Positions 1 through 46,336 of a stretch of DNA of 46,336 nucleotides are shown piece after piece. Where the stretch lies: the NCBI GenBank assembly GCA_021831565.1, contig JAKBMM010000019.1, forward strand, positions 1 to 46,336. The letters run 5' to 3'. The translations under genes and the position numbers were made by a program. Under the pieces are notes generated by a model, which saw nothing but the letters and a program-made list of their open reading frames with translations, ran no database searches and was not told where the DNA came from. Origin of the DNA: Planctomycetota bacterium (GTDB lineage: Bacteria > Planctomycetota > Phycisphaerae > WQYP01). Every line of letters starts with the position of its first letter. The first letter of the stretch is position 1.

Positions 1-78
1 GGGGGCCGTGGGCGCGAAGCGAGGAGGATCGCGTATGGGTTCATACGCTGACGACGAGCGACAAAGCCCACGGCCCCC
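1..78. repeat. Palindromic element 1, stem-variable family
   Basis: Perfect 13-bp inverted arms at 1-13 (GGGGGCCGTGGGC) and 66-78 enclose a core of about 52 bases with GCGAGGAG near its left side, GGGTTCAT in the middle and ACGAGCGA near its right side. The same core layout occurs at 42285-42337 inside a different pair of arms. The element may run past the window edge. It is non-coding; whether it acts as DNA or RNA cannot be told. Confidence 0.7.
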
Positions 79-96
79 TGGCCCCCGCTCGCAGGG

Positions 97-196
97 TTGG
101 CCGGAAACGGGCCATCTGCGGCGTCGCAACGGCTCAATGGGTCTACGGACCCGGTTTTCGCCGCTGACTCCTTGCATCTGGCCCGTTTCCGGCCAA
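97..196. repeat. Palindromic element 2, stem-variable family
   Basis: Arms of 18 bp at 97-114 and 179-196 are perfectly complementary (TTGGCCGGAAACGGGCCA and its reverse complement). The 64-base core, read on the minus strand, holds AAGGAG, GGGTCCGT and GTTGCGACG in the same order as the cores of the elements at 1-78 and 42271-42351. The arms share no obvious sequence with those two. A motif GACAGAGCACTAG follows at about 217-229 and recurs at three other repeat junctions in the window. Confidence 0.7.
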
Positions 197-352
197 TCAA
201 CCCCAATTTGTAGCTGTGACAGAGCACTAGTCCCACGGCCCGGAATGTGGATTGCCAACAGCCTGTATATTACGGACAAATAGCATCTATATTCGCATTT
301 GAGAATATACTGTTCATAGGTTGCGAAAATTGCATTTTTTTTCATTTTTTTC

Positions 353-381
353 TTGCCGCTGTCTTATAACTGGTGTATACT
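353..381 (+). promoter_or_regulatory. Sigma-70-type promoter for the PEP-CTERM gene
   Basis: TTGCCG at 353-358, a 17-base spacer and TATACT at 376-381. This is the best promoter match in the first kilobase. It sits in an AT-rich stretch upstream of the gene at 576 and would give a leader of roughly 190 nt. Confidence 0.6.
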
Positions 382-510
382 TCCTATGTCGTCAGAAGTT
401 TTGTCTATAAGAAAGGCGCGCCGTGTAGCACGTTGCGTTATCGCGCCAGTGTGGTGTCTGGTATCGCATCTGATATTGCATGAGGTGTGCTGAAAATTCC
501 TGACGGCGCG

Positions 511-531
511 GGCGATGCCCTTGGCATCGCC
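511..531 (+). other. Hairpin in the long leader of the PEP-CTERM gene
   Basis: GGCGATGCC at 511-519 and GGCATCGCC at 523-531 form a perfect 9-bp stem with a 3-base loop, 32 bases before the ribosome binding site. No uridine run follows, so it is not an intrinsic terminator. It could be an mRNA-stability or control element. No riboswitch class was recognised. Confidence 0.45.
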
Positions 532-575
532 GCGGTGAGTGTGCAACCGTACAAGAGGCAAAAAAGGAGATCGCC

Positions 576-1295
576 ATGAACATTCGAAAAATTCTCGCAA
601 TTTCCGGAGCATCCGTGGCCATGATGAGCGCCTCGGCGGCATTTGGCAATATCGTTCTTACCGTTCAAGTGGGCGGTGGCAGTGAAACATTCAACGCGCC
701 ATCCCCGGGAAGCTACGACTTCGGCGGTGGTAGTTATGGCGGTTTTTCGTGGGGAAACATTTACGTCGGCGAAATTTCCAGCGCGACACAGAATCAGCTT
801 TCACCCAATATCAACGGTTTGTCCAATAGCGGCACGAACACTGGCATCGACTTCATAGCTTCCGATTCTGGCTTCTCCATTCCCTCGGGAAACACAGCTC
901 AATATACACAGGCGGCGGCGGACGTACTCGCATCCGATACAACGGGCAATGAAACCCTAACCGCGTCCGGTTCAATAAGTGATAATTCGCCCGGGACCGC
1001 CTCGTTTGTTTTCCCGGGGAAGACGTTTTCGCTTGCGGCCACACCAGGATCGGAAGCCTATAGCGACACATCTCCGCTGGTTGATATCAGCAGCGTCGGA
1101 ATTTCCGGCGGTTTCAAGATCAAAACTGCGGTCGGCCTTAATAATCTCCTGCCTGGCGCCCTGATCAACAATGCCGGCGGAGCGATTAATGTTTACCCGA
1201 CGGGCGTTATTACGGTTCCCGAACCCGCCACGCTGGCATTGCTGGCCTTGGGCGGATTGGGATTGGTTGCCCGGCGCCGCCGCCGGACCATTTGA
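576..1295 (+). CDS. PEP-CTERM sorting-domain secreted protein
   Basis: A 239-residue exported protein. Residues 1-24 look like a Sec signal peptide (basic start, hydrophobic core, Ala-rich cleavage region). The middle is rich in Gly, Ser, Thr and Asn and poor in charge, typical of secreted beta-rich surface proteins. The C-terminus carries VPEPATLALLALGG, one hydrophobic segment and a run of arginines, which is the PEP-CTERM tripartite signal processed by exosortase in known systems. No exosortase lies in this window. The start is set by AAGGAG at 564-569, six bases before the ATG. The gene stands alone behind its own promoter and a long leader. No ligand or catalytic domain was recognised; a surface or biofilm-matrix role is the usual inference for the family. 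Confidence 0.88.
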   Translation: MNIRKILAISGASVAMMSASAAFGNIVLTVQVGGGSETFNAPSPGSYDFGGGSYGGFSWGNIYVGEISSATQNQLSPNINGLSNSGTNTGIDFIASDSGFSIPSGNTAQYTQAAADVLASDTTGNETLTASGSISDNSPGTASFVFPGKTFSLAATPGSEAYSDTSPLVDISSVGISGGFKIKTAVGLNNLLPGALINNAGGAINVYPTGVITVPEPATLALLALGGLGLVARRRRRTI

Positions 1296-1549
1296 TGCGG
1301 AGATGCCGGCCTCCCGGCTGCCGCCAGGATAGCGTAACCGTATCCGGCAAAAAACATCGAGCCGATCTGGAAAGTGTAAGAACCTCGCGGGAAGTGGAGG
1401 CAGTGGTGCGGGCACGGGGAAGGTGGGTGAGAAAAATAGATAAAGATCCACTGTAAGCGTCCGGAGGCGGAACGGGCTAATGTCGCCCGGTGTGGCGGGA
1501 CCAGGGTGTTTGCATCCGGGACTACAGGCTGCGGAAAAGGAGCAAAATC

Positions 1550-2008
1550 ATGGCTGACCAGACAAATCTAACGTGCGGGAACTGTGGGCGCGTCATCGGG
1601 TGGATGCACACGCCGTCTCAAATCAAGGAAGATGTTGTGTGCATGGAATGCCACGAACGGCTGGCGCAATGCCGGTCCAGCAGGATTTCCGCGGCGCCTG
1701 TGTCGGCCAATCCCGTGCGATTTTCCAAGCCGCCGAAGGCGCTGAGAGGCGTATTCTGGATAGGCCTCATCCTTTGGTTGGCGGCCCTCTTGGACATGAC
1801 CGGTGGGCTGCCCCACTTGTTGGGCATATTTTCTCTCCTGTCCATTCCCCGCATAACCTATAGCAACGTAACCTTAGGTGTGCTGTCCCACTTGAGTGTC
1901 TTTTCTCTCCTGTGGCTGGGGGCCATCCTGTGTGCCGGCTCGCTGGCGCTATGGGCGACCATCGTGGCATGGGAGACCTATTATAAAATGCACTGGCACA
2001 CATCCTGA
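1550..2008 (+). CDS. Small zinc-ribbon membrane protein
   Basis: A 152-residue protein of unknown function. Residues about 7-38 hold two CxxC pairs (TCGNCG and VCMECH), a probable zinc ribbon. A linker leads to hydrophobic segments at about 64-84 and 106-140, so it is probably a membrane protein with two or three helices and a cytoplasmic zinc finger. The start at 1550 is preferred over an in-frame upstream start at 1490, because AAAGGAG lies just before this ATG and the family-like sequence begins here. It is followed directly by an intrinsic terminator, so it ends its own transcript. Confidence 0.72.
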   Translation: MADQTNLTCGNCGRVIGWMHTPSQIKEDVVCMECHERLAQCRSSRISAAPVSANPVRFSKPPKALRGVFWIGLILWLAALLDMTGGLPHLLGIFSLLSIPRITYSNVTLGVLSHLSVFSLLWLGAILCAGSLALWATIVAWETYYKMHWHTS

Positions 2009-2015
2009 GATTATC

Positions 2016-2047
2016 AAAACCGCGGAGCGATAACAGGCGCGGTTTTT
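2016..2047 (+). terminator. Intrinsic terminator after the zinc-ribbon membrane protein
   Basis: AAAACCGCG at 2016-2024 pairs with CGCGGTTTT at 2038-2046 and ends in a five-T run. It starts eight bases after the stop codon at 2006-2008. Confidence 0.8.
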
Positions 2048-2081
2048 GCACAAAAGACCGATACCAGAGGGAAAGAACAGG

Positions 2082-2401
2082 GTAACCGTTCACGGCGGCG
2101 CGGAAAACGGCCGCGGGATTGCGATCCTCGCGGCTGCCCCATGGTCGCCCCCCCCGCAGCCGTGGATGGAAATCCACGGCCGTCCGTAACCGCAAACCAT
2201 CATGCCTCTTAAACCAACCACCGCTCGATTACCATCCACGACCGTGAAAAGCCGCCCGGAGGTGGACGCAAAACGGCTGCGGGATTCCACCACGCGGCTG
2301 CGTGACTGGGGCGGCGCGGCGATTGGCGGTCCCGACACACACCGGGAAAACCCATGCCCGCCGGGACGTGCGCGAAAAACATCCGGTGCGTGAACGGTTA
2401 C
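2082..2401. repeat. Composite copy of the GTAACCGTTCACG repeat family
   Basis: Begins with GTAACCGTTCACG at 2082 and ends with CGTGAACGGTTAC at 2401, the same terminal inverted repeat as the complete copy at 10037-10190. The left part (to about 2200) matches the units at 46175 and 31021-31126 (inverted), including the small hairpin CCGTGGATggaATCCACGG. The right part (about 2260-2401) matches the unit at 10037. No target duplication is evident, consistent with nested or recombined copies. It fills most of the space between the genes ending at 2008 and starting at 2608. Confidence 0.75.
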
Positions 2402-2504
2402 GGCAAAACCGCCGCCCATTCGAGCAGACCGATAAGACTTTGGCCGTTCCGGAGCCGGGTATCCGAAAAACGTGGCGGGCGTCTTCGTTAAGTTATTCAC
2501 AATC

Positions 2505-2532
2505 TTGCATTTCGATTCGTCATGGCTATAGT
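2505..2532 (+). promoter_or_regulatory. Probable promoter of the CBS-domain gene
   Basis: TTGCAT at 2505-2510, a 16-base spacer and TATAGT at 2527-2532, about 75 bases before the ATG at 2608. It is placed after the repeat, so the repeat does not separate it from the gene. Confidence 0.5.
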
Positions 2533-2607
2533 TAAGTTGTGGCTCTTAAGTTCTGAAGATCCGCCACCGTGGCGATGATTCATATCGGTTCAACAAAGGA
2601 GATTGTC

Positions 2608-3045
2608 ATGGGAACCTTAGCCGGTATTCTGGAGGGAAAATCCAATCGCGTGCACTCCATCTCACCGGACCAGAGCGTTCTGGAAGCGACGCAAAAAATG
2701 AACCAGCATCGCATCGGCTCGCTCATCGTGATGCAAGACGATCGGATCGTCGGTATTCTCACCGAGCGTGACATCCTGACGCGGGTGGTAGGCGAAGAAA
2801 AAAATCCGCGCCGCAGCACGGTATCTGACGTGATGACTACGGCGGTGATCTTCTGCCCGCCCGAAACCTCCCTGGACGAGGCCAGCGCGATCATGAAGAA
2901 TCACCGCATTCGGCACCTGCCGGTATGCGATGCCGAAGGCGTTCTGCTGGGACTGGTTTCCATCGGCGATTTGAACGCCCGGCACGCCGGCGATCAGGAA
3001 ATCACCATCCATTACCTGCATGAATATCTCTACGGGCGAGTATGA
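2608..3045 (+). CDS. Two-CBS-domain protein
   Basis: A 145-residue stand-alone CBS pair. CBS1 covers roughly residues 8-65 with HRIGSLIVMQDDRIVGILTE followed by RDIL. CBS2 covers roughly 73-130 with HRIRHLPVCDAEGVLLGLVS followed by IGDL. Paired CBS domains in this arrangement usually bind adenine nucleotides and act as energy or redox sensors, but no effector domain is attached, so the partner is unknown. AAAGGAG at 2596-2602 fixes the ATG at 2608; an earlier in-frame ATG at 2569 lacks such a site. The gene has its own promoter candidate and no close partner. Confidence 0.88.
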   Translation: MGTLAGILEGKSNRVHSISPDQSVLEATQKMNQHRIGSLIVMQDDRIVGILTERDILTRVVGEEKNPRRSTVSDVMTTAVIFCPPETSLDEASAIMKNHRIRHLPVCDAEGVLLGLVSIGDLNARHAGDQEITIHYLHEYLYGRV

Positions 3046-3219
3046 CGCGTCCGGTCGCTCTGATGGCGCGGCACGGTCCCGACCGCCCCGTGGGGGTGGC
3101 CTTCCAAGCCACCAGGTCCTGATTCTCAACTGCGCGCGGTTGTCCCCCCGGGGATGATTTCCAGAACAGGATGACTTCTTCCACCGAACGACGTGCCGGC
3201 GGCGGGGGACGTGCAATTC

Positions 3220-3248
3220 TTGTTTTCTCTGGTATTCTTCTGTACTAA
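3220..3248 (+). promoter_or_regulatory. Candidate promoter of ugd
   Basis: TTGTTT at 3220-3225, a 17-base spacer and TACTAA at 3243-3248, about 35 bases before the ATG. A weak to moderate match. Confidence 0.35.
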
Positions 3249-3282
3249 ATTCGATTGAGGCTGCACCAGAGAGGCTGCATTT

Positions 3283-4632
3283 ATGAACATTTCGGTGATC
3301 GGATGTGGTTATGTCGGCCTCGTCAGCGGCGCCTGTCTGGCCTCCCTGGGGCATCATGTGATGGGCGTGGATGTGGATCAAGCCCGTGTCGAAAGCCTGG
3401 CGCGCGGCGAGTCCCCTATTTACGAGCCGGGGCTTTCCGAATTGATCCTCGCCCAGCATGCCCAGGGGCGGTTGTGCTTCACCACCGACATCGGCCGGGC
3501 CTTTCGTGAATCGGAGACGATATTTATCGCGGTGGGAACGCCACCGGCCCCGTCCGGGGGCGCGGACCTGCGCATGCTCTTTGCCGTTGTTGACGATTTA
3601 GTCCGGATGGTTGACGGGCCGAAAACCCTGGTGATCAAAAGTACGGTTCCGCCGGGAACCGGCGAACAGGTCGCCGCCCGTACCGCCGCCGCCCGCCACC
3701 CGATCGAAGTGGTCAACAATCCCGAGTTCCTGCGCGAGGGCACGGCGGTGCAGGATTTTCTGCATCCGGATCGCATAATTTTCGGCGCCAACTCCTCGCG
3801 CGGCCTCGACGCGTTGCGTGAAATATTCCAGCCGTTGATCGACCGCGGTTATGCAATATTCTCCATGAGCCGCCAGAGCGCGGAACTGACCAAATTCGCC
3901 TCCAACGCCATGCTGGCCATGCGGGTCAGTTTCATCAACGAACTTTCGCTGCTGGCGTCCGCCATCGGTGCGGATATAGAAAGCGTTCGCGTCGGGATCG
4001 GTACGGACAAGCGCATCGGGCCGTCATTTCTCAAGGCCGGCGTCGGTTACGGGGGATCATGCTTTCCGAAGGATGTGGCCGCCCTGGAGCACCAGATGCG
4101 GCAGGTGGGCATTGAACCGTGCCTTGTCGCGGGCGTGGAGAAAGTTAACCAGCGCCAGAAACTGCTTTTTGCCCAGCGCGTTCTGGCGGCGCTCCAGGGT
4201 GTCCAACATCCCCAGGTCGCCTTGTGGGGTCTGGCCTTCAAGCCCGATACCGACGATACGCGCGAATCGCCCAGCATTCCCATTGCCCGGACGCTGGCGG
4301 CGGGCGGGATGACGCTTCGCGTCTATGATCCGCAGGCGATGGACAACGCGCGAAAAATTCTCGGCGATGCGGTGCAATGGAGTCGTGACGTGGAGGATTG
4401 CACGCGCGGCGCCGATGCCATCGCCCTTGTCACCGACTGGCCCATCTTCATTACCCAGAACTGGGCGCGCATGGCCGCGATCATGCGCGGCAAGCACGTG
4501 TTTGACGGCCGCAATTGCCTGGCCAGCGGAAAGGTCGCCGCCGCCGGATTGTATTATCATGCCGTTGGCCGGCCGGAGCTGGCCCCCGGCGCCGGGCGTC
4601 CGGGCAGCATGGGAGTGATTCCCTCCGGATAA
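3283..4632 (+). CDS. ugd: UDP-glucose 6-dehydrogenase
   Basis: Oxidises UDP-glucose to UDP-glucuronate with two NAD+, in the cytoplasm. The 449 residues fit the family length. The N-terminal Rossmann fold opens with IGCGYVGLVSGACLASLGH. The catalytic cysteine, about residue 260, is in GVGYGGSCFPKD, and the C-terminal UDP-binding domain has GLAFKPDTDDTRESPS. All hallmark motifs are intact. It stands upstream of a UDP-hexose epimerase in the same direction, so the two probably feed activated sugars to the polysaccharide locus further along the window. The C-terminal tail after about residue 425 is Gly/Pro-rich and not conserved in the family. Confidence 0.96.
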   Translation: MNISVIGCGYVGLVSGACLASLGHHVMGVDVDQARVESLARGESPIYEPGLSELILAQHAQGRLCFTTDIGRAFRESETIFIAVGTPPAPSGGADLRMLFAVVDDLVRMVDGPKTLVIKSTVPPGTGEQVAARTAAARHPIEVVNNPEFLREGTAVQDFLHPDRIIFGANSSRGLDALREIFQPLIDRGYAIFSMSRQSAELTKFASNAMLAMRVSFINELSLLASAIGADIESVRVGIGTDKRIGPSFLKAGVGYGGSCFPKDVAALEHQMRQVGIEPCLVAGVEKVNQRQKLLFAQRVLAALQGVQHPQVALWGLAFKPDTDDTRESPSIPIARTLAAGGMTLRVYDPQAMDNARKILGDAVQWSRDVEDCTRGADAIALVTDWPIFITQNWARMAAIMRGKHVFDGRNCLASGKVAAAGLYYHAVGRPELAPGAGRPGSMGVIPSG

Positions 4633-4825
4633 AAAAGGGACGAGAGTTTCCGGAACCTTTAGAACCTCTCACCGGGAGACGGGGCCTTAGTGATTCGCCG
4701 ACCCAATACTCCGACCCCGACCTGTCCCGATTGCGGCGGATGTAGGGAAATAGTCCGATGGCCATCGGCAGATGCACAGCGCGACGGCATCGCCGGATAA
4801 GGCTTCAGGAGAAAGGAAACGAGCT

Positions 4826-5797
4826 TTGAGTCTGGATGCTTCCGCGTATCGCGGCTTGCCGACGCTGGTTACGGGCGGCGCTGGTTTTATCGGTTCGCAT
4901 CTGGTGCGGGCGCTGGGCGGAGCCGGGGCGCGTGTCCGTGTCATGGACAACCTCTGCGCCGGCAACGCGGCGAATCTCGCGGAAGTTTCCGGCGACATTG
5001 AGTTTGTTCAGGGCGATATCACGGACCCGGTTCAATGCGAGCGCGCCGCCGCCGGCGTCGCCGTGGTGTTTCACCTGGCGGCCCTGGGAAGCGTGCCCGG
5101 CTCCGTGGCGGATCCGATCCGCTACAACGCAGCGAATGTCGCCGGCACGCTTCACGTGCTGGAGGCCGCCCGCCGCGCGGGGGCGCGCCGGGTGGTTTAC
5201 TCCGCCAGCAGCAGCGCGTATGGCGAAAGTCCCATCCTGCCCAAGCGTGAAGACATGCCTCCATCTCCGAAAAGCCCCTACGCGGCGGGCAAACTGGCCG
5301 GTGAATATTACGCGCGTGTATATGCCGCCGTTTACAGTCTTTCCACGGTGAGCCTCCGCTACTTCAACGTGTTCGGCCCGCGCCAGAATCCGCGCAGCGA
5401 GTATGCCGCCGTGATTCCGGCGTTCATCCGCGCGGTGTTGCGCAATGAACCGCCGAATATTTACGGCGACGGCCGGCAGACGCGCGACTTCTCGCACGTA
5501 TCCAACGTGGTGCGGGCCAACATGCTGGCGGGAAGTTGCTCCCGGCCCTTGGCCGGTGAGGTCATCAATGTGGCCTGCGGCCGGAACATCAGTCTCCTGG
5601 CCTTGCTCGAAAGAATTGAAGACCAGCTCGGCCGCAAAGTTCCGCGCCGCCACCTGCCGCCGCGGGCCGGCGATGTACGCGATTCCCTGGCCGACATTAC
5701 CCAAGCCGGAGAAATTCTCGGTTACGAACCGATCACCGACTTTGACGAGGGGCTTCGTCAAACGGTGCAATGGTACGCGAAGCACCAGGCGGTGTGA
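4826..5797 (+). CDS. NAD-dependent UDP-hexose 4-epimerase (WbpP-like)
   Basis: A short-chain dehydrogenase/reductase-fold epimerase of about 323 residues. It shows the NAD motif TGGAGFIGSH near the start, LAALGSVPGSVADP, the SASSSAYG serine region, the catalytic pair in SPYAAGK (Tyr about 152, Lys about 156) and RYFNVFGPRQNP. These features resemble WbpP/WbgU-type UDP-GlcNAc or UDP-GlcA 4-epimerases more than GalE, so the substrate is not settled. The preferred start is TTG at 4826, since AAAGGA ends eight bases before it; an in-frame ATG at 4772 would add 18 residues with no homology and no ribosome site. It lies 193 bases after ugd and two bases before the next gene. Confidence 0.88.
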   Translation: MSLDASAYRGLPTLVTGGAGFIGSHLVRALGGAGARVRVMDNLCAGNAANLAEVSGDIEFVQGDITDPVQCERAAAGVAVVFHLAALGSVPGSVADPIRYNAANVAGTLHVLEAARRAGARRVVYSASSSAYGESPILPKREDMPPSPKSPYAAGKLAGEYYARVYAAVYSLSTVSLRYFNVFGPRQNPRSEYAAVIPAFIRAVLRNEPPNIYGDGRQTRDFSHVSNVVRANMLAGSCSRPLAGEVINVACGRNISLLALLERIEDQLGRKVPRRHLPPRAGDVRDSLADITQAGEILGYEPITDFDEGLRQTVQWYAKHQAV

Positions 5798-5799
5798 AA

Positions 5800-6573
5800 A
5801 TGACCATATTCCTGTCGCCTTTGGTTTTTCCTTTCCGGCTGATCGATCGCAGCCTTTTTCCCCCCACCTGCTGGATCACCGGCGAGCCGGTGCAACCGGT
5901 GGATCAAGGTTTGTCCGGCGGGGTTCGCCGGCGGCTCGAGCGATTTGTAGGCTGGCCTTTCTGCCCGCGCTGCGGCGCCACGCTGGGTCCCTGGTCCGAT
6001 TTATCCGGCTGCCGCCGTTGCCCGGCGCGCCGCCTCGGTGTAGAGCGGATTGTTCGTGCGGGACCGTGGGACGAGCCGCTATCGTCGCTGGTGCGATTGC
6101 TAAAATTCCAGGGCCGCTGGCCGGTTGCCGCCGTCCTGGCGAGTTGGCTTGGCGCCGCTCTCGAACGACACGCCGCCGGGCAGGTAGACGTGTTGGCGCC
6201 GGTGCCCCTGCACTGGTGGCGCCAGTGGCGGCGCGGTTTCAATCAGGCGCACGAAATCGCCGCGTACACCGGCGGGCGGCTGAACCGGCCGGTTCTCGAT
6301 GTGCTACGGCGCGTCCGCCCCACGGCGCCGCAGACCCGGACGCAGAGCGTGACCGCCCGCGCCGAGAATCTGCACGGCGCGTTTGAAGCTTTCACCCACC
6401 CCCTGCTGGCCGGCAAACGCGTGTGGCTTGTCGATGACGTATGCACCACGGGCGCCACCCTGCGCGCCGCCGCGGCGGCCCTGCGGGCGTTGCCCGCCGG
6501 AAACCGCCCCGCCTCCATTGGCGCCGCCGTGGTGGCGGTGGCCGACTCCACGCCGATACCCGCGAACGATTGA
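5800..6573 (+). CDS. ComF-family phosphoribosyltransferase-like protein
   Basis: A 257-residue protein with an N-terminal cysteine cluster (CWITGEP, then CPRCGATLG and CRRC), likely a zinc-binding double-zinc-ribbon region, and a C-terminal type I phosphoribosyltransferase fold. The PRPP loop is VWLVDDVCTTGATL at about residues 207-220, and RGFNQAHEIA precedes it. ComF proteins are linked to DNA uptake in competent bacteria, but most homologues have no proven reaction. The ATG at 5800 is two bases after the epimerase stop, so the pair is probably cotranscribed and translationally coupled. No other competence gene is present here. Confidence 0.86.
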   Translation: MTIFLSPLVFPFRLIDRSLFPPTCWITGEPVQPVDQGLSGGVRRRLERFVGWPFCPRCGATLGPWSDLSGCRRCPARRLGVERIVRAGPWDEPLSSLVRLLKFQGRWPVAAVLASWLGAALERHAAGQVDVLAPVPLHWWRQWRRGFNQAHEIAAYTGGRLNRPVLDVLRRVRPTAPQTRTQSVTARAENLHGAFEAFTHPLLAGKRVWLVDDVCTTGATLRAAAAALRALPAGNRPASIGAAVVAVADSTPIPAND

Positions 6574-6690
6574 ACCGGAGCGTCCTATTTCGCCATGGCT
6601 GTGTTGGTGGGGGTGGGGCCTTGCTCTGCGGAGAAGCGCCGGTTATATTTCCGCCGGCTGGTTTCCAGCTTAAATTGGAGGTATCGCGCT

Positions 6691-7908
6691 ATGCCGGTCC
6701 AGAATCAGAATCCGATGTTCCGCATGACACGCCGCGGCTTTTTGCTCGCTTCGGGCGCGGCGACGGCCTGCGCCTTGGCCGGTTGCCGGTCCATGCCGGG
6801 CGCTTCCATGGAAAATTTTCCGAGGAAGCTGGCTCTTTACAAATCACTTTTCGGGATCACACCCCATGGCGCCAAGGTGTATCAATACACTCTGACCAAC
6901 TCCCACGGAATGGTGGTGCGGCTGATCACCTACGGCGCCCGCGTGCAGCGAATCCAGGCGCCCGACGCGCATGGAAATATCGGTGACGTGGCGCTCGGTT
7001 ATGAAACGCTCCCGCCGTACCTGAACGCGGACGATCCTTATTTCGGGGCCACCATCGGCCGTTACGCCAATCGCATCGCCAACGGGACCTTCACCCTCAA
7101 CGGAAAAACTTATCATATACCCATCAACAATGGTCCAAACGCCCTGCACGGCGGTCCGAACGCCTTTGACCGCCAGGTGTGGAACGCCACCGCGGTGCAG
7201 GAAGCGGGCCGGCCCGGCGTCCGATTCAATCTTTTCAGCCCGGCGATGCAGAACGGCTTTCCCGGCGACCTGGAAACAGCGGCCACCTACCTGCTGAGCG
7301 ACCAAAACGAACTGCTGATTCATTTACGAGCCAATGTCGCCGGTTCGCCCACCGTCATCAACCTGACCAATCATACTTATTTCAATCTCGCCGGCCCGGG
7401 CACGAAGATTCTTAACCATCGGCTCATGATCAACGCCGATCGTTATACTCCGGTCAACAAGGTCTTGATCCCCACCGGTCAGATTCTAACGGTGGCGGGC
7501 ACCCCCTACGACTTCCGCAAGCCGGTGCTCCTGGCCAGCCGGATCAAACCCTTCCCCGCCGGTTCCAAGGCGAATTCCGATCTTATTCCCTATGGCTATG
7601 ACTACAATTGGTGTCTCAACGCGCAGGACGGAAAAATGACTCTGGCCGCCCGCCTGGAAGAACACGCCACCGGCCGCGTGCTGGAGTGCTTCACCACGCA
7701 GCCCGGGTTGCAGGTTTATACCGGCAATTACCTCAACGGCACGCTCCAGGGCATTGGCGGCGCTTATCCGCGGCACGGAGCGATCACGCTGGAAACCCAG
7801 CACTACCCCGATTCGCCCAACCATCCGAATTTCCCGTCCACGGTGCTCACGCCGTCGGAAACGTATTATCAGAAGACGGTTTATCGTTTCCGCACGCTGC
7901 AACCTTGA
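6691..7908 (+). CDS. galM: Exported aldose 1-epimerase (lipoprotein mutarotase)
   Basis: Interconverts alpha and beta anomers of hexoses. The 405-residue protein has the family's GRYANRIANGTF, catalytic His in NHTYFNLAG (about residue 228) and catalytic Glu in ITLETQHYPDSPNHP (about 368). The N-terminus has a twin-arginine motif (TRRGFLLAS) and a lipobox LAGC, so it is probably Tat-exported and lipid-anchored, as is common for planctomycete sugar enzymes. GGAGG at 6677-6681 sets the ATG at 6691; an upstream in-frame ATG at 6595 lacks a ribosome site and would bury the signal. It follows the ComF gene by 117 bases. Confidence 0.93.
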   Translation: MPVQNQNPMFRMTRRGFLLASGAATACALAGCRSMPGASMENFPRKLALYKSLFGITPHGAKVYQYTLTNSHGMVVRLITYGARVQRIQAPDAHGNIGDVALGYETLPPYLNADDPYFGATIGRYANRIANGTFTLNGKTYHIPINNGPNALHGGPNAFDRQVWNATAVQEAGRPGVRFNLFSPAMQNGFPGDLETAATYLLSDQNELLIHLRANVAGSPTVINLTNHTYFNLAGPGTKILNHRLMINADRYTPVNKVLIPTGQILTVAGTPYDFRKPVLLASRIKPFPAGSKANSDLIPYGYDYNWCLNAQDGKMTLAARLEEHATGRVLECFTTQPGLQVYTGNYLNGTLQGIGGAYPRHGAITLETQHYPDSPNHPNFPSTVLTPSETYYQKTVYRFRTLQP

Positions 7909-7993
7909 CACGCCCGACCGCGACCGGGATGATGGGTTGTGGACCGTCTGAACCGGGAAATAGCTGGTTCTATTACCGCGACGGCGCATCACC

Positions 7994-8067
7994 GGGCTCG
8001 TAGCTCAGTTGGTTAGAGCGCGTCACTGATAATGACGAGGTCCCAAGTTCGAATCTTGGCGGGCCCA
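7994..8067 (+). tRNA. tRNA-Ile (GAT)
   Basis: A complete cloverleaf of 74 nt. The acceptor GGGCTCG pairs with CGGGCCC (two G-T pairs and A73). The anticodon stem CGTCA/TGACG encloses CTGATAA, with anticodon GAT at 8028-8030. The T arm is CCAAG-TTCGAAT-CTTGG. The 3' CCA is not encoded. It stands alone, not in an rRNA spacer, and is convergent with the regulator on the other strand. Confidence 0.96.
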
Positions 8068-8179
8068 GTTTCTGTACGCCTGTTTTGGGTCTGGTTGAAG
8101 GTGTTCGTGGAAAATCCGGATGGCTGACAACCAGCCCGCCCGCGAATCATGTGAACCAGCAGCTCTTTGGTTTCGATCT

Positions 8180-9808
8180 TTATCCTGGCGCCGCGCTGGC
8201 TTCGTCGCCGGCTTTCTCCACCGGTGAAAGGCCCAGTTCCCTGACTTTCTTGTTGAGCGTGTTGCGATTGATCCCCAGGAAATCCGCCGCCTTGATCTTC
8301 ACGTTTTCGCAGCGCTGGAGCGCCTTGGCCAGCAGCGCCTTTTCCACATGACCAATAACCAGATCGTAGATCTGCCCCTCCCGCAAGGCGTATTCACCGA
8401 TCGAGAGTTCGGCCAACCGGGCGACCAATTCCTCCAGGTTCTCGCTGGCCAGGCTGGCGCGGCCCTCCTGGGCGAAAGTTCGGATAGCCGTGGGAAGAAG
8501 GTCTTCCGTGAGTGTGTCGCCCCGGCTAAGCACCACCGCGCGTTCGATGGCGTTTTCCAACTCGCGCACATTGCCCGGCCAGGGATAACGCACCAGTATG
8601 TTGAGCATTTCCCGGCTTATCTTGTTGAGATTCTTGCCATTCTCCGCATTGAGTTTGTCCAGAAAAAAGTCGATCAGGCGGGGAATGTCCGCGCGGCGGT
8701 TGCGCAGTGCCGGTAGATGAATCGTCACCACGTTCAGGCGATAGAACAGGTCTTCGCGGAAGCGGCCCCGGGCGACCTCTTCCTGGAGGTTCAAGTTGGT
8801 GGCGGCGATGATGCGCACATCGACACGGATGGTTTTGTTGTCGCCCACCCGTTCCAATTCCCTCTCCTGAAGTACGCGCAGCAGCTTGACCTGCAGGCCC
8901 GTGTCGAGGGTGCCGATTTCATCCAGGAAAAGCGTGCCGGTGTGGGCAACTTCAAAGCGGCCCATTTTGTCGCGAATCGCTCCGGTGAAACTGCCCCGGA
9001 CGTGGCCGAAAAGCTCCGATTCCAGCAGCGTACCGCTTAACGCCCCGCAGTTGACGCGAATAAACGGCTTGTCCGCCCGGTTGGAATTGAAGTGAATCGC
9101 CTTGGCTATCAATTCCTTGCCCGTGCCGGTCTCGCCCAGCAGCAGAACCGTCGCCCGGCTGGTCGCCACCTGCGCGATGGCGTCAAAAACTTCGATCATG
9201 GCCGGAGAAGCGCCGATGATGTTGTCGAACTTGTACTTGCTCTGGAGGGTGTTGCGAAGCTGGCGGCGTTCTTCCCGCCATTCTTCGCGCTCCGTGGCGA
9301 CGATCGTGTTGATCTTAATCGCCTGGGCGATGAAAGCGGCGATGATTTCCAGTACGCGCTGATCATGGGCCAAACTCTGGGAATCAACAAACGGTTTATC
9401 CACCGATAGCGCACCGATCACGCGGGCGTCGATTTGGATCGGCACGCAGATAAAACTGATCCGGTGGCCGGCCAGCGCGGCCCGCGCGCCGGTACGATTG
9501 AGAAACTGCACGTCCTTGGCGATATCCTCAACCACACGCGGACGGCCCGTCGCCACCACCTGGCCCGTAACGCCCTCGCCCATGTCGTAGCGGCCACGCT
9601 GAATCTCTTCGGGGGTAAGTCCAAGAGCGGCTTGGATCCGCAGCTTGCCAGTGGTTTCATCCAGCAACACCATGGAGCCTCTTTCCATGCCCAGTCGCTC
9701 GGCCAGAACCCGCATGGTCTGCTCGAAAACGGCCCGCAGGTCCAAGCCCGAAGAAAGCACGCGCCCAATATCGGTCAGGATGCCAAGTTCCAGTTCCGCA
9801 CGTTCCAT
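8180..9808 (-). CDS. GAF-domain sigma-54-dependent transcriptional activator
   Basis: A NifA-like enhancer-binding protein of about 542 residues. A GAF sensory domain covers roughly 10-170. The AAA+ domain (about 195-430) has Walker A GETGTGKE and Walker B TLFLDEIG, and its sigma-54-contact loop reads GSFTGA instead of the usual GAFTGA. A Fis-type helix-turn-helix ends the protein ([20 protein letters not shown]). It should bind an upstream enhancer and open sigma-54 promoters in response to a small ligand sensed by GAF; target genes are not evident nearby. The start at 9808 matches where the family begins (MERAELELG); in-frame ATGs at 9838 and 9898 are possible and no start has a strong ribosome site. 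Confidence 0.92.
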
Positions 9809-10036
9809 AATTAACCAATACCGCCATGAAGAAACCATATTGTTTTGCCATCCATTTCGGATGGAAAATTTTCCAAAGTAATCGACCATGCGCATCATAA
9901 GCTCGTGCCCATATTTTATGCAATCTCCACGAGCGAGACCTAAAAAATGCGCATCGACATGATAGCTCGCCTATTCGGTGAGCATTCAAGCGGTGAATGA
10001 GTTCCGATCGGCAGTTCATTCCTTCATAGAGATTTC

Positions 10037-10190
10037 GTAACCGTTCACGGCGCGCGGAAAACGGCCGCGGGATTGCGATCCACGCGGCTGCGTGGCTGGG
10101 GCGGCGCGGTGATTGGCGGTCCCGGCACACCGGGAAAACCCGTGCCCGCAGGGGATGTACGCGAAAAACATCCGGGGCGTGAACGGTTAC
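10037..10190. mobile_element. MITE-like element with 13-bp inverted ends and 8-bp target duplication
   Basis: The ends GTAACCGTTCACG (10037-10049) and CGTGAACGGTTAC (10178-10190) are perfect inverted repeats. The host bases GAGATTTC occur on both sides (10029-10036 and 10191-10198), the mark of transposition. At 154 bp it cannot encode a transposase and must have been moved in trans. Related full or partial copies lie at 2082-2401, 31021-31126, 39227-39510 and 46175-46336. Confidence 0.85.
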
Positions 10191-10204
10191 GAGATTTCGT
10201 TGTG

Positions 10205-10233
10205 TTGGCGAAGATATCAAGTAATATTATGTA
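10205..10233 (+). promoter_or_regulatory. Possible promoter just downstream of the MITE
   Basis: TTGGCG at 10205-10210, a 17-base spacer and TATGTA at 10228-10233, about 27 bases before the start at 10260. It begins seven bases after the target duplication. Confidence 0.35.
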
Positions 10234-10259
10234 TATGGGGATTTCTTAGGGAATGTCCT

Positions 10260-12554
10260 ATGTACCCGTTTGAATTTTTCCGAATGGCGCGCCGTCATTT
10301 TTCCAACCCTCTTGGCATGACGCTGGGAATTATTTTCTTTTTGTTCGGATCACGCCAAATGGTTGTCTTCGCCGCACGCACGGCGGTACCGCCTTCTCCG
10401 CCGCGCGCCGCCGGACTGTATTCATCGCAAACCATTTCCTATTCCAAGGCGATTGTGGGATTGGCTTGCGGAGACTGGGCCTCTCAACAGAAATGGCAAT
10501 CAGCGGCGGAACAAGCGTTTATCAGTCAGTTGCGGGCCATGGTTCGCCTGGCCGGCCCGGAGCAACGGGCCCGCGTTGTCCGCGTGCTTGAATTTCAAGA
10601 AGGTCTGCTGCGTTGGGTGGAGGATACCGAGTTTCAACCCATGGCGGAAACATCGGCTTTAGCAAAATTCTGGCTACGCGGAAAACATGCGGACCTCATC
10701 GCGGAGATGTTTTCCGATAAGCCCAACCGACGGGCGCTGGGGCTGGCGCGGGTTGCAAAAATTCCCGGCTGGCAGGCCGATGCCGTGCTGGGCTGGCAAC
10801 TCCACGATCTGGCGGGTTCCAACACCCTGATCGTCTCCGCCGCCGCCAACGGATTGGCCGAACGGACTCCCGGCGAAGAGTTAATTCACTCCGTATCGAG
10901 GTATTATCTTGGTCTGAAACCAAGCCGAGCCCGGGCGTGGGTGAACGTTCTTGGAAAAGAGTATTTTGCACGAGTCTTTCGTCAGTACAACCGCAGGCAG
11001 TTGACCAATCTCCTGTCTCTGCTGCTTCTTCACTGGCATTCGAACAAGCTCGCGCGGTCGCTGGATGAAGCACTGGGGATGAGCAATTATCCTCTGTTGC
11101 GTCCTTTGAAGGATATTGGGACCTGCACCTTTGGCGCGCGGTTAATTCTCGCTGTGAAACCAAAAGACGCCGTGCCTGCCCTGCTGGCCATGGTCCATCA
11201 ACCATTTATCGGTGCAGTATTCCCCCAGCCGGACTACTGGGATTATCGCACCGCGGCGCTTTACGTGTTGATTCGGTTCATCGGAAAGAAGCCGGCGGAT
11301 TATCACTTTCGCAGGGTGACCGGTTTTCAAGGTGGAACTTCTCCGCCAATTTGGTGCGTTACTTCCCGGTCGGATCAGAGGAAAGATATAGTGGATGTGA
11401 CGCGCTGGTGCCAGGCGCATGGCCTCGTCCCCAAGGCGCCGCCCCCATGGACAGCAACCCCCGTTGAACCTACGACCAGCGAAATCCGTAAGTGGGCCGA
11501 TGCGGCCGATCTCCAGATTGGGCGGAGCCTGGGGGAACTGGGAGCAAGCCGTTTTCAGGTGCGGCGGCAAGCCTGCCTACAACTCCGGAAAGGGATCACC
11601 GGCCAGCTTCGCGCCCTCGTGTTGGCGGAAGCCAGAAGTCGTTGGCAAAACACCTGGCCGCTGATTGATTTCGAGTACGGTTTTACACGCTGGACGCTTT
11701 TGGCCATGGAAGCTCCAAAGACGTTGCGCCAACGCGAGTTACGCTGGGGCTTCATGAAGGCGAACCGGTCCCTGGCGGCCGATGCTTACTCACAGGAATA
11801 TTATCTACGCGCCAAGGCGGCAAAATTGTTGTCGCGGAGAAGGAATGATCCAATCGCCATGCGGCTGCTGGCCGACATGCTGATGGTGCGAACACAATAT
11901 GTTTTCCTCCATGCCGCGATCACGGTCAATCAGATCGGTCCCACATCCTTGATGGTCCGGAGACTCTACCAGGGCTGCCAACCACCCGGAGTCAACAACA
12001 TACAAACGCAACCGCCTGGCCGACAGGTGGTGTTGCTCGGGTGGAAAATGTCGCCACCTCCAATCCATCCGCCTATTGACAGGTTTCACGAAGTGGACGC
12101 CCGTATCCTCGAACGCTGGAAACCGGCGATTGTCTCTAAATTGCTGGTGGACACTCTTGCCAACTGGTTGGCCCAAAGCCGGAAAAATGGCGGACGCTTG
12201 TTCGACGTACAGGAGGGATTGGGAACGTGGAGAGGATTCATGAAACTCTTTGCCATATATCATCCCCGCGCCGCGGTTCCTTACCTGCTTAAGCTTGTCC
12301 ATACCACCGACGATTGGTCCGGGAGTTTTTCCCTTGGCGGCGTAACCTATTTCCACAACATTCAAACCAATCTGCTCCTCCTGCTGATTCAGACCGCCGG
12401 CAAAAACCCCAAAGATTTTGGAATGGCGCGCACTCATAGTTCGTACGTGAATCGATGGGGGTTCAAGTCAACGCAACAGCAAGAAGCCGCCATCCAGGCG
12501 ATGACGATATGGTGGGCGAAAAATCCCTCCGGCCGTAAGCGTCCGGGGAAATAA
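10260..12554 (+). CDS. Large exported protein of unknown function
   Basis: A 764-residue protein not assigned to a family. Residues about 17-40 form one hydrophobic segment after a basic start (MARRHFSNP), giving a likely signal peptide or anchor. The rest is soluble and alpha-helical in look, rich in Arg, Trp and Leu. Short helical stretches such as AVPALLAMVHQP and AVPYLLKLVHTTDDW suggest degenerate HEAT/ARM-like repeats, but no period could be fixed. The start at 10260 follows AGGGA at good spacing. An open frame extends upstream to 10113, but that part lies in the MITE and is not native. A terminator-like hairpin follows the stop codon. Function unknown; a periplasmic scaffold is only a guess. 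Confidence 0.7.
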   Translation: MYPFEFFRMARRHFSNPLGMTLGIIFFLFGSRQMVVFAARTAVPPSPPRAAGLYSSQTISYSKAIVGLACGDWASQQKWQSAAEQAFISQLRAMVRLAGPEQRARVVRVLEFQEGLLRWVEDTEFQPMAETSALAKFWLRGKHADLIAEMFSDKPNRRALGLARVAKIPGWQADAVLGWQLHDLAGSNTLIVSAAANGLAERTPGEELIHSVSRYYLGLKPSRARAWVNVLGKEYFARVFRQYNRRQLTNLLSLLLLHWHSNKLARSLDEALGMSNYPLLRPLKDIGTCTFGARLILAVKPKDAVPALLAMVHQPFIGAVFPQPDYWDYRTAALYVLIRFIGKKPADYHFRRVTGFQGGTSPPIWCVTSRSDQRKDIVDVTRWCQAHGLVPKAPPPWTATPVEPTTSEIRKWADAADLQIGRSLGELGASRFQVRRQACLQLRKGITGQLRALVLAEARSRWQNTWPLIDFEYGFTRWTLLAMEAPKTLRQRELRWGFMKANRSLAADAYSQEYYLRAKAAKLLSRRRNDPIAMRLLADMLMVRTQYVFLHAAITVNQIGPTSLMVRRLYQGCQPPGVNNIQTQPPGRQVVLLGWKMSPPPIHPPIDRFHEVDARILERWKPAIVSKLLVDTLANWLAQSRKNGGRLFDVQEGLGTWRGFMKLFAIYHPRAAVPYLLKLVHTTDDWSGSFSLGGVTYFHNIQTNLLLLLIQTAGKNPKDFGMARTHSSYVNRWGFKSTQQQEAAIQAMTIWWAKNPSGRKRPGK

Positions 12555-12574
12555 GAAGCGGGATTTCACGGCAC

Positions 12575-12618
12575 GACATTTTATGGAGGGAAAAAAAGAA
12601 ATGTCCTCTTTTTCGATT
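12575..12618 (+). terminator. Possible terminator after the large exported protein
   Basis: GACATTT at 12575-12581 pairs with AAATGTC at 12599-12605 around an A-rich loop. It is followed by CTCTTTTTCG and more T runs. The stem is AT-rich, so strength is uncertain. The remaining space to 12900 holds a small CGACGC/GCGTCG hairpin near 12676 and a TTGACT box at 12627-12632 that may belong to an ectA promoter. Confidence 0.45.
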
Positions 12619-12900
12619 TTTTGGGGTTGACTCCTCTTGTCCGATTTATTACAAGCGGATGAAGGACAATCATGCGACGCAATAGCGTCGTGGCCTGTTG
12701 CAATGGATTCATTGTGATGGCCGCGCAGGCGGTGCGGCGAATAGCACCGACTCACCGGTTGTCCTGACGAAAATCAAAATGTGCACGGGTCTCCCGGAGG
12801 CTCCTGTTCATGAGGCGGCGCTGAATCACCGGCGCGGGCTTGTGGTTGCCATTTTGTGTTTTCCAGACGGTTGTACCCCTGGCGAAAGGGTTTTTGACAA

Positions 12901-13443
12901 ATGCCCGACATGGAAGAGTCCTCGGCGCCACTGCGGAGCGCCACCGCCGTCATCCGGCGGCCCGCCCTGACGGATGCCGCCGGCATTCACCAACTGGTGA
13001 TCGAGTCCGGGGCGCTGGATGTGAACTCCTGTTACCTCTATTTGTTGCTGTGCCGGGATTTTTCCGCCACCTGCCGCGTCGCGGAAATGGATGGACATAT
13101 CATCGGTTTTGTAACCGCATACCACCCGCCCGGCCGGCCGGGAACGCTGTTTATATGGCAAATCGCCGTAAAGCACACCCACCGGGGACAAGGAATGGCC
13201 CTGCGGCTTCTGCTGGATTTGCTCGCAAGCGTTGCGGAGGGGCCGGGGCTGGTCATGGAAACAACCATTAGTCAATCCAACCTTGCCTCGCAACGACTCT
13301 TTGCGTCTCTGGCCCGGAGGCTGCGCTGCCATCTGCGGATGGACCAGGGATTTGACGCGCGCCTTTTTGCGCCCCAGACACATGCAAGCGAAAAAAAGTT
13401 TTTAATCGGACCGGTCGCCCCCGGCCTGGAGCTATCCGCATAA
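12901..13443 (+). CDS. ectA: L-2,4-diaminobutyrate N-acetyltransferase
   Basis: Transfers acetyl from acetyl-CoA to the gamma-amino group of 2,4-diaminobutyrate, the second step of ectoine synthesis. The 180-residue GNAT protein shows the EctA signature: IRRPALTDAAGIHQLV, LDVNSCYLYLLLCRDFSATC, then FIWQIAVKHTHRGQGMALRL, the last holding the acetyl-CoA loop RGQGMA. It precedes ectB by 15 bases in the same direction, so the two form an operon in an order (A then B) seen in ectABC clusters. The ribosome site is weak (AAAGGG about 11 bases before the ATG). No regulator of the EctR type is adjacent, and no ectC follows. Confidence 0.92.
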   Translation: MPDMEESSAPLRSATAVIRRPALTDAAGIHQLVIESGALDVNSCYLYLLLCRDFSATCRVAEMDGHIIGFVTAYHPPGRPGTLFIWQIAVKHTHRGQGMALRLLLDLLASVAEGPGLVMETTISQSNLASQRLFASLARRLRCHLRMDQGFDARLFAPQTHASEKKFLIGPVAPGLELSA

Positions 13444-13458
13444 AGGGAGACATACATC

Positions 13459-14802
13459 ATGACCAATATTTTTGAAACGCTTGAATCACAAGTACGCAGC
13501 TACTGCCGGGCTTTTCCGGTGGTATTTCGCAAGGCTGTCGGAGCGACGCTCTATGATGAATCGGGCCGGCGTTACATTGATTTTTTCGCCGGCGCCGGCG
13601 CCCTGAATTACGGGCATAACCATCCGTTCATCAAGCGAAAAATCCTGGAATATTTACAGGAGGACGGAATCATTCACAGTCTGGACCTGTACACAACCGC
13701 CAAGCGGGAATTTCTGGAATCATTTGAAAGCATCATTCTGCGGCCACGCGGGTTGGATTACAAAGTTCAGTTTCCCGGCCCGACGGGCACGAATGCGGTT
13801 GAGGCGGCCATGAAACTCGCGCGCAAGGTTACCGGCCGGCAGGGCATCGTGGCCTTTACCAATGGTTACCATGGCATGACCGCCGGCTCACTGGCGGCCA
13901 CCGGCAACACCTACCATCGCCGGGCGGGCGGTTCGCTGCTCAACGGGATTAGTTTTTTACCCTATGACGGTTACTTTGGACCCGAAGTCGATACCTTCGA
14001 CTATTTGCGACGCCTCATGGAAGATTCCAGCAGCGGCCTGGACAAACCCGCAGCCGTGCTGCTGGAAACGATCCAGGGAGAAGGCGGTGTGAATGTGGCG
14101 TCGTTCCAATGGCTCAAGCGGGTGGAAACGCTCTGCCGGGAGCATCAGATTCTGCTGATTGTGGATGACATTCAGGCGGGATGCGGGCGCACCGGCACTT
14201 TTTTCAGCTTCCAGCCCGCGGATATCACGCCGGACATTGTTACACTTTCCAAATCCATTGGCGCGTACGGCCTGCCGATGTCGATCGTATTGCTTAAGCC
14301 GGAGCTGGATTGCTGGGAACCCGGCGAACACAACGGGACTTTCCGCGGGAATAATCTGGCCTTTGTGGCGGCAACGGAGGCTTTCCGGCTTTACTGGCGG
14401 GATCACACCTTCCGCCTGGCCATTGGGCACAAGGCCCATTTGTTGCGCCGGCGGTTGACCGACATTGGCCGCCAGTGGGAAAGCTTCGGCATCAGCGTCC
14501 GGGGGCGCGGTCTGTTGGCGGGCCTCGCGTTTGAGGACCATCCGACCGCGGCGCGGCTGATTTCACAGGAAGCATTCCAGCATGGCCTGATTCTGGAGAC
14601 CTGCGGCGCCAAGGATCAAGTTCTCAAGTTTTTGCCGCCGCTGATCATAGAAGAAAACCTGCTGGAAGAGGGTTTGGCTATCGTTGCGCAATGCACGCGC
14701 CAAGTACTCACCGGCGGCGCCGTTGGCGGAGACGCCGGTATTGCGCAAGAAGAAATACCGCAAGAGCATCCCCCCTTCCCGAGAAGGGTTTTACCCGGAT
14801 GA
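13459..14802 (+). CDS. ectB: Diaminobutyrate-2-oxoglutarate aminotransferase
   Basis: A PLP enzyme making 2,4-diaminobutyrate from aspartate semialdehyde, the first step of ectoine synthesis. It has the class III aminotransferase landmarks: FFAGAGALNYGHNHP, FPGPTGTNAVEAAMK, VDDIQAGCGRTG and the PLP lysine in LSKSIGAYG (about residue 265). GGGAG lies just before the ATG. The 447 residues exceed the usual length of about 420; the extra tail after QVLTGG is not conserved and overlaps a terminator-like hairpin. ectA is directly upstream. The expected ectC (ectoine synthase) is absent, since the next gene faces the other way. Confidence 0.94.
   Translation: MTNIFETLESQVRSYCRAFPVVFRKAVGATLYDESGRRYIDFFAGAGALNYGHNHPFIKRKILEYLQEDGIIHSLDLYTTAKREFLESFESIILRPRGLDYKVQFPGPTGTNAVEAAMKLARKVTGRQGIVAFTNGYHGMTAGSLAATGNTYHRRAGGSLLNGISFLPYDGYFGPEVDTFDYLRRLMEDSSSGLDKPAAVLLETIQGEGGVNVASFQWLKRVETLCREHQILLIVDDIQAGCGRTGTFFSFQPADITPDIVTLSKSIGAYGLPMSIVLLKPELDCWEPGEHNGTFRGNNLAFVAATEAFRLYWRDHTFRLAIGHKAHLLRRRLTDIGRQWESFGISVRGRGLLAGLAFEDHPTAARLISQEAFQHGLILETCGAKDQVLKFLPPLIIEENLLEEGLAIVAQCTRQVLTGGAVGGDAGIAQEEIPQEHPPFPRRVLPG
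14773..14792 (+). terminator. Terminator-like hairpin inside the 3' end of ectB
   Basis: CCCTTC (14773-14778), a four-base loop, GAAGGG (14783-14788) and TTTT. It lies within the last 12 codons of the ectB reading frame, which suggests that the annotated C-terminal tail reads through a former intergenic terminator. Confidence 0.5.
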
Positions 14803-14832
14803 CCTGTTTGGCCCCAAAGGGGAAAAGCCCAT

Positions 14833-15672
14833 TCAAACGAAAATTTTCCGCAGGAAGCGGAGACTTTGCGCGGCCGCCTTTTCCGGTTGATCTGGATATG
14901 TATATAGTTCCACTGTAAGGAAGCGGTCATAGTTAATCCTGGCCAGGGCCGCTTGCAGCCCCCGCCAGTTCATGGTCCCCCGGCCGGGAATCAGATGGTA
15001 GTGTTTGCGGCCGGAGATATCCTCGATATGGCAGTTCCAGATGCGCCCCTTGAGAATCTCCAGAATCTCGGGAATATTTTCTCCCAGCACCACCGAATGA
15101 CCGATGTCCAGGTTGGCGCCGAGCATCCGGCAGTCCAGGCGATCCATCAATTCCCGCAATTCCACGGCCCATTCAATAAAAAGCATCGGTTCGCATTCCA
15201 TGCCCACTTTGACTCCGAGTTTCTGCGCCAGTTCCAGCAGCGGCGCCAGCGATTCGGCAAGCTGCCGCATCGCCTTATCCGGCGGCATGGTGGGCAGCGC
15301 CTTGCCGCTGGTAATGCTGATATTCTCCGCCCCGATGGCGGCGGCCAGGCGGAGCGTATTGCGGATCATGGCGGCCCTGGCCCGGCGCAGATCCGGCCGG
15401 GGAGAAATCAGCGACGGCTCAAAAAAAGGCTCCGGCGGCGCGTCTTTCCAGTAACCAAAAGTGCAATTGGCGTTAATGTTGCTTACTCTCAGCGAACAAC
15501 GGTCCAGAAGGCGGCGGATGGTTTGCGCCTGCCGTGGAATAAATTTTTCCGGATACCAATGCGGCTTGTCGGCAAGAATTTCCACGCCGGTATAACCGGC
15601 GGCGGCGATTTGTTCGATCGCCTGCCGCAGGTTGCGGCGGACAAAGGCATTGGTGGAAAAAGCAAGTTTCAT
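14833..15672 (-). CDS. Sugar-phosphate isomerase/epimerase-like TIM-barrel protein
   Basis: A 279-residue AP-endonuclease-2/xylose-isomerase-like TIM barrel. It shows AFSTNAF at the first strand, GYTGVEILAD, a metal-ligand Glu in VGMECEPM, LGANLDIGHS with Asp and His ligands, WNCHIEDISG and a final Glu in FLTVELYTYP. This set suits a divalent-metal isomerase or epimerase on a sugar or sugar phosphate; the substrate is unknown. The start at 15672 (MKLAFSTN) has GGGAG six bases upstream; a longer open frame to 15834 has no such support. It is convergent with ectB across a 30-base gap. Confidence 0.88.
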   Translation of the reverse strand: MKLAFSTNAFVRRNLRQAIEQIAAAGYTGVEILADKPHWYPEKFIPRQAQTIRRLLDRCSLRVSNINANCTFGYWKDAPPEPFFEPSLISPRPDLRRARAAMIRNTLRLAAAIGAENISITSGKALPTMPPDKAMRQLAESLAPLLELAQKLGVKVGMECEPMLFIEWAVELRELMDRLDCRMLGANLDIGHSVVLGENIPEILEILKGRIWNCHIEDISGRKHYHLIPGRGTMNWRGLQAALARINYDRFLTVELYTYPDQPEKAAAQSLRFLRKIFV

Positions 15673-15776
15673 CGGCAACTCCCAGCGGCTGGTAATGGCG
15701 CGACAGCGGAAACTGTCCATGAATCGTGCGGCGTGTTTCAACCGCCGCCACGGCATACAACTTTTTTCCCGAATCT

Positions 15777-16388
15777 CTATACATCCGGCGCCGGCCCGGG
15801 CGGAAGCGCCAACTGTTCCAACGCCTGGCGCCACTCCATGTAACGGTAGGGAACGGCATACTCCCGGTGCAACTCGATCAGACGCCGGTGGCTGCGTTCA
15901 TAAAGTTCCTGTCGCCAGAGAACGCCGGCTCTCTCGCAGAAATAAATTCGACAGCCCAGGGGACGGCCCTGGCGCGCAACGCACAATCTTCCTGTTTGCC
16001 AGGGACAGCCCCGATCTACGGCTTTCCCTTGGCCCGCCGACGGGCGGAGGTGGGCGAAGTCGCGATTGTACCCGGCGTGATGCAGCGGCAGAGAAAAATG
16101 AAGACCGGCGCGCGGCAACGGCGCGGCGCTATCGCCGGGTTGGCGCTGAAGGCAGGAAAAATACGCCAGTTCCATGGTGGTTACGTACAACTGATGACCG
16201 TATGGTTCAAAGTGGCAGCAGCGGCCGCTGGCGCGGCAAACGGGTTTTTGTACAGCGATGGCGGCGTCGACATCCGCGTACAACGCGCCTATCGCGGCAA
16301 GGCCCCGGCGGAACCTGTTTCCTGCCCGGCGCCCGGGTAGTTCCGGCGCCTCACCCCCGCCGCCCGCCATATCTTCCGCTTGTATCAT
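15777..16388 (-). CDS. YkgJ-family cysteine-cluster protein
   Basis: A 203-residue protein with the family's cysteine pattern: CRASGRCC at about residues 50-57, then CPWQTGRLCVARQGRPLGC and a following CE pair. Such clusters are thought to bind zinc or an iron-sulfur centre; no reaction is established. The ATG at 16388 overlaps the stop codon of the upstream DUF2905 gene as ATGA, a strong sign of translational coupling, and decides the start over an in-frame ATG at 16415 that would lie inside the neighbour. The next gene on this strand begins about 100 bases downstream. Confidence 0.85.
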   Translation of the reverse strand: MIQAEDMAGGGGEAPELPGRRAGNRFRRGLAAIGALYADVDAAIAVQKPVCRASGRCCHFEPYGHQLYVTTMELAYFSCLQRQPGDSAAPLPRAGLHFSLPLHHAGYNRDFAHLRPSAGQGKAVDRGCPWQTGRLCVARQGRPLGCRIYFCERAGVLWRQELYERSHRRLIELHREYAVPYRYMEWRQALEQLALPPGPAPDV

Positions 16389-16606
16389 CGCCGGCTCAGC
16401 CATTGCCAAAGCCACAAGACCAGCGTCAACAGAAACGAGAGGACCAGGCAGGTAACTATGGGAAAATAAAAACTCAGATGCTCGCCACGGTGGAAAATAT
16501 CACCCGGCAAGCCCCGGTAGCCGCACTTGCCCAACAGCCATAGCGCTCCACCGACCAGCGCCACTGCCGCTGCGAAAACCACCAGTAATTTTCCCAAGTC
16601 CGTCAT
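16385..16606 (-). CDS. DUF2905-family small membrane protein
   Basis: A 73-residue protein with two transmembrane helices (about 5-25 and 48-70) around a short loop GYRGLPGDIFHRGEHLSFYF. The PGDI motif and the layout are those of DUF2905, whose function is unknown. The frame is open far upstream, but homology begins at the ATG at 16606. TATAAT lies six bases before this ATG on the minus strand, which would place the transcript start at or next to the ATG, so a leaderless mRNA is possible. It is coupled to the YkgJ-type gene by an ATGA overlap. Confidence 0.85.
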   Translation of the reverse strand: MTDLGKLLVVFAAAVALVGGALWLLGKCGYRGLPGDIFHRGEHLSFYFPIVTCLVLSFLLTLVLWLWQWLSRR

Positions 16607-16618
16607 GCTATCATTATA
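16607..16618 (-). promoter_or_regulatory. -10 element for the DUF2905-ykgJ pair
   Basis: TATAAT on the minus strand, six bases before the ATG at 16606. No clear -35 box is seen 17 bases further up. The spacing predicts transcription starting at the start codon. Confidence 0.35.
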
Positions 16619-16620
16619 CG

Positions 16621-16645
16621 CTGGTGCTCTATCACAGAGCACCAG
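16621..16645. other. Hairpin in the divergent intergenic space
   Basis: CTGGTGCTCT (16621-16630), loop ATCAC, AGAGCACCAG (16636-16645). It lies between the divergent genes starting at 16606 and 16674. It shares the AGAGCAC core with repeat junctions elsewhere in the window. Confidence 0.5.
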
Positions 16646-16673
16646 GAGGCGGCGGTGATAAGGAGTGTGCGCC

Positions 16674-16913
16674 GTGGACAAAACTGCCCAGGAGTCGTAT
16701 TCGGCGGGCGAGATGCTGGACCGATACTTCCTGCAGGTGCGCTCGCACCTGCTCGAAACCGCCGCCACGCTCGACCGCGTGGACCGCGCGACGGGCGCGG
16801 AGAAAACCGCCGGTGATCCGCGCCGGGAGTTTATTGCCCGTTCTCTGAAGATTCTGGCCGATGGCCGCCCCTGGCGCGCCCGGCGCATCCTGGAGCTGTA
16901 TTCCAAAATCTGA
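16674..16913 (+). CDS. Small conserved-looking protein coupled to the TatD-like gene
   Basis: A 79-residue soluble protein, rich in Arg, Ala and Glu and probably all alpha-helical (RSHLLETAATLDRVDRATG; DPRREFIARSLKILAD). No family could be named. GTG at 16674 is chosen because AAGGAG ends eight bases before it. Its TGA shares a base with the next ATG (TGATG at 16911-16915), so it is translated together with the hydrolase and probably works with it. Confidence 0.7.
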   Translation: MDKTAQESYSAGEMLDRYFLQVRSHLLETAATLDRVDRATGAEKTAGDPRREFIARSLKILADGRPWRARRILELYSKI

Positions 16914-17956
16914 TGTTTATTATTGATCCACATATTCACATGGTATCCCGAACCATGGCGGATTATGAGTCCCTGGCTCTTTCCGGCGTCGTGGCGGTAA
17001 GTGAGCCGGCCTTCTGGGCCGGTTTTGACCGTTCGCCGGCCGGTTTTGTCGATTATTTCCGACAATTGACGGAATTTGAACCGGCCCGGGCCGCCCAGTT
17101 CGGCATCCGGCATTACTGCTGGATATGTCTGAATCCGAAAGAGTCCGAGGACCCGGGCAAGGCGCGGGAAGTGCTCGGGGTAATTCCTGAGTTTCTTGAC
17201 AAGCCGACGGTGCTGGGGGTGGGGGAAATCGGACTAAACAAAAACACTCCCAACGAGGCCCGCGTGTTTCAGCAGCACATTCAGCTAGCCATGGACTGGG
17301 CCAACCGCCAATCCCCCGGTTCGCAGCGGCCCCGTCATGCGCTGATTCTCATTCACACCCCTCACTTGGAAGACAAGCTCAAGGGAACCCGCCTGATCCT
17401 GGAAATGCTCAAAGACTTCGGCTCCGCGATTGATCCGCAACGGGTGTTGATTGATCACGTGGAGGAACACACCATCGGCATGGTCAAGGATGCGGGCTAT
17501 TGGGCCGGTATAACCATTTACCCGATCAGCAAAGTCACGCCGCCGCGGGCGGTGGACATGATCGAAATATTCGGTGCGGAACGCTTGTGCGTAAACGCCG
17601 CCGCCGACTGGGGCGTAAGCGATCCTCTGAACACCCACCGCACCTGGCTCGAAACCCGCCGGCGGGGTCAGAACCTGGATACGCTGTTGCGGATATTTCA
17701 CAACAATCCAGCCATGTTTTTTGGACAGAACTCCCGCTTCGCCATTCGTCCGATCCGCGTCAGTGAGATTTCCGCCCAGCCGCCGGAGGAACGGGAAACG
17801 CGCCATGCCGCAAATCCACTGCCAGCCGGGGATAGCGATTCACAAACCCCATGGCGGCCACCAGGAGAAGCAGGGAGGCCAACAGCGCCAAGCCCATGCT
17901 CAGCGGATAAGAATGTATCACCGGCAACCGGCTATGGGTCCGCCGCGCCGCGGTGA
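16913..17956 (+). CDS. TatD-like metal-dependent hydrolase (EboB-like)
   Basis: A metallo-dependent hydrolase. DPHIHMVSRT at the N-terminus gives the HxH ligands, VLGVGEIGLNKNTP gives the metal Glu, LILIHTPH and VLIDHVEEHT give the later His ligands, and an Asp follows in NAAADWGVSD. The sequence from DPHIHM through FGIRHYC and LNPKE recalls EboB of the eboABCDEF metabolite-transport clusters; that match is from memory and the other ebo genes are not here. Homology stops near residue 285. The last 65 residues are low in conserved features and lie antisense to the neighbour's 3' end (17760-17956). Substrate unknown. Confidence 0.82.
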   Translation: MFIIDPHIHMVSRTMADYESLALSGVVAVSEPAFWAGFDRSPAGFVDYFRQLTEFEPARAAQFGIRHYCWICLNPKESEDPGKAREVLGVIPEFLDKPTVLGVGEIGLNKNTPNEARVFQQHIQLAMDWANRQSPGSQRPRHALILIHTPHLEDKLKGTRLILEMLKDFGSAIDPQRVLIDHVEEHTIGMVKDAGYWAGITIYPISKVTPPRAVDMIEIFGAERLCVNAAADWGVSDPLNTHRTWLETRRRGQNLDTLLRIFHNNPAMFFGQNSRFAIRPIRVSEISAQPPEERETRHAANPLPAGDSDSQTPWRPPGEAGRPTAPSPCSADKNVSPATGYGSAAPR

Positions 17957-19049
17957 ACGGAGCCGCCGGCCGCCACCATCCATCCGCCGCCATATTCCGC
18001 AACGGTTCCGTAGTCCGCCGCAACACATTAACGAAGAAAACGACGAACGAGGCATGGTGCTGCCAATCCGTGAAAAAGTCCCGCGGCGGACTTGCCAGCC
18101 AGAACCATTGTATGTGCGTGCGCGGACTCACGCGCCGGGCCAGCCATGGCAAGCCGCCCATACGCGCCAATATCCGCCAGCCATCGCCCAACTGCGCCGC
18201 AAACATCCGCGCCACGCGAACGGATCTCCATGAGACGCGCCGCAGAACCCCGGAGCGCCGGGATGCCGCAGCGCCGATCATTTTCGCCCGGCGCGGCGGC
18301 CTTACGATAGTCCCCACCCGCAGGGCCGGGGCGTTCGTGCGACCGATCGCCAGGACAATCGTGTGTCTGGACGGCGGAATTGTTGCGGGCCGAAAGCGGG
18401 AGCTTTCAACAAGCCAGATTGTCGCCCTGCGGCCCGGGCGATTCCAGCGAACGCCGGGCATGATTTTCATCAGACGCAGCAGAGCCTCCGGTGGATGGCC
18501 GATCAAGTTTACGTTTGTTGGCGGCGGGGCCGGCGCACGTGTCAGCGTGGTTCTCCAGAGGATACGAGCGCTCCGGGCAAGGGAGATGGAAAACGATTGG
18601 GCCACCGGAATTCCGGATAGCGTTACGCCGCCGGCGAGCCGACGACCGGCAATTGGAAAGGTCATCACATGTCCGGCTTCCCGGAGAGTGAGGGTTAAAT
18701 GATGTTGCTCAGGAAGTTTGTTCGACTGCACGAACAACTCCGCGACGGCGCCGCCGGGTAAGCAACGGGCAACGGCATGGACCGGCCACGCCGGCGTGCC
18801 GGTGGAACGAAATTGAATGCCCGGAGAGGCGGGCGCTATAGCCATCAGGAACGCGCCGAAAAGCAGCAGCGCCCCGAGCCAGTCTATTCCCGCCCGGCGG
18901 GATGGGGAGCCGGATATCTCCGGCGAAAAGAATTCCAGCGTGGGAAACAATCTTTCGCGCCGGTGGCGCCGCCGCAGCAGCGCCAGACCCGTCACCCCAA
19001 CCAGAAATGGAAGATACAACCACTGCGGACTGGAAAATCCAACGCTCAT
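17760..19049 (-). CDS. BatA-like membrane protein
   Basis: A 429-residue protein. The first 80 residues match the aerotolerance BatA N-terminal pattern: SPQWLYLPFLVGVTGLALL, an Arg-rich turn, then LFPTLEFF and a second helix. The middle is a soluble domain with no named fold; the von Willebrand metal site seen in full BatA proteins was not found. A third helix lies near residue 395 (LALLASLLLLVAAMGF). Its ATG overlaps the kinase stop codon as ATGA, so the two are cotranscribed. A sensor kinase coupled to a BatA-like protein without a response regulator is unusual. Its 3' end overlaps the convergent hydrolase gene by 197 bases. Confidence 0.78.
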   Translation of the reverse strand: MSVGFSSPQWLYLPFLVGVTGLALLRRRHRRERLFPTLEFFSPEISGSPSRRAGIDWLGALLLFGAFLMAIAPASPGIQFRSTGTPAWPVHAVARCLPGGAVAELFVQSNKLPEQHHLTLTLREAGHVMTFPIAGRRLAGGVTLSGIPVAQSFSISLARSARILWRTTLTRAPAPPPTNVNLIGHPPEALLRLMKIMPGVRWNRPGRRATIWLVESSRFRPATIPPSRHTIVLAIGRTNAPALRVGTIVRPPRRAKMIGAAASRRSGVLRRVSWRSVRVARMFAAQLGDGWRILARMGGLPWLARRVSPRTHIQWFWLASPPRDFFTDWQHHASFVVFFVNVLRRTTEPLRNMAADGWWRPAAPFTAARRTHSRLPVIHSYPLSMGLALLASLLLLVAAMGFVNRYPRLAVDLRHGAFPVPPAAGRKSH

Positions 19050-21145
19050 GAACCGCCGTGATTATGGGAAAAGTTTTGCGGCGACGGGGTCTTCGCGGCG
19101 CCGGCCGCCGGGTCTTTCGCGCCGGGTGGCAAAGGCGCTTCTTCGCTCAAGGGCAGCAGAATCTGCACGCGCGTGCCCTGCGGCGAGGGATCCACGCGCA
19201 GGGCGCCGTCGTGCATGTCCACGAATCGCCGCACAATCGCCAACCCCAGTCCCAGCCCGCTGCCGCCTTGCTGCACGTCGCCGCTGTGGTGTCGGAGAAT
19301 CTCGTCGCCGGTATGAAACGGTTCAAAGAGTTCCTCCATCACCTGCGGTGAAATGCCGGAACCGAAATCCTGGACGATGATTTCCAGCATTCCGCCGATT
19401 ACCATCCGGACGGCCACTTTGATGGTGGCCCCGTCCGGAGAAAAACGGCTTGCATTGCTCAGTACATTAGTCAATATATCAGAAATCTTATCGGGATCGC
19501 CATCAAAAGAAGGCAGCGTTTCCGGTATGTCCAGCTCCAGTTGCTGGCGGCGAACCGCAAGAAAGCCGCGATTTTCCTCGCAAACGTTGCGGATCAGTTC
19601 CCGGATGTCAAAACGCCGGCGGTGCAGTTGTGTGGAAAAACGGTCCGTTTCGACAAGTTTGCACAGATCGTTGATAATTTTTTCCAGGCGCGCGGCGGCT
19701 GTTGAAATCACGTCCAGATGAAGCCGAATGTTCGCGGTGGGATCGGAATTTTCGGCGGCGCCGGCTTCGGTTGCTCGCAGGACTCCGAGGCGGCTGAGCT
19801 GGCGGCGCAAAAGACCCATGGCGGATATAATTCGGGTCACGGGAGTGCGAAGCTCATGTGCCGCCAGGTCAATGAACCTCTTCTTGGTTTGGTTCCCCTG
19901 TTCAAGCTTGTTTCGGCTGTACTGGAGCCGCTGCGCCATCCGCTCAAAATCATGGGCCAGGTCGCCCAATTCATCATGACGGAACGTTGGATCAACAATT
20001 TCCCCGGAAAGCAGCCGGACATTCAGTTGCCCGCGTCCAACAGCCGCTGTGGCTTGTTGCAAGGAGTGAATGGGATCAACAATCTCCCGCTGGCTGATGA
20101 TATAGCCGAGAATGAAAAGTCCGACAATCATCAGAACGCCGGCGATGCCGATCATGCGGCCCTGCCGGAAAATCGGTTGTAGCGCCAGGAACGTAGGCTG
20201 GCTGATAATAACGCTCCAGGACGGCAGACGTATGGGAATGGCGGCCCCGTGACGCAAAGCGGTAAATTTTACCGGTGCGCTGCCGATGATGGTGCCGGCG
20301 AATAGATCGGTCAGCCAGTCGCCTCTATCGGAGGCCGGTTCCTGTTGAAACCGCCGCTGTGCGGCGGCGGCCTGCGTGATGTTTCCGGTAAGAAGCACCG
20401 TTCGACCGGCACGGCGGTCAAAAAGCTGCCCGGTGGTTTGCCGGAGAAAAATATGCTTGCGAAGCCGCCGGAGAATCGGAAGAATGCCAAATGTTTCCTT
20501 GACAAATCCCACCCAGGTATGGGATCTTGCCGTGCGTATCGGCAACACAATCACAACGGCTTCGCCGCCGGTTTGCGGGTCTTTGACCACGGTGCTTACC
20601 CATTCGCGTGGTTGACCGTCGCGGAAGGCTTTGCGCCACCATGATTGATCCGCCTGAAAAAAGTGGCGGGGCTTTACGTCCGCGGCAATCAGGTCCCCGT
20701 AGCGATCCGTCATCAATAAATGAGCCTGGAGAGGTTTTCCATGGCTGATCAGTCGCATATATGATGCAATAGAATTATGTAGTATTGAGTGAATATTCAC
20801 CGGCCTCGCCGGGGCGCCCGTCCGCGGCCGGGTTGCTCGCCGTGTTGGCGGTGGAATACGAAGCGATTGATAAATGGCCGCGCGGGAGTGCAGCGCATTT
20901 TGCTTTTGCGCATACCCAATTACCGACGGTAAGTGGGCCAGAAAGTTCAAGCGACGTACTTCCGTGTTCAAGCGCAGAGAAATTGCCTGCGCACAGGAAT
21001 AAGCGACGTCGTGGTACGTACGATGAATCGTCTTAAGCCGCATGCGTGTGCCCAAGCCGAGAATAACCAGCAGGCTCAAAGTCAGCGGTAAAAGACCGAC
21101 AATTACCAATGTTCCCATGAGTTTGCGCCGGATGGTCAGGCGCAT
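19046..21145 (-). CDS. Membrane sensor histidine kinase (Cache-HAMP-HisKA)
   Basis: A 699-residue kinase. A helix at about 10-33, a large extracytoplasmic region (about 35-335) that looks like a double Cache sensor, a second helix at about 340-362, HAMP, then HisKA with the phospho-acceptor His in LAAHELRTP (about 430). The ATP domain has the N box DILTNVLSNASRFSP, G1 VQDFGSGISP and G2 GSGLGLGLAIVRRF. All catalytic motifs are present. The ligand is unknown; Cache domains commonly bind amino or organic acids. No receiver protein lies nearby, so this is an orphan kinase. It is the first gene of a coupled pair with the BatA-like gene. Confidence 0.93.
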   Translation of the reverse strand: MRLTIRRKLMGTLVIVGLLPLTLSLLVILGLGTRMRLKTIHRTYHDVAYSCAQAISLRLNTEVRRLNFLAHLPSVIGYAQKQNALHSRAAIYQSLRIPPPTRRATRPRTGAPARPVNIHSILHNSIASYMRLISHGKPLQAHLLMTDRYGDLIAADVKPRHFFQADQSWWRKAFRDGQPREWVSTVVKDPQTGGEAVVIVLPIRTARSHTWVGFVKETFGILPILRRLRKHIFLRQTTGQLFDRRAGRTVLLTGNITQAAAAQRRFQQEPASDRGDWLTDLFAGTIIGSAPVKFTALRHGAAIPIRLPSWSVIISQPTFLALQPIFRQGRMIGIAGVLMIVGLFILGYIISQREIVDPIHSLQQATAAVGRGQLNVRLLSGEIVDPTFRHDELGDLAHDFERMAQRLQYSRNKLEQGNQTKKRFIDLAAHELRTPVTRIISAMGLLRRQLSRLGVLRATEAGAAENSDPTANIRLHLDVISTAAARLEKIINDLCKLVETDRFSTQLHRRRFDIRELIRNVCEENRGFLAVRRQQLELDIPETLPSFDGDPDKISDILTNVLSNASRFSPDGATIKVAVRMVIGGMLEIIVQDFGSGISPQVMEELFEPFHTGDEILRHHSGDVQQGGSGLGLGLAIVRRFVDMHDGALRVDPSPQGTRVQILLPLSEEAPLPPGAKDPAAGAAKTPSPQNFSHNHGGS

Positions 21146-21682
21146 GATTGCCTCACTCTGCTAGAGAAAAAAATCACAGCGGTATGATACCTTCTTCGTT
21201 GGTGTATTACCAAGCGTTATCTTAAATCTCCCGAATCTACGGGCGGATGCGCGTGTGCCTCCATTTTCTGTTGCTGACCATGTGAATAAATGGTGGAAAA
21301 ACTACCAGTAAAATATCCTGGTAATAGCTTTTATCAAAAAAATTTAATGATTTTTTCAACTCCTCTTCCAACACCACTAACATTACCGTACCTTCCCACA
21401 ACTACTCGCAACACTCTTCCATCATCTTTTCCACTTTCAACCTCCCGGCCATGGATTCGTAACATAGGCTTTTTACGATAGTTATAGGAAATATCCGCGT
21501 CTTTTCACATTCCAACATTCCCTACTACTACGAAGACTAATTATAAGAACTTATCATAATAGACGAAGATCACATCTTATATCGAATTTTCGCACCAGAT
21601 GAGCGCATTAAATGTGGATAACTTGTCGGGAATGCCGCGGAAATATTCCATTTCTTCCGCAAAATATGTAATTTTAATTTAT
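21146..21682. other. Long AT-rich intergenic region with strong strand asymmetry
   Basis: About 540 bases without a convincing gene, visibly AT-rich against GC-rich neighbours. From about 21340 to 21450 the plus strand is very poor in G. The only minus-strand frame of note, 21334-21465, would encode 43 residues beginning MLRIHGREVE, with no ribosome site recognised. A small ATACT/AGTAT hairpin at about 21686-21701 overlaps the end of the gene that stops at 21683. No tRNA or known RNA family was recognised. Confidence 0.5.
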
Positions 21683-22459
21683 CTATACTGGTTCTAGTAT
21701 CATTTGACAAACAGTTCCGATGCCTGATTTTCCCTGGATATGTACTCTCTGCGCACAGGCCCGGCGAAAAGCGTCGGCAAGAGGCGCAATGCTTGTGTCC
21801 ATGCTGTGACTATTTTCATCTGGAGAATATTTCAGCCGCCCTTGTTTGATTTGAATCACCGGATGTATCCTGGGTAACGCGCTTCTACGGCCAATCAGGC
21901 AAAGCAACGTTCGAGAGTCATTGGAGATTGCACCAGTCATGCGGCGGCGAATGCCTGGATATGACCAGTCCAAGGCGCCGGCGAGAGCCAGAGAAATATT
22001 TCCGGATTGAATCCAGCGTGTAGCGCGAATCATGGCCAGCGGGCCGGACGCCGCACCGGCGGTAAAAACAAGAAGTGGACCTTGCATACCGAACTCAATA
22101 GCCAGTTCCGCCGCAACCGTACTGGGAAGAGTACGACTGAAAGCGGCGGGACTGCAATATTTGCCGGCGCCGCTTTTTCGAGATCGCTGAAAAATACGAT
22201 CTTCTTCCCAGGCTCCCATCATTGTCCCAAGAAATACAGCCATTGCTTGCTTGTCTTCGGCGGGGACATTTCGCAGAATAAGACCTGCCAGTCGCCGCGC
22301 CTGTTCCCCCAATGGACCGGCGGGTCGTTCCGCCACACCGGTACGGCAGGGAAGCGGAGGTGGTATTTTCTCAACTGGCTGCGTTCCCATCCCGCCGACT
22401 ACATTTTTATCCGAACCATCTTGTGCTATCCATCTAAAGACGAATATATCATCTTCCAT
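21683..22459 (-). CDS. Ketosynthase-like partner lacking the active-site cysteine
   Basis: A 258-residue protein resembling the N-terminal half of beta-ketoacyl-ACP synthases. The segment FSRTLPSTVAAELAIEFG followed by GPLLVFTAGAASGPLAM corresponds to the nucleophile elbow, but the catalytic Cys is replaced (TAGAASG rather than TACASG), and the His motifs of the C-terminal half are absent. This is typical of chain-length-factor-like partners that pair with an active ketosynthase. GGGAG precedes the ATG, three bases after the stop of the active ketosynthase, so they are translated together. A heterodimer is the likely form. Alternatively it could be a decaying duplicate, but the frame is intact. 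Confidence 0.75.
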   Translation of the reverse strand: MEDDIFVFRWIAQDGSDKNVVGGMGTQPVEKIPPPLPCRTGVAERPAGPLGEQARRLAGLILRNVPAEDKQAMAVFLGTMMGAWEEDRIFQRSRKSGAGKYCSPAAFSRTLPSTVAAELAIEFGMQGPLLVFTAGAASGPLAMIRATRWIQSGNISLALAGALDWSYPGIRRRMTGAISNDSRTLLCLIGRRSALPRIHPVIQIKQGRLKYSPDENSHSMDTSIAPLADAFRRACAQRVHIQGKSGIGTVCQMILEPV

Positions 22460-22462
22460 TTA

Positions 22463-23605
22463 TTATGATCTCCCGGCGTTGGAAAGAGTCAGCACCACGG
22501 CGGCGTTCATACCGCCGAAACCACTGGCTGTCTTAAGAATTGTTTGTAGAGGCTGATGCCGTGGCGCGGCGCGCACCCAGGACATATCCGGATATTCCGG
22601 CGTCCGCAAACCTGCAATCGGCGGCACAATCTGTCGTTGAAGCATCCGACCGGCCAGCGCGGCTTCCAGAAGCCCGCTGGCTCCCAGAGTATGACCGATC
22701 AGTCCCTTTACCGCCGTCAGGGGCGGCCGGTGGGAAAAAATCTCGCGCATGGCCACTGTTTCCATGGCATCGTTGTATGAGGTACCCGTGCCATGCAATA
22801 GAACGGCGTCAATCTGTCCAGGATCAACATCAGCCATGGCCAGCGCCTCTCGAATGGCGCGGATCAGACCGCCCGCCCGCCGATCCGGCGCGGTCATGTG
22901 TACCGCATCCGAGGATATTCCCCATCCGGCGAGAAAAACTGTGCTCTGCCCTTGTTTCTCCTTGGGCTTGTTTTCCACCCGCTGAACCAGGCAAGCCGCG
23001 GCCGCCGAGCCAAGAGCAAGGCCATCGCGGCAAACGTCAAAAGGCCGGCAGGCCGTGGAACTTACCGCCTTAAGCGATAGAAACCCATCGCGGACAAAAC
23101 GGCCGGCGATATCGCCGGCGCAGACAAGTACACGCGGCGCATCACCGGCGCTAACCATCATGGCCGCTTCCATCAAGCCGACCAGGCCGGAAGTACAGGC
23201 GGTCGAGACGCAAAAGCGCGGCCCATGAAGTTGGAAACGATCTCCCAGCGCCTGAACGCATTGCGATATTCCACCGTAGCCTCGATGGCCATCCAGGTTC
23301 CGCAAAACATCATTAACCCCGGTCTTTTTATTATCTTCGGCATCCAGTGTCGCCTCCAGCGCGGCAATATCTCCCTTGGTGGTAGCCAGGATAAAGCCGC
23401 AATCGCGGCGATATTTTTCAACAGGCAGTGCGGATTCCATCGCTTTGTCCACCAGACTCTTCCAGGCAAAGGATTCATCCGCGTGTTCGGGGAAAAGGGG
23501 CACTTTTGCCGGCGGAGTCAACCAGGCCTCAAAAATATGCTCCAACGAGGAATATTCACTGGTGCAGGCGGAAAACGAGGTAAGTTGAACCGGAGATTTC
23601 GTCAT
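22463..23605 (-). CDS. Beta-ketoacyl-ACP synthase (FabF-like)
   Basis: A 380-residue condensing enzyme. Cys about 137 lies in STACTSG, the first His in LLHGTGTSYNDA and the second in GLIGHTLGASG; the C-terminus has ASGFGGMNAAVV. The catalytic triad is complete, so it should join malonyl units to an acyl chain on an acyl carrier protein. The start at 23605 (MTKSPVQ) is where homology begins; the frame is open to 23683 but would run into the divergent gene's start. With the Cys-less partner, the acyltransferase and the dehydratase it makes a small type II set like those of aryl-polyene or special lipid clusters. No acyl carrier protein or ketoreductase is in the window. Confidence 0.9.
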   Translation of the reverse strand: MTKSPVQLTSFSACTSEYSSLEHIFEAWLTPPAKVPLFPEHADESFAWKSLVDKAMESALPVEKYRRDCGFILATTKGDIAALEATLDAEDNKKTGVNDVLRNLDGHRGYGGISQCVQALGDRFQLHGPRFCVSTACTSGLVGLMEAAMMVSAGDAPRVLVCAGDIAGRFVRDGFLSLKAVSSTACRPFDVCRDGLALGSAAAACLVQRVENKPKEKQGQSTVFLAGWGISSDAVHMTAPDRRAGGLIRAIREALAMADVDPGQIDAVLLHGTGTSYNDAMETVAMREIFSHRPPLTAVKGLIGHTLGASGLLEAALAGRMLQRQIVPPIAGLRTPEYPDMSWVRAAPRHQPLQTILKTASGFGGMNAAVVLTLSNAGRS

Positions 23606-23634
23606 GGAGCGATACTCAAATAACCGCGATCGGG

Positions 23635-23640
23635 TATAAT
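23635..23640 (+). promoter_or_regulatory. -10 box for the acyltransferase gene
   Basis: TATAAT at 23635-23640, 41 bases before the ATG at 23682, in the 76-base space between divergent starts. The -35 region is weak. Confidence 0.4.
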
Positions 23641-23681
23641 CAGAGCATATCAGATGCCGCCGCGGGGCTGAAGGGAAGCGC

Positions 23682-24506
23682 ATGTTTCAACCGGAGCTTT
23701 TTACCGCCGTTGCTCAAGCAATGCGTCGCCGCCGGATTCTCCCGGTTTCCCGGCCGGGCGGGAAACATCAAAACAAGAGTCTGCCGCCGGTAACGCCGCG
23801 CGTGGTGCTCCGCAGCCTCCAGGTATTTTCCTGGTTCGCCGCCTATCTGGTTATTTTTGTGGTTGTTTTAGGGCCGTTTCTTTGGCTGGCGGCCGCAATA
23901 TGGGATCGAGACCGGCGATTGCCGCGGCGTATTGTTCGCGCACTGTATCGGCACGGAATGAGAGGATTCTGCGGGTCCAACATGCAGATCCAGGCGTTTG
24001 ATTGGAATCGTATCCAAGGCCCCTGCATACTGGTGGCCAATCATCTCTCCGCGATCGACATTCTCCTGCTCCTGCAGCTTCCGCCGGACGCCCGTTGCTG
24101 GGCAAAAACCTGGCCATTCAGAATGCCTTTTCTGGGCGCGTTGATGAAACTCTGCGGCCATCTGCGGGTGGAGCGGGAAAACGTGCTGGAACAAGCGGCG
24201 CAAAGCCTGCGGCGCGGCGTGAGTTTATATGTATTCCCGGAAGGAACGCGCTCGCGCGACGGCCGCCTGGGAAGATTTCACGATGGGGCTTTCCTGCTGG
24301 CGGCGCGGATGAATTGCCCGGTCGTGCCCATCGCCATTCATGGCAGCGGCCGCTGCATGATTCCGGACCATATTCGGATTCACGATGTGCCGCTGCGGGT
24401 TGAACCGCTGGGGATTCTCCATGCGGACCCGACGGTGGAAAAACCGCATCTGGAGCTTAAGCGCCGGGCTTTTGCGATGATCGAACGAGCCTTGGAGCGG
24501 GAATGA
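23682..24506 (+). CDS. 1-acylglycerol-3-phosphate acyltransferase family (PlsC-like)
   Basis: Transfers an acyl chain to a lysophospholipid or similar acceptor at the membrane. The 274-residue protein has a hydrophobic anchor at about 47-72, the HX4D motif in NHLSAID (about residues 109-115) and the second acceptor-binding motif VFPEGTRSRDGRLGRF. Both are intact. It is divergent from the ketosynthase pair and followed 31 bases later by a dehydratase, so its acyl chain may come from that local set rather than from primary fatty-acid synthesis. That link is inference from position. Confidence 0.92.
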   Translation: MFQPELFTAVAQAMRRRRILPVSRPGGKHQNKSLPPVTPRVVLRSLQVFSWFAAYLVIFVVVLGPFLWLAAAIWDRDRRLPRRIVRALYRHGMRGFCGSNMQIQAFDWNRIQGPCILVANHLSAIDILLLLQLPPDARCWAKTWPFRMPFLGALMKLCGHLRVERENVLEQAAQSLRRGVSLYVFPEGTRSRDGRLGRFHDGAFLLAARMNCPVVPIAIHGSGRCMIPDHIRIHDVPLRVEPLGILHADPTVEKPHLELKRRAFAMIERALERE

Positions 24507-24537
24507 TCAGGTAAAGCGGGTAAAGAAAGTACTCTCC

Positions 24538-24948
24538 ATGCCGGAAAATATCATCCATCGTATTCCCCACCGTCCGCCCATGCACTGGCTGGACGAGGCG
24601 AAAATACTGGCGGATGGTTCCATTCGCGCCCGGCGGACCATTTCTTCCACGCATCCCTTTGTGGTCAATGGGATGTTGGCCAGGTCGGCCCTGATAGAAA
24701 TGCTCGCTCAGACGGCGGCGTGCGGCGCCGTGTCCGGAAAAGAAGCGCCGCCGGCGTCGCGGGGAATGCTCATGGCGCTTCGCGGGGTATTCTTCGCGGG
24801 CGCTGCCGCGGTGGGCGAAGACGTGGACCTTCATGTCAAAATGATCCGTAGTTTCGGAAATATGTTTCTATGCGAAGCGATCGCCGCGGCCGGCGGGCGG
24901 CTGCTCGTCCGCGGTGAATTCTCGTTCATCCGGTTACCGGCCGACTAA
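24538..24948 (+). CDS. 3-hydroxyacyl-ACP dehydratase-like hotdog protein
   Basis: A 136-residue single hotdog domain. It opens with IIHRIPHRPPMHWLDEA, as in FabZ and ApeP-type dehydratases. The catalytic His is probably in STHPFVVNGM, and the Glu in ALIEMLAQTAA fits the helix position. It should dehydrate 3-hydroxyacyl chains on an acyl carrier protein. It follows the PlsC-like gene closely in the same direction and is distinct from the second FabZ-like gene at 42433, so it is likely dedicated to this small cluster. Confidence 0.82.
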   Translation: MPENIIHRIPHRPPMHWLDEAKILADGSIRARRTISSTHPFVVNGMLARSALIEMLAQTAACGAVSGKEAPPASRGMLMALRGVFFAGAAAVGEDVDLHVKMIRSFGNMFLCEAIAAAGGRLLVRGEFSFIRLPAD

Positions 24949-24951
24949 CCC

Positions 24952-25117
24952 GAACATTTCACCGCCGAGACGCAGAGATCGCGGAGGTTGTTGAAATGAA
25001 CGCACATATAGAGATTTTTCCACAACACTACAGATACAGACTCTCCGCTATCTCATCATTCCTATCCTTATACTCTACCTCTGCGCGCTCTGCGCCTCTG
25101 CGGTGCAAAATCCGGAC
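24952..25117. repeat. Imperfect palindromic repeat with CCGCAGAG-type arms
   Basis: The left arm at 24952-24987 (ACCGCCGAGACGCAGAG within it) and the right arm at about 25078-25117 (CTCTGCGCCTCTGCGGT within it) are imperfect inverted copies around an AT-richer middle. The start GAACATTTCACCG is repeated at about 30914. Elements of this look are dispersed in many planctomycete genomes (recalled, not checked). Nothing else is seen up to the folE2 stop at 25281. Confidence 0.6.
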
Positions 25118-25280
25118 TAAGGGCAGGAACTGCAGCGCCCGAGGCGATCGCCGGCGTTGCGTTCTTCCTGGACGCCTGGTAATCCTCGGATGGGGTCGCG
25201 GATGCCGAAATTCCATTGGTGCGGCGGGCCGCGGACGGGAGGGCGCGGATTGGCGCCGCCAAGTCGGCGGGCGGCGCTCT

Positions 25281-26120
25281 TCACCGCATCGTTTTCCAGC
25301 GCTCGATCTGGGCATAGGCGTTGTGATTGTGAATGGATTCAAAGTTTTCGCTTTGGATGCCGTACCAGATCACGCGCTGGTCGCTGTCCATGGCCAGGGC
25401 CAGGTCGCGAATAATGTCTTCGACGAACTTGGGATTATCGAACGCCTGCTCGGTGACGAATTTTTCATCCGGCCGCTTGAGCACGGCATAAACGGGAGCA
25501 CTGGCCGCGGCTTCCATCACTTCCACCAGGTCTTCAATCCATAGTTCGCCGGTGAAGCGCACCCGGGCGCTTATTTCGCAGCGCTGGTTGTGGGCGCCGT
25601 AGCGGGAAATTTCCTTGCTGCACGGGCAAAGCGACGTGGCTGGCGCCTTCACCCCCAGGATGAAATCGTCCTGGCCATTGCTGGCGCCCTCGAACGAACA
25701 CATATAATCCATCAAACCGCAGGCGCCCGAGATCGGAGCGGCTTTTTCGATGAAATACGGGAAAACCATTTCGATATGGGCGTCGTTGGCCAGCAGCCGC
25801 GTCTTCATTTCATGCAGGATGGGTATGATCTGCGCCGGGGTAATGCTGCGATGGTGGCGGTTGAGTATTTCCAGAAACCGGCTCATGTGCGTGCCCTTCT
25901 TGTGCTGGGGCAGCGACACATACAGGTTGATGGAGGCCACGGTGTTCTGTTCTCCGCCGTCTCTTTGGCGCAGAGTGATCGGATAGCGGACATTTTTGAC
26001 TCCCACTTTGTCGATGGCGATTTTCCGCTGATCGCCGAAGGCTTGCACATCCGGCATGGATCGGCTTGCCTCCTGCAACTTCCCGTTACTTCGCATGATT
26101 TCCCGTACCTTGAACATCAT
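25281..26120 (-). CDS. folE2: GTP cyclohydrolase FolE2
   Basis: Converts GTP to dihydroneopterin triphosphate for folate or queuosine-type pathways, using various divalent metals instead of strict zinc. Conserved FolE2 blocks are present: SMPDVQ, a Cys in ISGACGLMDY, SLCPCSKEISRYGAHNQR and EISARVRF. The protein is about 279 residues. GGAGG lies five bases before the ATG at 26120 and eight before the next ATG at 26117, so one of these is the start. The frame is open to 26423, but that leader has no homology and contains repeat DNA. hisI is upstream on the same strand. Confidence 0.93.
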   Translation of the reverse strand: MMFKVREIMRSNGKLQEASRSMPDVQAFGDQRKIAIDKVGVKNVRYPITLRQRDGGEQNTVASINLYVSLPQHKKGTHMSRFLEILNRHHRSITPAQIIPILHEMKTRLLANDAHIEMVFPYFIEKAAPISGACGLMDYMCSFEGASNGQDDFILGVKAPATSLCPCSKEISRYGAHNQRCEISARVRFTGELWIEDLVEVMEAAASAPVYAVLKRPDEKFVTEQAFDNPKFVEDIIRDLALAMDSDQRVIWYGIQSENFESIHNHNAYAQIERWKTMR

Positions 26121-26382
26121 CTTGTCCTCCAGGCTCAACGGCCAAACTTTGGGAACCTGCGGCGCGCCGCTGCCCCCTGCCGCCGGCGCCGCCGAAGCTC
26201 TCCTGCCCCAGAGCACTAGGGCGGTGCCGGTGTCCTGATGCAACATCTTTATGCTAGGATGGCCGGGGGACCAAGGCAAACCGCCGGACGGAGGCAACGC
26301 CTGGCATGGCGAGCAAGGCGCAGTCGGAACGCAACCGATTTTGTTTATCAGGCTCCGTAAAATCGGCAAAAGGCGAGCTAGC

Positions 26383-26421
26383 GCTCTGTCAGCCGTGTAA
26401 TCATTACACGGCTGACAGAGC
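26383..26421. repeat. Perfect 19-bp inverted repeat after hisI
   Basis: GCTCTGTCAGCCGTGTAAT (26383-26401), one base, then its exact reverse complement (26403-26421). It lies two bases beyond the hisI stop codon. The right half carries CACGGCTGACAGAGCACTA, which recurs at about 31045-31064 inside a repeat and partly at 217-229 and 26207-26220. It may end hisI transcription, but no T run follows. Confidence 0.8.
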
Positions 26422-26422
26422 A

Positions 26423-26821
26423 CTACCCCGGGCGGCGGGCGATGAATTCCAGCGTGGGGCCGCCGGCCGCATCCGCCGGCTTGATGCGCCGGTAAAAGCA
26501 GGATGGGTAACCGGTATGGCAGGCTACGCCTTTCTGGCGTACTTTCACGACCACGGCGTCCTGATCGCAGTCGATCAGCACGCTTTGCACTTGCTGGGTG
26601 TGGCCGCTCTCTTCGCCCTTGATCCAGAGTTTATTGCGGGAGCGGCTCCAATAGGTGGCCTGGCCGGTGGCGAGGGTTTTTTCCAGCGCTGCACGGTTCA
26701 TGTGCGCCACCATGAGCACTTCGCCGGTCTCGGCGTCGACCGTGACCGCGGTTATCAGACCGGCGGCGTCCAGCTTAAGATCCAGCACGGTCGCCAGTTC
26801 ACGCGACAAATGGGTGGACAT
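26423..26821 (-). CDS. hisI: Phosphoribosyl-AMP cyclohydrolase
   Basis: Third step of histidine synthesis: hydrolyses PR-AMP to ProFAR in the cytoplasm. The 132-residue protein carries [36 protein letters not shown], the metal-site DCDQDAV and the late Cys pair in [11 protein letters not shown]. It is a stand-alone HisI without a fused HisE. GGGAG lies just before the ATG at 26821; a longer frame to 26884 is not supported. The stop TAG at 26423-26425 is two bases from a perfect palindrome. Confidence 0.94.
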
Positions 26822-26926
26822 ACCCGCTCCCAGGCAAAATCTCCGCCGGCCGGTCCGGTTGGCCGGGGTCAGGGATTGTAGCAACGTTCCACGAGCGCGG
26901 CCATACCGGTCCGTCGCGACGTTACT

Positions 26927-27015
26927 TTTACCGCGGGGGACGCCGAGGATCGCAGAGGTTTATTTTTATTGGTGACACGGTCAGCAGGCTGACCCGTTAA
27001 ACACCGTTTTCCTTG
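26927..27015. repeat. 89-bp dispersed repeat unit
   Basis: Differs at one base from 30932-31020. It includes CCGAGGATCGCAGAGG, an AT-rich stretch and the palindrome GGTCAGCAGGCTGACC. The distal two thirds also occurs at about 39344-39401 and, inverted, at the right end of the window. The rest of 26822-27267 holds a TCCCGA/TCGGGA hairpin near 27222 but no gene. Confidence 0.8.
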
Positions 27016-27267
27016 GAATTGAGCGCAGCGCCCGGCCTGCTATAATTTATGTTAATCGATGCGCACCGAAATCGGCGACGCGCTAATACCGTGAGTTGCT
27101 TTCAGGTTGATCTGGTGATGGCGGGGGCGGCAACCAACCCCTTTTTCAGACAACAACTCGATCAATCCCGGGAATTGATTTATGCGGCCTAAATCGCTCA
27201 AACTCATTGCGGACGATAACTATCCCGATAACTGTCGGGACTTGTTTTCGGGGAGGAGCCGCGAAAA

Positions 27268-28095
27268 ATGACCCCTACCGTGATGATTATGACGCTTAAC
27301 GAGGAAATGAACATCGCCGGGGCGATGGACTCCTATCCATCCGGCACGCCCATTGTTCTTTATGATTCTTACAGCACCGACGCCACGGTTGATATCGCCC
27401 GCGCCCGGGGAGCGAAAATAGTGCAGCGAAAATTTGACAACTGGTCCGCCCATCAAAATTGGGGCGCCGCGAATATTGATTTCGGCTCGCCCTGGGTTTT
27501 TTACGCCGACGCCGATGAGCGGATGACGAGCGGTCTTTGGCGCGAGATTTGCGAACGGGTTGAAACCCCGGGCGATTTCGCCGCCTTCGAAATGCGCCGC
27601 CAGGACATGTTCATGGGAACATGGATCAAGCACAGCAGCTTTTACCCTTGCTGGTTCGTACGGTTGTACCGCCCGGACCGTGTCCGCTGGGAGCGGCTGG
27701 TTAATCCGGTGGCGATCGTGGCTGGCAAGACCGGCCGGCTCCAGGGGCACTTTCTTCATTATCCCTTCAGTAAAGGAACCGCCGCCTGGTTCGAGCGGCA
27801 CATTCAGTACGCCGAGTTCGAGTCGCGGGAGCTGCTTTCCTCCCGGGCTGAAAAAATTGATTGGCGGAGGTTGATTGGGGGAGATCCGCAAGATAGGCGG
27901 CGGCAACTCAAGCGACTTTTCTACCGGATGCCGGCGCGACCCGCCATCAAATTCATGGTGCTTTACCTGCTGCGGCGCGGTTTTTTGGACGGTCGGGCGG
28001 GCTACAACTACGCCCGCATGCAGGCCATTTACGAGGTTATGATTCAACTGCGCATTATGGAAGAACGCCGCAAGGCCCGTGGCGAACCGGTTTGA
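27268..28095 (+). CDS. Family 2 glycosyltransferase (WaaE/KdtX-like)
   Basis: A 275-residue GT-A enzyme. TVMIMTLNEEMNIAGAM opens the fold, and YDSYSTDATVDIA and FYADADERM (the DxD-type metal site, about residues 73-81) follow, with HFLHYPFSKG near the end. This pattern is common in single-domain transferases of lipopolysaccharide core and capsule synthesis. Donor and acceptor are unknown. A very good ribosome site (GGGGAGGAG) precedes the ATG. It opens the polysaccharide locus; the next gene faces it. Confidence 0.9.
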   Translation: MTPTVMIMTLNEEMNIAGAMDSYPSGTPIVLYDSYSTDATVDIARARGAKIVQRKFDNWSAHQNWGAANIDFGSPWVFYADADERMTSGLWREICERVETPGDFAAFEMRRQDMFMGTWIKHSSFYPCWFVRLYRPDRVRWERLVNPVAIVAGKTGRLQGHFLHYPFSKGTAAWFERHIQYAEFESRELLSSRAEKIDWRRLIGGDPQDRRRQLKRLFYRMPARPAIKFMVLYLLRRGFLDGRAGYNYARMQAIYEVMIQLRIMEERRKARGEPV

Positions 28096-28173
28096 TGGCA
28101 GGAATTACCCGAGAAGTGTTTCCATATCTGATCGTCACGGCGACTATCCGACCCGCCGGGGGGCGAGCTGGAA

Positions 28174-29481
28174 TCACTCCGCACGCGCCGCTCCCAGCCG
28201 CTCGTTGACGATGGCCAGGTATTGCCGCGCCTGCCGGCGGAGGCTGAAGTGTTCCAGCGCCCGTTGGCGGGCCGCCCGGCCCATTTCCGCCCACCGCGGC
28301 CGATCGGCCAGCGCGCGTTGCAGCCCGTGCTCAAAAGCCTCCACACTCGGTTCGGCCACGTGCCAGCCGGTCACGCCGTCCAGAACTGTTTCCGCTGGTC
28401 CGCCCAGGGCGTGCACCAGCGCTGGTTTCCCCATCATCATAGCCTCCACCACCGAAAGCCCGAAGGGTTCCGGATCAATGCGGGCGTTCACGGCAATATC
28501 CACCAGGCTGTAGTAGCGCTCCGGATCCGTTTTGTAACCCAGCAGGTGCAGGCGATCCGCCAACCGCCGGGAGCGCGCCAAATCCCGCAAGGTTTGGGCA
28601 TAAGCGCGGGTTTCCACGTCGCCGAGGATCAGCAGATGCACGGGCGGATCAGTCTCGACGCCGCGGGCCGCCAATGCCTGGAGAACCCGTTCATGGCCCT
28701 TGGCGGGTGTTACTCGACCGAAGATGCCCAGCACGATGGCCGAATCGGGAATGCCCAGTTGGGTGCGGGTAACTCCGCCGGAATTGGGCGGGGGGACGTT
28801 CGTCTCGCCCGATTCAGAGCCTCCCGATCTCCTGTCGGCCTGGAAGGCCGACCCCCATAAGGCCGGATCAAAGCGTGTTTCATCGGCGCCCAGGTAAAGC
28901 ACCCGCGGCTTGACCGGTTTATCACCAAAGGTCTCGGCGGTATAGCGGCTGTTGGCCAGAACGCCCACGTGAAACCGGGCCGCCTGCCATTGCATGATTC
29001 GCCGGTTGATGCGGGCGGGGTAATCGCCCGCCAGGGAATTGGGCATCTCCCAGAAGCAGGCAATGGCCGCGCGGGCCGCGGCCGCGGCCGCCACCGGCAT
29101 CAGGTCCGGCCAAACCACGTGTACCGCGTCAGGCCGAATATCCCGCAGAACGGGCAGGAGCGCCTTCGCCCCCCGGCGCTGGAAGCGCAGCAGGCGGAAG
29201 TAATCGAACGAGCGGCGCAGGAGAAGGGGATGCGCAAGCCGCGGCGGCGGACCCGGCGCGCCGGGATTCAGGCAACGAACCGGCATTCCCCGCCGGCGGC
29301 ATTCCCCGGCGAAAGCGCCCTCCAACAGACAAACCATCTCCACGGAACCGCCCAGGCGTAAAAGTTCCCCCGTCAGGCCGCGCACGGCCTGGGCTACGCC
29401 GCCATACTCGTCACCCTTGATCAACCAGAGGATGCGGGGAATTCCGGCGCGCCGGGGTTGCACCTGTGTATTTCCGTTCAT
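28174..29481 (-). CDS. GT4-type glycosyltransferase
   Basis: A 435-residue GT-B enzyme. The N-terminal fold begins ILWLIKGDEYGGVAQAVRGL, the linker holds LYLGADETRFDPA, and the C-terminal donor site has GIFGRVTPAKGHERVLQAL and the E-x7-E motif in RIDPEPFGLSVVEAMMMG. It is a clear paralogue of the gene at 37584-38744, which shares the WLI-GDE start, YLGADE and RIDPEPFGL blocks. It probably adds a hexose in a surface glycan; the sugar is not predictable. It is followed upstream on the same strand by another GT4 gene 74 bases away, so the two may be cotranscribed. Confidence 0.92.
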   Translation of the reverse strand: MNGNTQVQPRRAGIPRILWLIKGDEYGGVAQAVRGLTGELLRLGGSVEMVCLLEGAFAGECRRRGMPVRCLNPGAPGPPPRLAHPLLLRRSFDYFRLLRFQRRGAKALLPVLRDIRPDAVHVVWPDLMPVAAAAAARAAIACFWEMPNSLAGDYPARINRRIMQWQAARFHVGVLANSRYTAETFGDKPVKPRVLYLGADETRFDPALWGSAFQADRRSGGSESGETNVPPPNSGGVTRTQLGIPDSAIVLGIFGRVTPAKGHERVLQALAARGVETDPPVHLLILGDVETRAYAQTLRDLARSRRLADRLHLLGYKTDPERYYSLVDIAVNARIDPEPFGLSVVEAMMMGKPALVHALGGPAETVLDGVTGWHVAEPSVEAFEHGLQRALADRPRWAEMGRAARQRALEHFSLRRQARQYLAIVNERLGAARAE

Positions 29482-29555
29482 GCCGCCGCTCGATTAACCA
29501 TCTCTGGAAATTGGAAGGTTCTTAATTTCAATCATGCCGCGGAGATAACCCGCCG

Positions 29556-30857
29556 TCAACTTACGCGATCGGGGGCTTGGCGGTCGGCGGCCGCTGGGGG
29601 TGAGAGTTTTTCGGGGGAGTCGGGCCGCGCCCGGAGCATCTGGCCCGCGGCCAGCAGTTCGGCCATCACCGCCGGAATCACTCGCAGGGGACTGTAGCGC
29701 TGGTACCAATTCTCGAAGGCCAGCCGGCAATCATTGCGCCGGTCGGCAAGATTGATCTGATCCGATGTGGCCCGCTGGAGGACTCTTAGAAGACTCTCTT
29801 CGTTACCATTGCGAAATATCCAGCCGGTTTTTCCACGCGCAACCAAGTCGCCCGCGGCCCCGCAAACGTCGCTGGCGATCACCGGTGTTCCCACGGCCAT
29901 GGCTTCGGCGACCACAATACCGTGCGGTTCATAGCGCGAAGGCAGCACGAACAGATCGCTGTGCCGGGCCAGGGCGGGCACGTCGCGGGGCTTGACCACG
30001 CCCAGGAAGCGGAGGCTCTGGTTGTTCAGCGGACCGGCCGCCGCCCGCAACTGGTCCCGCAAAGGCCCATCGCCGGCGATCGCCCAGATCCAACCGCGTT
30101 GGGCCAGTCCGGAGCGGCCAAAGGCATGGACCATCAGTTCCAGCGCCTTTTCCGGGGCCAGGCGCGCCGCGGTGAAAATGATTTTTTGATCCGTCTTGAA
30201 ATTGTAACGGGCGAGAACCTCGGCCCGTTCGCTGGCAACGGCGGCGGCAATTTCGCGCAGATCACAGAAATAGGTGCTGCGGACGATCTTATCCGCAGCG
30301 CAGCCATAATAACGCCAGTAGGCGACGCCGAAGCGATTGAAAGGGATAATGCGATCCACCCGCCGAATGACGTGCCGTAGAAATACCCGTTTGAGAAATC
30401 GTCGAAGCTGGTCGCGCGGCCGATCCCCGCGCTCGCTGCGCAGATTGCTGTCGGCCACAAGGACCACGGGCTGGTCTGCCCGGCGGCACCACTTGATGAC
30501 CTGGACCTTCAGGCGGGAATCGTAACCGCCGACAATCGCCGCCTGAAAATCCAGCTTCCGCAGCAGGTCCAGGGCGTCGGGGCGCAGGCGGTGGCCTTCC
30601 CCATTTGTCGAAATGCCCAGAAAAACGTGCGGGGAGCGCTGTGGGGTTTCCAGCAGGGCCGAACCATTGGGCGGCGCGCAAAGAAATACGCCGAAATACT
30701 CAAATAAGTCCTGCGCATTGAGATCATCGAGCATCTGGACAAAATAATGGTCCGGCCGGTTTTGAAGCCAGATCACACGCGGCCGGCGCGGAACCCTGGC
30801 TCCGCCGACCGGCGGCTCGGTCTGCCCGGATGAAGGTCTGGAGATTGGGACGCGCAC
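29556..30857 (-). CDS. GT4-type glycosyltransferase
   Basis: A 433-residue GT-B enzyme. A Pro/Arg-rich start of about 25 residues precedes the first strand (RVIWLQNRPDHYFVQML). Other landmarks are FTAARLAPEKALELMVHAF, AIAGDGPLRDQL and the donor motif PSRYEPHGIVVAEAMAVGTP. The donor motif is complete. It is likely a membrane-associated transferase of the same glycan pathway as the downstream gene. The true start may be an internal codon nearer the first strand, since the leader lacks homology. Confidence 0.9.
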   Translation of the reverse strand: MRVPISRPSSGQTEPPVGGARVPRRPRVIWLQNRPDHYFVQMLDDLNAQDLFEYFGVFLCAPPNGSALLETPQRSPHVFLGISTNGEGHRLRPDALDLLRKLDFQAAIVGGYDSRLKVQVIKWCRRADQPVVLVADSNLRSERGDRPRDQLRRFLKRVFLRHVIRRVDRIIPFNRFGVAYWRYYGCAADKIVRSTYFCDLREIAAAVASERAEVLARYNFKTDQKIIFTAARLAPEKALELMVHAFGRSGLAQRGWIWAIAGDGPLRDQLRAAAGPLNNQSLRFLGVVKPRDVPALARHSDLFVLPSRYEPHGIVVAEAMAVGTPVIASDVCGAAGDLVARGKTGWIFRNGNEESLLRVLQRATSDQINLADRRNDCRLAFENWYQRYSPLRVIPAVMAELLAAGQMLRARPDSPEKLSPPAAADRQAPDRVS

Positions 30858-30931
30858 GCGAGAGCCTCAAGTTGACCAGCCGCCATATTATCGGCATTTT
30901 TCGGACCTAAGTCGAACATTTCACCGCGGCA

Positions 30932-31126
30932 TTTACCGCGGGGGACGCCGAGGATCGCAGAGGTTTATTTTTATTGGTTACACGGTCAGCAGGCTGACCC
31001 GTTAAACACCGTTTTCCTTGCGGTTACGGACGGCCGTGGATTTCCATCCACGGCTGACAGAGCACTAGGGGCAGCCGCGAGGATCGCAATCCCGCGGCCG
31101 TTTTCCGCGCCGCCGTGAACGGTTAC
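30932..31126. repeat. Composite dispersed repeat ending in CGTGAACGGTTAC
   Basis: The left 89 bases match 26927-27015 with one difference. The right part (31021-31126) is an inverted copy of the unit at 46175 and carries TGGATttccATCCA and GACAGAGCACTAG at its apex, where the copy at 39402-39510 has a different insert. It ends with the family's terminal sequence. The segment to 31287 holds no gene. Confidence 0.75.
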
Positions 31127-31287
31127 AAAATAGGAGGTGGATGGATATGCTTCCACCAGATTGATATGCTTCTACCAGGGGCGGCCGGCGGAATCGGTCG
31201 ACGGCGCGGCGGCGCGGGGCGTATCGTCCAGTCAAAGCCGATGAAAAGCCGATATTCCGAATGTTCCGGTTATAGTGGAATCGAACG

Positions 31288-32625
31288 ATGAGCCTTCATT
31301 TTTTAGCCATTCTCGTGGCGATTCTTTCGCTGGGGCCCGGGGCGCTTTATCTGCTCCGGCGGGGGCGGGATCCCTTTGCCCCGCCGATATTCATCGGCGG
31401 ATGCGCCTTTGTGATCGCCGACCGAAAGCTGCTGACGAATCCCCAACCGGCGCTGAATCATCTGCCCGCATCCTTTTACCATGAATATTTATGGATCGTG
31501 TTCTTCTCCCTGGCGTCTCTCTACGCGGGCTGGTACTGGTGGAAGCGGCGGCATCGCTCCGCAATTCTTTTGCCGTCCCAACTGAAAGTCCCGGCGCAAG
31601 CGGGATGGCTATCGGCATATCGCCGTGAATTCAGGCCGGAACGCCTGTTGGCGGCGGGCCTGGGATTTGCGTTTCTCGCCTTCCTCTCTCTTGTCATCAC
31701 GCATGGCCACAAACATGCGACTGGTTATGTGAGAGACCTGTCGTTTCTGAGTGTTCCCGCCGTGATTTTTCTGATCCAGGCCATGATGCTGGACACAAGC
31801 TACGCGCTGCCGGCCATTTTCGGTATTGCGCTGGCCCTGAGCAGATATGTTCTCCGCTTTTTCAGCTATGGTGGTCGCGGGGATACCGCCCGCATAGCGA
31901 CCTTGCTGCTCGTGCCTTACCTGTTTAGGGGAACGCGGCCGCGTAAATTACCGCTGGTGATTTTGGCCGTCTCTCTGGCGATCGGGCTTATTGCACTGGC
32001 GAAGAGTCGAAAAATATTGAGCCAGGGCGAAGCCCCCAACAGAATCGAGGCGGTGGCGGCGGCGGTCAAACAAATGTTCAGCGGAGAACACCGCAAGTAC
32101 AGCCTCGGTCAGGAATTCGTCATTGGCGCCGCCGAGGTTTACTCGGTACAGAAATTACACAATTGGGATTATGGGCGCTTCGCGTGGAATGTGCTGGCGA
32201 CCTTTCCGCCGCATCAGTTTTTTCCCCACAAAATTCAGTGGCAAACGACGTGGGGCGAAGGGCCGCGAGGTTATCTTAACACCATTCGCAACGCCACCGG
32301 TCTGCCGTTTCTGACGGGCGCCGCCCCGACCGGTTTCGCCGATGCGTTCGTCGAGTTCTGGTGGCTTTTCCCGATTTTCTGGTTTCTGCTGGGTTATTGG
32401 CTGCATCATGTCTACGCCGGCGCGGTATACGAAAAACGCCTGGATTACCAGGGATATCTGGCCATTCTCTTTGTTGTTCTGCTCTACCTGGTCGCCCAGG
32501 GTTTTTACCCGGCTAGTTTCAATTTTCTCTTTTCCATCTTACCCGCGATGATCGCCTATCGCTGGTGCCGGGTGGTTCGACACCCCGCGGGAGCGCGGGA
32601 AAGATTCAGTGGAGTGGCGACCTGA
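31288..32625 (+). CDS. Wzy-like polysaccharide polymerase, multi-pass membrane protein
   Basis: A 445-residue integral membrane protein with about ten hydrophobic helices: an early one at 5-20, several between 60 and 230, then a long hydrophilic stretch at about 235-345 and three helices at the end. Length, helix layout and a large periplasmic-type loop rich in Arg and aromatic residues fit O-antigen/repeat-unit polymerases, a family with little sequence conservation. Its place among glycosyltransferases supports this. Polymerase versus ligase cannot be decided. No clear ribosome site precedes the ATG. Confidence 0.68.
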   Translation: MSLHFLAILVAILSLGPGALYLLRRGRDPFAPPIFIGGCAFVIADRKLLTNPQPALNHLPASFYHEYLWIVFFSLASLYAGWYWWKRRHRSAILLPSQLKVPAQAGWLSAYRREFRPERLLAAGLGFAFLAFLSLVITHGHKHATGYVRDLSFLSVPAVIFLIQAMMLDTSYALPAIFGIALALSRYVLRFFSYGGRGDTARIATLLLVPYLFRGTRPRKLPLVILAVSLAIGLIALAKSRKILSQGEAPNRIEAVAAAVKQMFSGEHRKYSLGQEFVIGAAEVYSVQKLHNWDYGRFAWNVLATFPPHQFFPHKIQWQTTWGEGPRGYLNTIRNATGLPFLTGAAPTGFADAFVEFWWLFPIFWFLLGYWLHHVYAGAVYEKRLDYQGYLAILFVVLLYLVAQGFYPASFNFLFSILPAMIAYRWCRVVRHPAGARERFSGVAT

Positions 32626-32803
32626 CGGCGCTGCGCCATTGCGAACGGCTGGCGCACGAACTGGCTGGCAGCAGAGCCGCGAGCGTAAGCGAGAGGATTA
32701 ACATCGATCGTATCCCCTCCCATACCGCTTGCCCCGCGCGTGGTTCCCTGTAGTCAAATATTCGGGTTGACTTTTGTCGATGATTGGGAAATAAAAAGGC
32801 CAA

Positions 32804-34012
32804 ATGAATATTATATTTGTAGTAAACGATTTGAGTGTCGAAGCCGGCGGCGTCACCACCATTGTTTGTGGCCTGGCCGATGCGCTGGTTCGGCGGAACC
32901 ACCGCGTCACGGTCGCAACCATCGACCACGGCGGCACGCCGGCGACACCGGCGCTGGCGACCATCACCCGGCTGGCGCCGGACCGGGGAGGATCGTCGTT
33001 GTGTCCCAGCCGGGCGTTGCAGGAATTTCTCGCCGCGCATATCCCTGATTTCGAAATCGCGCACATTCATGGAATCTGGCAGAGGCACGGCCACTATGCC
33101 GGCCGATTGGCGCGGCGGGCGGGCGTTCCTTATGTGGTTTCCACGCATGGCATGCTTGATCGGAGTAGCCTGGCCATGGGGCATCGCTGGGCCAAGCGGC
33201 TGGCCTGGCGGTTATGGGACGGGCCGATGATCCGTATGGCCGCGGCCGTGCAATGCTCCAACGACGCCGAATATCGCGTTTCGCCCGGACTGCATGGCCG
33301 ACCGGTAGTGGTCGCGGGCAATGGGATTCCAGAGGAATCCCTGACGGATATGCCCGCCCGCGGATTGTGGCGGGAAAAAAATGCGGTGCGGATCGGGCGG
33401 CCGGACCGGCCGATGGCGCTGTTTCTCAGCCGCATTCATCCGAAAAAGGGGTTGCAGCGCCTGTTGCCGCTATGGCCGCAACTGCTGGTCCGCCAACCCG
33501 ATCTGCTGCTGGTGATCGCCGGGACCGGCGAGGATGCCCACGTGCAACAAGTTCAATCGCTGGTTTGGCAACTGGGGCTTCAACGGCGGGTGTTGTTTAC
33601 CGGCCAGCTTGTGGGGCGGGAAAAGTTTGAAGCTCTCCGCGACGCGGATATGTTTGTTCTGCCCACATTTCAGGAGGCCTTTTCGCTGGCCGTCACCGAG
33701 GCGATGGCCGCCGGTTGTCCGGTGGTCATTACCCGCGAATGCAACTTCGAGGAGGTACATGCTTGCCAGGCCGGCGTGGTGATCGATGGCGGCGACATGG
33801 GCCGCTTTATTGACGCGGTGGACCAGCTCGCCACGGACCCCGCGCTGCGGCGAAAGATGGGCGGGAATGGCCGCCGGCTTGTCGCGGAGCGATTTACCTG
33901 GAGCGCCATTGCCGCCCGGATGGAACAGGCGTACCAGGCCATTTGCGCCGGCCGTCCGATTCCGCCCGAGCTCTCGCCGGGTGGAGGTATGTTTGCCCGC
34001 GGGCAAACATAG
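32804..34012 (+). CDS. GT4-type glycosyltransferase
   Basis: A 402-residue GT-B enzyme. NIIFVVNDLSVEAGGVTT begins the acceptor domain, IPDFEIAHIHGIWQRH lies in it, and VVAGNGIPEE opens the donor half. ALFLSRIHPKKGLQRLLPLW and PTFQEAFSLAVTEAMAAGCP (with the E-x7-E motif) complete the donor site. It sits 178 bases after the polymerase in the same direction. A short AAGG precedes the ATG. Its 3' end borders the direct repeats that flank the ATPase cassette, so downstream partners may have been displaced. Confidence 0.92.
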   Translation: MNIIFVVNDLSVEAGGVTTIVCGLADALVRRNHRVTVATIDHGGTPATPALATITRLAPDRGGSSLCPSRALQEFLAAHIPDFEIAHIHGIWQRHGHYAGRLARRAGVPYVVSTHGMLDRSSLAMGHRWAKRLAWRLWDGPMIRMAAAVQCSNDAEYRVSPGLHGRPVVVAGNGIPEESLTDMPARGLWREKNAVRIGRPDRPMALFLSRIHPKKGLQRLLPLWPQLLVRQPDLLLVIAGTGEDAHVQQVQSLVWQLGLQRRVLFTGQLVGREKFEALRDADMFVLPTFQEAFSLAVTEAMAAGCPVVITRECNFEEVHACQAGVVIDGGDMGRFIDAVDQLATDPALRRKMGGNGRRLVAERFTWSAIAARMEQAYQAICAGRPIPPELSPGGGMFARGQT

Positions 34013-34112
34013 AGGTGAATTTAGAGCAGGGGAGCCGGAGAGCCAAATAAGGATGGGATATGAGAGTGGCTCTCGCCGAGGTAAGACAACCCCACCTGCG
34101 GTCACCTCCTCG
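34013..34112. repeat. Left flanking repeats of the ATPase cassette
   Basis: Two short sequences, 34013-34036 (GTGAATTTAGAGCAGG core) and 34087-34112 (CAACCCCACCTGCGGTCACC core), recur in direct orientation but reversed order on the other side of the cassette at 35969-35992 and 35928-35953, each with one mismatch. Confidence 0.75.
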
Positions 34113-34153
34113 AAAATCTACAAACCGGCTGATTCTGAACCGGCAGAATCCTG

Positions 34154-34720
34154 TCAGGACGTTTTCATGCGTTCAATGAGTGCCCGCCAGTTTTTGCATG
34201 ACCACGTGAGCGAGGGTGGCATGTCTTTCACCGCTTGTCCAGCTTGGCATAAGTCCGCCAACTTCTTGGCTGCGTCAGCCGCCTCCTTGTTGTGTTTTAG
34301 TCTGGGGCCTTCTTCGGCTTCGTTCGTCTGTCCGGTATTGAGGAACTGAATCCAGTTCTCCAGCCGGTACTTGGCAAAGATGAATAAAATGCGGTCAAAG
34401 TCACTCTGTGTGATTCCCGATCGCTTCGCTTCCTTCCAGAACTCAGTCTTGAGTGCGTCGCCATCGTCACATTTGTCATCACAGTCCGCCCATACCATCA
34501 GCGTCGTATGACCACCCGCGGTCAAGCAATGCTTGAGCTCCTCGGGGGTCCGCTTGATGACTTCCGATCGGCTTCCACAGGGCTGCGCCCGGACAACGTT
34601 ACTTCCCTGCGCCCGAACCCACGGCGGCTTGAGAGCTTTCATCAGCTTATTGATAAACACTTCGTCGATGCTGGAGCCTTTCGCGCTCTCGCAGAGGCAG
34701 ACGATCTGCGTCCTACCCAC
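34154..34720 (-). CDS. TOPRIM/DUF4276-like putative nuclease, partner of the ATPase
   Basis: A protein of about 188 residues. It shows an acidic pattern like TOPRIM-type partners of OLD-like ATPases: a Glu near the N-terminus (VCLCESAKGSS), VWADCDDKCDD with a DxD, and FAKYRLENWI resembling the E-x-W motif of DUF4276 proteins. Catalytic identity is inferred, not certain. GTG at 34720 overlaps the ATPase stop codon and has a G-rich ribosome site; another GTG at 34747 would give a 35-base overlap. The two genes are clearly coupled. Such ATPase plus small nuclease pairs are often phage-defence modules. Confidence 0.65.
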   Translation of the reverse strand: MGRTQIVCLCESAKGSSIDEVFINKLMKALKPPWVRAQGSNVVRAQPCGSRSEVIKRTPEELKHCLTAGGHTTLMVWADCDDKCDDGDALKTEFWKEAKRSGITQSDFDRILFIFAKYRLENWIQFLNTGQTNEAEEGPRLKHNKEAADAAKKLADLCQAGQAVKDMPPSLTWSCKNWRALIERMKTS

Positions 34721-35825
34721 GGACCCACCCCCTGGCGATCGCTTCACCCATGGTCATGCCTTCCGGCACCTTGAGCGGCCCGATCCGAGTCGGGGAGGTG
34801 TGATTGTCTCGCCAGAGATAGAGCCCATTCTCTTCCCCGCTATTGCCGAGGATTTCCGGGTGATGTGAAATCACCGCAAGTTGGTGCTTCTCGTCCAGCA
34901 GTTCGCGCATTGAAAGAATCCAAGGTTGAAGTTCCGGCAGGCCAACGAAGTTGTCGGGCTCGTCGAGCATTACAGTCCTCGCGGCGCCCGTCTCCAGCGC
35001 CGCCCGTACCATGTAAAGTCCGATCAGCGTCCGCTCCCCGTCGGAGAGATGTTCAAAGAACAGAAGCGTCGGCTTGCTCGTTTCACTTTCGAACCGAAGT
35101 TGCAGGGCCTTGGTATTCATCCCCGCATCCACCAATTTGAACGAGCGAAAGTCCGGCCAAACGTCCTGCAGCAAATTCCGCAGCGCATCGCCCCATTCCT
35201 GCTCCTGATACAGCGAACGATACCACGATGTGAGATTGATCATTGATAGATCGGGATAGCGAACCTCGGCCTTACTCTCCCGCTCCATGCTGCGAGGATT
35301 AGGGCGAAGGATTAATAGCTTGGCGATCTCCTCCTGCAACAACTTCACTTTGCTGATATGGACGCCGCGCGGCTCAATGGCTCGCAGCGCCGCCTGCCGC
35401 CAATCGAGCGGGAAAAAGGCTTGATTCCCGTCCGCCCTTAGAAACCGCACGCCCTCTGTGTCGCGCTCGAACAGCGGCTGCCCATCACACAAAGCTTTCT
35501 CATGGATGACCCGCGGCTTCTCAAAGTCGCAAGTCTGTTCGATGTGGATTACGTACTCGAACGCGTACCCCTCCACGCTCAAACCCAGCTCGAACTCCTG
35601 CACCGTGCTGTCGAGCCATTCGGTGAACTCTAATCTAGGGATATCATGCTCGCCTGTACCGCCGAGCAATGCGTCACCGGTTCCAAAGTTCCGCAGCAGG
35701 TGTAACGCATCGAACACCGAACTTTTACCCGCGCCGTTGGGGCCGCACAATACGGCAAACGAGTCAAACTCAGCTTTGAAGTTCACCAAGCAGCGGAAGT
35801 TGTTAACATACAGTCGCGTGATCAT
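34713..35825 (-). CDS. AAA-family ATPase (SMC/OLD-like), candidate defence sensor
   Basis: A 370-residue ABC-type ATPase. The N-terminus has ITRLYVNNFRCLVNF and Walker A CGPNGAGKSS (about residues 27-36), followed by an insert of about 200 residues. The signature LSDGERTLIGL, Walker B TVMLDEPDNF and H-loop ISHHPEIL complete the site. This is the AAA_21 architecture of RloA/AbiL/OLD-like proteins. With the coupled TOPRIM-like partner it forms a two-gene cassette of the kind seen in abortive-infection systems. It is inserted on the minus strand in a glycan locus and flanked by direct repeats. Defence activity is inference. Confidence 0.88.
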   Translation of the reverse strand: MITRLYVNNFRCLVNFKAEFDSFAVLCGPNGAGKSSVFDALHLLRNFGTGDALLGGTGEHDIPRLEFTEWLDSTVQEFELGLSVEGYAFEYVIHIEQTCDFEKPRVIHEKALCDGQPLFERDTEGVRFLRADGNQAFFPLDWRQAALRAIEPRGVHISKVKLLQEEIAKLLILRPNPRSMERESKAEVRYPDLSMINLTSWYRSLYQEQEWGDALRNLLQDVWPDFRSFKLVDAGMNTKALQLRFESETSKPTLLFFEHLSDGERTLIGLYMVRAALETGAARTVMLDEPDNFVGLPELQPWILSMRELLDEKHQLAVISHHPEILGNSGEENGLYLWRDNHTSPTRIGPLKVPEGMTMGEAIARGWVRG

Positions 35826-35927
35826 GCCACTATCCTATTTGGTTCGGCGCCGTACGTCTATCGTTCCGCGACGGCGGTGCCAGTCATAGCTCTCGTAAGC
35901 TGTACGTTGCCGAAGAAGTTGATCGGT

Positions 35928-35992
35928 CAACCCCACCTGCGGTCACCTGCTCGCCTGTTCAATAGAGCAGGTGAATTTAGAGCAGGAGAGCC
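35928..35992. repeat. Right flanking repeats of the ATPase cassette
   Basis: 35928-35953 and 35969-35992 are direct copies, with one mismatch each, of 34087-34112 and 34013-34036. No gene lies between 35826 and the pseudogene at 36033. Confidence 0.75.
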
Positions 35993-36032
35993 AAGCTTGA
36001 TAACCCGCCGGTTGATAAAACCGCAGCGGATG

Positions 36033-36216
36033 CTATTGGTCGAAGATATCCCGTACCTTTATCACCCGGGCCGGATTGCCAAGCACCACCGTCCAGGCGG
36101 AGACATCGCGTGTGACCACCGCGCCGGCCGCCACAACCGCTCCGTTACCGATGGTCATTCCGGGATTCACAAAGGCGCGGGCGCAAATCCATGCGTCGGG
36201 GCCGACGGTGATCGGT
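36033..36216 (-). pseudogene. C-terminal remnant of a WcaF-type hexapeptide acetyltransferase
   Basis: Minus-strand translation from 36216 down to the TAG at 36033-36035 reads as the last 60 residues of a left-handed beta-helix acetyltransferase: [19 protein letters not shown], then [18 protein letters not shown] and [19 protein letters not shown] directly precedes the first of these codons and no homologous sequence lies further up, so the N-terminal two thirds is lost. Such enzymes acetylate sugars in colanic acid-like glycans. The break lies between the ATPase cassette and the next glycosyltransferase. Confidence 0.85.
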
Positions 36217-36283
36217 TAGAATTATACATTAACCGGGCAAGCCCCAAGCCTGAAAATGTCATGCGTTACGTAAACGCGAATAT

Positions 36284-36311
36284 TTGCCACACGCCTTGTA
36301 ATATTTATAAT
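36284..36311 (+). promoter_or_regulatory. Sigma-70-type promoter of the glycosyltransferase at 36333
   Basis: TTGCCA at 36284-36289, a 16-base spacer and a perfect TATAAT at 36306-36311, with the ATG 21 bases further on. The DNA is AT-rich here and abuts the acetyltransferase remnant. Confidence 0.65.
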
Positions 36312-36332
36312 AAACGGCTGGAAAATTCTTGA

Positions 36333-37433
36333 ATGCGAATATGCCTGTTTTCCAGCGTGTTTCTGCCACAGCTCGGCGGCATCGAAAACGCCAGCCTCCA
36401 CCTGGCCGACGCCTGGCGCAGCGCGGGGCACGATGTGGTTGTGCTTTGCGATACGCCCGCGCCGAGCGACTATGACCGCCGCTTCGCCTTGCCGGTTTTG
36501 CGGCAACCATCCGCCGCACAATGGCGGCAAACGCTGGCGAATTCCCAGATTCTGGTCTCCAACGGCCACAGCATCCGGTACCTGGGCCTATGGCTCCAAT
36601 CCGGCATTCCCTTCGGTTGGATTCACCAGTCTCTGCTGCTGGTCAAATCGGCCGCGCACGGCTGGCGGGATTACCTGCGGCCGCCGCTCTGGCGGCGGAC
36701 CACCCGCCTGGCGGATTTCAACGTCTGCGTCAGCGAATACATGAAAAGACACGTGGCCAATCCCGCCGCCCTAATCATCCCCAATGGTTTCGATCCGATT
36801 TTTCGGCCCATGCCGGAGGTTGCGGCCGGCGGGCATTTTCTGTTTTTCGGCCGGTTGATTATGGACAAGGGCATCGACACGCTGATCGAAGCGGTGGCGT
36901 TATGCCGGGCACGGGGTAAGGATTTGCGCGCCCGCCTGGTCGGAGCGGGGGCGGATCAGCAAGCCGCCGAGAGCTTGGCAGCCAGGCTGGGCGTGCGCGA
37001 CCTGGTCGAAATCGCGCCGCCGCTGCGGGGTGAGGAATTGGTGCGTCAAATCAATGCCGCGCGGGCGGTGGTGATTCCGTCGCATTGGGGCGATCCGTGT
37101 CCGTTAACGGTGGTGGAAACGCTCGCCTGCGGCAAATGCCTCATTGCGTCGCGCGACGGCGGCATACCGGAGATCGCCGCGGGTTATGCGTTGCTCTTCG
37201 CGCCGCGCGACGCGGGCGCTTTGGCCGCGCTGCTGATTCAGGTGGCGGAAGATGACGCCCTGGTGCGCGACGGGGAGGCGAAAGCGCTTCAGCGGGCGCA
37301 AAATTTCCCGTGGCGGAAAATCGCGGCGGAATATATCGCGCTCTTTGAAAAAACGCTCGCGGAGCGAAGACCGTTTCCGCGGCGCCTTCGCCGGGGCGCG
37401 GCCCGCGTGGCGCTGCGTCTGATCCGGCGGTGA
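36333..37433 (+). CDS. GT4-type glycosyltransferase
   Basis: A 366-residue GT-B enzyme. RICLFSSVFLPQLGGIENAS opens the acceptor domain, IIPNGFDPIFRPM links to the donor half, and FLFFGRLIMDKGIDTLIEAV lies in the donor site. The usual E-x7-E motif is changed: HWGDPCPLTVVETLACG keeps the second Glu but has Asp-Pro in place of the first, which occurs in some GT4 members. It has its own promoter. Its last 278 bases (37158-37435) are repeated exactly at 38877-39154, so the gene is complete while a stump remains beyond the inserted neighbour. Confidence 0.92.
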   Translation: MRICLFSSVFLPQLGGIENASLHLADAWRSAGHDVVVLCDTPAPSDYDRRFALPVLRQPSAAQWRQTLANSQILVSNGHSIRYLGLWLQSGIPFGWIHQSLLLVKSAAHGWRDYLRPPLWRRTTRLADFNVCVSEYMKRHVANPAALIIPNGFDPIFRPMPEVAAGGHFLFFGRLIMDKGIDTLIEAVALCRARGKDLRARLVGAGADQQAAESLAARLGVRDLVEIAPPLRGEELVRQINAARAVVIPSHWGDPCPLTVVETLACGKCLIASRDGGIPEIAAGYALLFAPRDAGALAALLIQVAEDDALVRDGEAKALQRAQNFPWRKIAAEYIALFEKTLAERRPFPRRLRRGAARVALRLIRR

Positions 37434-37435
37434 GA
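37158..37435 (+). repeat. 278-bp direct repeat, left copy (3' end of a GT4 gene)
   Basis: Identical base for base to 38877-39154, offset 1719. It covers the last 92 codons, the stop codon and two further bases of the glycosyltransferase gene. Confidence 0.95.
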
Positions 37436-37532
37436 GGCGATGCGGATGAAGAATATAACAATTCATGTAAAGGATATGTTGATATAATTGCGCTCGATGC
37501 CCGGAGGCTCTGTGGATATGATGGCGGAGCAT

Positions 37533-37579
37533 GGCCCACTGGGGCGGTGCGAGCGCACGCCGCGCCGCCCCAGTGGGCC
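37533..37579. terminator. Strong GC hairpin after the inserted glycosyltransferase
   Basis: GGCCCACTGGGGCGG (37533-37547) and its exact complement (37565-37579) form a 15-bp stem with a 17-base loop, five bases beyond the 3' end of the minus-strand gene at 37584. No T run, so either a factor-assisted terminator or a structural border element. Confidence 0.5.
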
Positions 37580-37583
37580 GTGC

Positions 37584-38744
37584 TCAGTCGCATATCTCCT
37601 TGAGAATCATAAGGTATTGTTCCGCCTGGCGGGCCAACGAGAATCTCTCCAGCGCCCGCGTGCGTGCGGCCTCGCCCATCTCGTTCCACCGCGACCGCTC
37701 GGCCATGGCCCGGGCGAGACCGGCGGTGATCGAATCCACCGAGGCGTCGTGGATATGCCAGCCCGTTATACCGTCAACCACCGTCTCCGACGGGCCGCCG
37801 AGCGCGTGAGCGAGGACCGGCTTTCGCATCAGCATCGCCTCGACGACCGCCAGCCCGAACGGTTCCGGATCGATGCGAACGCTCGCAACGATGTCTATCG
37901 CGCCGTAGTACCGCTCCGGATCGGACACGGCGCCGACCATGTGCACCGCGGCGCCGAGCCCAAGGCGTGCGGCAAGGCTCCGCAGAAGCTGGGCGTGCGG
38001 CGATTCCAGCGGTCCGCCGACCAACAGAAGATGCAAGTCGGGCCGGCTGGACCTGAGGCGCGCCAGCGCCTCGATAACTCGGTCACATGCCTTCTCCGGC
38101 ACCAGCCGAGCGAACATCCCAATCGTCGTCGTGCCTTCGGGAATCTCGAACTGGCCGCGCAGCGTTGGGTCCGCGGCCTCCGGCGTGAACCTCCGCTCAT
38201 CCGCACCGAGGTAGAAAAGCACCGGCCTGACCGGCCTTTCCCCGAGGCGCTGCGCGACCATGGAACTCATCGCTAGGATGGTGAAATGGTATTTTGCCGC
38301 TAACCGCTGGAGGAGCCGTTGGTTCAATTTGAAGGGGTACCGGCTGGATAGGATGTTCTGGACTTCCCAGATGCACGGAATACCGAGCGTCCGCGCGGCT
38401 TCGCCGGCGAGGACCAGCATGTTGGGCCAGATAATGTGGAGGGCATCGAGTTGGGCGGTGCGGGCGGCATTCACGAAGGGGGCGACCTCGCGGCGCTGGA
38501 GTCTCACGCTCCGCCAATACGCCAGCGGGCGCAGCGGAGCGGCCCCGCCGAATCCCGCAGGCGAAGGCAGCCCCAGACGGAGCGTCTCGAGGCCGCGCTG
38601 CTCGCAGTCCCTGCAAAGACGCCCGTCGCCGAGCGATAGTATGATGGGTGCGTGGCCGCGGCCACGCATCGCTCCAGCGAGGCCGCGCACCATCTGTGCG
38701 TCGCCGGTCGACTCGTCGCCACTGATCAGCCAGCCAATGCGCAT
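37584..38744 (-). CDS. GT4-type glycosyltransferase on an inserted segment
   Basis: A 386-residue GT-B enzyme. RIGWLISGDESTGDAQMVRG begins the fold, LFYLGADERRFTPE lies in the linker, GMFARLVPEKACDRVIEAL in the donor half, and RIDPEPFGLAVVEAMLMRKP carries the E-x7-E motif. The start at 38744 is placed at this homology; AGGGGTGG precedes it, and the frame beyond to 38789 is not conserved. It is a paralogue of 28174-29481. It lies on the opposite strand between two exact 278-bp copies of the neighbouring gene's end, so it came in by integration. Confidence 0.92.
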   Translation of the reverse strand: MRIGWLISGDESTGDAQMVRGLAGAMRGRGHAPIILSLGDGRLCRDCEQRGLETLRLGLPSPAGFGGAAPLRPLAYWRSVRLQRREVAPFVNAARTAQLDALHIIWPNMLVLAGEAARTLGIPCIWEVQNILSSRYPFKLNQRLLQRLAAKYHFTILAMSSMVAQRLGERPVRPVLFYLGADERRFTPEAADPTLRGQFEIPEGTTTIGMFARLVPEKACDRVIEALARLRSSRPDLHLLLVGGPLESPHAQLLRSLAARLGLGAAVHMVGAVSDPERYYGAIDIVASVRIDPEPFGLAVVEAMLMRKPVLAHALGGPSETVVDGITGWHIHDASVDSITAGLARAMAERSRWNEMGEAARTRALERFSLARQAEQYLMILKEICD

Positions 38745-38876
38745 GCGACCACCCCTAGGTTCTGTTCGGCGCCGGTGCGCCGAGTCCATACAACGCCGCC
38801 AAATCTACCGTTGCCGGCCACCTCTCACAACCGGTCCCGTTGTGGGGACGACCCGGTGGCCTGCCGGACGCGCGGG

Positions 38877-39154
38877 GGCGGCATACCGGAGATCGCCGCG
38901 GGTTATGCGTTGCTCTTCGCGCCGCGCGACGCGGGCGCTTTGGCCGCGCTGCTGATTCAGGTGGCGGAAGATGACGCCCTGGTGCGCGACGGGGAGGCGA
39001 AAGCGCTTCAGCGGGCGCAAAATTTCCCGTGGCGGAAAATCGCGGCGGAATATATCGCGCTCTTTGAAAAAACGCTCGCGGAGCGAAGACCGTTTCCGCG
39101 GCGCCTTCGCCGGGGCGCGGCCCGCGTGGCGCTGCGTCTGATCCGGCGGTGAGA
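38877..39154 (+). pseudogene. Duplicated 3' fragment of the GT4 gene at 36333
   Basis: An exact copy of 37158-37435. It encodes only the last 92 residues of that transferase (from GGIPEIAAG to the stop), without the catalytic half. An in-frame ATG at 38652 could extend it, but that part is antisense to the inserted gene and unrelated. Not a functional enzyme. Confidence 0.92.
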
Positions 39155-39226
39155 AATCCCGGCGCGCCGGGACGGGCCGAAGCAATATCCGTATCCACAA
39201 TAAAACTCACGGATTTGGCTCCTGAC

Positions 39227-39510
39227 GTTCGTCCCGGCGGGCATGGGTTTTCCCGGTGTGCCGGGACCGCCAATCACCGCGCCGCCCCAGTTATGCAGCT
39301 GCGTGGTGGAATCCCGCGGCCGTTTTGCGTCCCGCCGTGAACGGTTTATTTTTATTGGTGACACGGTCAGCAGGCTGACCCGTTAAACACCGTTTTCCTT
39401 GCGGTTACGGACGGCCGTGGATTTCCATCCACGGCTGCGGGGGGGCGACCATGGAGCAGCCGCGAGGATCGCAATCCCGCGGCCGTTTTCCGCGCCGCCG
39501 TGAACGGTTA
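39227..39510. repeat. Composite copy of the GTAACCGTTCACG repeat family abutting hisS
   Basis: 39227-39349 is an inverted, truncated relative of the element at 10037-10190. 39344-39510 is an inverted copy of the unit at 46175, ending in CGTGAACGGTTAC at 39510. The terminal GTAA, read on the minus strand, contains the TAA stop codon of hisS. No gene lies in 39153-39507. Confidence 0.78.
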
Positions 39511-40917
39511 CGCCGGGTCCAGCGCAGCGTGAATTTCTTCGATCAGGGTTTCCATTGAAACTGTTCGTTCGGAGCGGTCGGCGAGATTTTTAAGCTTGGC
39601 CACCCCCCGCTGCAATTCCGCCCGGGCCAGAATGACCGCCAGTTTTGCGCCCGAAGCCGCCGCCTCCTGGAGTAACTTTCCTATGTTACGAGTGGAGCGG
39701 TAGGAGCACTCGGCATGGAGACCGGGACGGATGATGCGCTGGCGGGTGGAATCCCACTGGGAACGCCGCAGTTCAAAAATCAAGCGCTCGGCGTGGACCG
39801 CATCATCCAGGGCGTTGACGATGAAAACATCGGGATTCTGATGGTTATCGAGAATAGCTTTCGGAATTTTATCGCGCCGGCGTAAAAGAATTTCCAACAC
39901 CACGTCGCCCATGCCGAACCCGACGGCGCCCAGCGAAGGCCCGCCGAACATTTCAATGAGATTGTCATATCGTCCGCCGCCGGCGATGGCGCGATTTTCA
40001 CCCTGTCGATCGCTGATCTCGAATACAAAACCCGTGTAATAGGCCAGGCCGCGCACGATGCTTAAATCAAAACTGCACATAGCCGCCAGATTGGTGTCCT
40101 TCAGGCGTTTTTCAAATTCCCTTACCGTACTATCAATCTTCAAATGACATAAATCCGGCGGCGGCGGCTCCCCCAATCTGCTATGACGATCCAACATAAA
40201 TGCTGACAATAAATCGGTCAGTTCCGAGAGAGATTGATTGCTCGTGCCGGCGATAAACTCAAAATAGGCTTTCTCCTTATCCGAGCATCCTTGTTCACGA
40301 TAAAGAGCTTCCCGGCCGGCCCGGTCATATTTGTGCAGCCGGTCAAGTATGTAAAAGGCGTTGGAGATGCGTTCCGGCGGCATAAACGTACCCACCAGTA
40401 CATGGGTCAGCCATGCACGGTGATTCCAGCCGATGCGAAAATCGTCGGGCGTCAGACCGAACTCGAGCAGCGCATCGGCGCACAGAGCCAGACACTCCCG
40501 TTCGGCCCGATCGGAAGCCTCACCGATGTAATCCACATTCCACTGCATGAATTCGCGCAGGCGGCCCTTCTGCGGCTGCTCGGCGCGGTAACAGCGCGGG
40601 ATGGAAAACCATTTGATGGGGCGGGGCAGGCCGGCAGCGCGCTGGGCGACCATGCGGGCCAGGGTCGGCGTGAATTCCGGGCGCAGGGCCAGGTCGCGCT
40701 GACCGCGGTCGGTGAAGGAAAAAAGCTGGGAAACAATTTCCACGCCGCTTTTGACCTTGTAAAGATCGAGCGATTCAAACGTCGGCCCGTCCACTTCCTG
40801 AAATCCATGGCGGATGGACACGCGGCGCCAGATATCCTCAATGTAACGGCGCACGGCCATTTCGTCGGGATAGAAATCGCGCGTACCCTTGGGAGCTTGG
40901 AAGTTTTCCGTCGCCAT
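39508..40917 (-). CDS. hisS: Histidyl-tRNA synthetase
   Basis: Charges tRNA-His. The 469-residue class II synthetase has QAPKGTRDFYPDEM at the start, motif 2 RCYRAEQPQKGRLREFMQWN, the histidine-binding motifs RGLAYYTGFVFEI and GGGRYDNLIEMFGG, GFGMGDVVLEI as motif 3 region, and a C-terminal anticodon-binding domain. It is of the longer type, with an insert around residues 200-270. The start at 40917 is where homology begins; no strong ribosome site is seen. The stop codon TAA lies inside the terminal sequence of a dispersed repeat, so the last residues may differ from the ancestral end. Confidence 0.95.
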   Translation of the reverse strand: MATENFQAPKGTRDFYPDEMAVRRYIEDIWRRVSIRHGFQEVDGPTFESLDLYKVKSGVEIVSQLFSFTDRGQRDLALRPEFTPTLARMVAQRAAGLPRPIKWFSIPRCYRAEQPQKGRLREFMQWNVDYIGEASDRAERECLALCADALLEFGLTPDDFRIGWNHRAWLTHVLVGTFMPPERISNAFYILDRLHKYDRAGREALYREQGCSDKEKAYFEFIAGTSNQSLSELTDLLSAFMLDRHSRLGEPPPPDLCHLKIDSTVREFEKRLKDTNLAAMCSFDLSIVRGLAYYTGFVFEISDRQGENRAIAGGGRYDNLIEMFGGPSLGAVGFGMGDVVLEILLRRRDKIPKAILDNHQNPDVFIVNALDDAVHAERLIFELRRSQWDSTRQRIIRPGLHAECSYRSTRNIGKLLQEAAASGAKLAVILARAELQRGVAKLKNLADRSERTVSMETLIEEIHAALDPA

Positions 40918-41097
40918 CTGGCGAAAGTCTACGCGATGCGACTCAATTCTTGAAGCAGGCCACCCGATGGTTGCCGCCGGAGTAAGGCGACTGTAATATC
41001 CATTTTGAGATTTGACGCGACGGCCGGCCCGGGTGGGCGCCGCAATTGAGTACCGCGTCAAGACGTGTCAGCGTGGCGTTTAAGGAGTACATAGGCG

Positions 41098-42123
41098 ATG
41101 GCCAGGATTCGCATCGGTATCAACGGGTTTGGTCGTATTGGAAGACTGGTGTTTCGGGCCGGTGCGCACGATCCACGGATTGAATTCGCGGCGATAAACG
41201 ATTTGTTCCCACCGGACAACCTGGCGTATCTGCTCAAGTACGATTCCACCCACGGCCGGTTCCAGGGTGAAGTGGCCGCGCAAGATGCCGAAGGGCTTTT
41301 GGTCAACGGCCATTTCGTGAAAACTTTCGCGGTGAGAGATCCGGCCCAGTTGCCGTGGAAGGATCTCGGCGTCCATTACGTAATCGAATCGACAGGCTTG
41401 TTCACGGACCGCCAGGGAGCGGGTAAACATCTGACCGCGGGGGCGAAGCGCGTGATCATTTCCGCGCCCGCCAAGGACAAGGACATACCGACCTTCGTGA
41501 TCGGGGTCAATGAGGAGAAGTTCAATCCGGCGACGGATACCATTGTGTCCAACGCCAGTTGCACCACCAACTGCCTGGCGCCGCTGGTGAAGGTGATCCA
41601 TGATCATTTCGGCGTGGAAGAGGCGCTGATGACAACGGTGCATGCGGCGACCGCGACGCAGCCGACGGTGGACGGCCCGTCGAAGAAAGACTGGCGCGGC
41701 GGGCGCGGCGCCGGCCAGAACGTGATACCGGCGGCCACCGGCGCGGCCAAGGCCGCCACGCTGGTGATTCCCGAACTGCAAGGCAAAATCACGGGCATGG
41801 CTTTCCGGGTTCCGACACCGGACGTGTCCGTGGTGGACCTGACGGTGCGGACCATCAAGGAAACGTCGCTGGCCCGGATCAACGAGGTGATCAAGAAGGA
41901 ATCGGAGGGTAAGCTCAAAGGTATTCTCGGCTACACGGACGAAGAAGTGGTCTCCAGCGACTTCATTACCGATCCGCGGTCGAGCATTTACGACGCCAGG
42001 GCGGGCATCGAGCTGAATAGCCGATTTTTCAAGCTGATAAGCTGGTACGATAACGAATGGGGCTACAGCAACCGCGTGGTGGACCTGGTGCGCTACCTTG
42101 GCCAAAAAGACGGTTTGCTTTGA
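41098..42123 (+). CDS. gap: Glyceraldehyde-3-phosphate dehydrogenase, type I
   Basis: Glycolysis and gluconeogenesis: oxidises and phosphorylates glyceraldehyde 3-phosphate with NAD+. The 341-residue protein has [35 protein letters not shown], the catalytic Cys about 155 in [12 protein letters not shown], His about 182 in TTVHAAT and [15 protein letters not shown]. All key residues are present. AAGGAG precedes the ATG. It is divergent from hisS. A palindromic element begins 107 bases after its stop codon. Confidence 0.96.
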
Positions 42124-42229
42124 TGACGCCGGCGTTGCCGATGGGTTGTGGTAATTTTCTGGGGGGGAGGTATGAACCGGCGAACGACTTCGTAAAACAG
42201 TGCCTTTCGGGCGAACCCGTCTCCGGTAA

Positions 42230-42390
42230 GGGGCCGTCAAGAAATAAGGTTTACAAATATGACGCAGGGATTTTGGCCTCTGGCAAGGCGCGAGCGAGGA
42301 GCATATCCGCAGGGATCTGTAACGAGCGAGCAACGTAGCCAGAGGCCAAAAGACCAAGTCAGATTGGAAAGGTTATTTCTTGACGGCCCC
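42230..42390. repeat. Nested palindromic element 3
   Basis: Outer arms of 18 bp at 42230-42247 and 42373-42390 (GGGGCCGTCAAGAAATAA and its exact complement). Inner arms of 14 bp at 42271-42284 and 42338-42351 (TTTTGGCCTCTGGC and its complement). The core at 42285-42337 shares GCGAGGAG, GGGATC and ACGAGCGA with the element at 1-78. It fills most of the space between gap and the next gene and is not coding. Confidence 0.85.
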
Positions 42391-42432
42391 TAAATCACCG
42401 CACCCGCTGGTAGCGGCACAGGACACCATCCG

Positions 42433-42948
42433 ATGCGCTGGATATGGATTGACCGTTTTGAACTCTTCGAACCGGGCCGGCGCGCCGTGGCGATCAAAAA
42501 CGTAAGTATGGCGGAAGATTATCTGCACGACCATTTCCCGGGTTTCCCGGTAATGCCGGCCAGCCTCCTGATCGAAGGAATGGCCCAGACCAGCGGCATT
42601 TTGGTGGGCGCGGCGCGGGAGTTTCGCGAGAAAGTTATCCTGGCTAAGATCGGCCGCGCGGGATTCAGCCGGCTGGTGCGCCCCGGCGAGCAGATTGTTT
42701 ATGACGCCACGATTGAGCGGGTCAACGAAATGGGAGCGTCCATCAGTGGAAAAATCCGCGCCCGCGCCTGCGACACCGGAGGCCAACCGGTGGAGCTTGC
42801 CGTGGGCGAGGTGGATCTGATGTTCTCGCACATCGACCGGAACATGGGCGGCATGAAATTTCCCGACTTCAACTTCGTCTTCAACAGCCAGTTCATGAGC
42901 CTTTTCGAGACGTATCGGCGTCAGATTGAAGTTCCACTGGATCGGTAG
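42433..42948 (+). CDS. FabZ-like 3-hydroxyacyl-ACP dehydratase
   Basis: A 171-residue hotdog protein. The FabZ core is clear: HDHFPGFPVMPASLLIEGM with the catalytic His and, in the next helix, the Glu before AQTSG. The N-terminus (MRWIWIDRFELFEPG) and a C-terminal extension of about 25 aromatic residues differ from classical FabZ; this longer form is common in planctomycetes (recalled). It may act in fatty-acid or outer-membrane lipid synthesis. A GC hairpin with a T run follows the stop codon. Confidence 0.86.
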   Translation: MRWIWIDRFELFEPGRRAVAIKNVSMAEDYLHDHFPGFPVMPASLLIEGMAQTSGILVGAAREFREKVILAKIGRAGFSRLVRPGEQIVYDATIERVNEMGASISGKIRARACDTGGQPVELAVGEVDLMFSHIDRNMGGMKFPDFNFVFNSQFMSLFETYRRQIEVPLDR

Positions 42949-42965
42949 AGGTGGACTCGAATAAG

Positions 42966-42996
42966 CCGGCCAGCAGAACTGGCCGGGTCCTGTTTT
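42966..42996 (+). terminator. Intrinsic terminator after the FabZ-like gene
   Basis: CCGGCCAG (42966-42973), five-base loop, CTGGCCGG (42979-42986), then GTCCTGTTTT. It starts 18 bases after the stop codon. Confidence 0.7.
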
Positions 42997-43122
42997 AATT
43001 CCTGCAAGCGCCCCGCCCCGGCGCTCGTTACGGGGAATGAAAATTTTACGCGGCCCGGCGACGACCCCAAGTCTTTCCCCTATCCCGCGTCATTCCTCGA
43101 TTTTTCCGGAAAGGAAAGGATC

Positions 43123-45594
43123 ATGCACGAACAGGAAAATCCTTCATCCACTCAGGCGACCATGGCGCATATCGATCCCGTTTGCGGCATGAAGGTAACC
43201 CCCGCCTCCAGCGCCGGCAGCGCCGAGCACAATGGCAAAACCTATTATTTCTGCGGAAAAAGCTGCCTGGTCAAGTTTCAGGCAACGCCGGAAAAATATC
43301 TTCAGGCTCCGTTGCCGGGCCGCAGTGCACCGCCGGTTATGGTGGGGTTGAAAACATCGGCCGCTACAACCCCGGTGGCGCAATCTACACGCGCTGGAGA
43401 TCCGGAGATTATTCGCAACGCGCCCGGTTCGTGTCCGAAATGTTCCCTGGCTTTGGAACCGTTGGCGCCGCAGCGCCGGACGGCGCCCACACGCTACACC
43501 TGTCCGATGCATCCGGAAATCATTCGTGCGCAGCCGGGAGCATGCCCCCAATGCGGCATGGCGCTGGAGCCGATGGAAATGCCCCCTGGCGAGGAGGAAA
43601 ATCCTGAACTGCGCGCCATGAGCCGGAGGTTATGGATCAGTCTGGCGTTGGCGATTCCCCTTCTGATTCTGGCGATGGGCCGGGATTTTTTGCCGGCGCT
43701 GATTTCCGGCGGCCCCTGGCTGAACTGGCTGGAGCTGATTCTGGCGACGCCGATCGTGCTCTGGTGCGGTTGGCCGTTTTTTGAGCGGGGGTGGGCTTCC
43801 CTTCTCGCCCGGAATCTGAACATGTTTACACTTATTAGCCTGGGCGTGGCGGTGGCGTATGGATACAGTGTCGTGGCAACGGCGGCGCCGGAAATTTTTC
43901 CCGCGGGCTTGCGAAACCAGCACGGTGGAATCGGGATTTATTTTGAAAGCGCCGGTGTGATCGTGGCCCTGGTGCTGCTGGGCCAGGTCCTGGAACTGCG
44001 CGCCCGCGGCCGTACCGGCAGCGCCATCCGCGAGCTGCTGGACCTGGCGCCCCCAACCGCCCGCCTGGTGAAAAAGGATTCTCAGGAAGAGGATGTGCCG
44101 CTGGAATCGGTGCGGCCCGGCGATCGGCTGCGGGTGCGGCCCGGCGAAAAAATTCCGGTTGACGGGGTGACGCTCGAGGGAACCAGCGCGGTGGATGAAG
44201 CGATGATTTCCGGAGAACCGATGCCGGTGGAAAAAAAGATCGGTGACATGCTGATCGGCGGCACCGTCAACGGCGCCGGCGGCTTGCTTATGGAGGCGAA
44301 AAAGGTCGGCGGCGACACCATGCTGGCGCATATCGTGCAAATGGTAAGCCAGGCGCAGCGGAGCCGCGCGCCGGTGCAGCAACTGGCCGACAAGGTGGCC
44401 GGCAGATTTGTTCCCGCAGTTCTCGCCGCCGCCATCATCACGTTCCTGATCTGGTCCTGGACGGGACCTAAGCCGGCGCTGGCCTATGCGATTGTCAGCG
44501 CGGTGTCCGTGCTGATCATCGCCTGTCCGTGCGCCCTGGGGCTGGCCACGCCCATGTCAATCATGGTGGGAGTGGGCCGGGCGGCCAAGGCGGGTGTGCT
44601 CATTAAAAACGCCGCGGCGCTCCAACTGATGGAAAAGATTGATACGCTCGTGGTGGACAAAACGGGAACTATTACCGAAGGCAAGCCGCGATTGGTATCC
44701 GTTCTGCCGCAGGGTGGTGTAAGCGAAATGGAACTCCTGGCGCTGGTGGGTTCCGTGGAGCGAAGCAGCGAGCACCCGCTGGCCGCGGCTCTTGTGCGCG
44801 GCGCTGCGGAGCGGGGCGCTGTGCTCGCGGCGGCGAAGGAATTTCAGTCCGTCAGCGGCCAAGGTGTTTCCGCAGTGGTTCAGAATCGGCCGGTGACGGT
44901 GGGCAACGCCGCGATGATGCGGGAATTGGGGATCGAAGTGGCGGGCGTTGCCGAAAAGGCTCAATCCTTACGCTCGCAGGGGCAAACGGTGATGTTTGTG
45001 GCCATCGACGGCCGGCTGGCGGGCGTGTTGGGCGTGGCCGATCCAATCAAGCCGACAGCGAAAGAGGCGATCGCGATCCTGCGGCGGGACGGAATCGAAG
45101 TGATCATGATGACCGGCGATAATCGCACCACCGCCGAGGTGGTGGCCCGGCAAGTCGGGATTGAGCGCGTCGAAGCGCAAGTGCCGCCCCGGCGGAAAAA
45201 TGAAATGATCCGCCGCTGGCAGGACCAGGGGCGAATCGTGGCGATGGCCGGTGACGGCGTCAATGACGCGCCCGCGCTGGCCCAGGCGCACGTCGGCATC
45301 GCCATGGGAACCGGAACCGATATTGCCATCGCCAGCGCCACGGTGACGCTGCTGCGGGGCGAGTTGACCGGCATGATCCGCGCCCGGCGCCTCAGCCGCG
45401 TGGTCATGCGAAACGTCCGTCAGAATTTGTGGTTTGCGTTTATCTACAATGGCCTGGGTATTCCCCTGGCAGCGGGGGCGCTTTACCCGTTTTTCGGATT
45501 TCTGCTTAGTCCGATGATCGCCGCGGCGGCGATGAGCGGCAGCTCCCTTTGCGTGGTGGGCAACGCCCTTCGCCTGCGGCACGCCCGGCTGTAA
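43123..45594 (+). CDS. Copper-type P1B ATPase with YHS and heavy-metal-binding domains
   Basis: An 823-residue metal-exporting membrane ATPase. The N-terminus has a YHS domain (DPVCGMKV to [10 protein letters not shown], about 18-62), then two heavy-metal-binding repeats: a damaged one ([20 protein letters not shown]) and an intact one ([20 protein letters not shown]). Eight transmembrane helices follow. The ion-site CPC is at about 468 ([11 protein letters not shown]), the phosphorylated Asp at about 512 ([11 protein letters not shown]), with [20 protein letters not shown] and [13 protein letters not shown]. The CPC form suits Cu+ or Ag+. AAAGGAAAGG precedes the ATG. The first repeat has lost CPMHP, probably through paired indels. 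Confidence 0.95.
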
Positions 45595-45632
45595 TATTGC
45601 TTTCCGCACCCCAATAACCGACACTTGGTTCT

Positions 45633-46073
45633 ATGGAGGAAAGGCTGATCATCGTGGTGAAATCCCGGCCCGATCCGGTCATTCAGGAGCGGCTGGAGGA
45701 CATGGGATTTTTTCCGGACAAGACCGCCGGCGCACGCTGGTGCCGATTCTGTTCGCTGGAGGAAGTCGCGGGTCTGGCCGAGTGGCTCAAACGCCATCAT
45801 CTCGGGCATAAGATTGCCAAGGCCACCGGACGCGGAGAGGTCAAAAAGTATCCGCGTTTAAGCGAATCGCTGGTGCTGAGCGACGGCGGCGGTCCCACCC
45901 GCTGCGCCCTGTGCGGCGCCCAGAATGCCTCTTGCCGGAAGTGGATTGAAGGCGATGACACGGACAGCACCGACTATCCGGCGCCGGCGGAGTTTTATCT
46001 TTGCGGTCGCTGCGTGCAGGAACGTATGCAGCCGCACCCCCGGCTCTACGCACCGGCGGAGGACACGCTCTGA
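45633..46073 (+). CDS. Uncharacterised zinc-ribbon protein
   Basis: A protein of up to 146 residues with no known family. The C-terminal part has CALCGAQNASC and, after 30 residues, YLCGRCVQERM, a likely four-cysteine zinc ribbon. The N-terminal half is a mixed alpha/beta region (IIVVKSRPDPVIQERLEDMG). The ATG at 45633 has no ribosome site; GTG at 45654 has GAGGAAAGG nine bases upstream and is the more likely start, giving 139 residues. It follows the P-type ATPase by 38 bases and may be cotranscribed; no functional link is known. Confidence 0.65.
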   Translation: MEERLIIVVKSRPDPVIQERLEDMGFFPDKTAGARWCRFCSLEEVAGLAEWLKRHHLGHKIAKATGRGEVKKYPRLSESLVLSDGGGPTRCALCGAQNASCRKWIEGDDTDSTDYPAPAEFYLCGRCVQERMQPHPRLYAPAEDTL

Positions 46074-46174
46074 TCCCGCCCCGCTGGCCTTGCCGCCATC
46101 CGGCGGACGCGCATAAGCCGGCCGGCGCCGGGCAAATGCAACACCGCCGGACAAGAAAAAAACAAAATATTCTT

Positions 46175-46336
46175 GTAACCGTTCACGGCGGCGCGGGAAA
46201 CGGCCGCGGGATTGCGATCCTCGCGGCTGCCCCATGGTCGCCCCCCCGCAGCCGTGGATGGAAATCCACGGCCGTCCGTAACCGCAAGGAAAACGGTGTT
46301 TAACGGGTCAGCCTGCTGACCGTGTCACCAATAAAA
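46175..46336. repeat. Copy of the GTAACCGTTCACG repeat family, cut by the window end
   Basis: Starts with GTAACCGTTCACG at 46175, contains the hairpin CCGTGGATggaATCCACGG and the palindrome GGTCAGCctgctgACC near the end. It is the inverted counterpart of 39344-39510 and of parts of 30932-31126, so it shows the fullest order of the long unit. Confidence 0.8.

Follow-up and report, generated by a model that had tools for sequence, protein, structure and literature searches.

The window, by which we mean the whole 46,336-nucleotide stretch of Planctomycetota DNA analysed here, carries two minus-strand genes between glycosyltransferases. One (34713..35825, −) encodes a 370-residue ATPase of the ABC/SMC-Rad50-OLD type, and the other (34154..34720, −) a predicted TOPRIM-like protein of 188 residues, counted from GTG 34720. 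By first start codon the small-protein ORF runs 34747..34154 (−), the in-frame upstream GTG 34747 giving 197 residues; GTG 34720 is the likelier start because homologues begin there and because it overlaps the ATPase stop. The resulting 8-nt overlap (GTGGGTAG; 34713..34720, −) likely couples translation of the ATPase and the small protein, as the original prediction had proposed for these two genes. In 71 homologous loci the partner start falls close to the final base of the ATPase gene, from 16 nt ahead of it to 1 nt past it (commonest offset, −7), and most starts overlap the ATPase stop, which makes close coupling a conserved trait, bearing in mind that these are the loci with a full-length, automatically recognised partner and that starts were picked near the ATPase stop, favouring close coupling.

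The neighbours on both sides are glycosyltransferases, a GT4-type enzyme on the left (32804..34012, +) and another on the right (36333..37433, +), so that the pair indeed sits in the polysaccharide surroundings first described for it; no defence genes adjoining the pair were identified in the window itself. An 87% identical counterpart of the right-hand protein occurs in a sister species of the same genus (G392). The 3′ end of this right-hand gene is duplicated (37150-37435 and 38869-39154, 99.3% identity), a recent rearrangement in the pair's locus. The pair has a GC content of 0.55-0.57 against 0.56-0.67 for the other genes of the window, and so falls inside their range or slightly under it; base composition was therefore rejected as a sign of transfer, the pair being no outlier in the window. 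A scan for promoters and terminators returned no promoter-like and a single terminator-like site, neither count exceeding that in shuffled sequences.

The ATPase possesses a Walker A motif (GPNGAGKSS), a Walker B motif (VMLDEPDN) and an H-loop (SHHPE), and scores above the Pfam cut-offs for SMC_N, AAA_21, AAA_15 and AAA_23. Its PADLOC matches to PDC-M25A, HEC-01A, AbiLi and mad3 are of similar strength. The AlphaFold2 model (pLDDT 91.4) is closest to Rad50/SMC heads and to retron/Septu PtuA (Z 19-21), with the OLD structure 6p74 among its Foldseek matches. Pfam, PADLOC and fold matches together thus support an OLD/Rad50-type enzyme, in keeping with the OLD/RloA-like assignment made from the letters alone.

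The fold of the small partner is assigned from three agreeing lines of evidence (motif, topology and top structural match), each inconclusive alone. The E…DxD…E-x-W pattern noticed at the outset corresponds to Glu11, Asp79-x-Asp81 and Glu121-x-Trp123, which are invariant in all 72 aligned sequences (the window protein and 71 homologues). In the predicted model (pLDDT 90.6), E11 follows strand 6-10 and the DxD ends strand 73-80, and the small protein thereby shows the mark of the TOPRIM superfamily, a Glu after the first strand and a DxD ending a later one. The model aligns best, at Z 8.0 over 138 residues with an rmsd of 4.2, to the TOPRIM region of Thermus scotoductus OLD, and the next OLD matches are two class 2 OLD C-terminal regions (Z 6.5-7.1); the Z of 8.0 is borderline, only ~1 above that of unrelated lumazine synthases (Z 6.9) in the same ranking. 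Taken together, these lines indicate that the small protein is most likely TOPRIM-like, as originally suggested. Foldseek against the PDB gave no match for the small-protein model at E ≤ 0.001, and its ranking, headed by cutinases and lumazine synthases with low TM-scores, was set aside as fold evidence. Sequence comparison with the PDB, using the single protein or a profile, gave matches at chance level only, and direct sequence searches with the small protein found no match in plasmids, phages or viral contigs. The window protein had no match in Pfam, NCBIfam or PADLOC, which agrees with the initial impression that it fits no named system.

Published OLD structures provide a guide to possible metal ligands. 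Burkholderia OLD uses E400/D455/D457 for metal A and E404/T506/E508 for metal B, and Thermus OLD uses E377/D431/D433 and D381/S478/E480, respectively (PMC6755086, PMC7049728). The structural alignments begin at residue 2 of the model against OLD residues 368 (Thermus) and 391 (Burkholderia); if these alignments are ungapped, E11 would fall on the metal-A glutamates E377 of Thermus and E400 of Burkholderia. In the model, E121 opens the first helix that follows the final strand, like Burkholderia E508, to which it may correspond. D19 is conserved in the core clade described below and is a candidate second-metal carboxylate. The small protein is most likely a two-metal endonuclease, in which Glu11, Asp79 and Asp81 would hold metal A, and Glu121, perhaps with Asp19, metal B.

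A homologue scan of 84,980 genomes yielded 80 loci. At least 72 of these (71 recognised automatically, plus L064), spread over many phyla, have a full-length partner following the ATPase; six of the remaining loci have shortened or broken ORFs, and two (L050 and L093) lack a recognised partner. Thirty-five loci form a core clade (ATPase identity 53-83%) drawn from Planctomycetota, Verrucomicrobiota, Acidobacteriota, Armatimonadota, Hydrogenedentota and Gammaproteobacteria, and a broad clade follows at 30-38% ATPase identity. A fully supported long branch splits the core clade (33 of its 35 loci) from the broad clade in the tree, which needs several changes of phylum, a pattern that would fit horizontal transfer of the pair. 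The distribution is patchy: counting its own genome, close homologues occur in 3 of 28 genomes of the window's family and in 3 of the 392 genomes sampled from the phylum. Both genes are under purifying selection, judging from dN/dS values of ~0.08-0.21, although dS approaches saturation in some of the comparisons. The sister species has an ATPase-TOPRIM pair of the broad clade at another place in its genome (L129 5231-6879), which by eye stands beside a YchF-like GTPase.

The genomic context of the relatives bears on function. The original prediction had staked its defence reading on homologous pairs occurring with defence genes, and they do so near 10 of the 80 loci by PADLOC, a count given without a background rate and hence not a measure of enrichment. 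HsdM, HsdS, the pair and HsdR stand in a row in L047, and HsdR lies close to the pair in L037, L038 and L051. The broad-clade locus L096 reads HmaA, pair, HmaB, HmaC, and HmaB is near the pair in L082. PADLOC places PglX upstream of the pair in L059; in that locus (3-10461), the pair lies between PglX and ORFs that by eye resemble PglZ and BrxL, apparently inside a BREX operon. In L026, a canonical HEC-01A/B pair (E 5.7e-62 and 8.4e-14) forms a unit of its own directly upstream of a close homologue; a TIR protein is found near the pair in L033, and a type IIG enzyme and a PDC-S09 protein lie ~3 kb away in L025. The relatives are thus repeatedly embedded in defence operons. Many other loci have housekeeping surroundings. 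By eye, the broad-clade pair lies between apparent gltB and gltD genes in Methylococcaceae (L079, L090, L092) and beside efflux genes in Chlorobiaceae (L060, L061, L065, L089); such a single conserved housekeeping place within a lineage is unlike a fast-turning defence gene.

The split arrangement invites comparison with named ATPase-TOPRIM systems. HEC-01, a Hma-embedded candidate of a class found by guilt-by-embedding (PMC12988326, PMC10855318), shares the plan of two genes, an ATPase and a small TOPRIM-like partner, and the broad-clade relative in L096 lies inside a HmaABC operon, whereas the window pair is flanked by glycosyltransferases and is not in a Hma operon. The window ATPase matches HEC-01A (E 1.9e-17), but PDC-M25A, AbiLi and mad3 score about the same. 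HEC-01B is weakly matched by 35 of the 72 small-protein members (best E 9.5e-7), more than any other family, although not by the window protein. When the small-protein alignment was compared as a profile with the canonical HEC-01B from L026, the probability was 2.7% over 22 columns, a value that says little because HEC-01B entered as one sequence. The canonical pair in L026 is also separate from the close homologue, and the core clade is split from the broad clade. PARIS (AriA/AriB, class 4 OLD) likewise encodes ATPase and TOPRIM on separate adjacent genes and shares the Glu and DxD metal ligands, but the match of the window ATPase to AriA (E 3.7e-13) is one among many, and the small protein has no Pfam or PADLOC match to AriB. 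PARIS is activated by anti-restriction proteins such as Ocr. AbiL (AbiLi/AbiLii) and RloA/RloB resemble the pair and its relatives in two-gene ATPase-TOPRIM order and association with type I RM operons; the window ATPase matches AbiLi (E 5.1e-17), but RloB has no match to the window small protein and matches only 1 of 72 homologues, at E 0.001. The class 1 and 2 OLD proteins, including Gabija GajA, share the borderline TOPRIM fold match and a similar metal-ligand pattern, but combine ATPase and TOPRIM in a single chain, whereas here the two are separate genes with no UvrD-like helicase after them. Since the small protein is not recognised as the partner in PARIS, AbiL/RloB or HEC-01, the pair is not filed under any of them; it most likely works like a class 4 (split) OLD system.

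How the pair came to lie at this site is a question separate from its function. Two short repeats do stand on each side, in direct orientation and swapped order, as first reported: a head repeat, AGGTGAATTTAGAGCAGG(G/A)GAGCC, at 34013-34036 and 35969-35992, and a tail repeat, CAACCCCACCTGCGGTCACCT(C/G)CTCG, at 34087-34112 and 35928-35953, the copies of each being 96% identical. Shuffles of the window contain 0.00-0.01 matches per repeat by chance. Both are parts of a ~120-bp dispersed intergenic element that begins with a hairpin and is found genus-wide. A complete copy (33988..34112, +), comprising a 12-bp hairpin (33988-34011), head and tail, lies on the left, and a tail part (35928..35953, +) followed by a head part (35969..35992, +) lies on the right, which accounts for the swapped order. 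A second, nearly full copy occurs beside a tRNA gene elsewhere in the genome (contig C16) and partial copies on contigs C12, C28, C80, C1 and C63, amounting to ~6 further sites without the pair; in the sister species, the stretch 33989-34111 matches at least 13 places. The upstream glycosyltransferase takes its final codons and stop from the hairpin, whose sequence differs in other copies while its pairing is kept. As the hairpin encodes the end of this glycosyltransferase, the element itself would appear to move, which suggests that it is mobile in its own right.

The sister species also provides a view of the site in a close relative. On its contig, an MNT-type nucleotidyltransferase (PADLOC PDC-S09, E 7.8e-27) is followed by a partner that is HEPN-like by eye and has no PADLOC match, and then by an acyltransferase, a carbamoyltransferase and a glycosyltransferase. 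The acyltransferase is intact there (213 residues), and the carbamoyltransferase (568 residues) is of the NodU type by eye. In the window, a truncated acetyltransferase does adjoin the pair, as a stump of the C-terminal 60 residues of a hexapeptide acyltransferase (36036..36215, −). blastn places L110 1483-1699 of the sister species on window 35999-36215 and L110 4055-5241 on window 36255-37438, so the stump is matched by ~2.35 kb that are missing from the window at 36215..36255, where the sister has the rest of the acyltransferase and the NodU-like carbamoyltransferase, on the side away from the pair. The damage thus lies at a deletion on the other side, and the sister locus rules out the stump as an insertion scar. 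Homology with the sister species ends within a few bases of the right repeat end (35992), the right edge of the segment absent from that species, and beyond this point the two differ, with the ATPase-TOPRIM pair here and the MNT-HEPN-like pair there. This one comparison would support gain or replacement at the right edge, with gain here and loss in the sister both compatible. The left edge has no such counterpart, since sister contig C183 breaks off within its counterpart of ORF 31288-32625, and a homologue of the left glycosyltransferase was not found in that species. Acquisition at this site, part of the original prediction, is partly supported, in that the sister lacks the pair there, synteny stops at the right repeat and the pair is patchy in the family (3 of 28), while the repeats and the stump no longer count as marks of a cassette.

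We accordingly regard it as unlikely that the segment 34013-35992 is a composite mobile cassette ending in the flanking repeats, a reading of origin that would be compatible with any function. The repeats exceed chance on both sides, and homology with the sister stops within a few bases of the right one; however, element copies without the pair at ~6 other sites in the same genome and at least 13 in the sister mean that they are not specific ends of the ATPase-TOPRIM segment, and terminal repeats specific to it, the mark of a composite mobile element, were not found, both repeats being dispersed in the two species. The segment contains no transposase, and the pair's base composition is unremarkable in the window. 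In the genome (~95% complete), no integron integrase exceeds the TIGR02249 cut-off, and weak integrase matches occur as they do in all 14 controls; an integron gene cassette was rejected on this ground. The mobile-cassette reading of the segment is thus the weaker one.

With regard to function, the kept gene order and the presence of relatives beside or inside defence operons make it fairly likely that these two genes form a split OLD-like defence module (PARIS/AbiL/HEC-01-like) of the toxin-antitoxin or abortive-infection type, and probably an uncatalogued anti-phage system. In known AAA:TOPRIM_OLD pairs, which are toxin-antitoxin systems, the AAA partner neutralises the TOPRIM_OLD toxin (PMC10440598), and AriB, the TOPRIM subunit of PARIS, cleaves tRNA (PMC12409363). 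From this analogy, by which the ATPase would hold the nuclease until infection, we infer complex formation, nuclease activity, a trigger, a target and an anti-phage effect for the pair. Specifically, the ABC/Rad50-type subunit would assemble with the small TOPRIM protein and most likely restrain or license it; when a phage infects, the ATPase would respond to a phage product or to altered nucleotide pools by freeing the nuclease, which would cut nucleic acid, either tRNA, as does PARIS AriB, or DNA, as do OLD and Gabija, and so halt the infection, with the cell itself probably sacrificed.

Two other functions were weighed against such a defence module. The ATPase fold is nearest to Rad50/SMC heads, OLD proteins can act in the cell cycle (PMC12796447), and several broad-clade lineages keep the pair in stable housekeeping neighbourhoods, all of which would suit a non-defence ATPase-nuclease engaged, as is reported for the archaeal OLD protein Cran1, in DNA repair or in chromosome or cell-cycle processing. 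A housekeeping role is nevertheless improbable for a pair with so patchy a distribution in its family and phylum, and with relatives that lie within type I RM and HmaABC operons or next to PglX. A selfish toxin-antitoxin pair, with a TOPRIM toxin and an ATPase antitoxin kept by addiction and no phage-specific trigger, would explain the overlapping genes in light of the neutralisation of TOPRIM_OLD toxins by AAA partners (PMC10440598), and would fit the MNT-HEPN-like pair that occupies this position in the sister species. Gene order alone cannot separate selfishness from defence, but relatives embedded in RM and Hma operons argue for defence, and we consider pure addiction very improbable.

If the pair is indeed a defence module, it belongs to a growing branch of bacterial immunity, that of the split ATPase-TOPRIM systems, in which few effectors are characterised. 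The clade is sharply separated, spans several phyla and conserves gene order and catalytic residues, with some relatives in RM and Hma operons. Its effector side is missed by the profile library behind common defence annotation, and a profile built from the alignment would make the clade findable; as a single small protein, the effector also offers a simple test bed for distinguishing a tRNase from a DNase. More speculatively, and with a low probability, the clade could be a distinct unnamed split OLD class whose TOPRIM effector, and possibly target, is its own; in this genus, the repeat-rich gap adjoining the acyltransferase could then be a site at which different two-gene modules of the toxin type are exchanged, ATPase-TOPRIM here and MNT-HEPN-like in the sister species. 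As a separate observation, the window holds a second dispersed repeat family, without a match in Rfam, that occurs in up to six copies (2082-2368, 10032-10191, 26927-27015, 30962-31126, 39230-39511 and 46175-46336), ~82-100% identical over aligned pieces.
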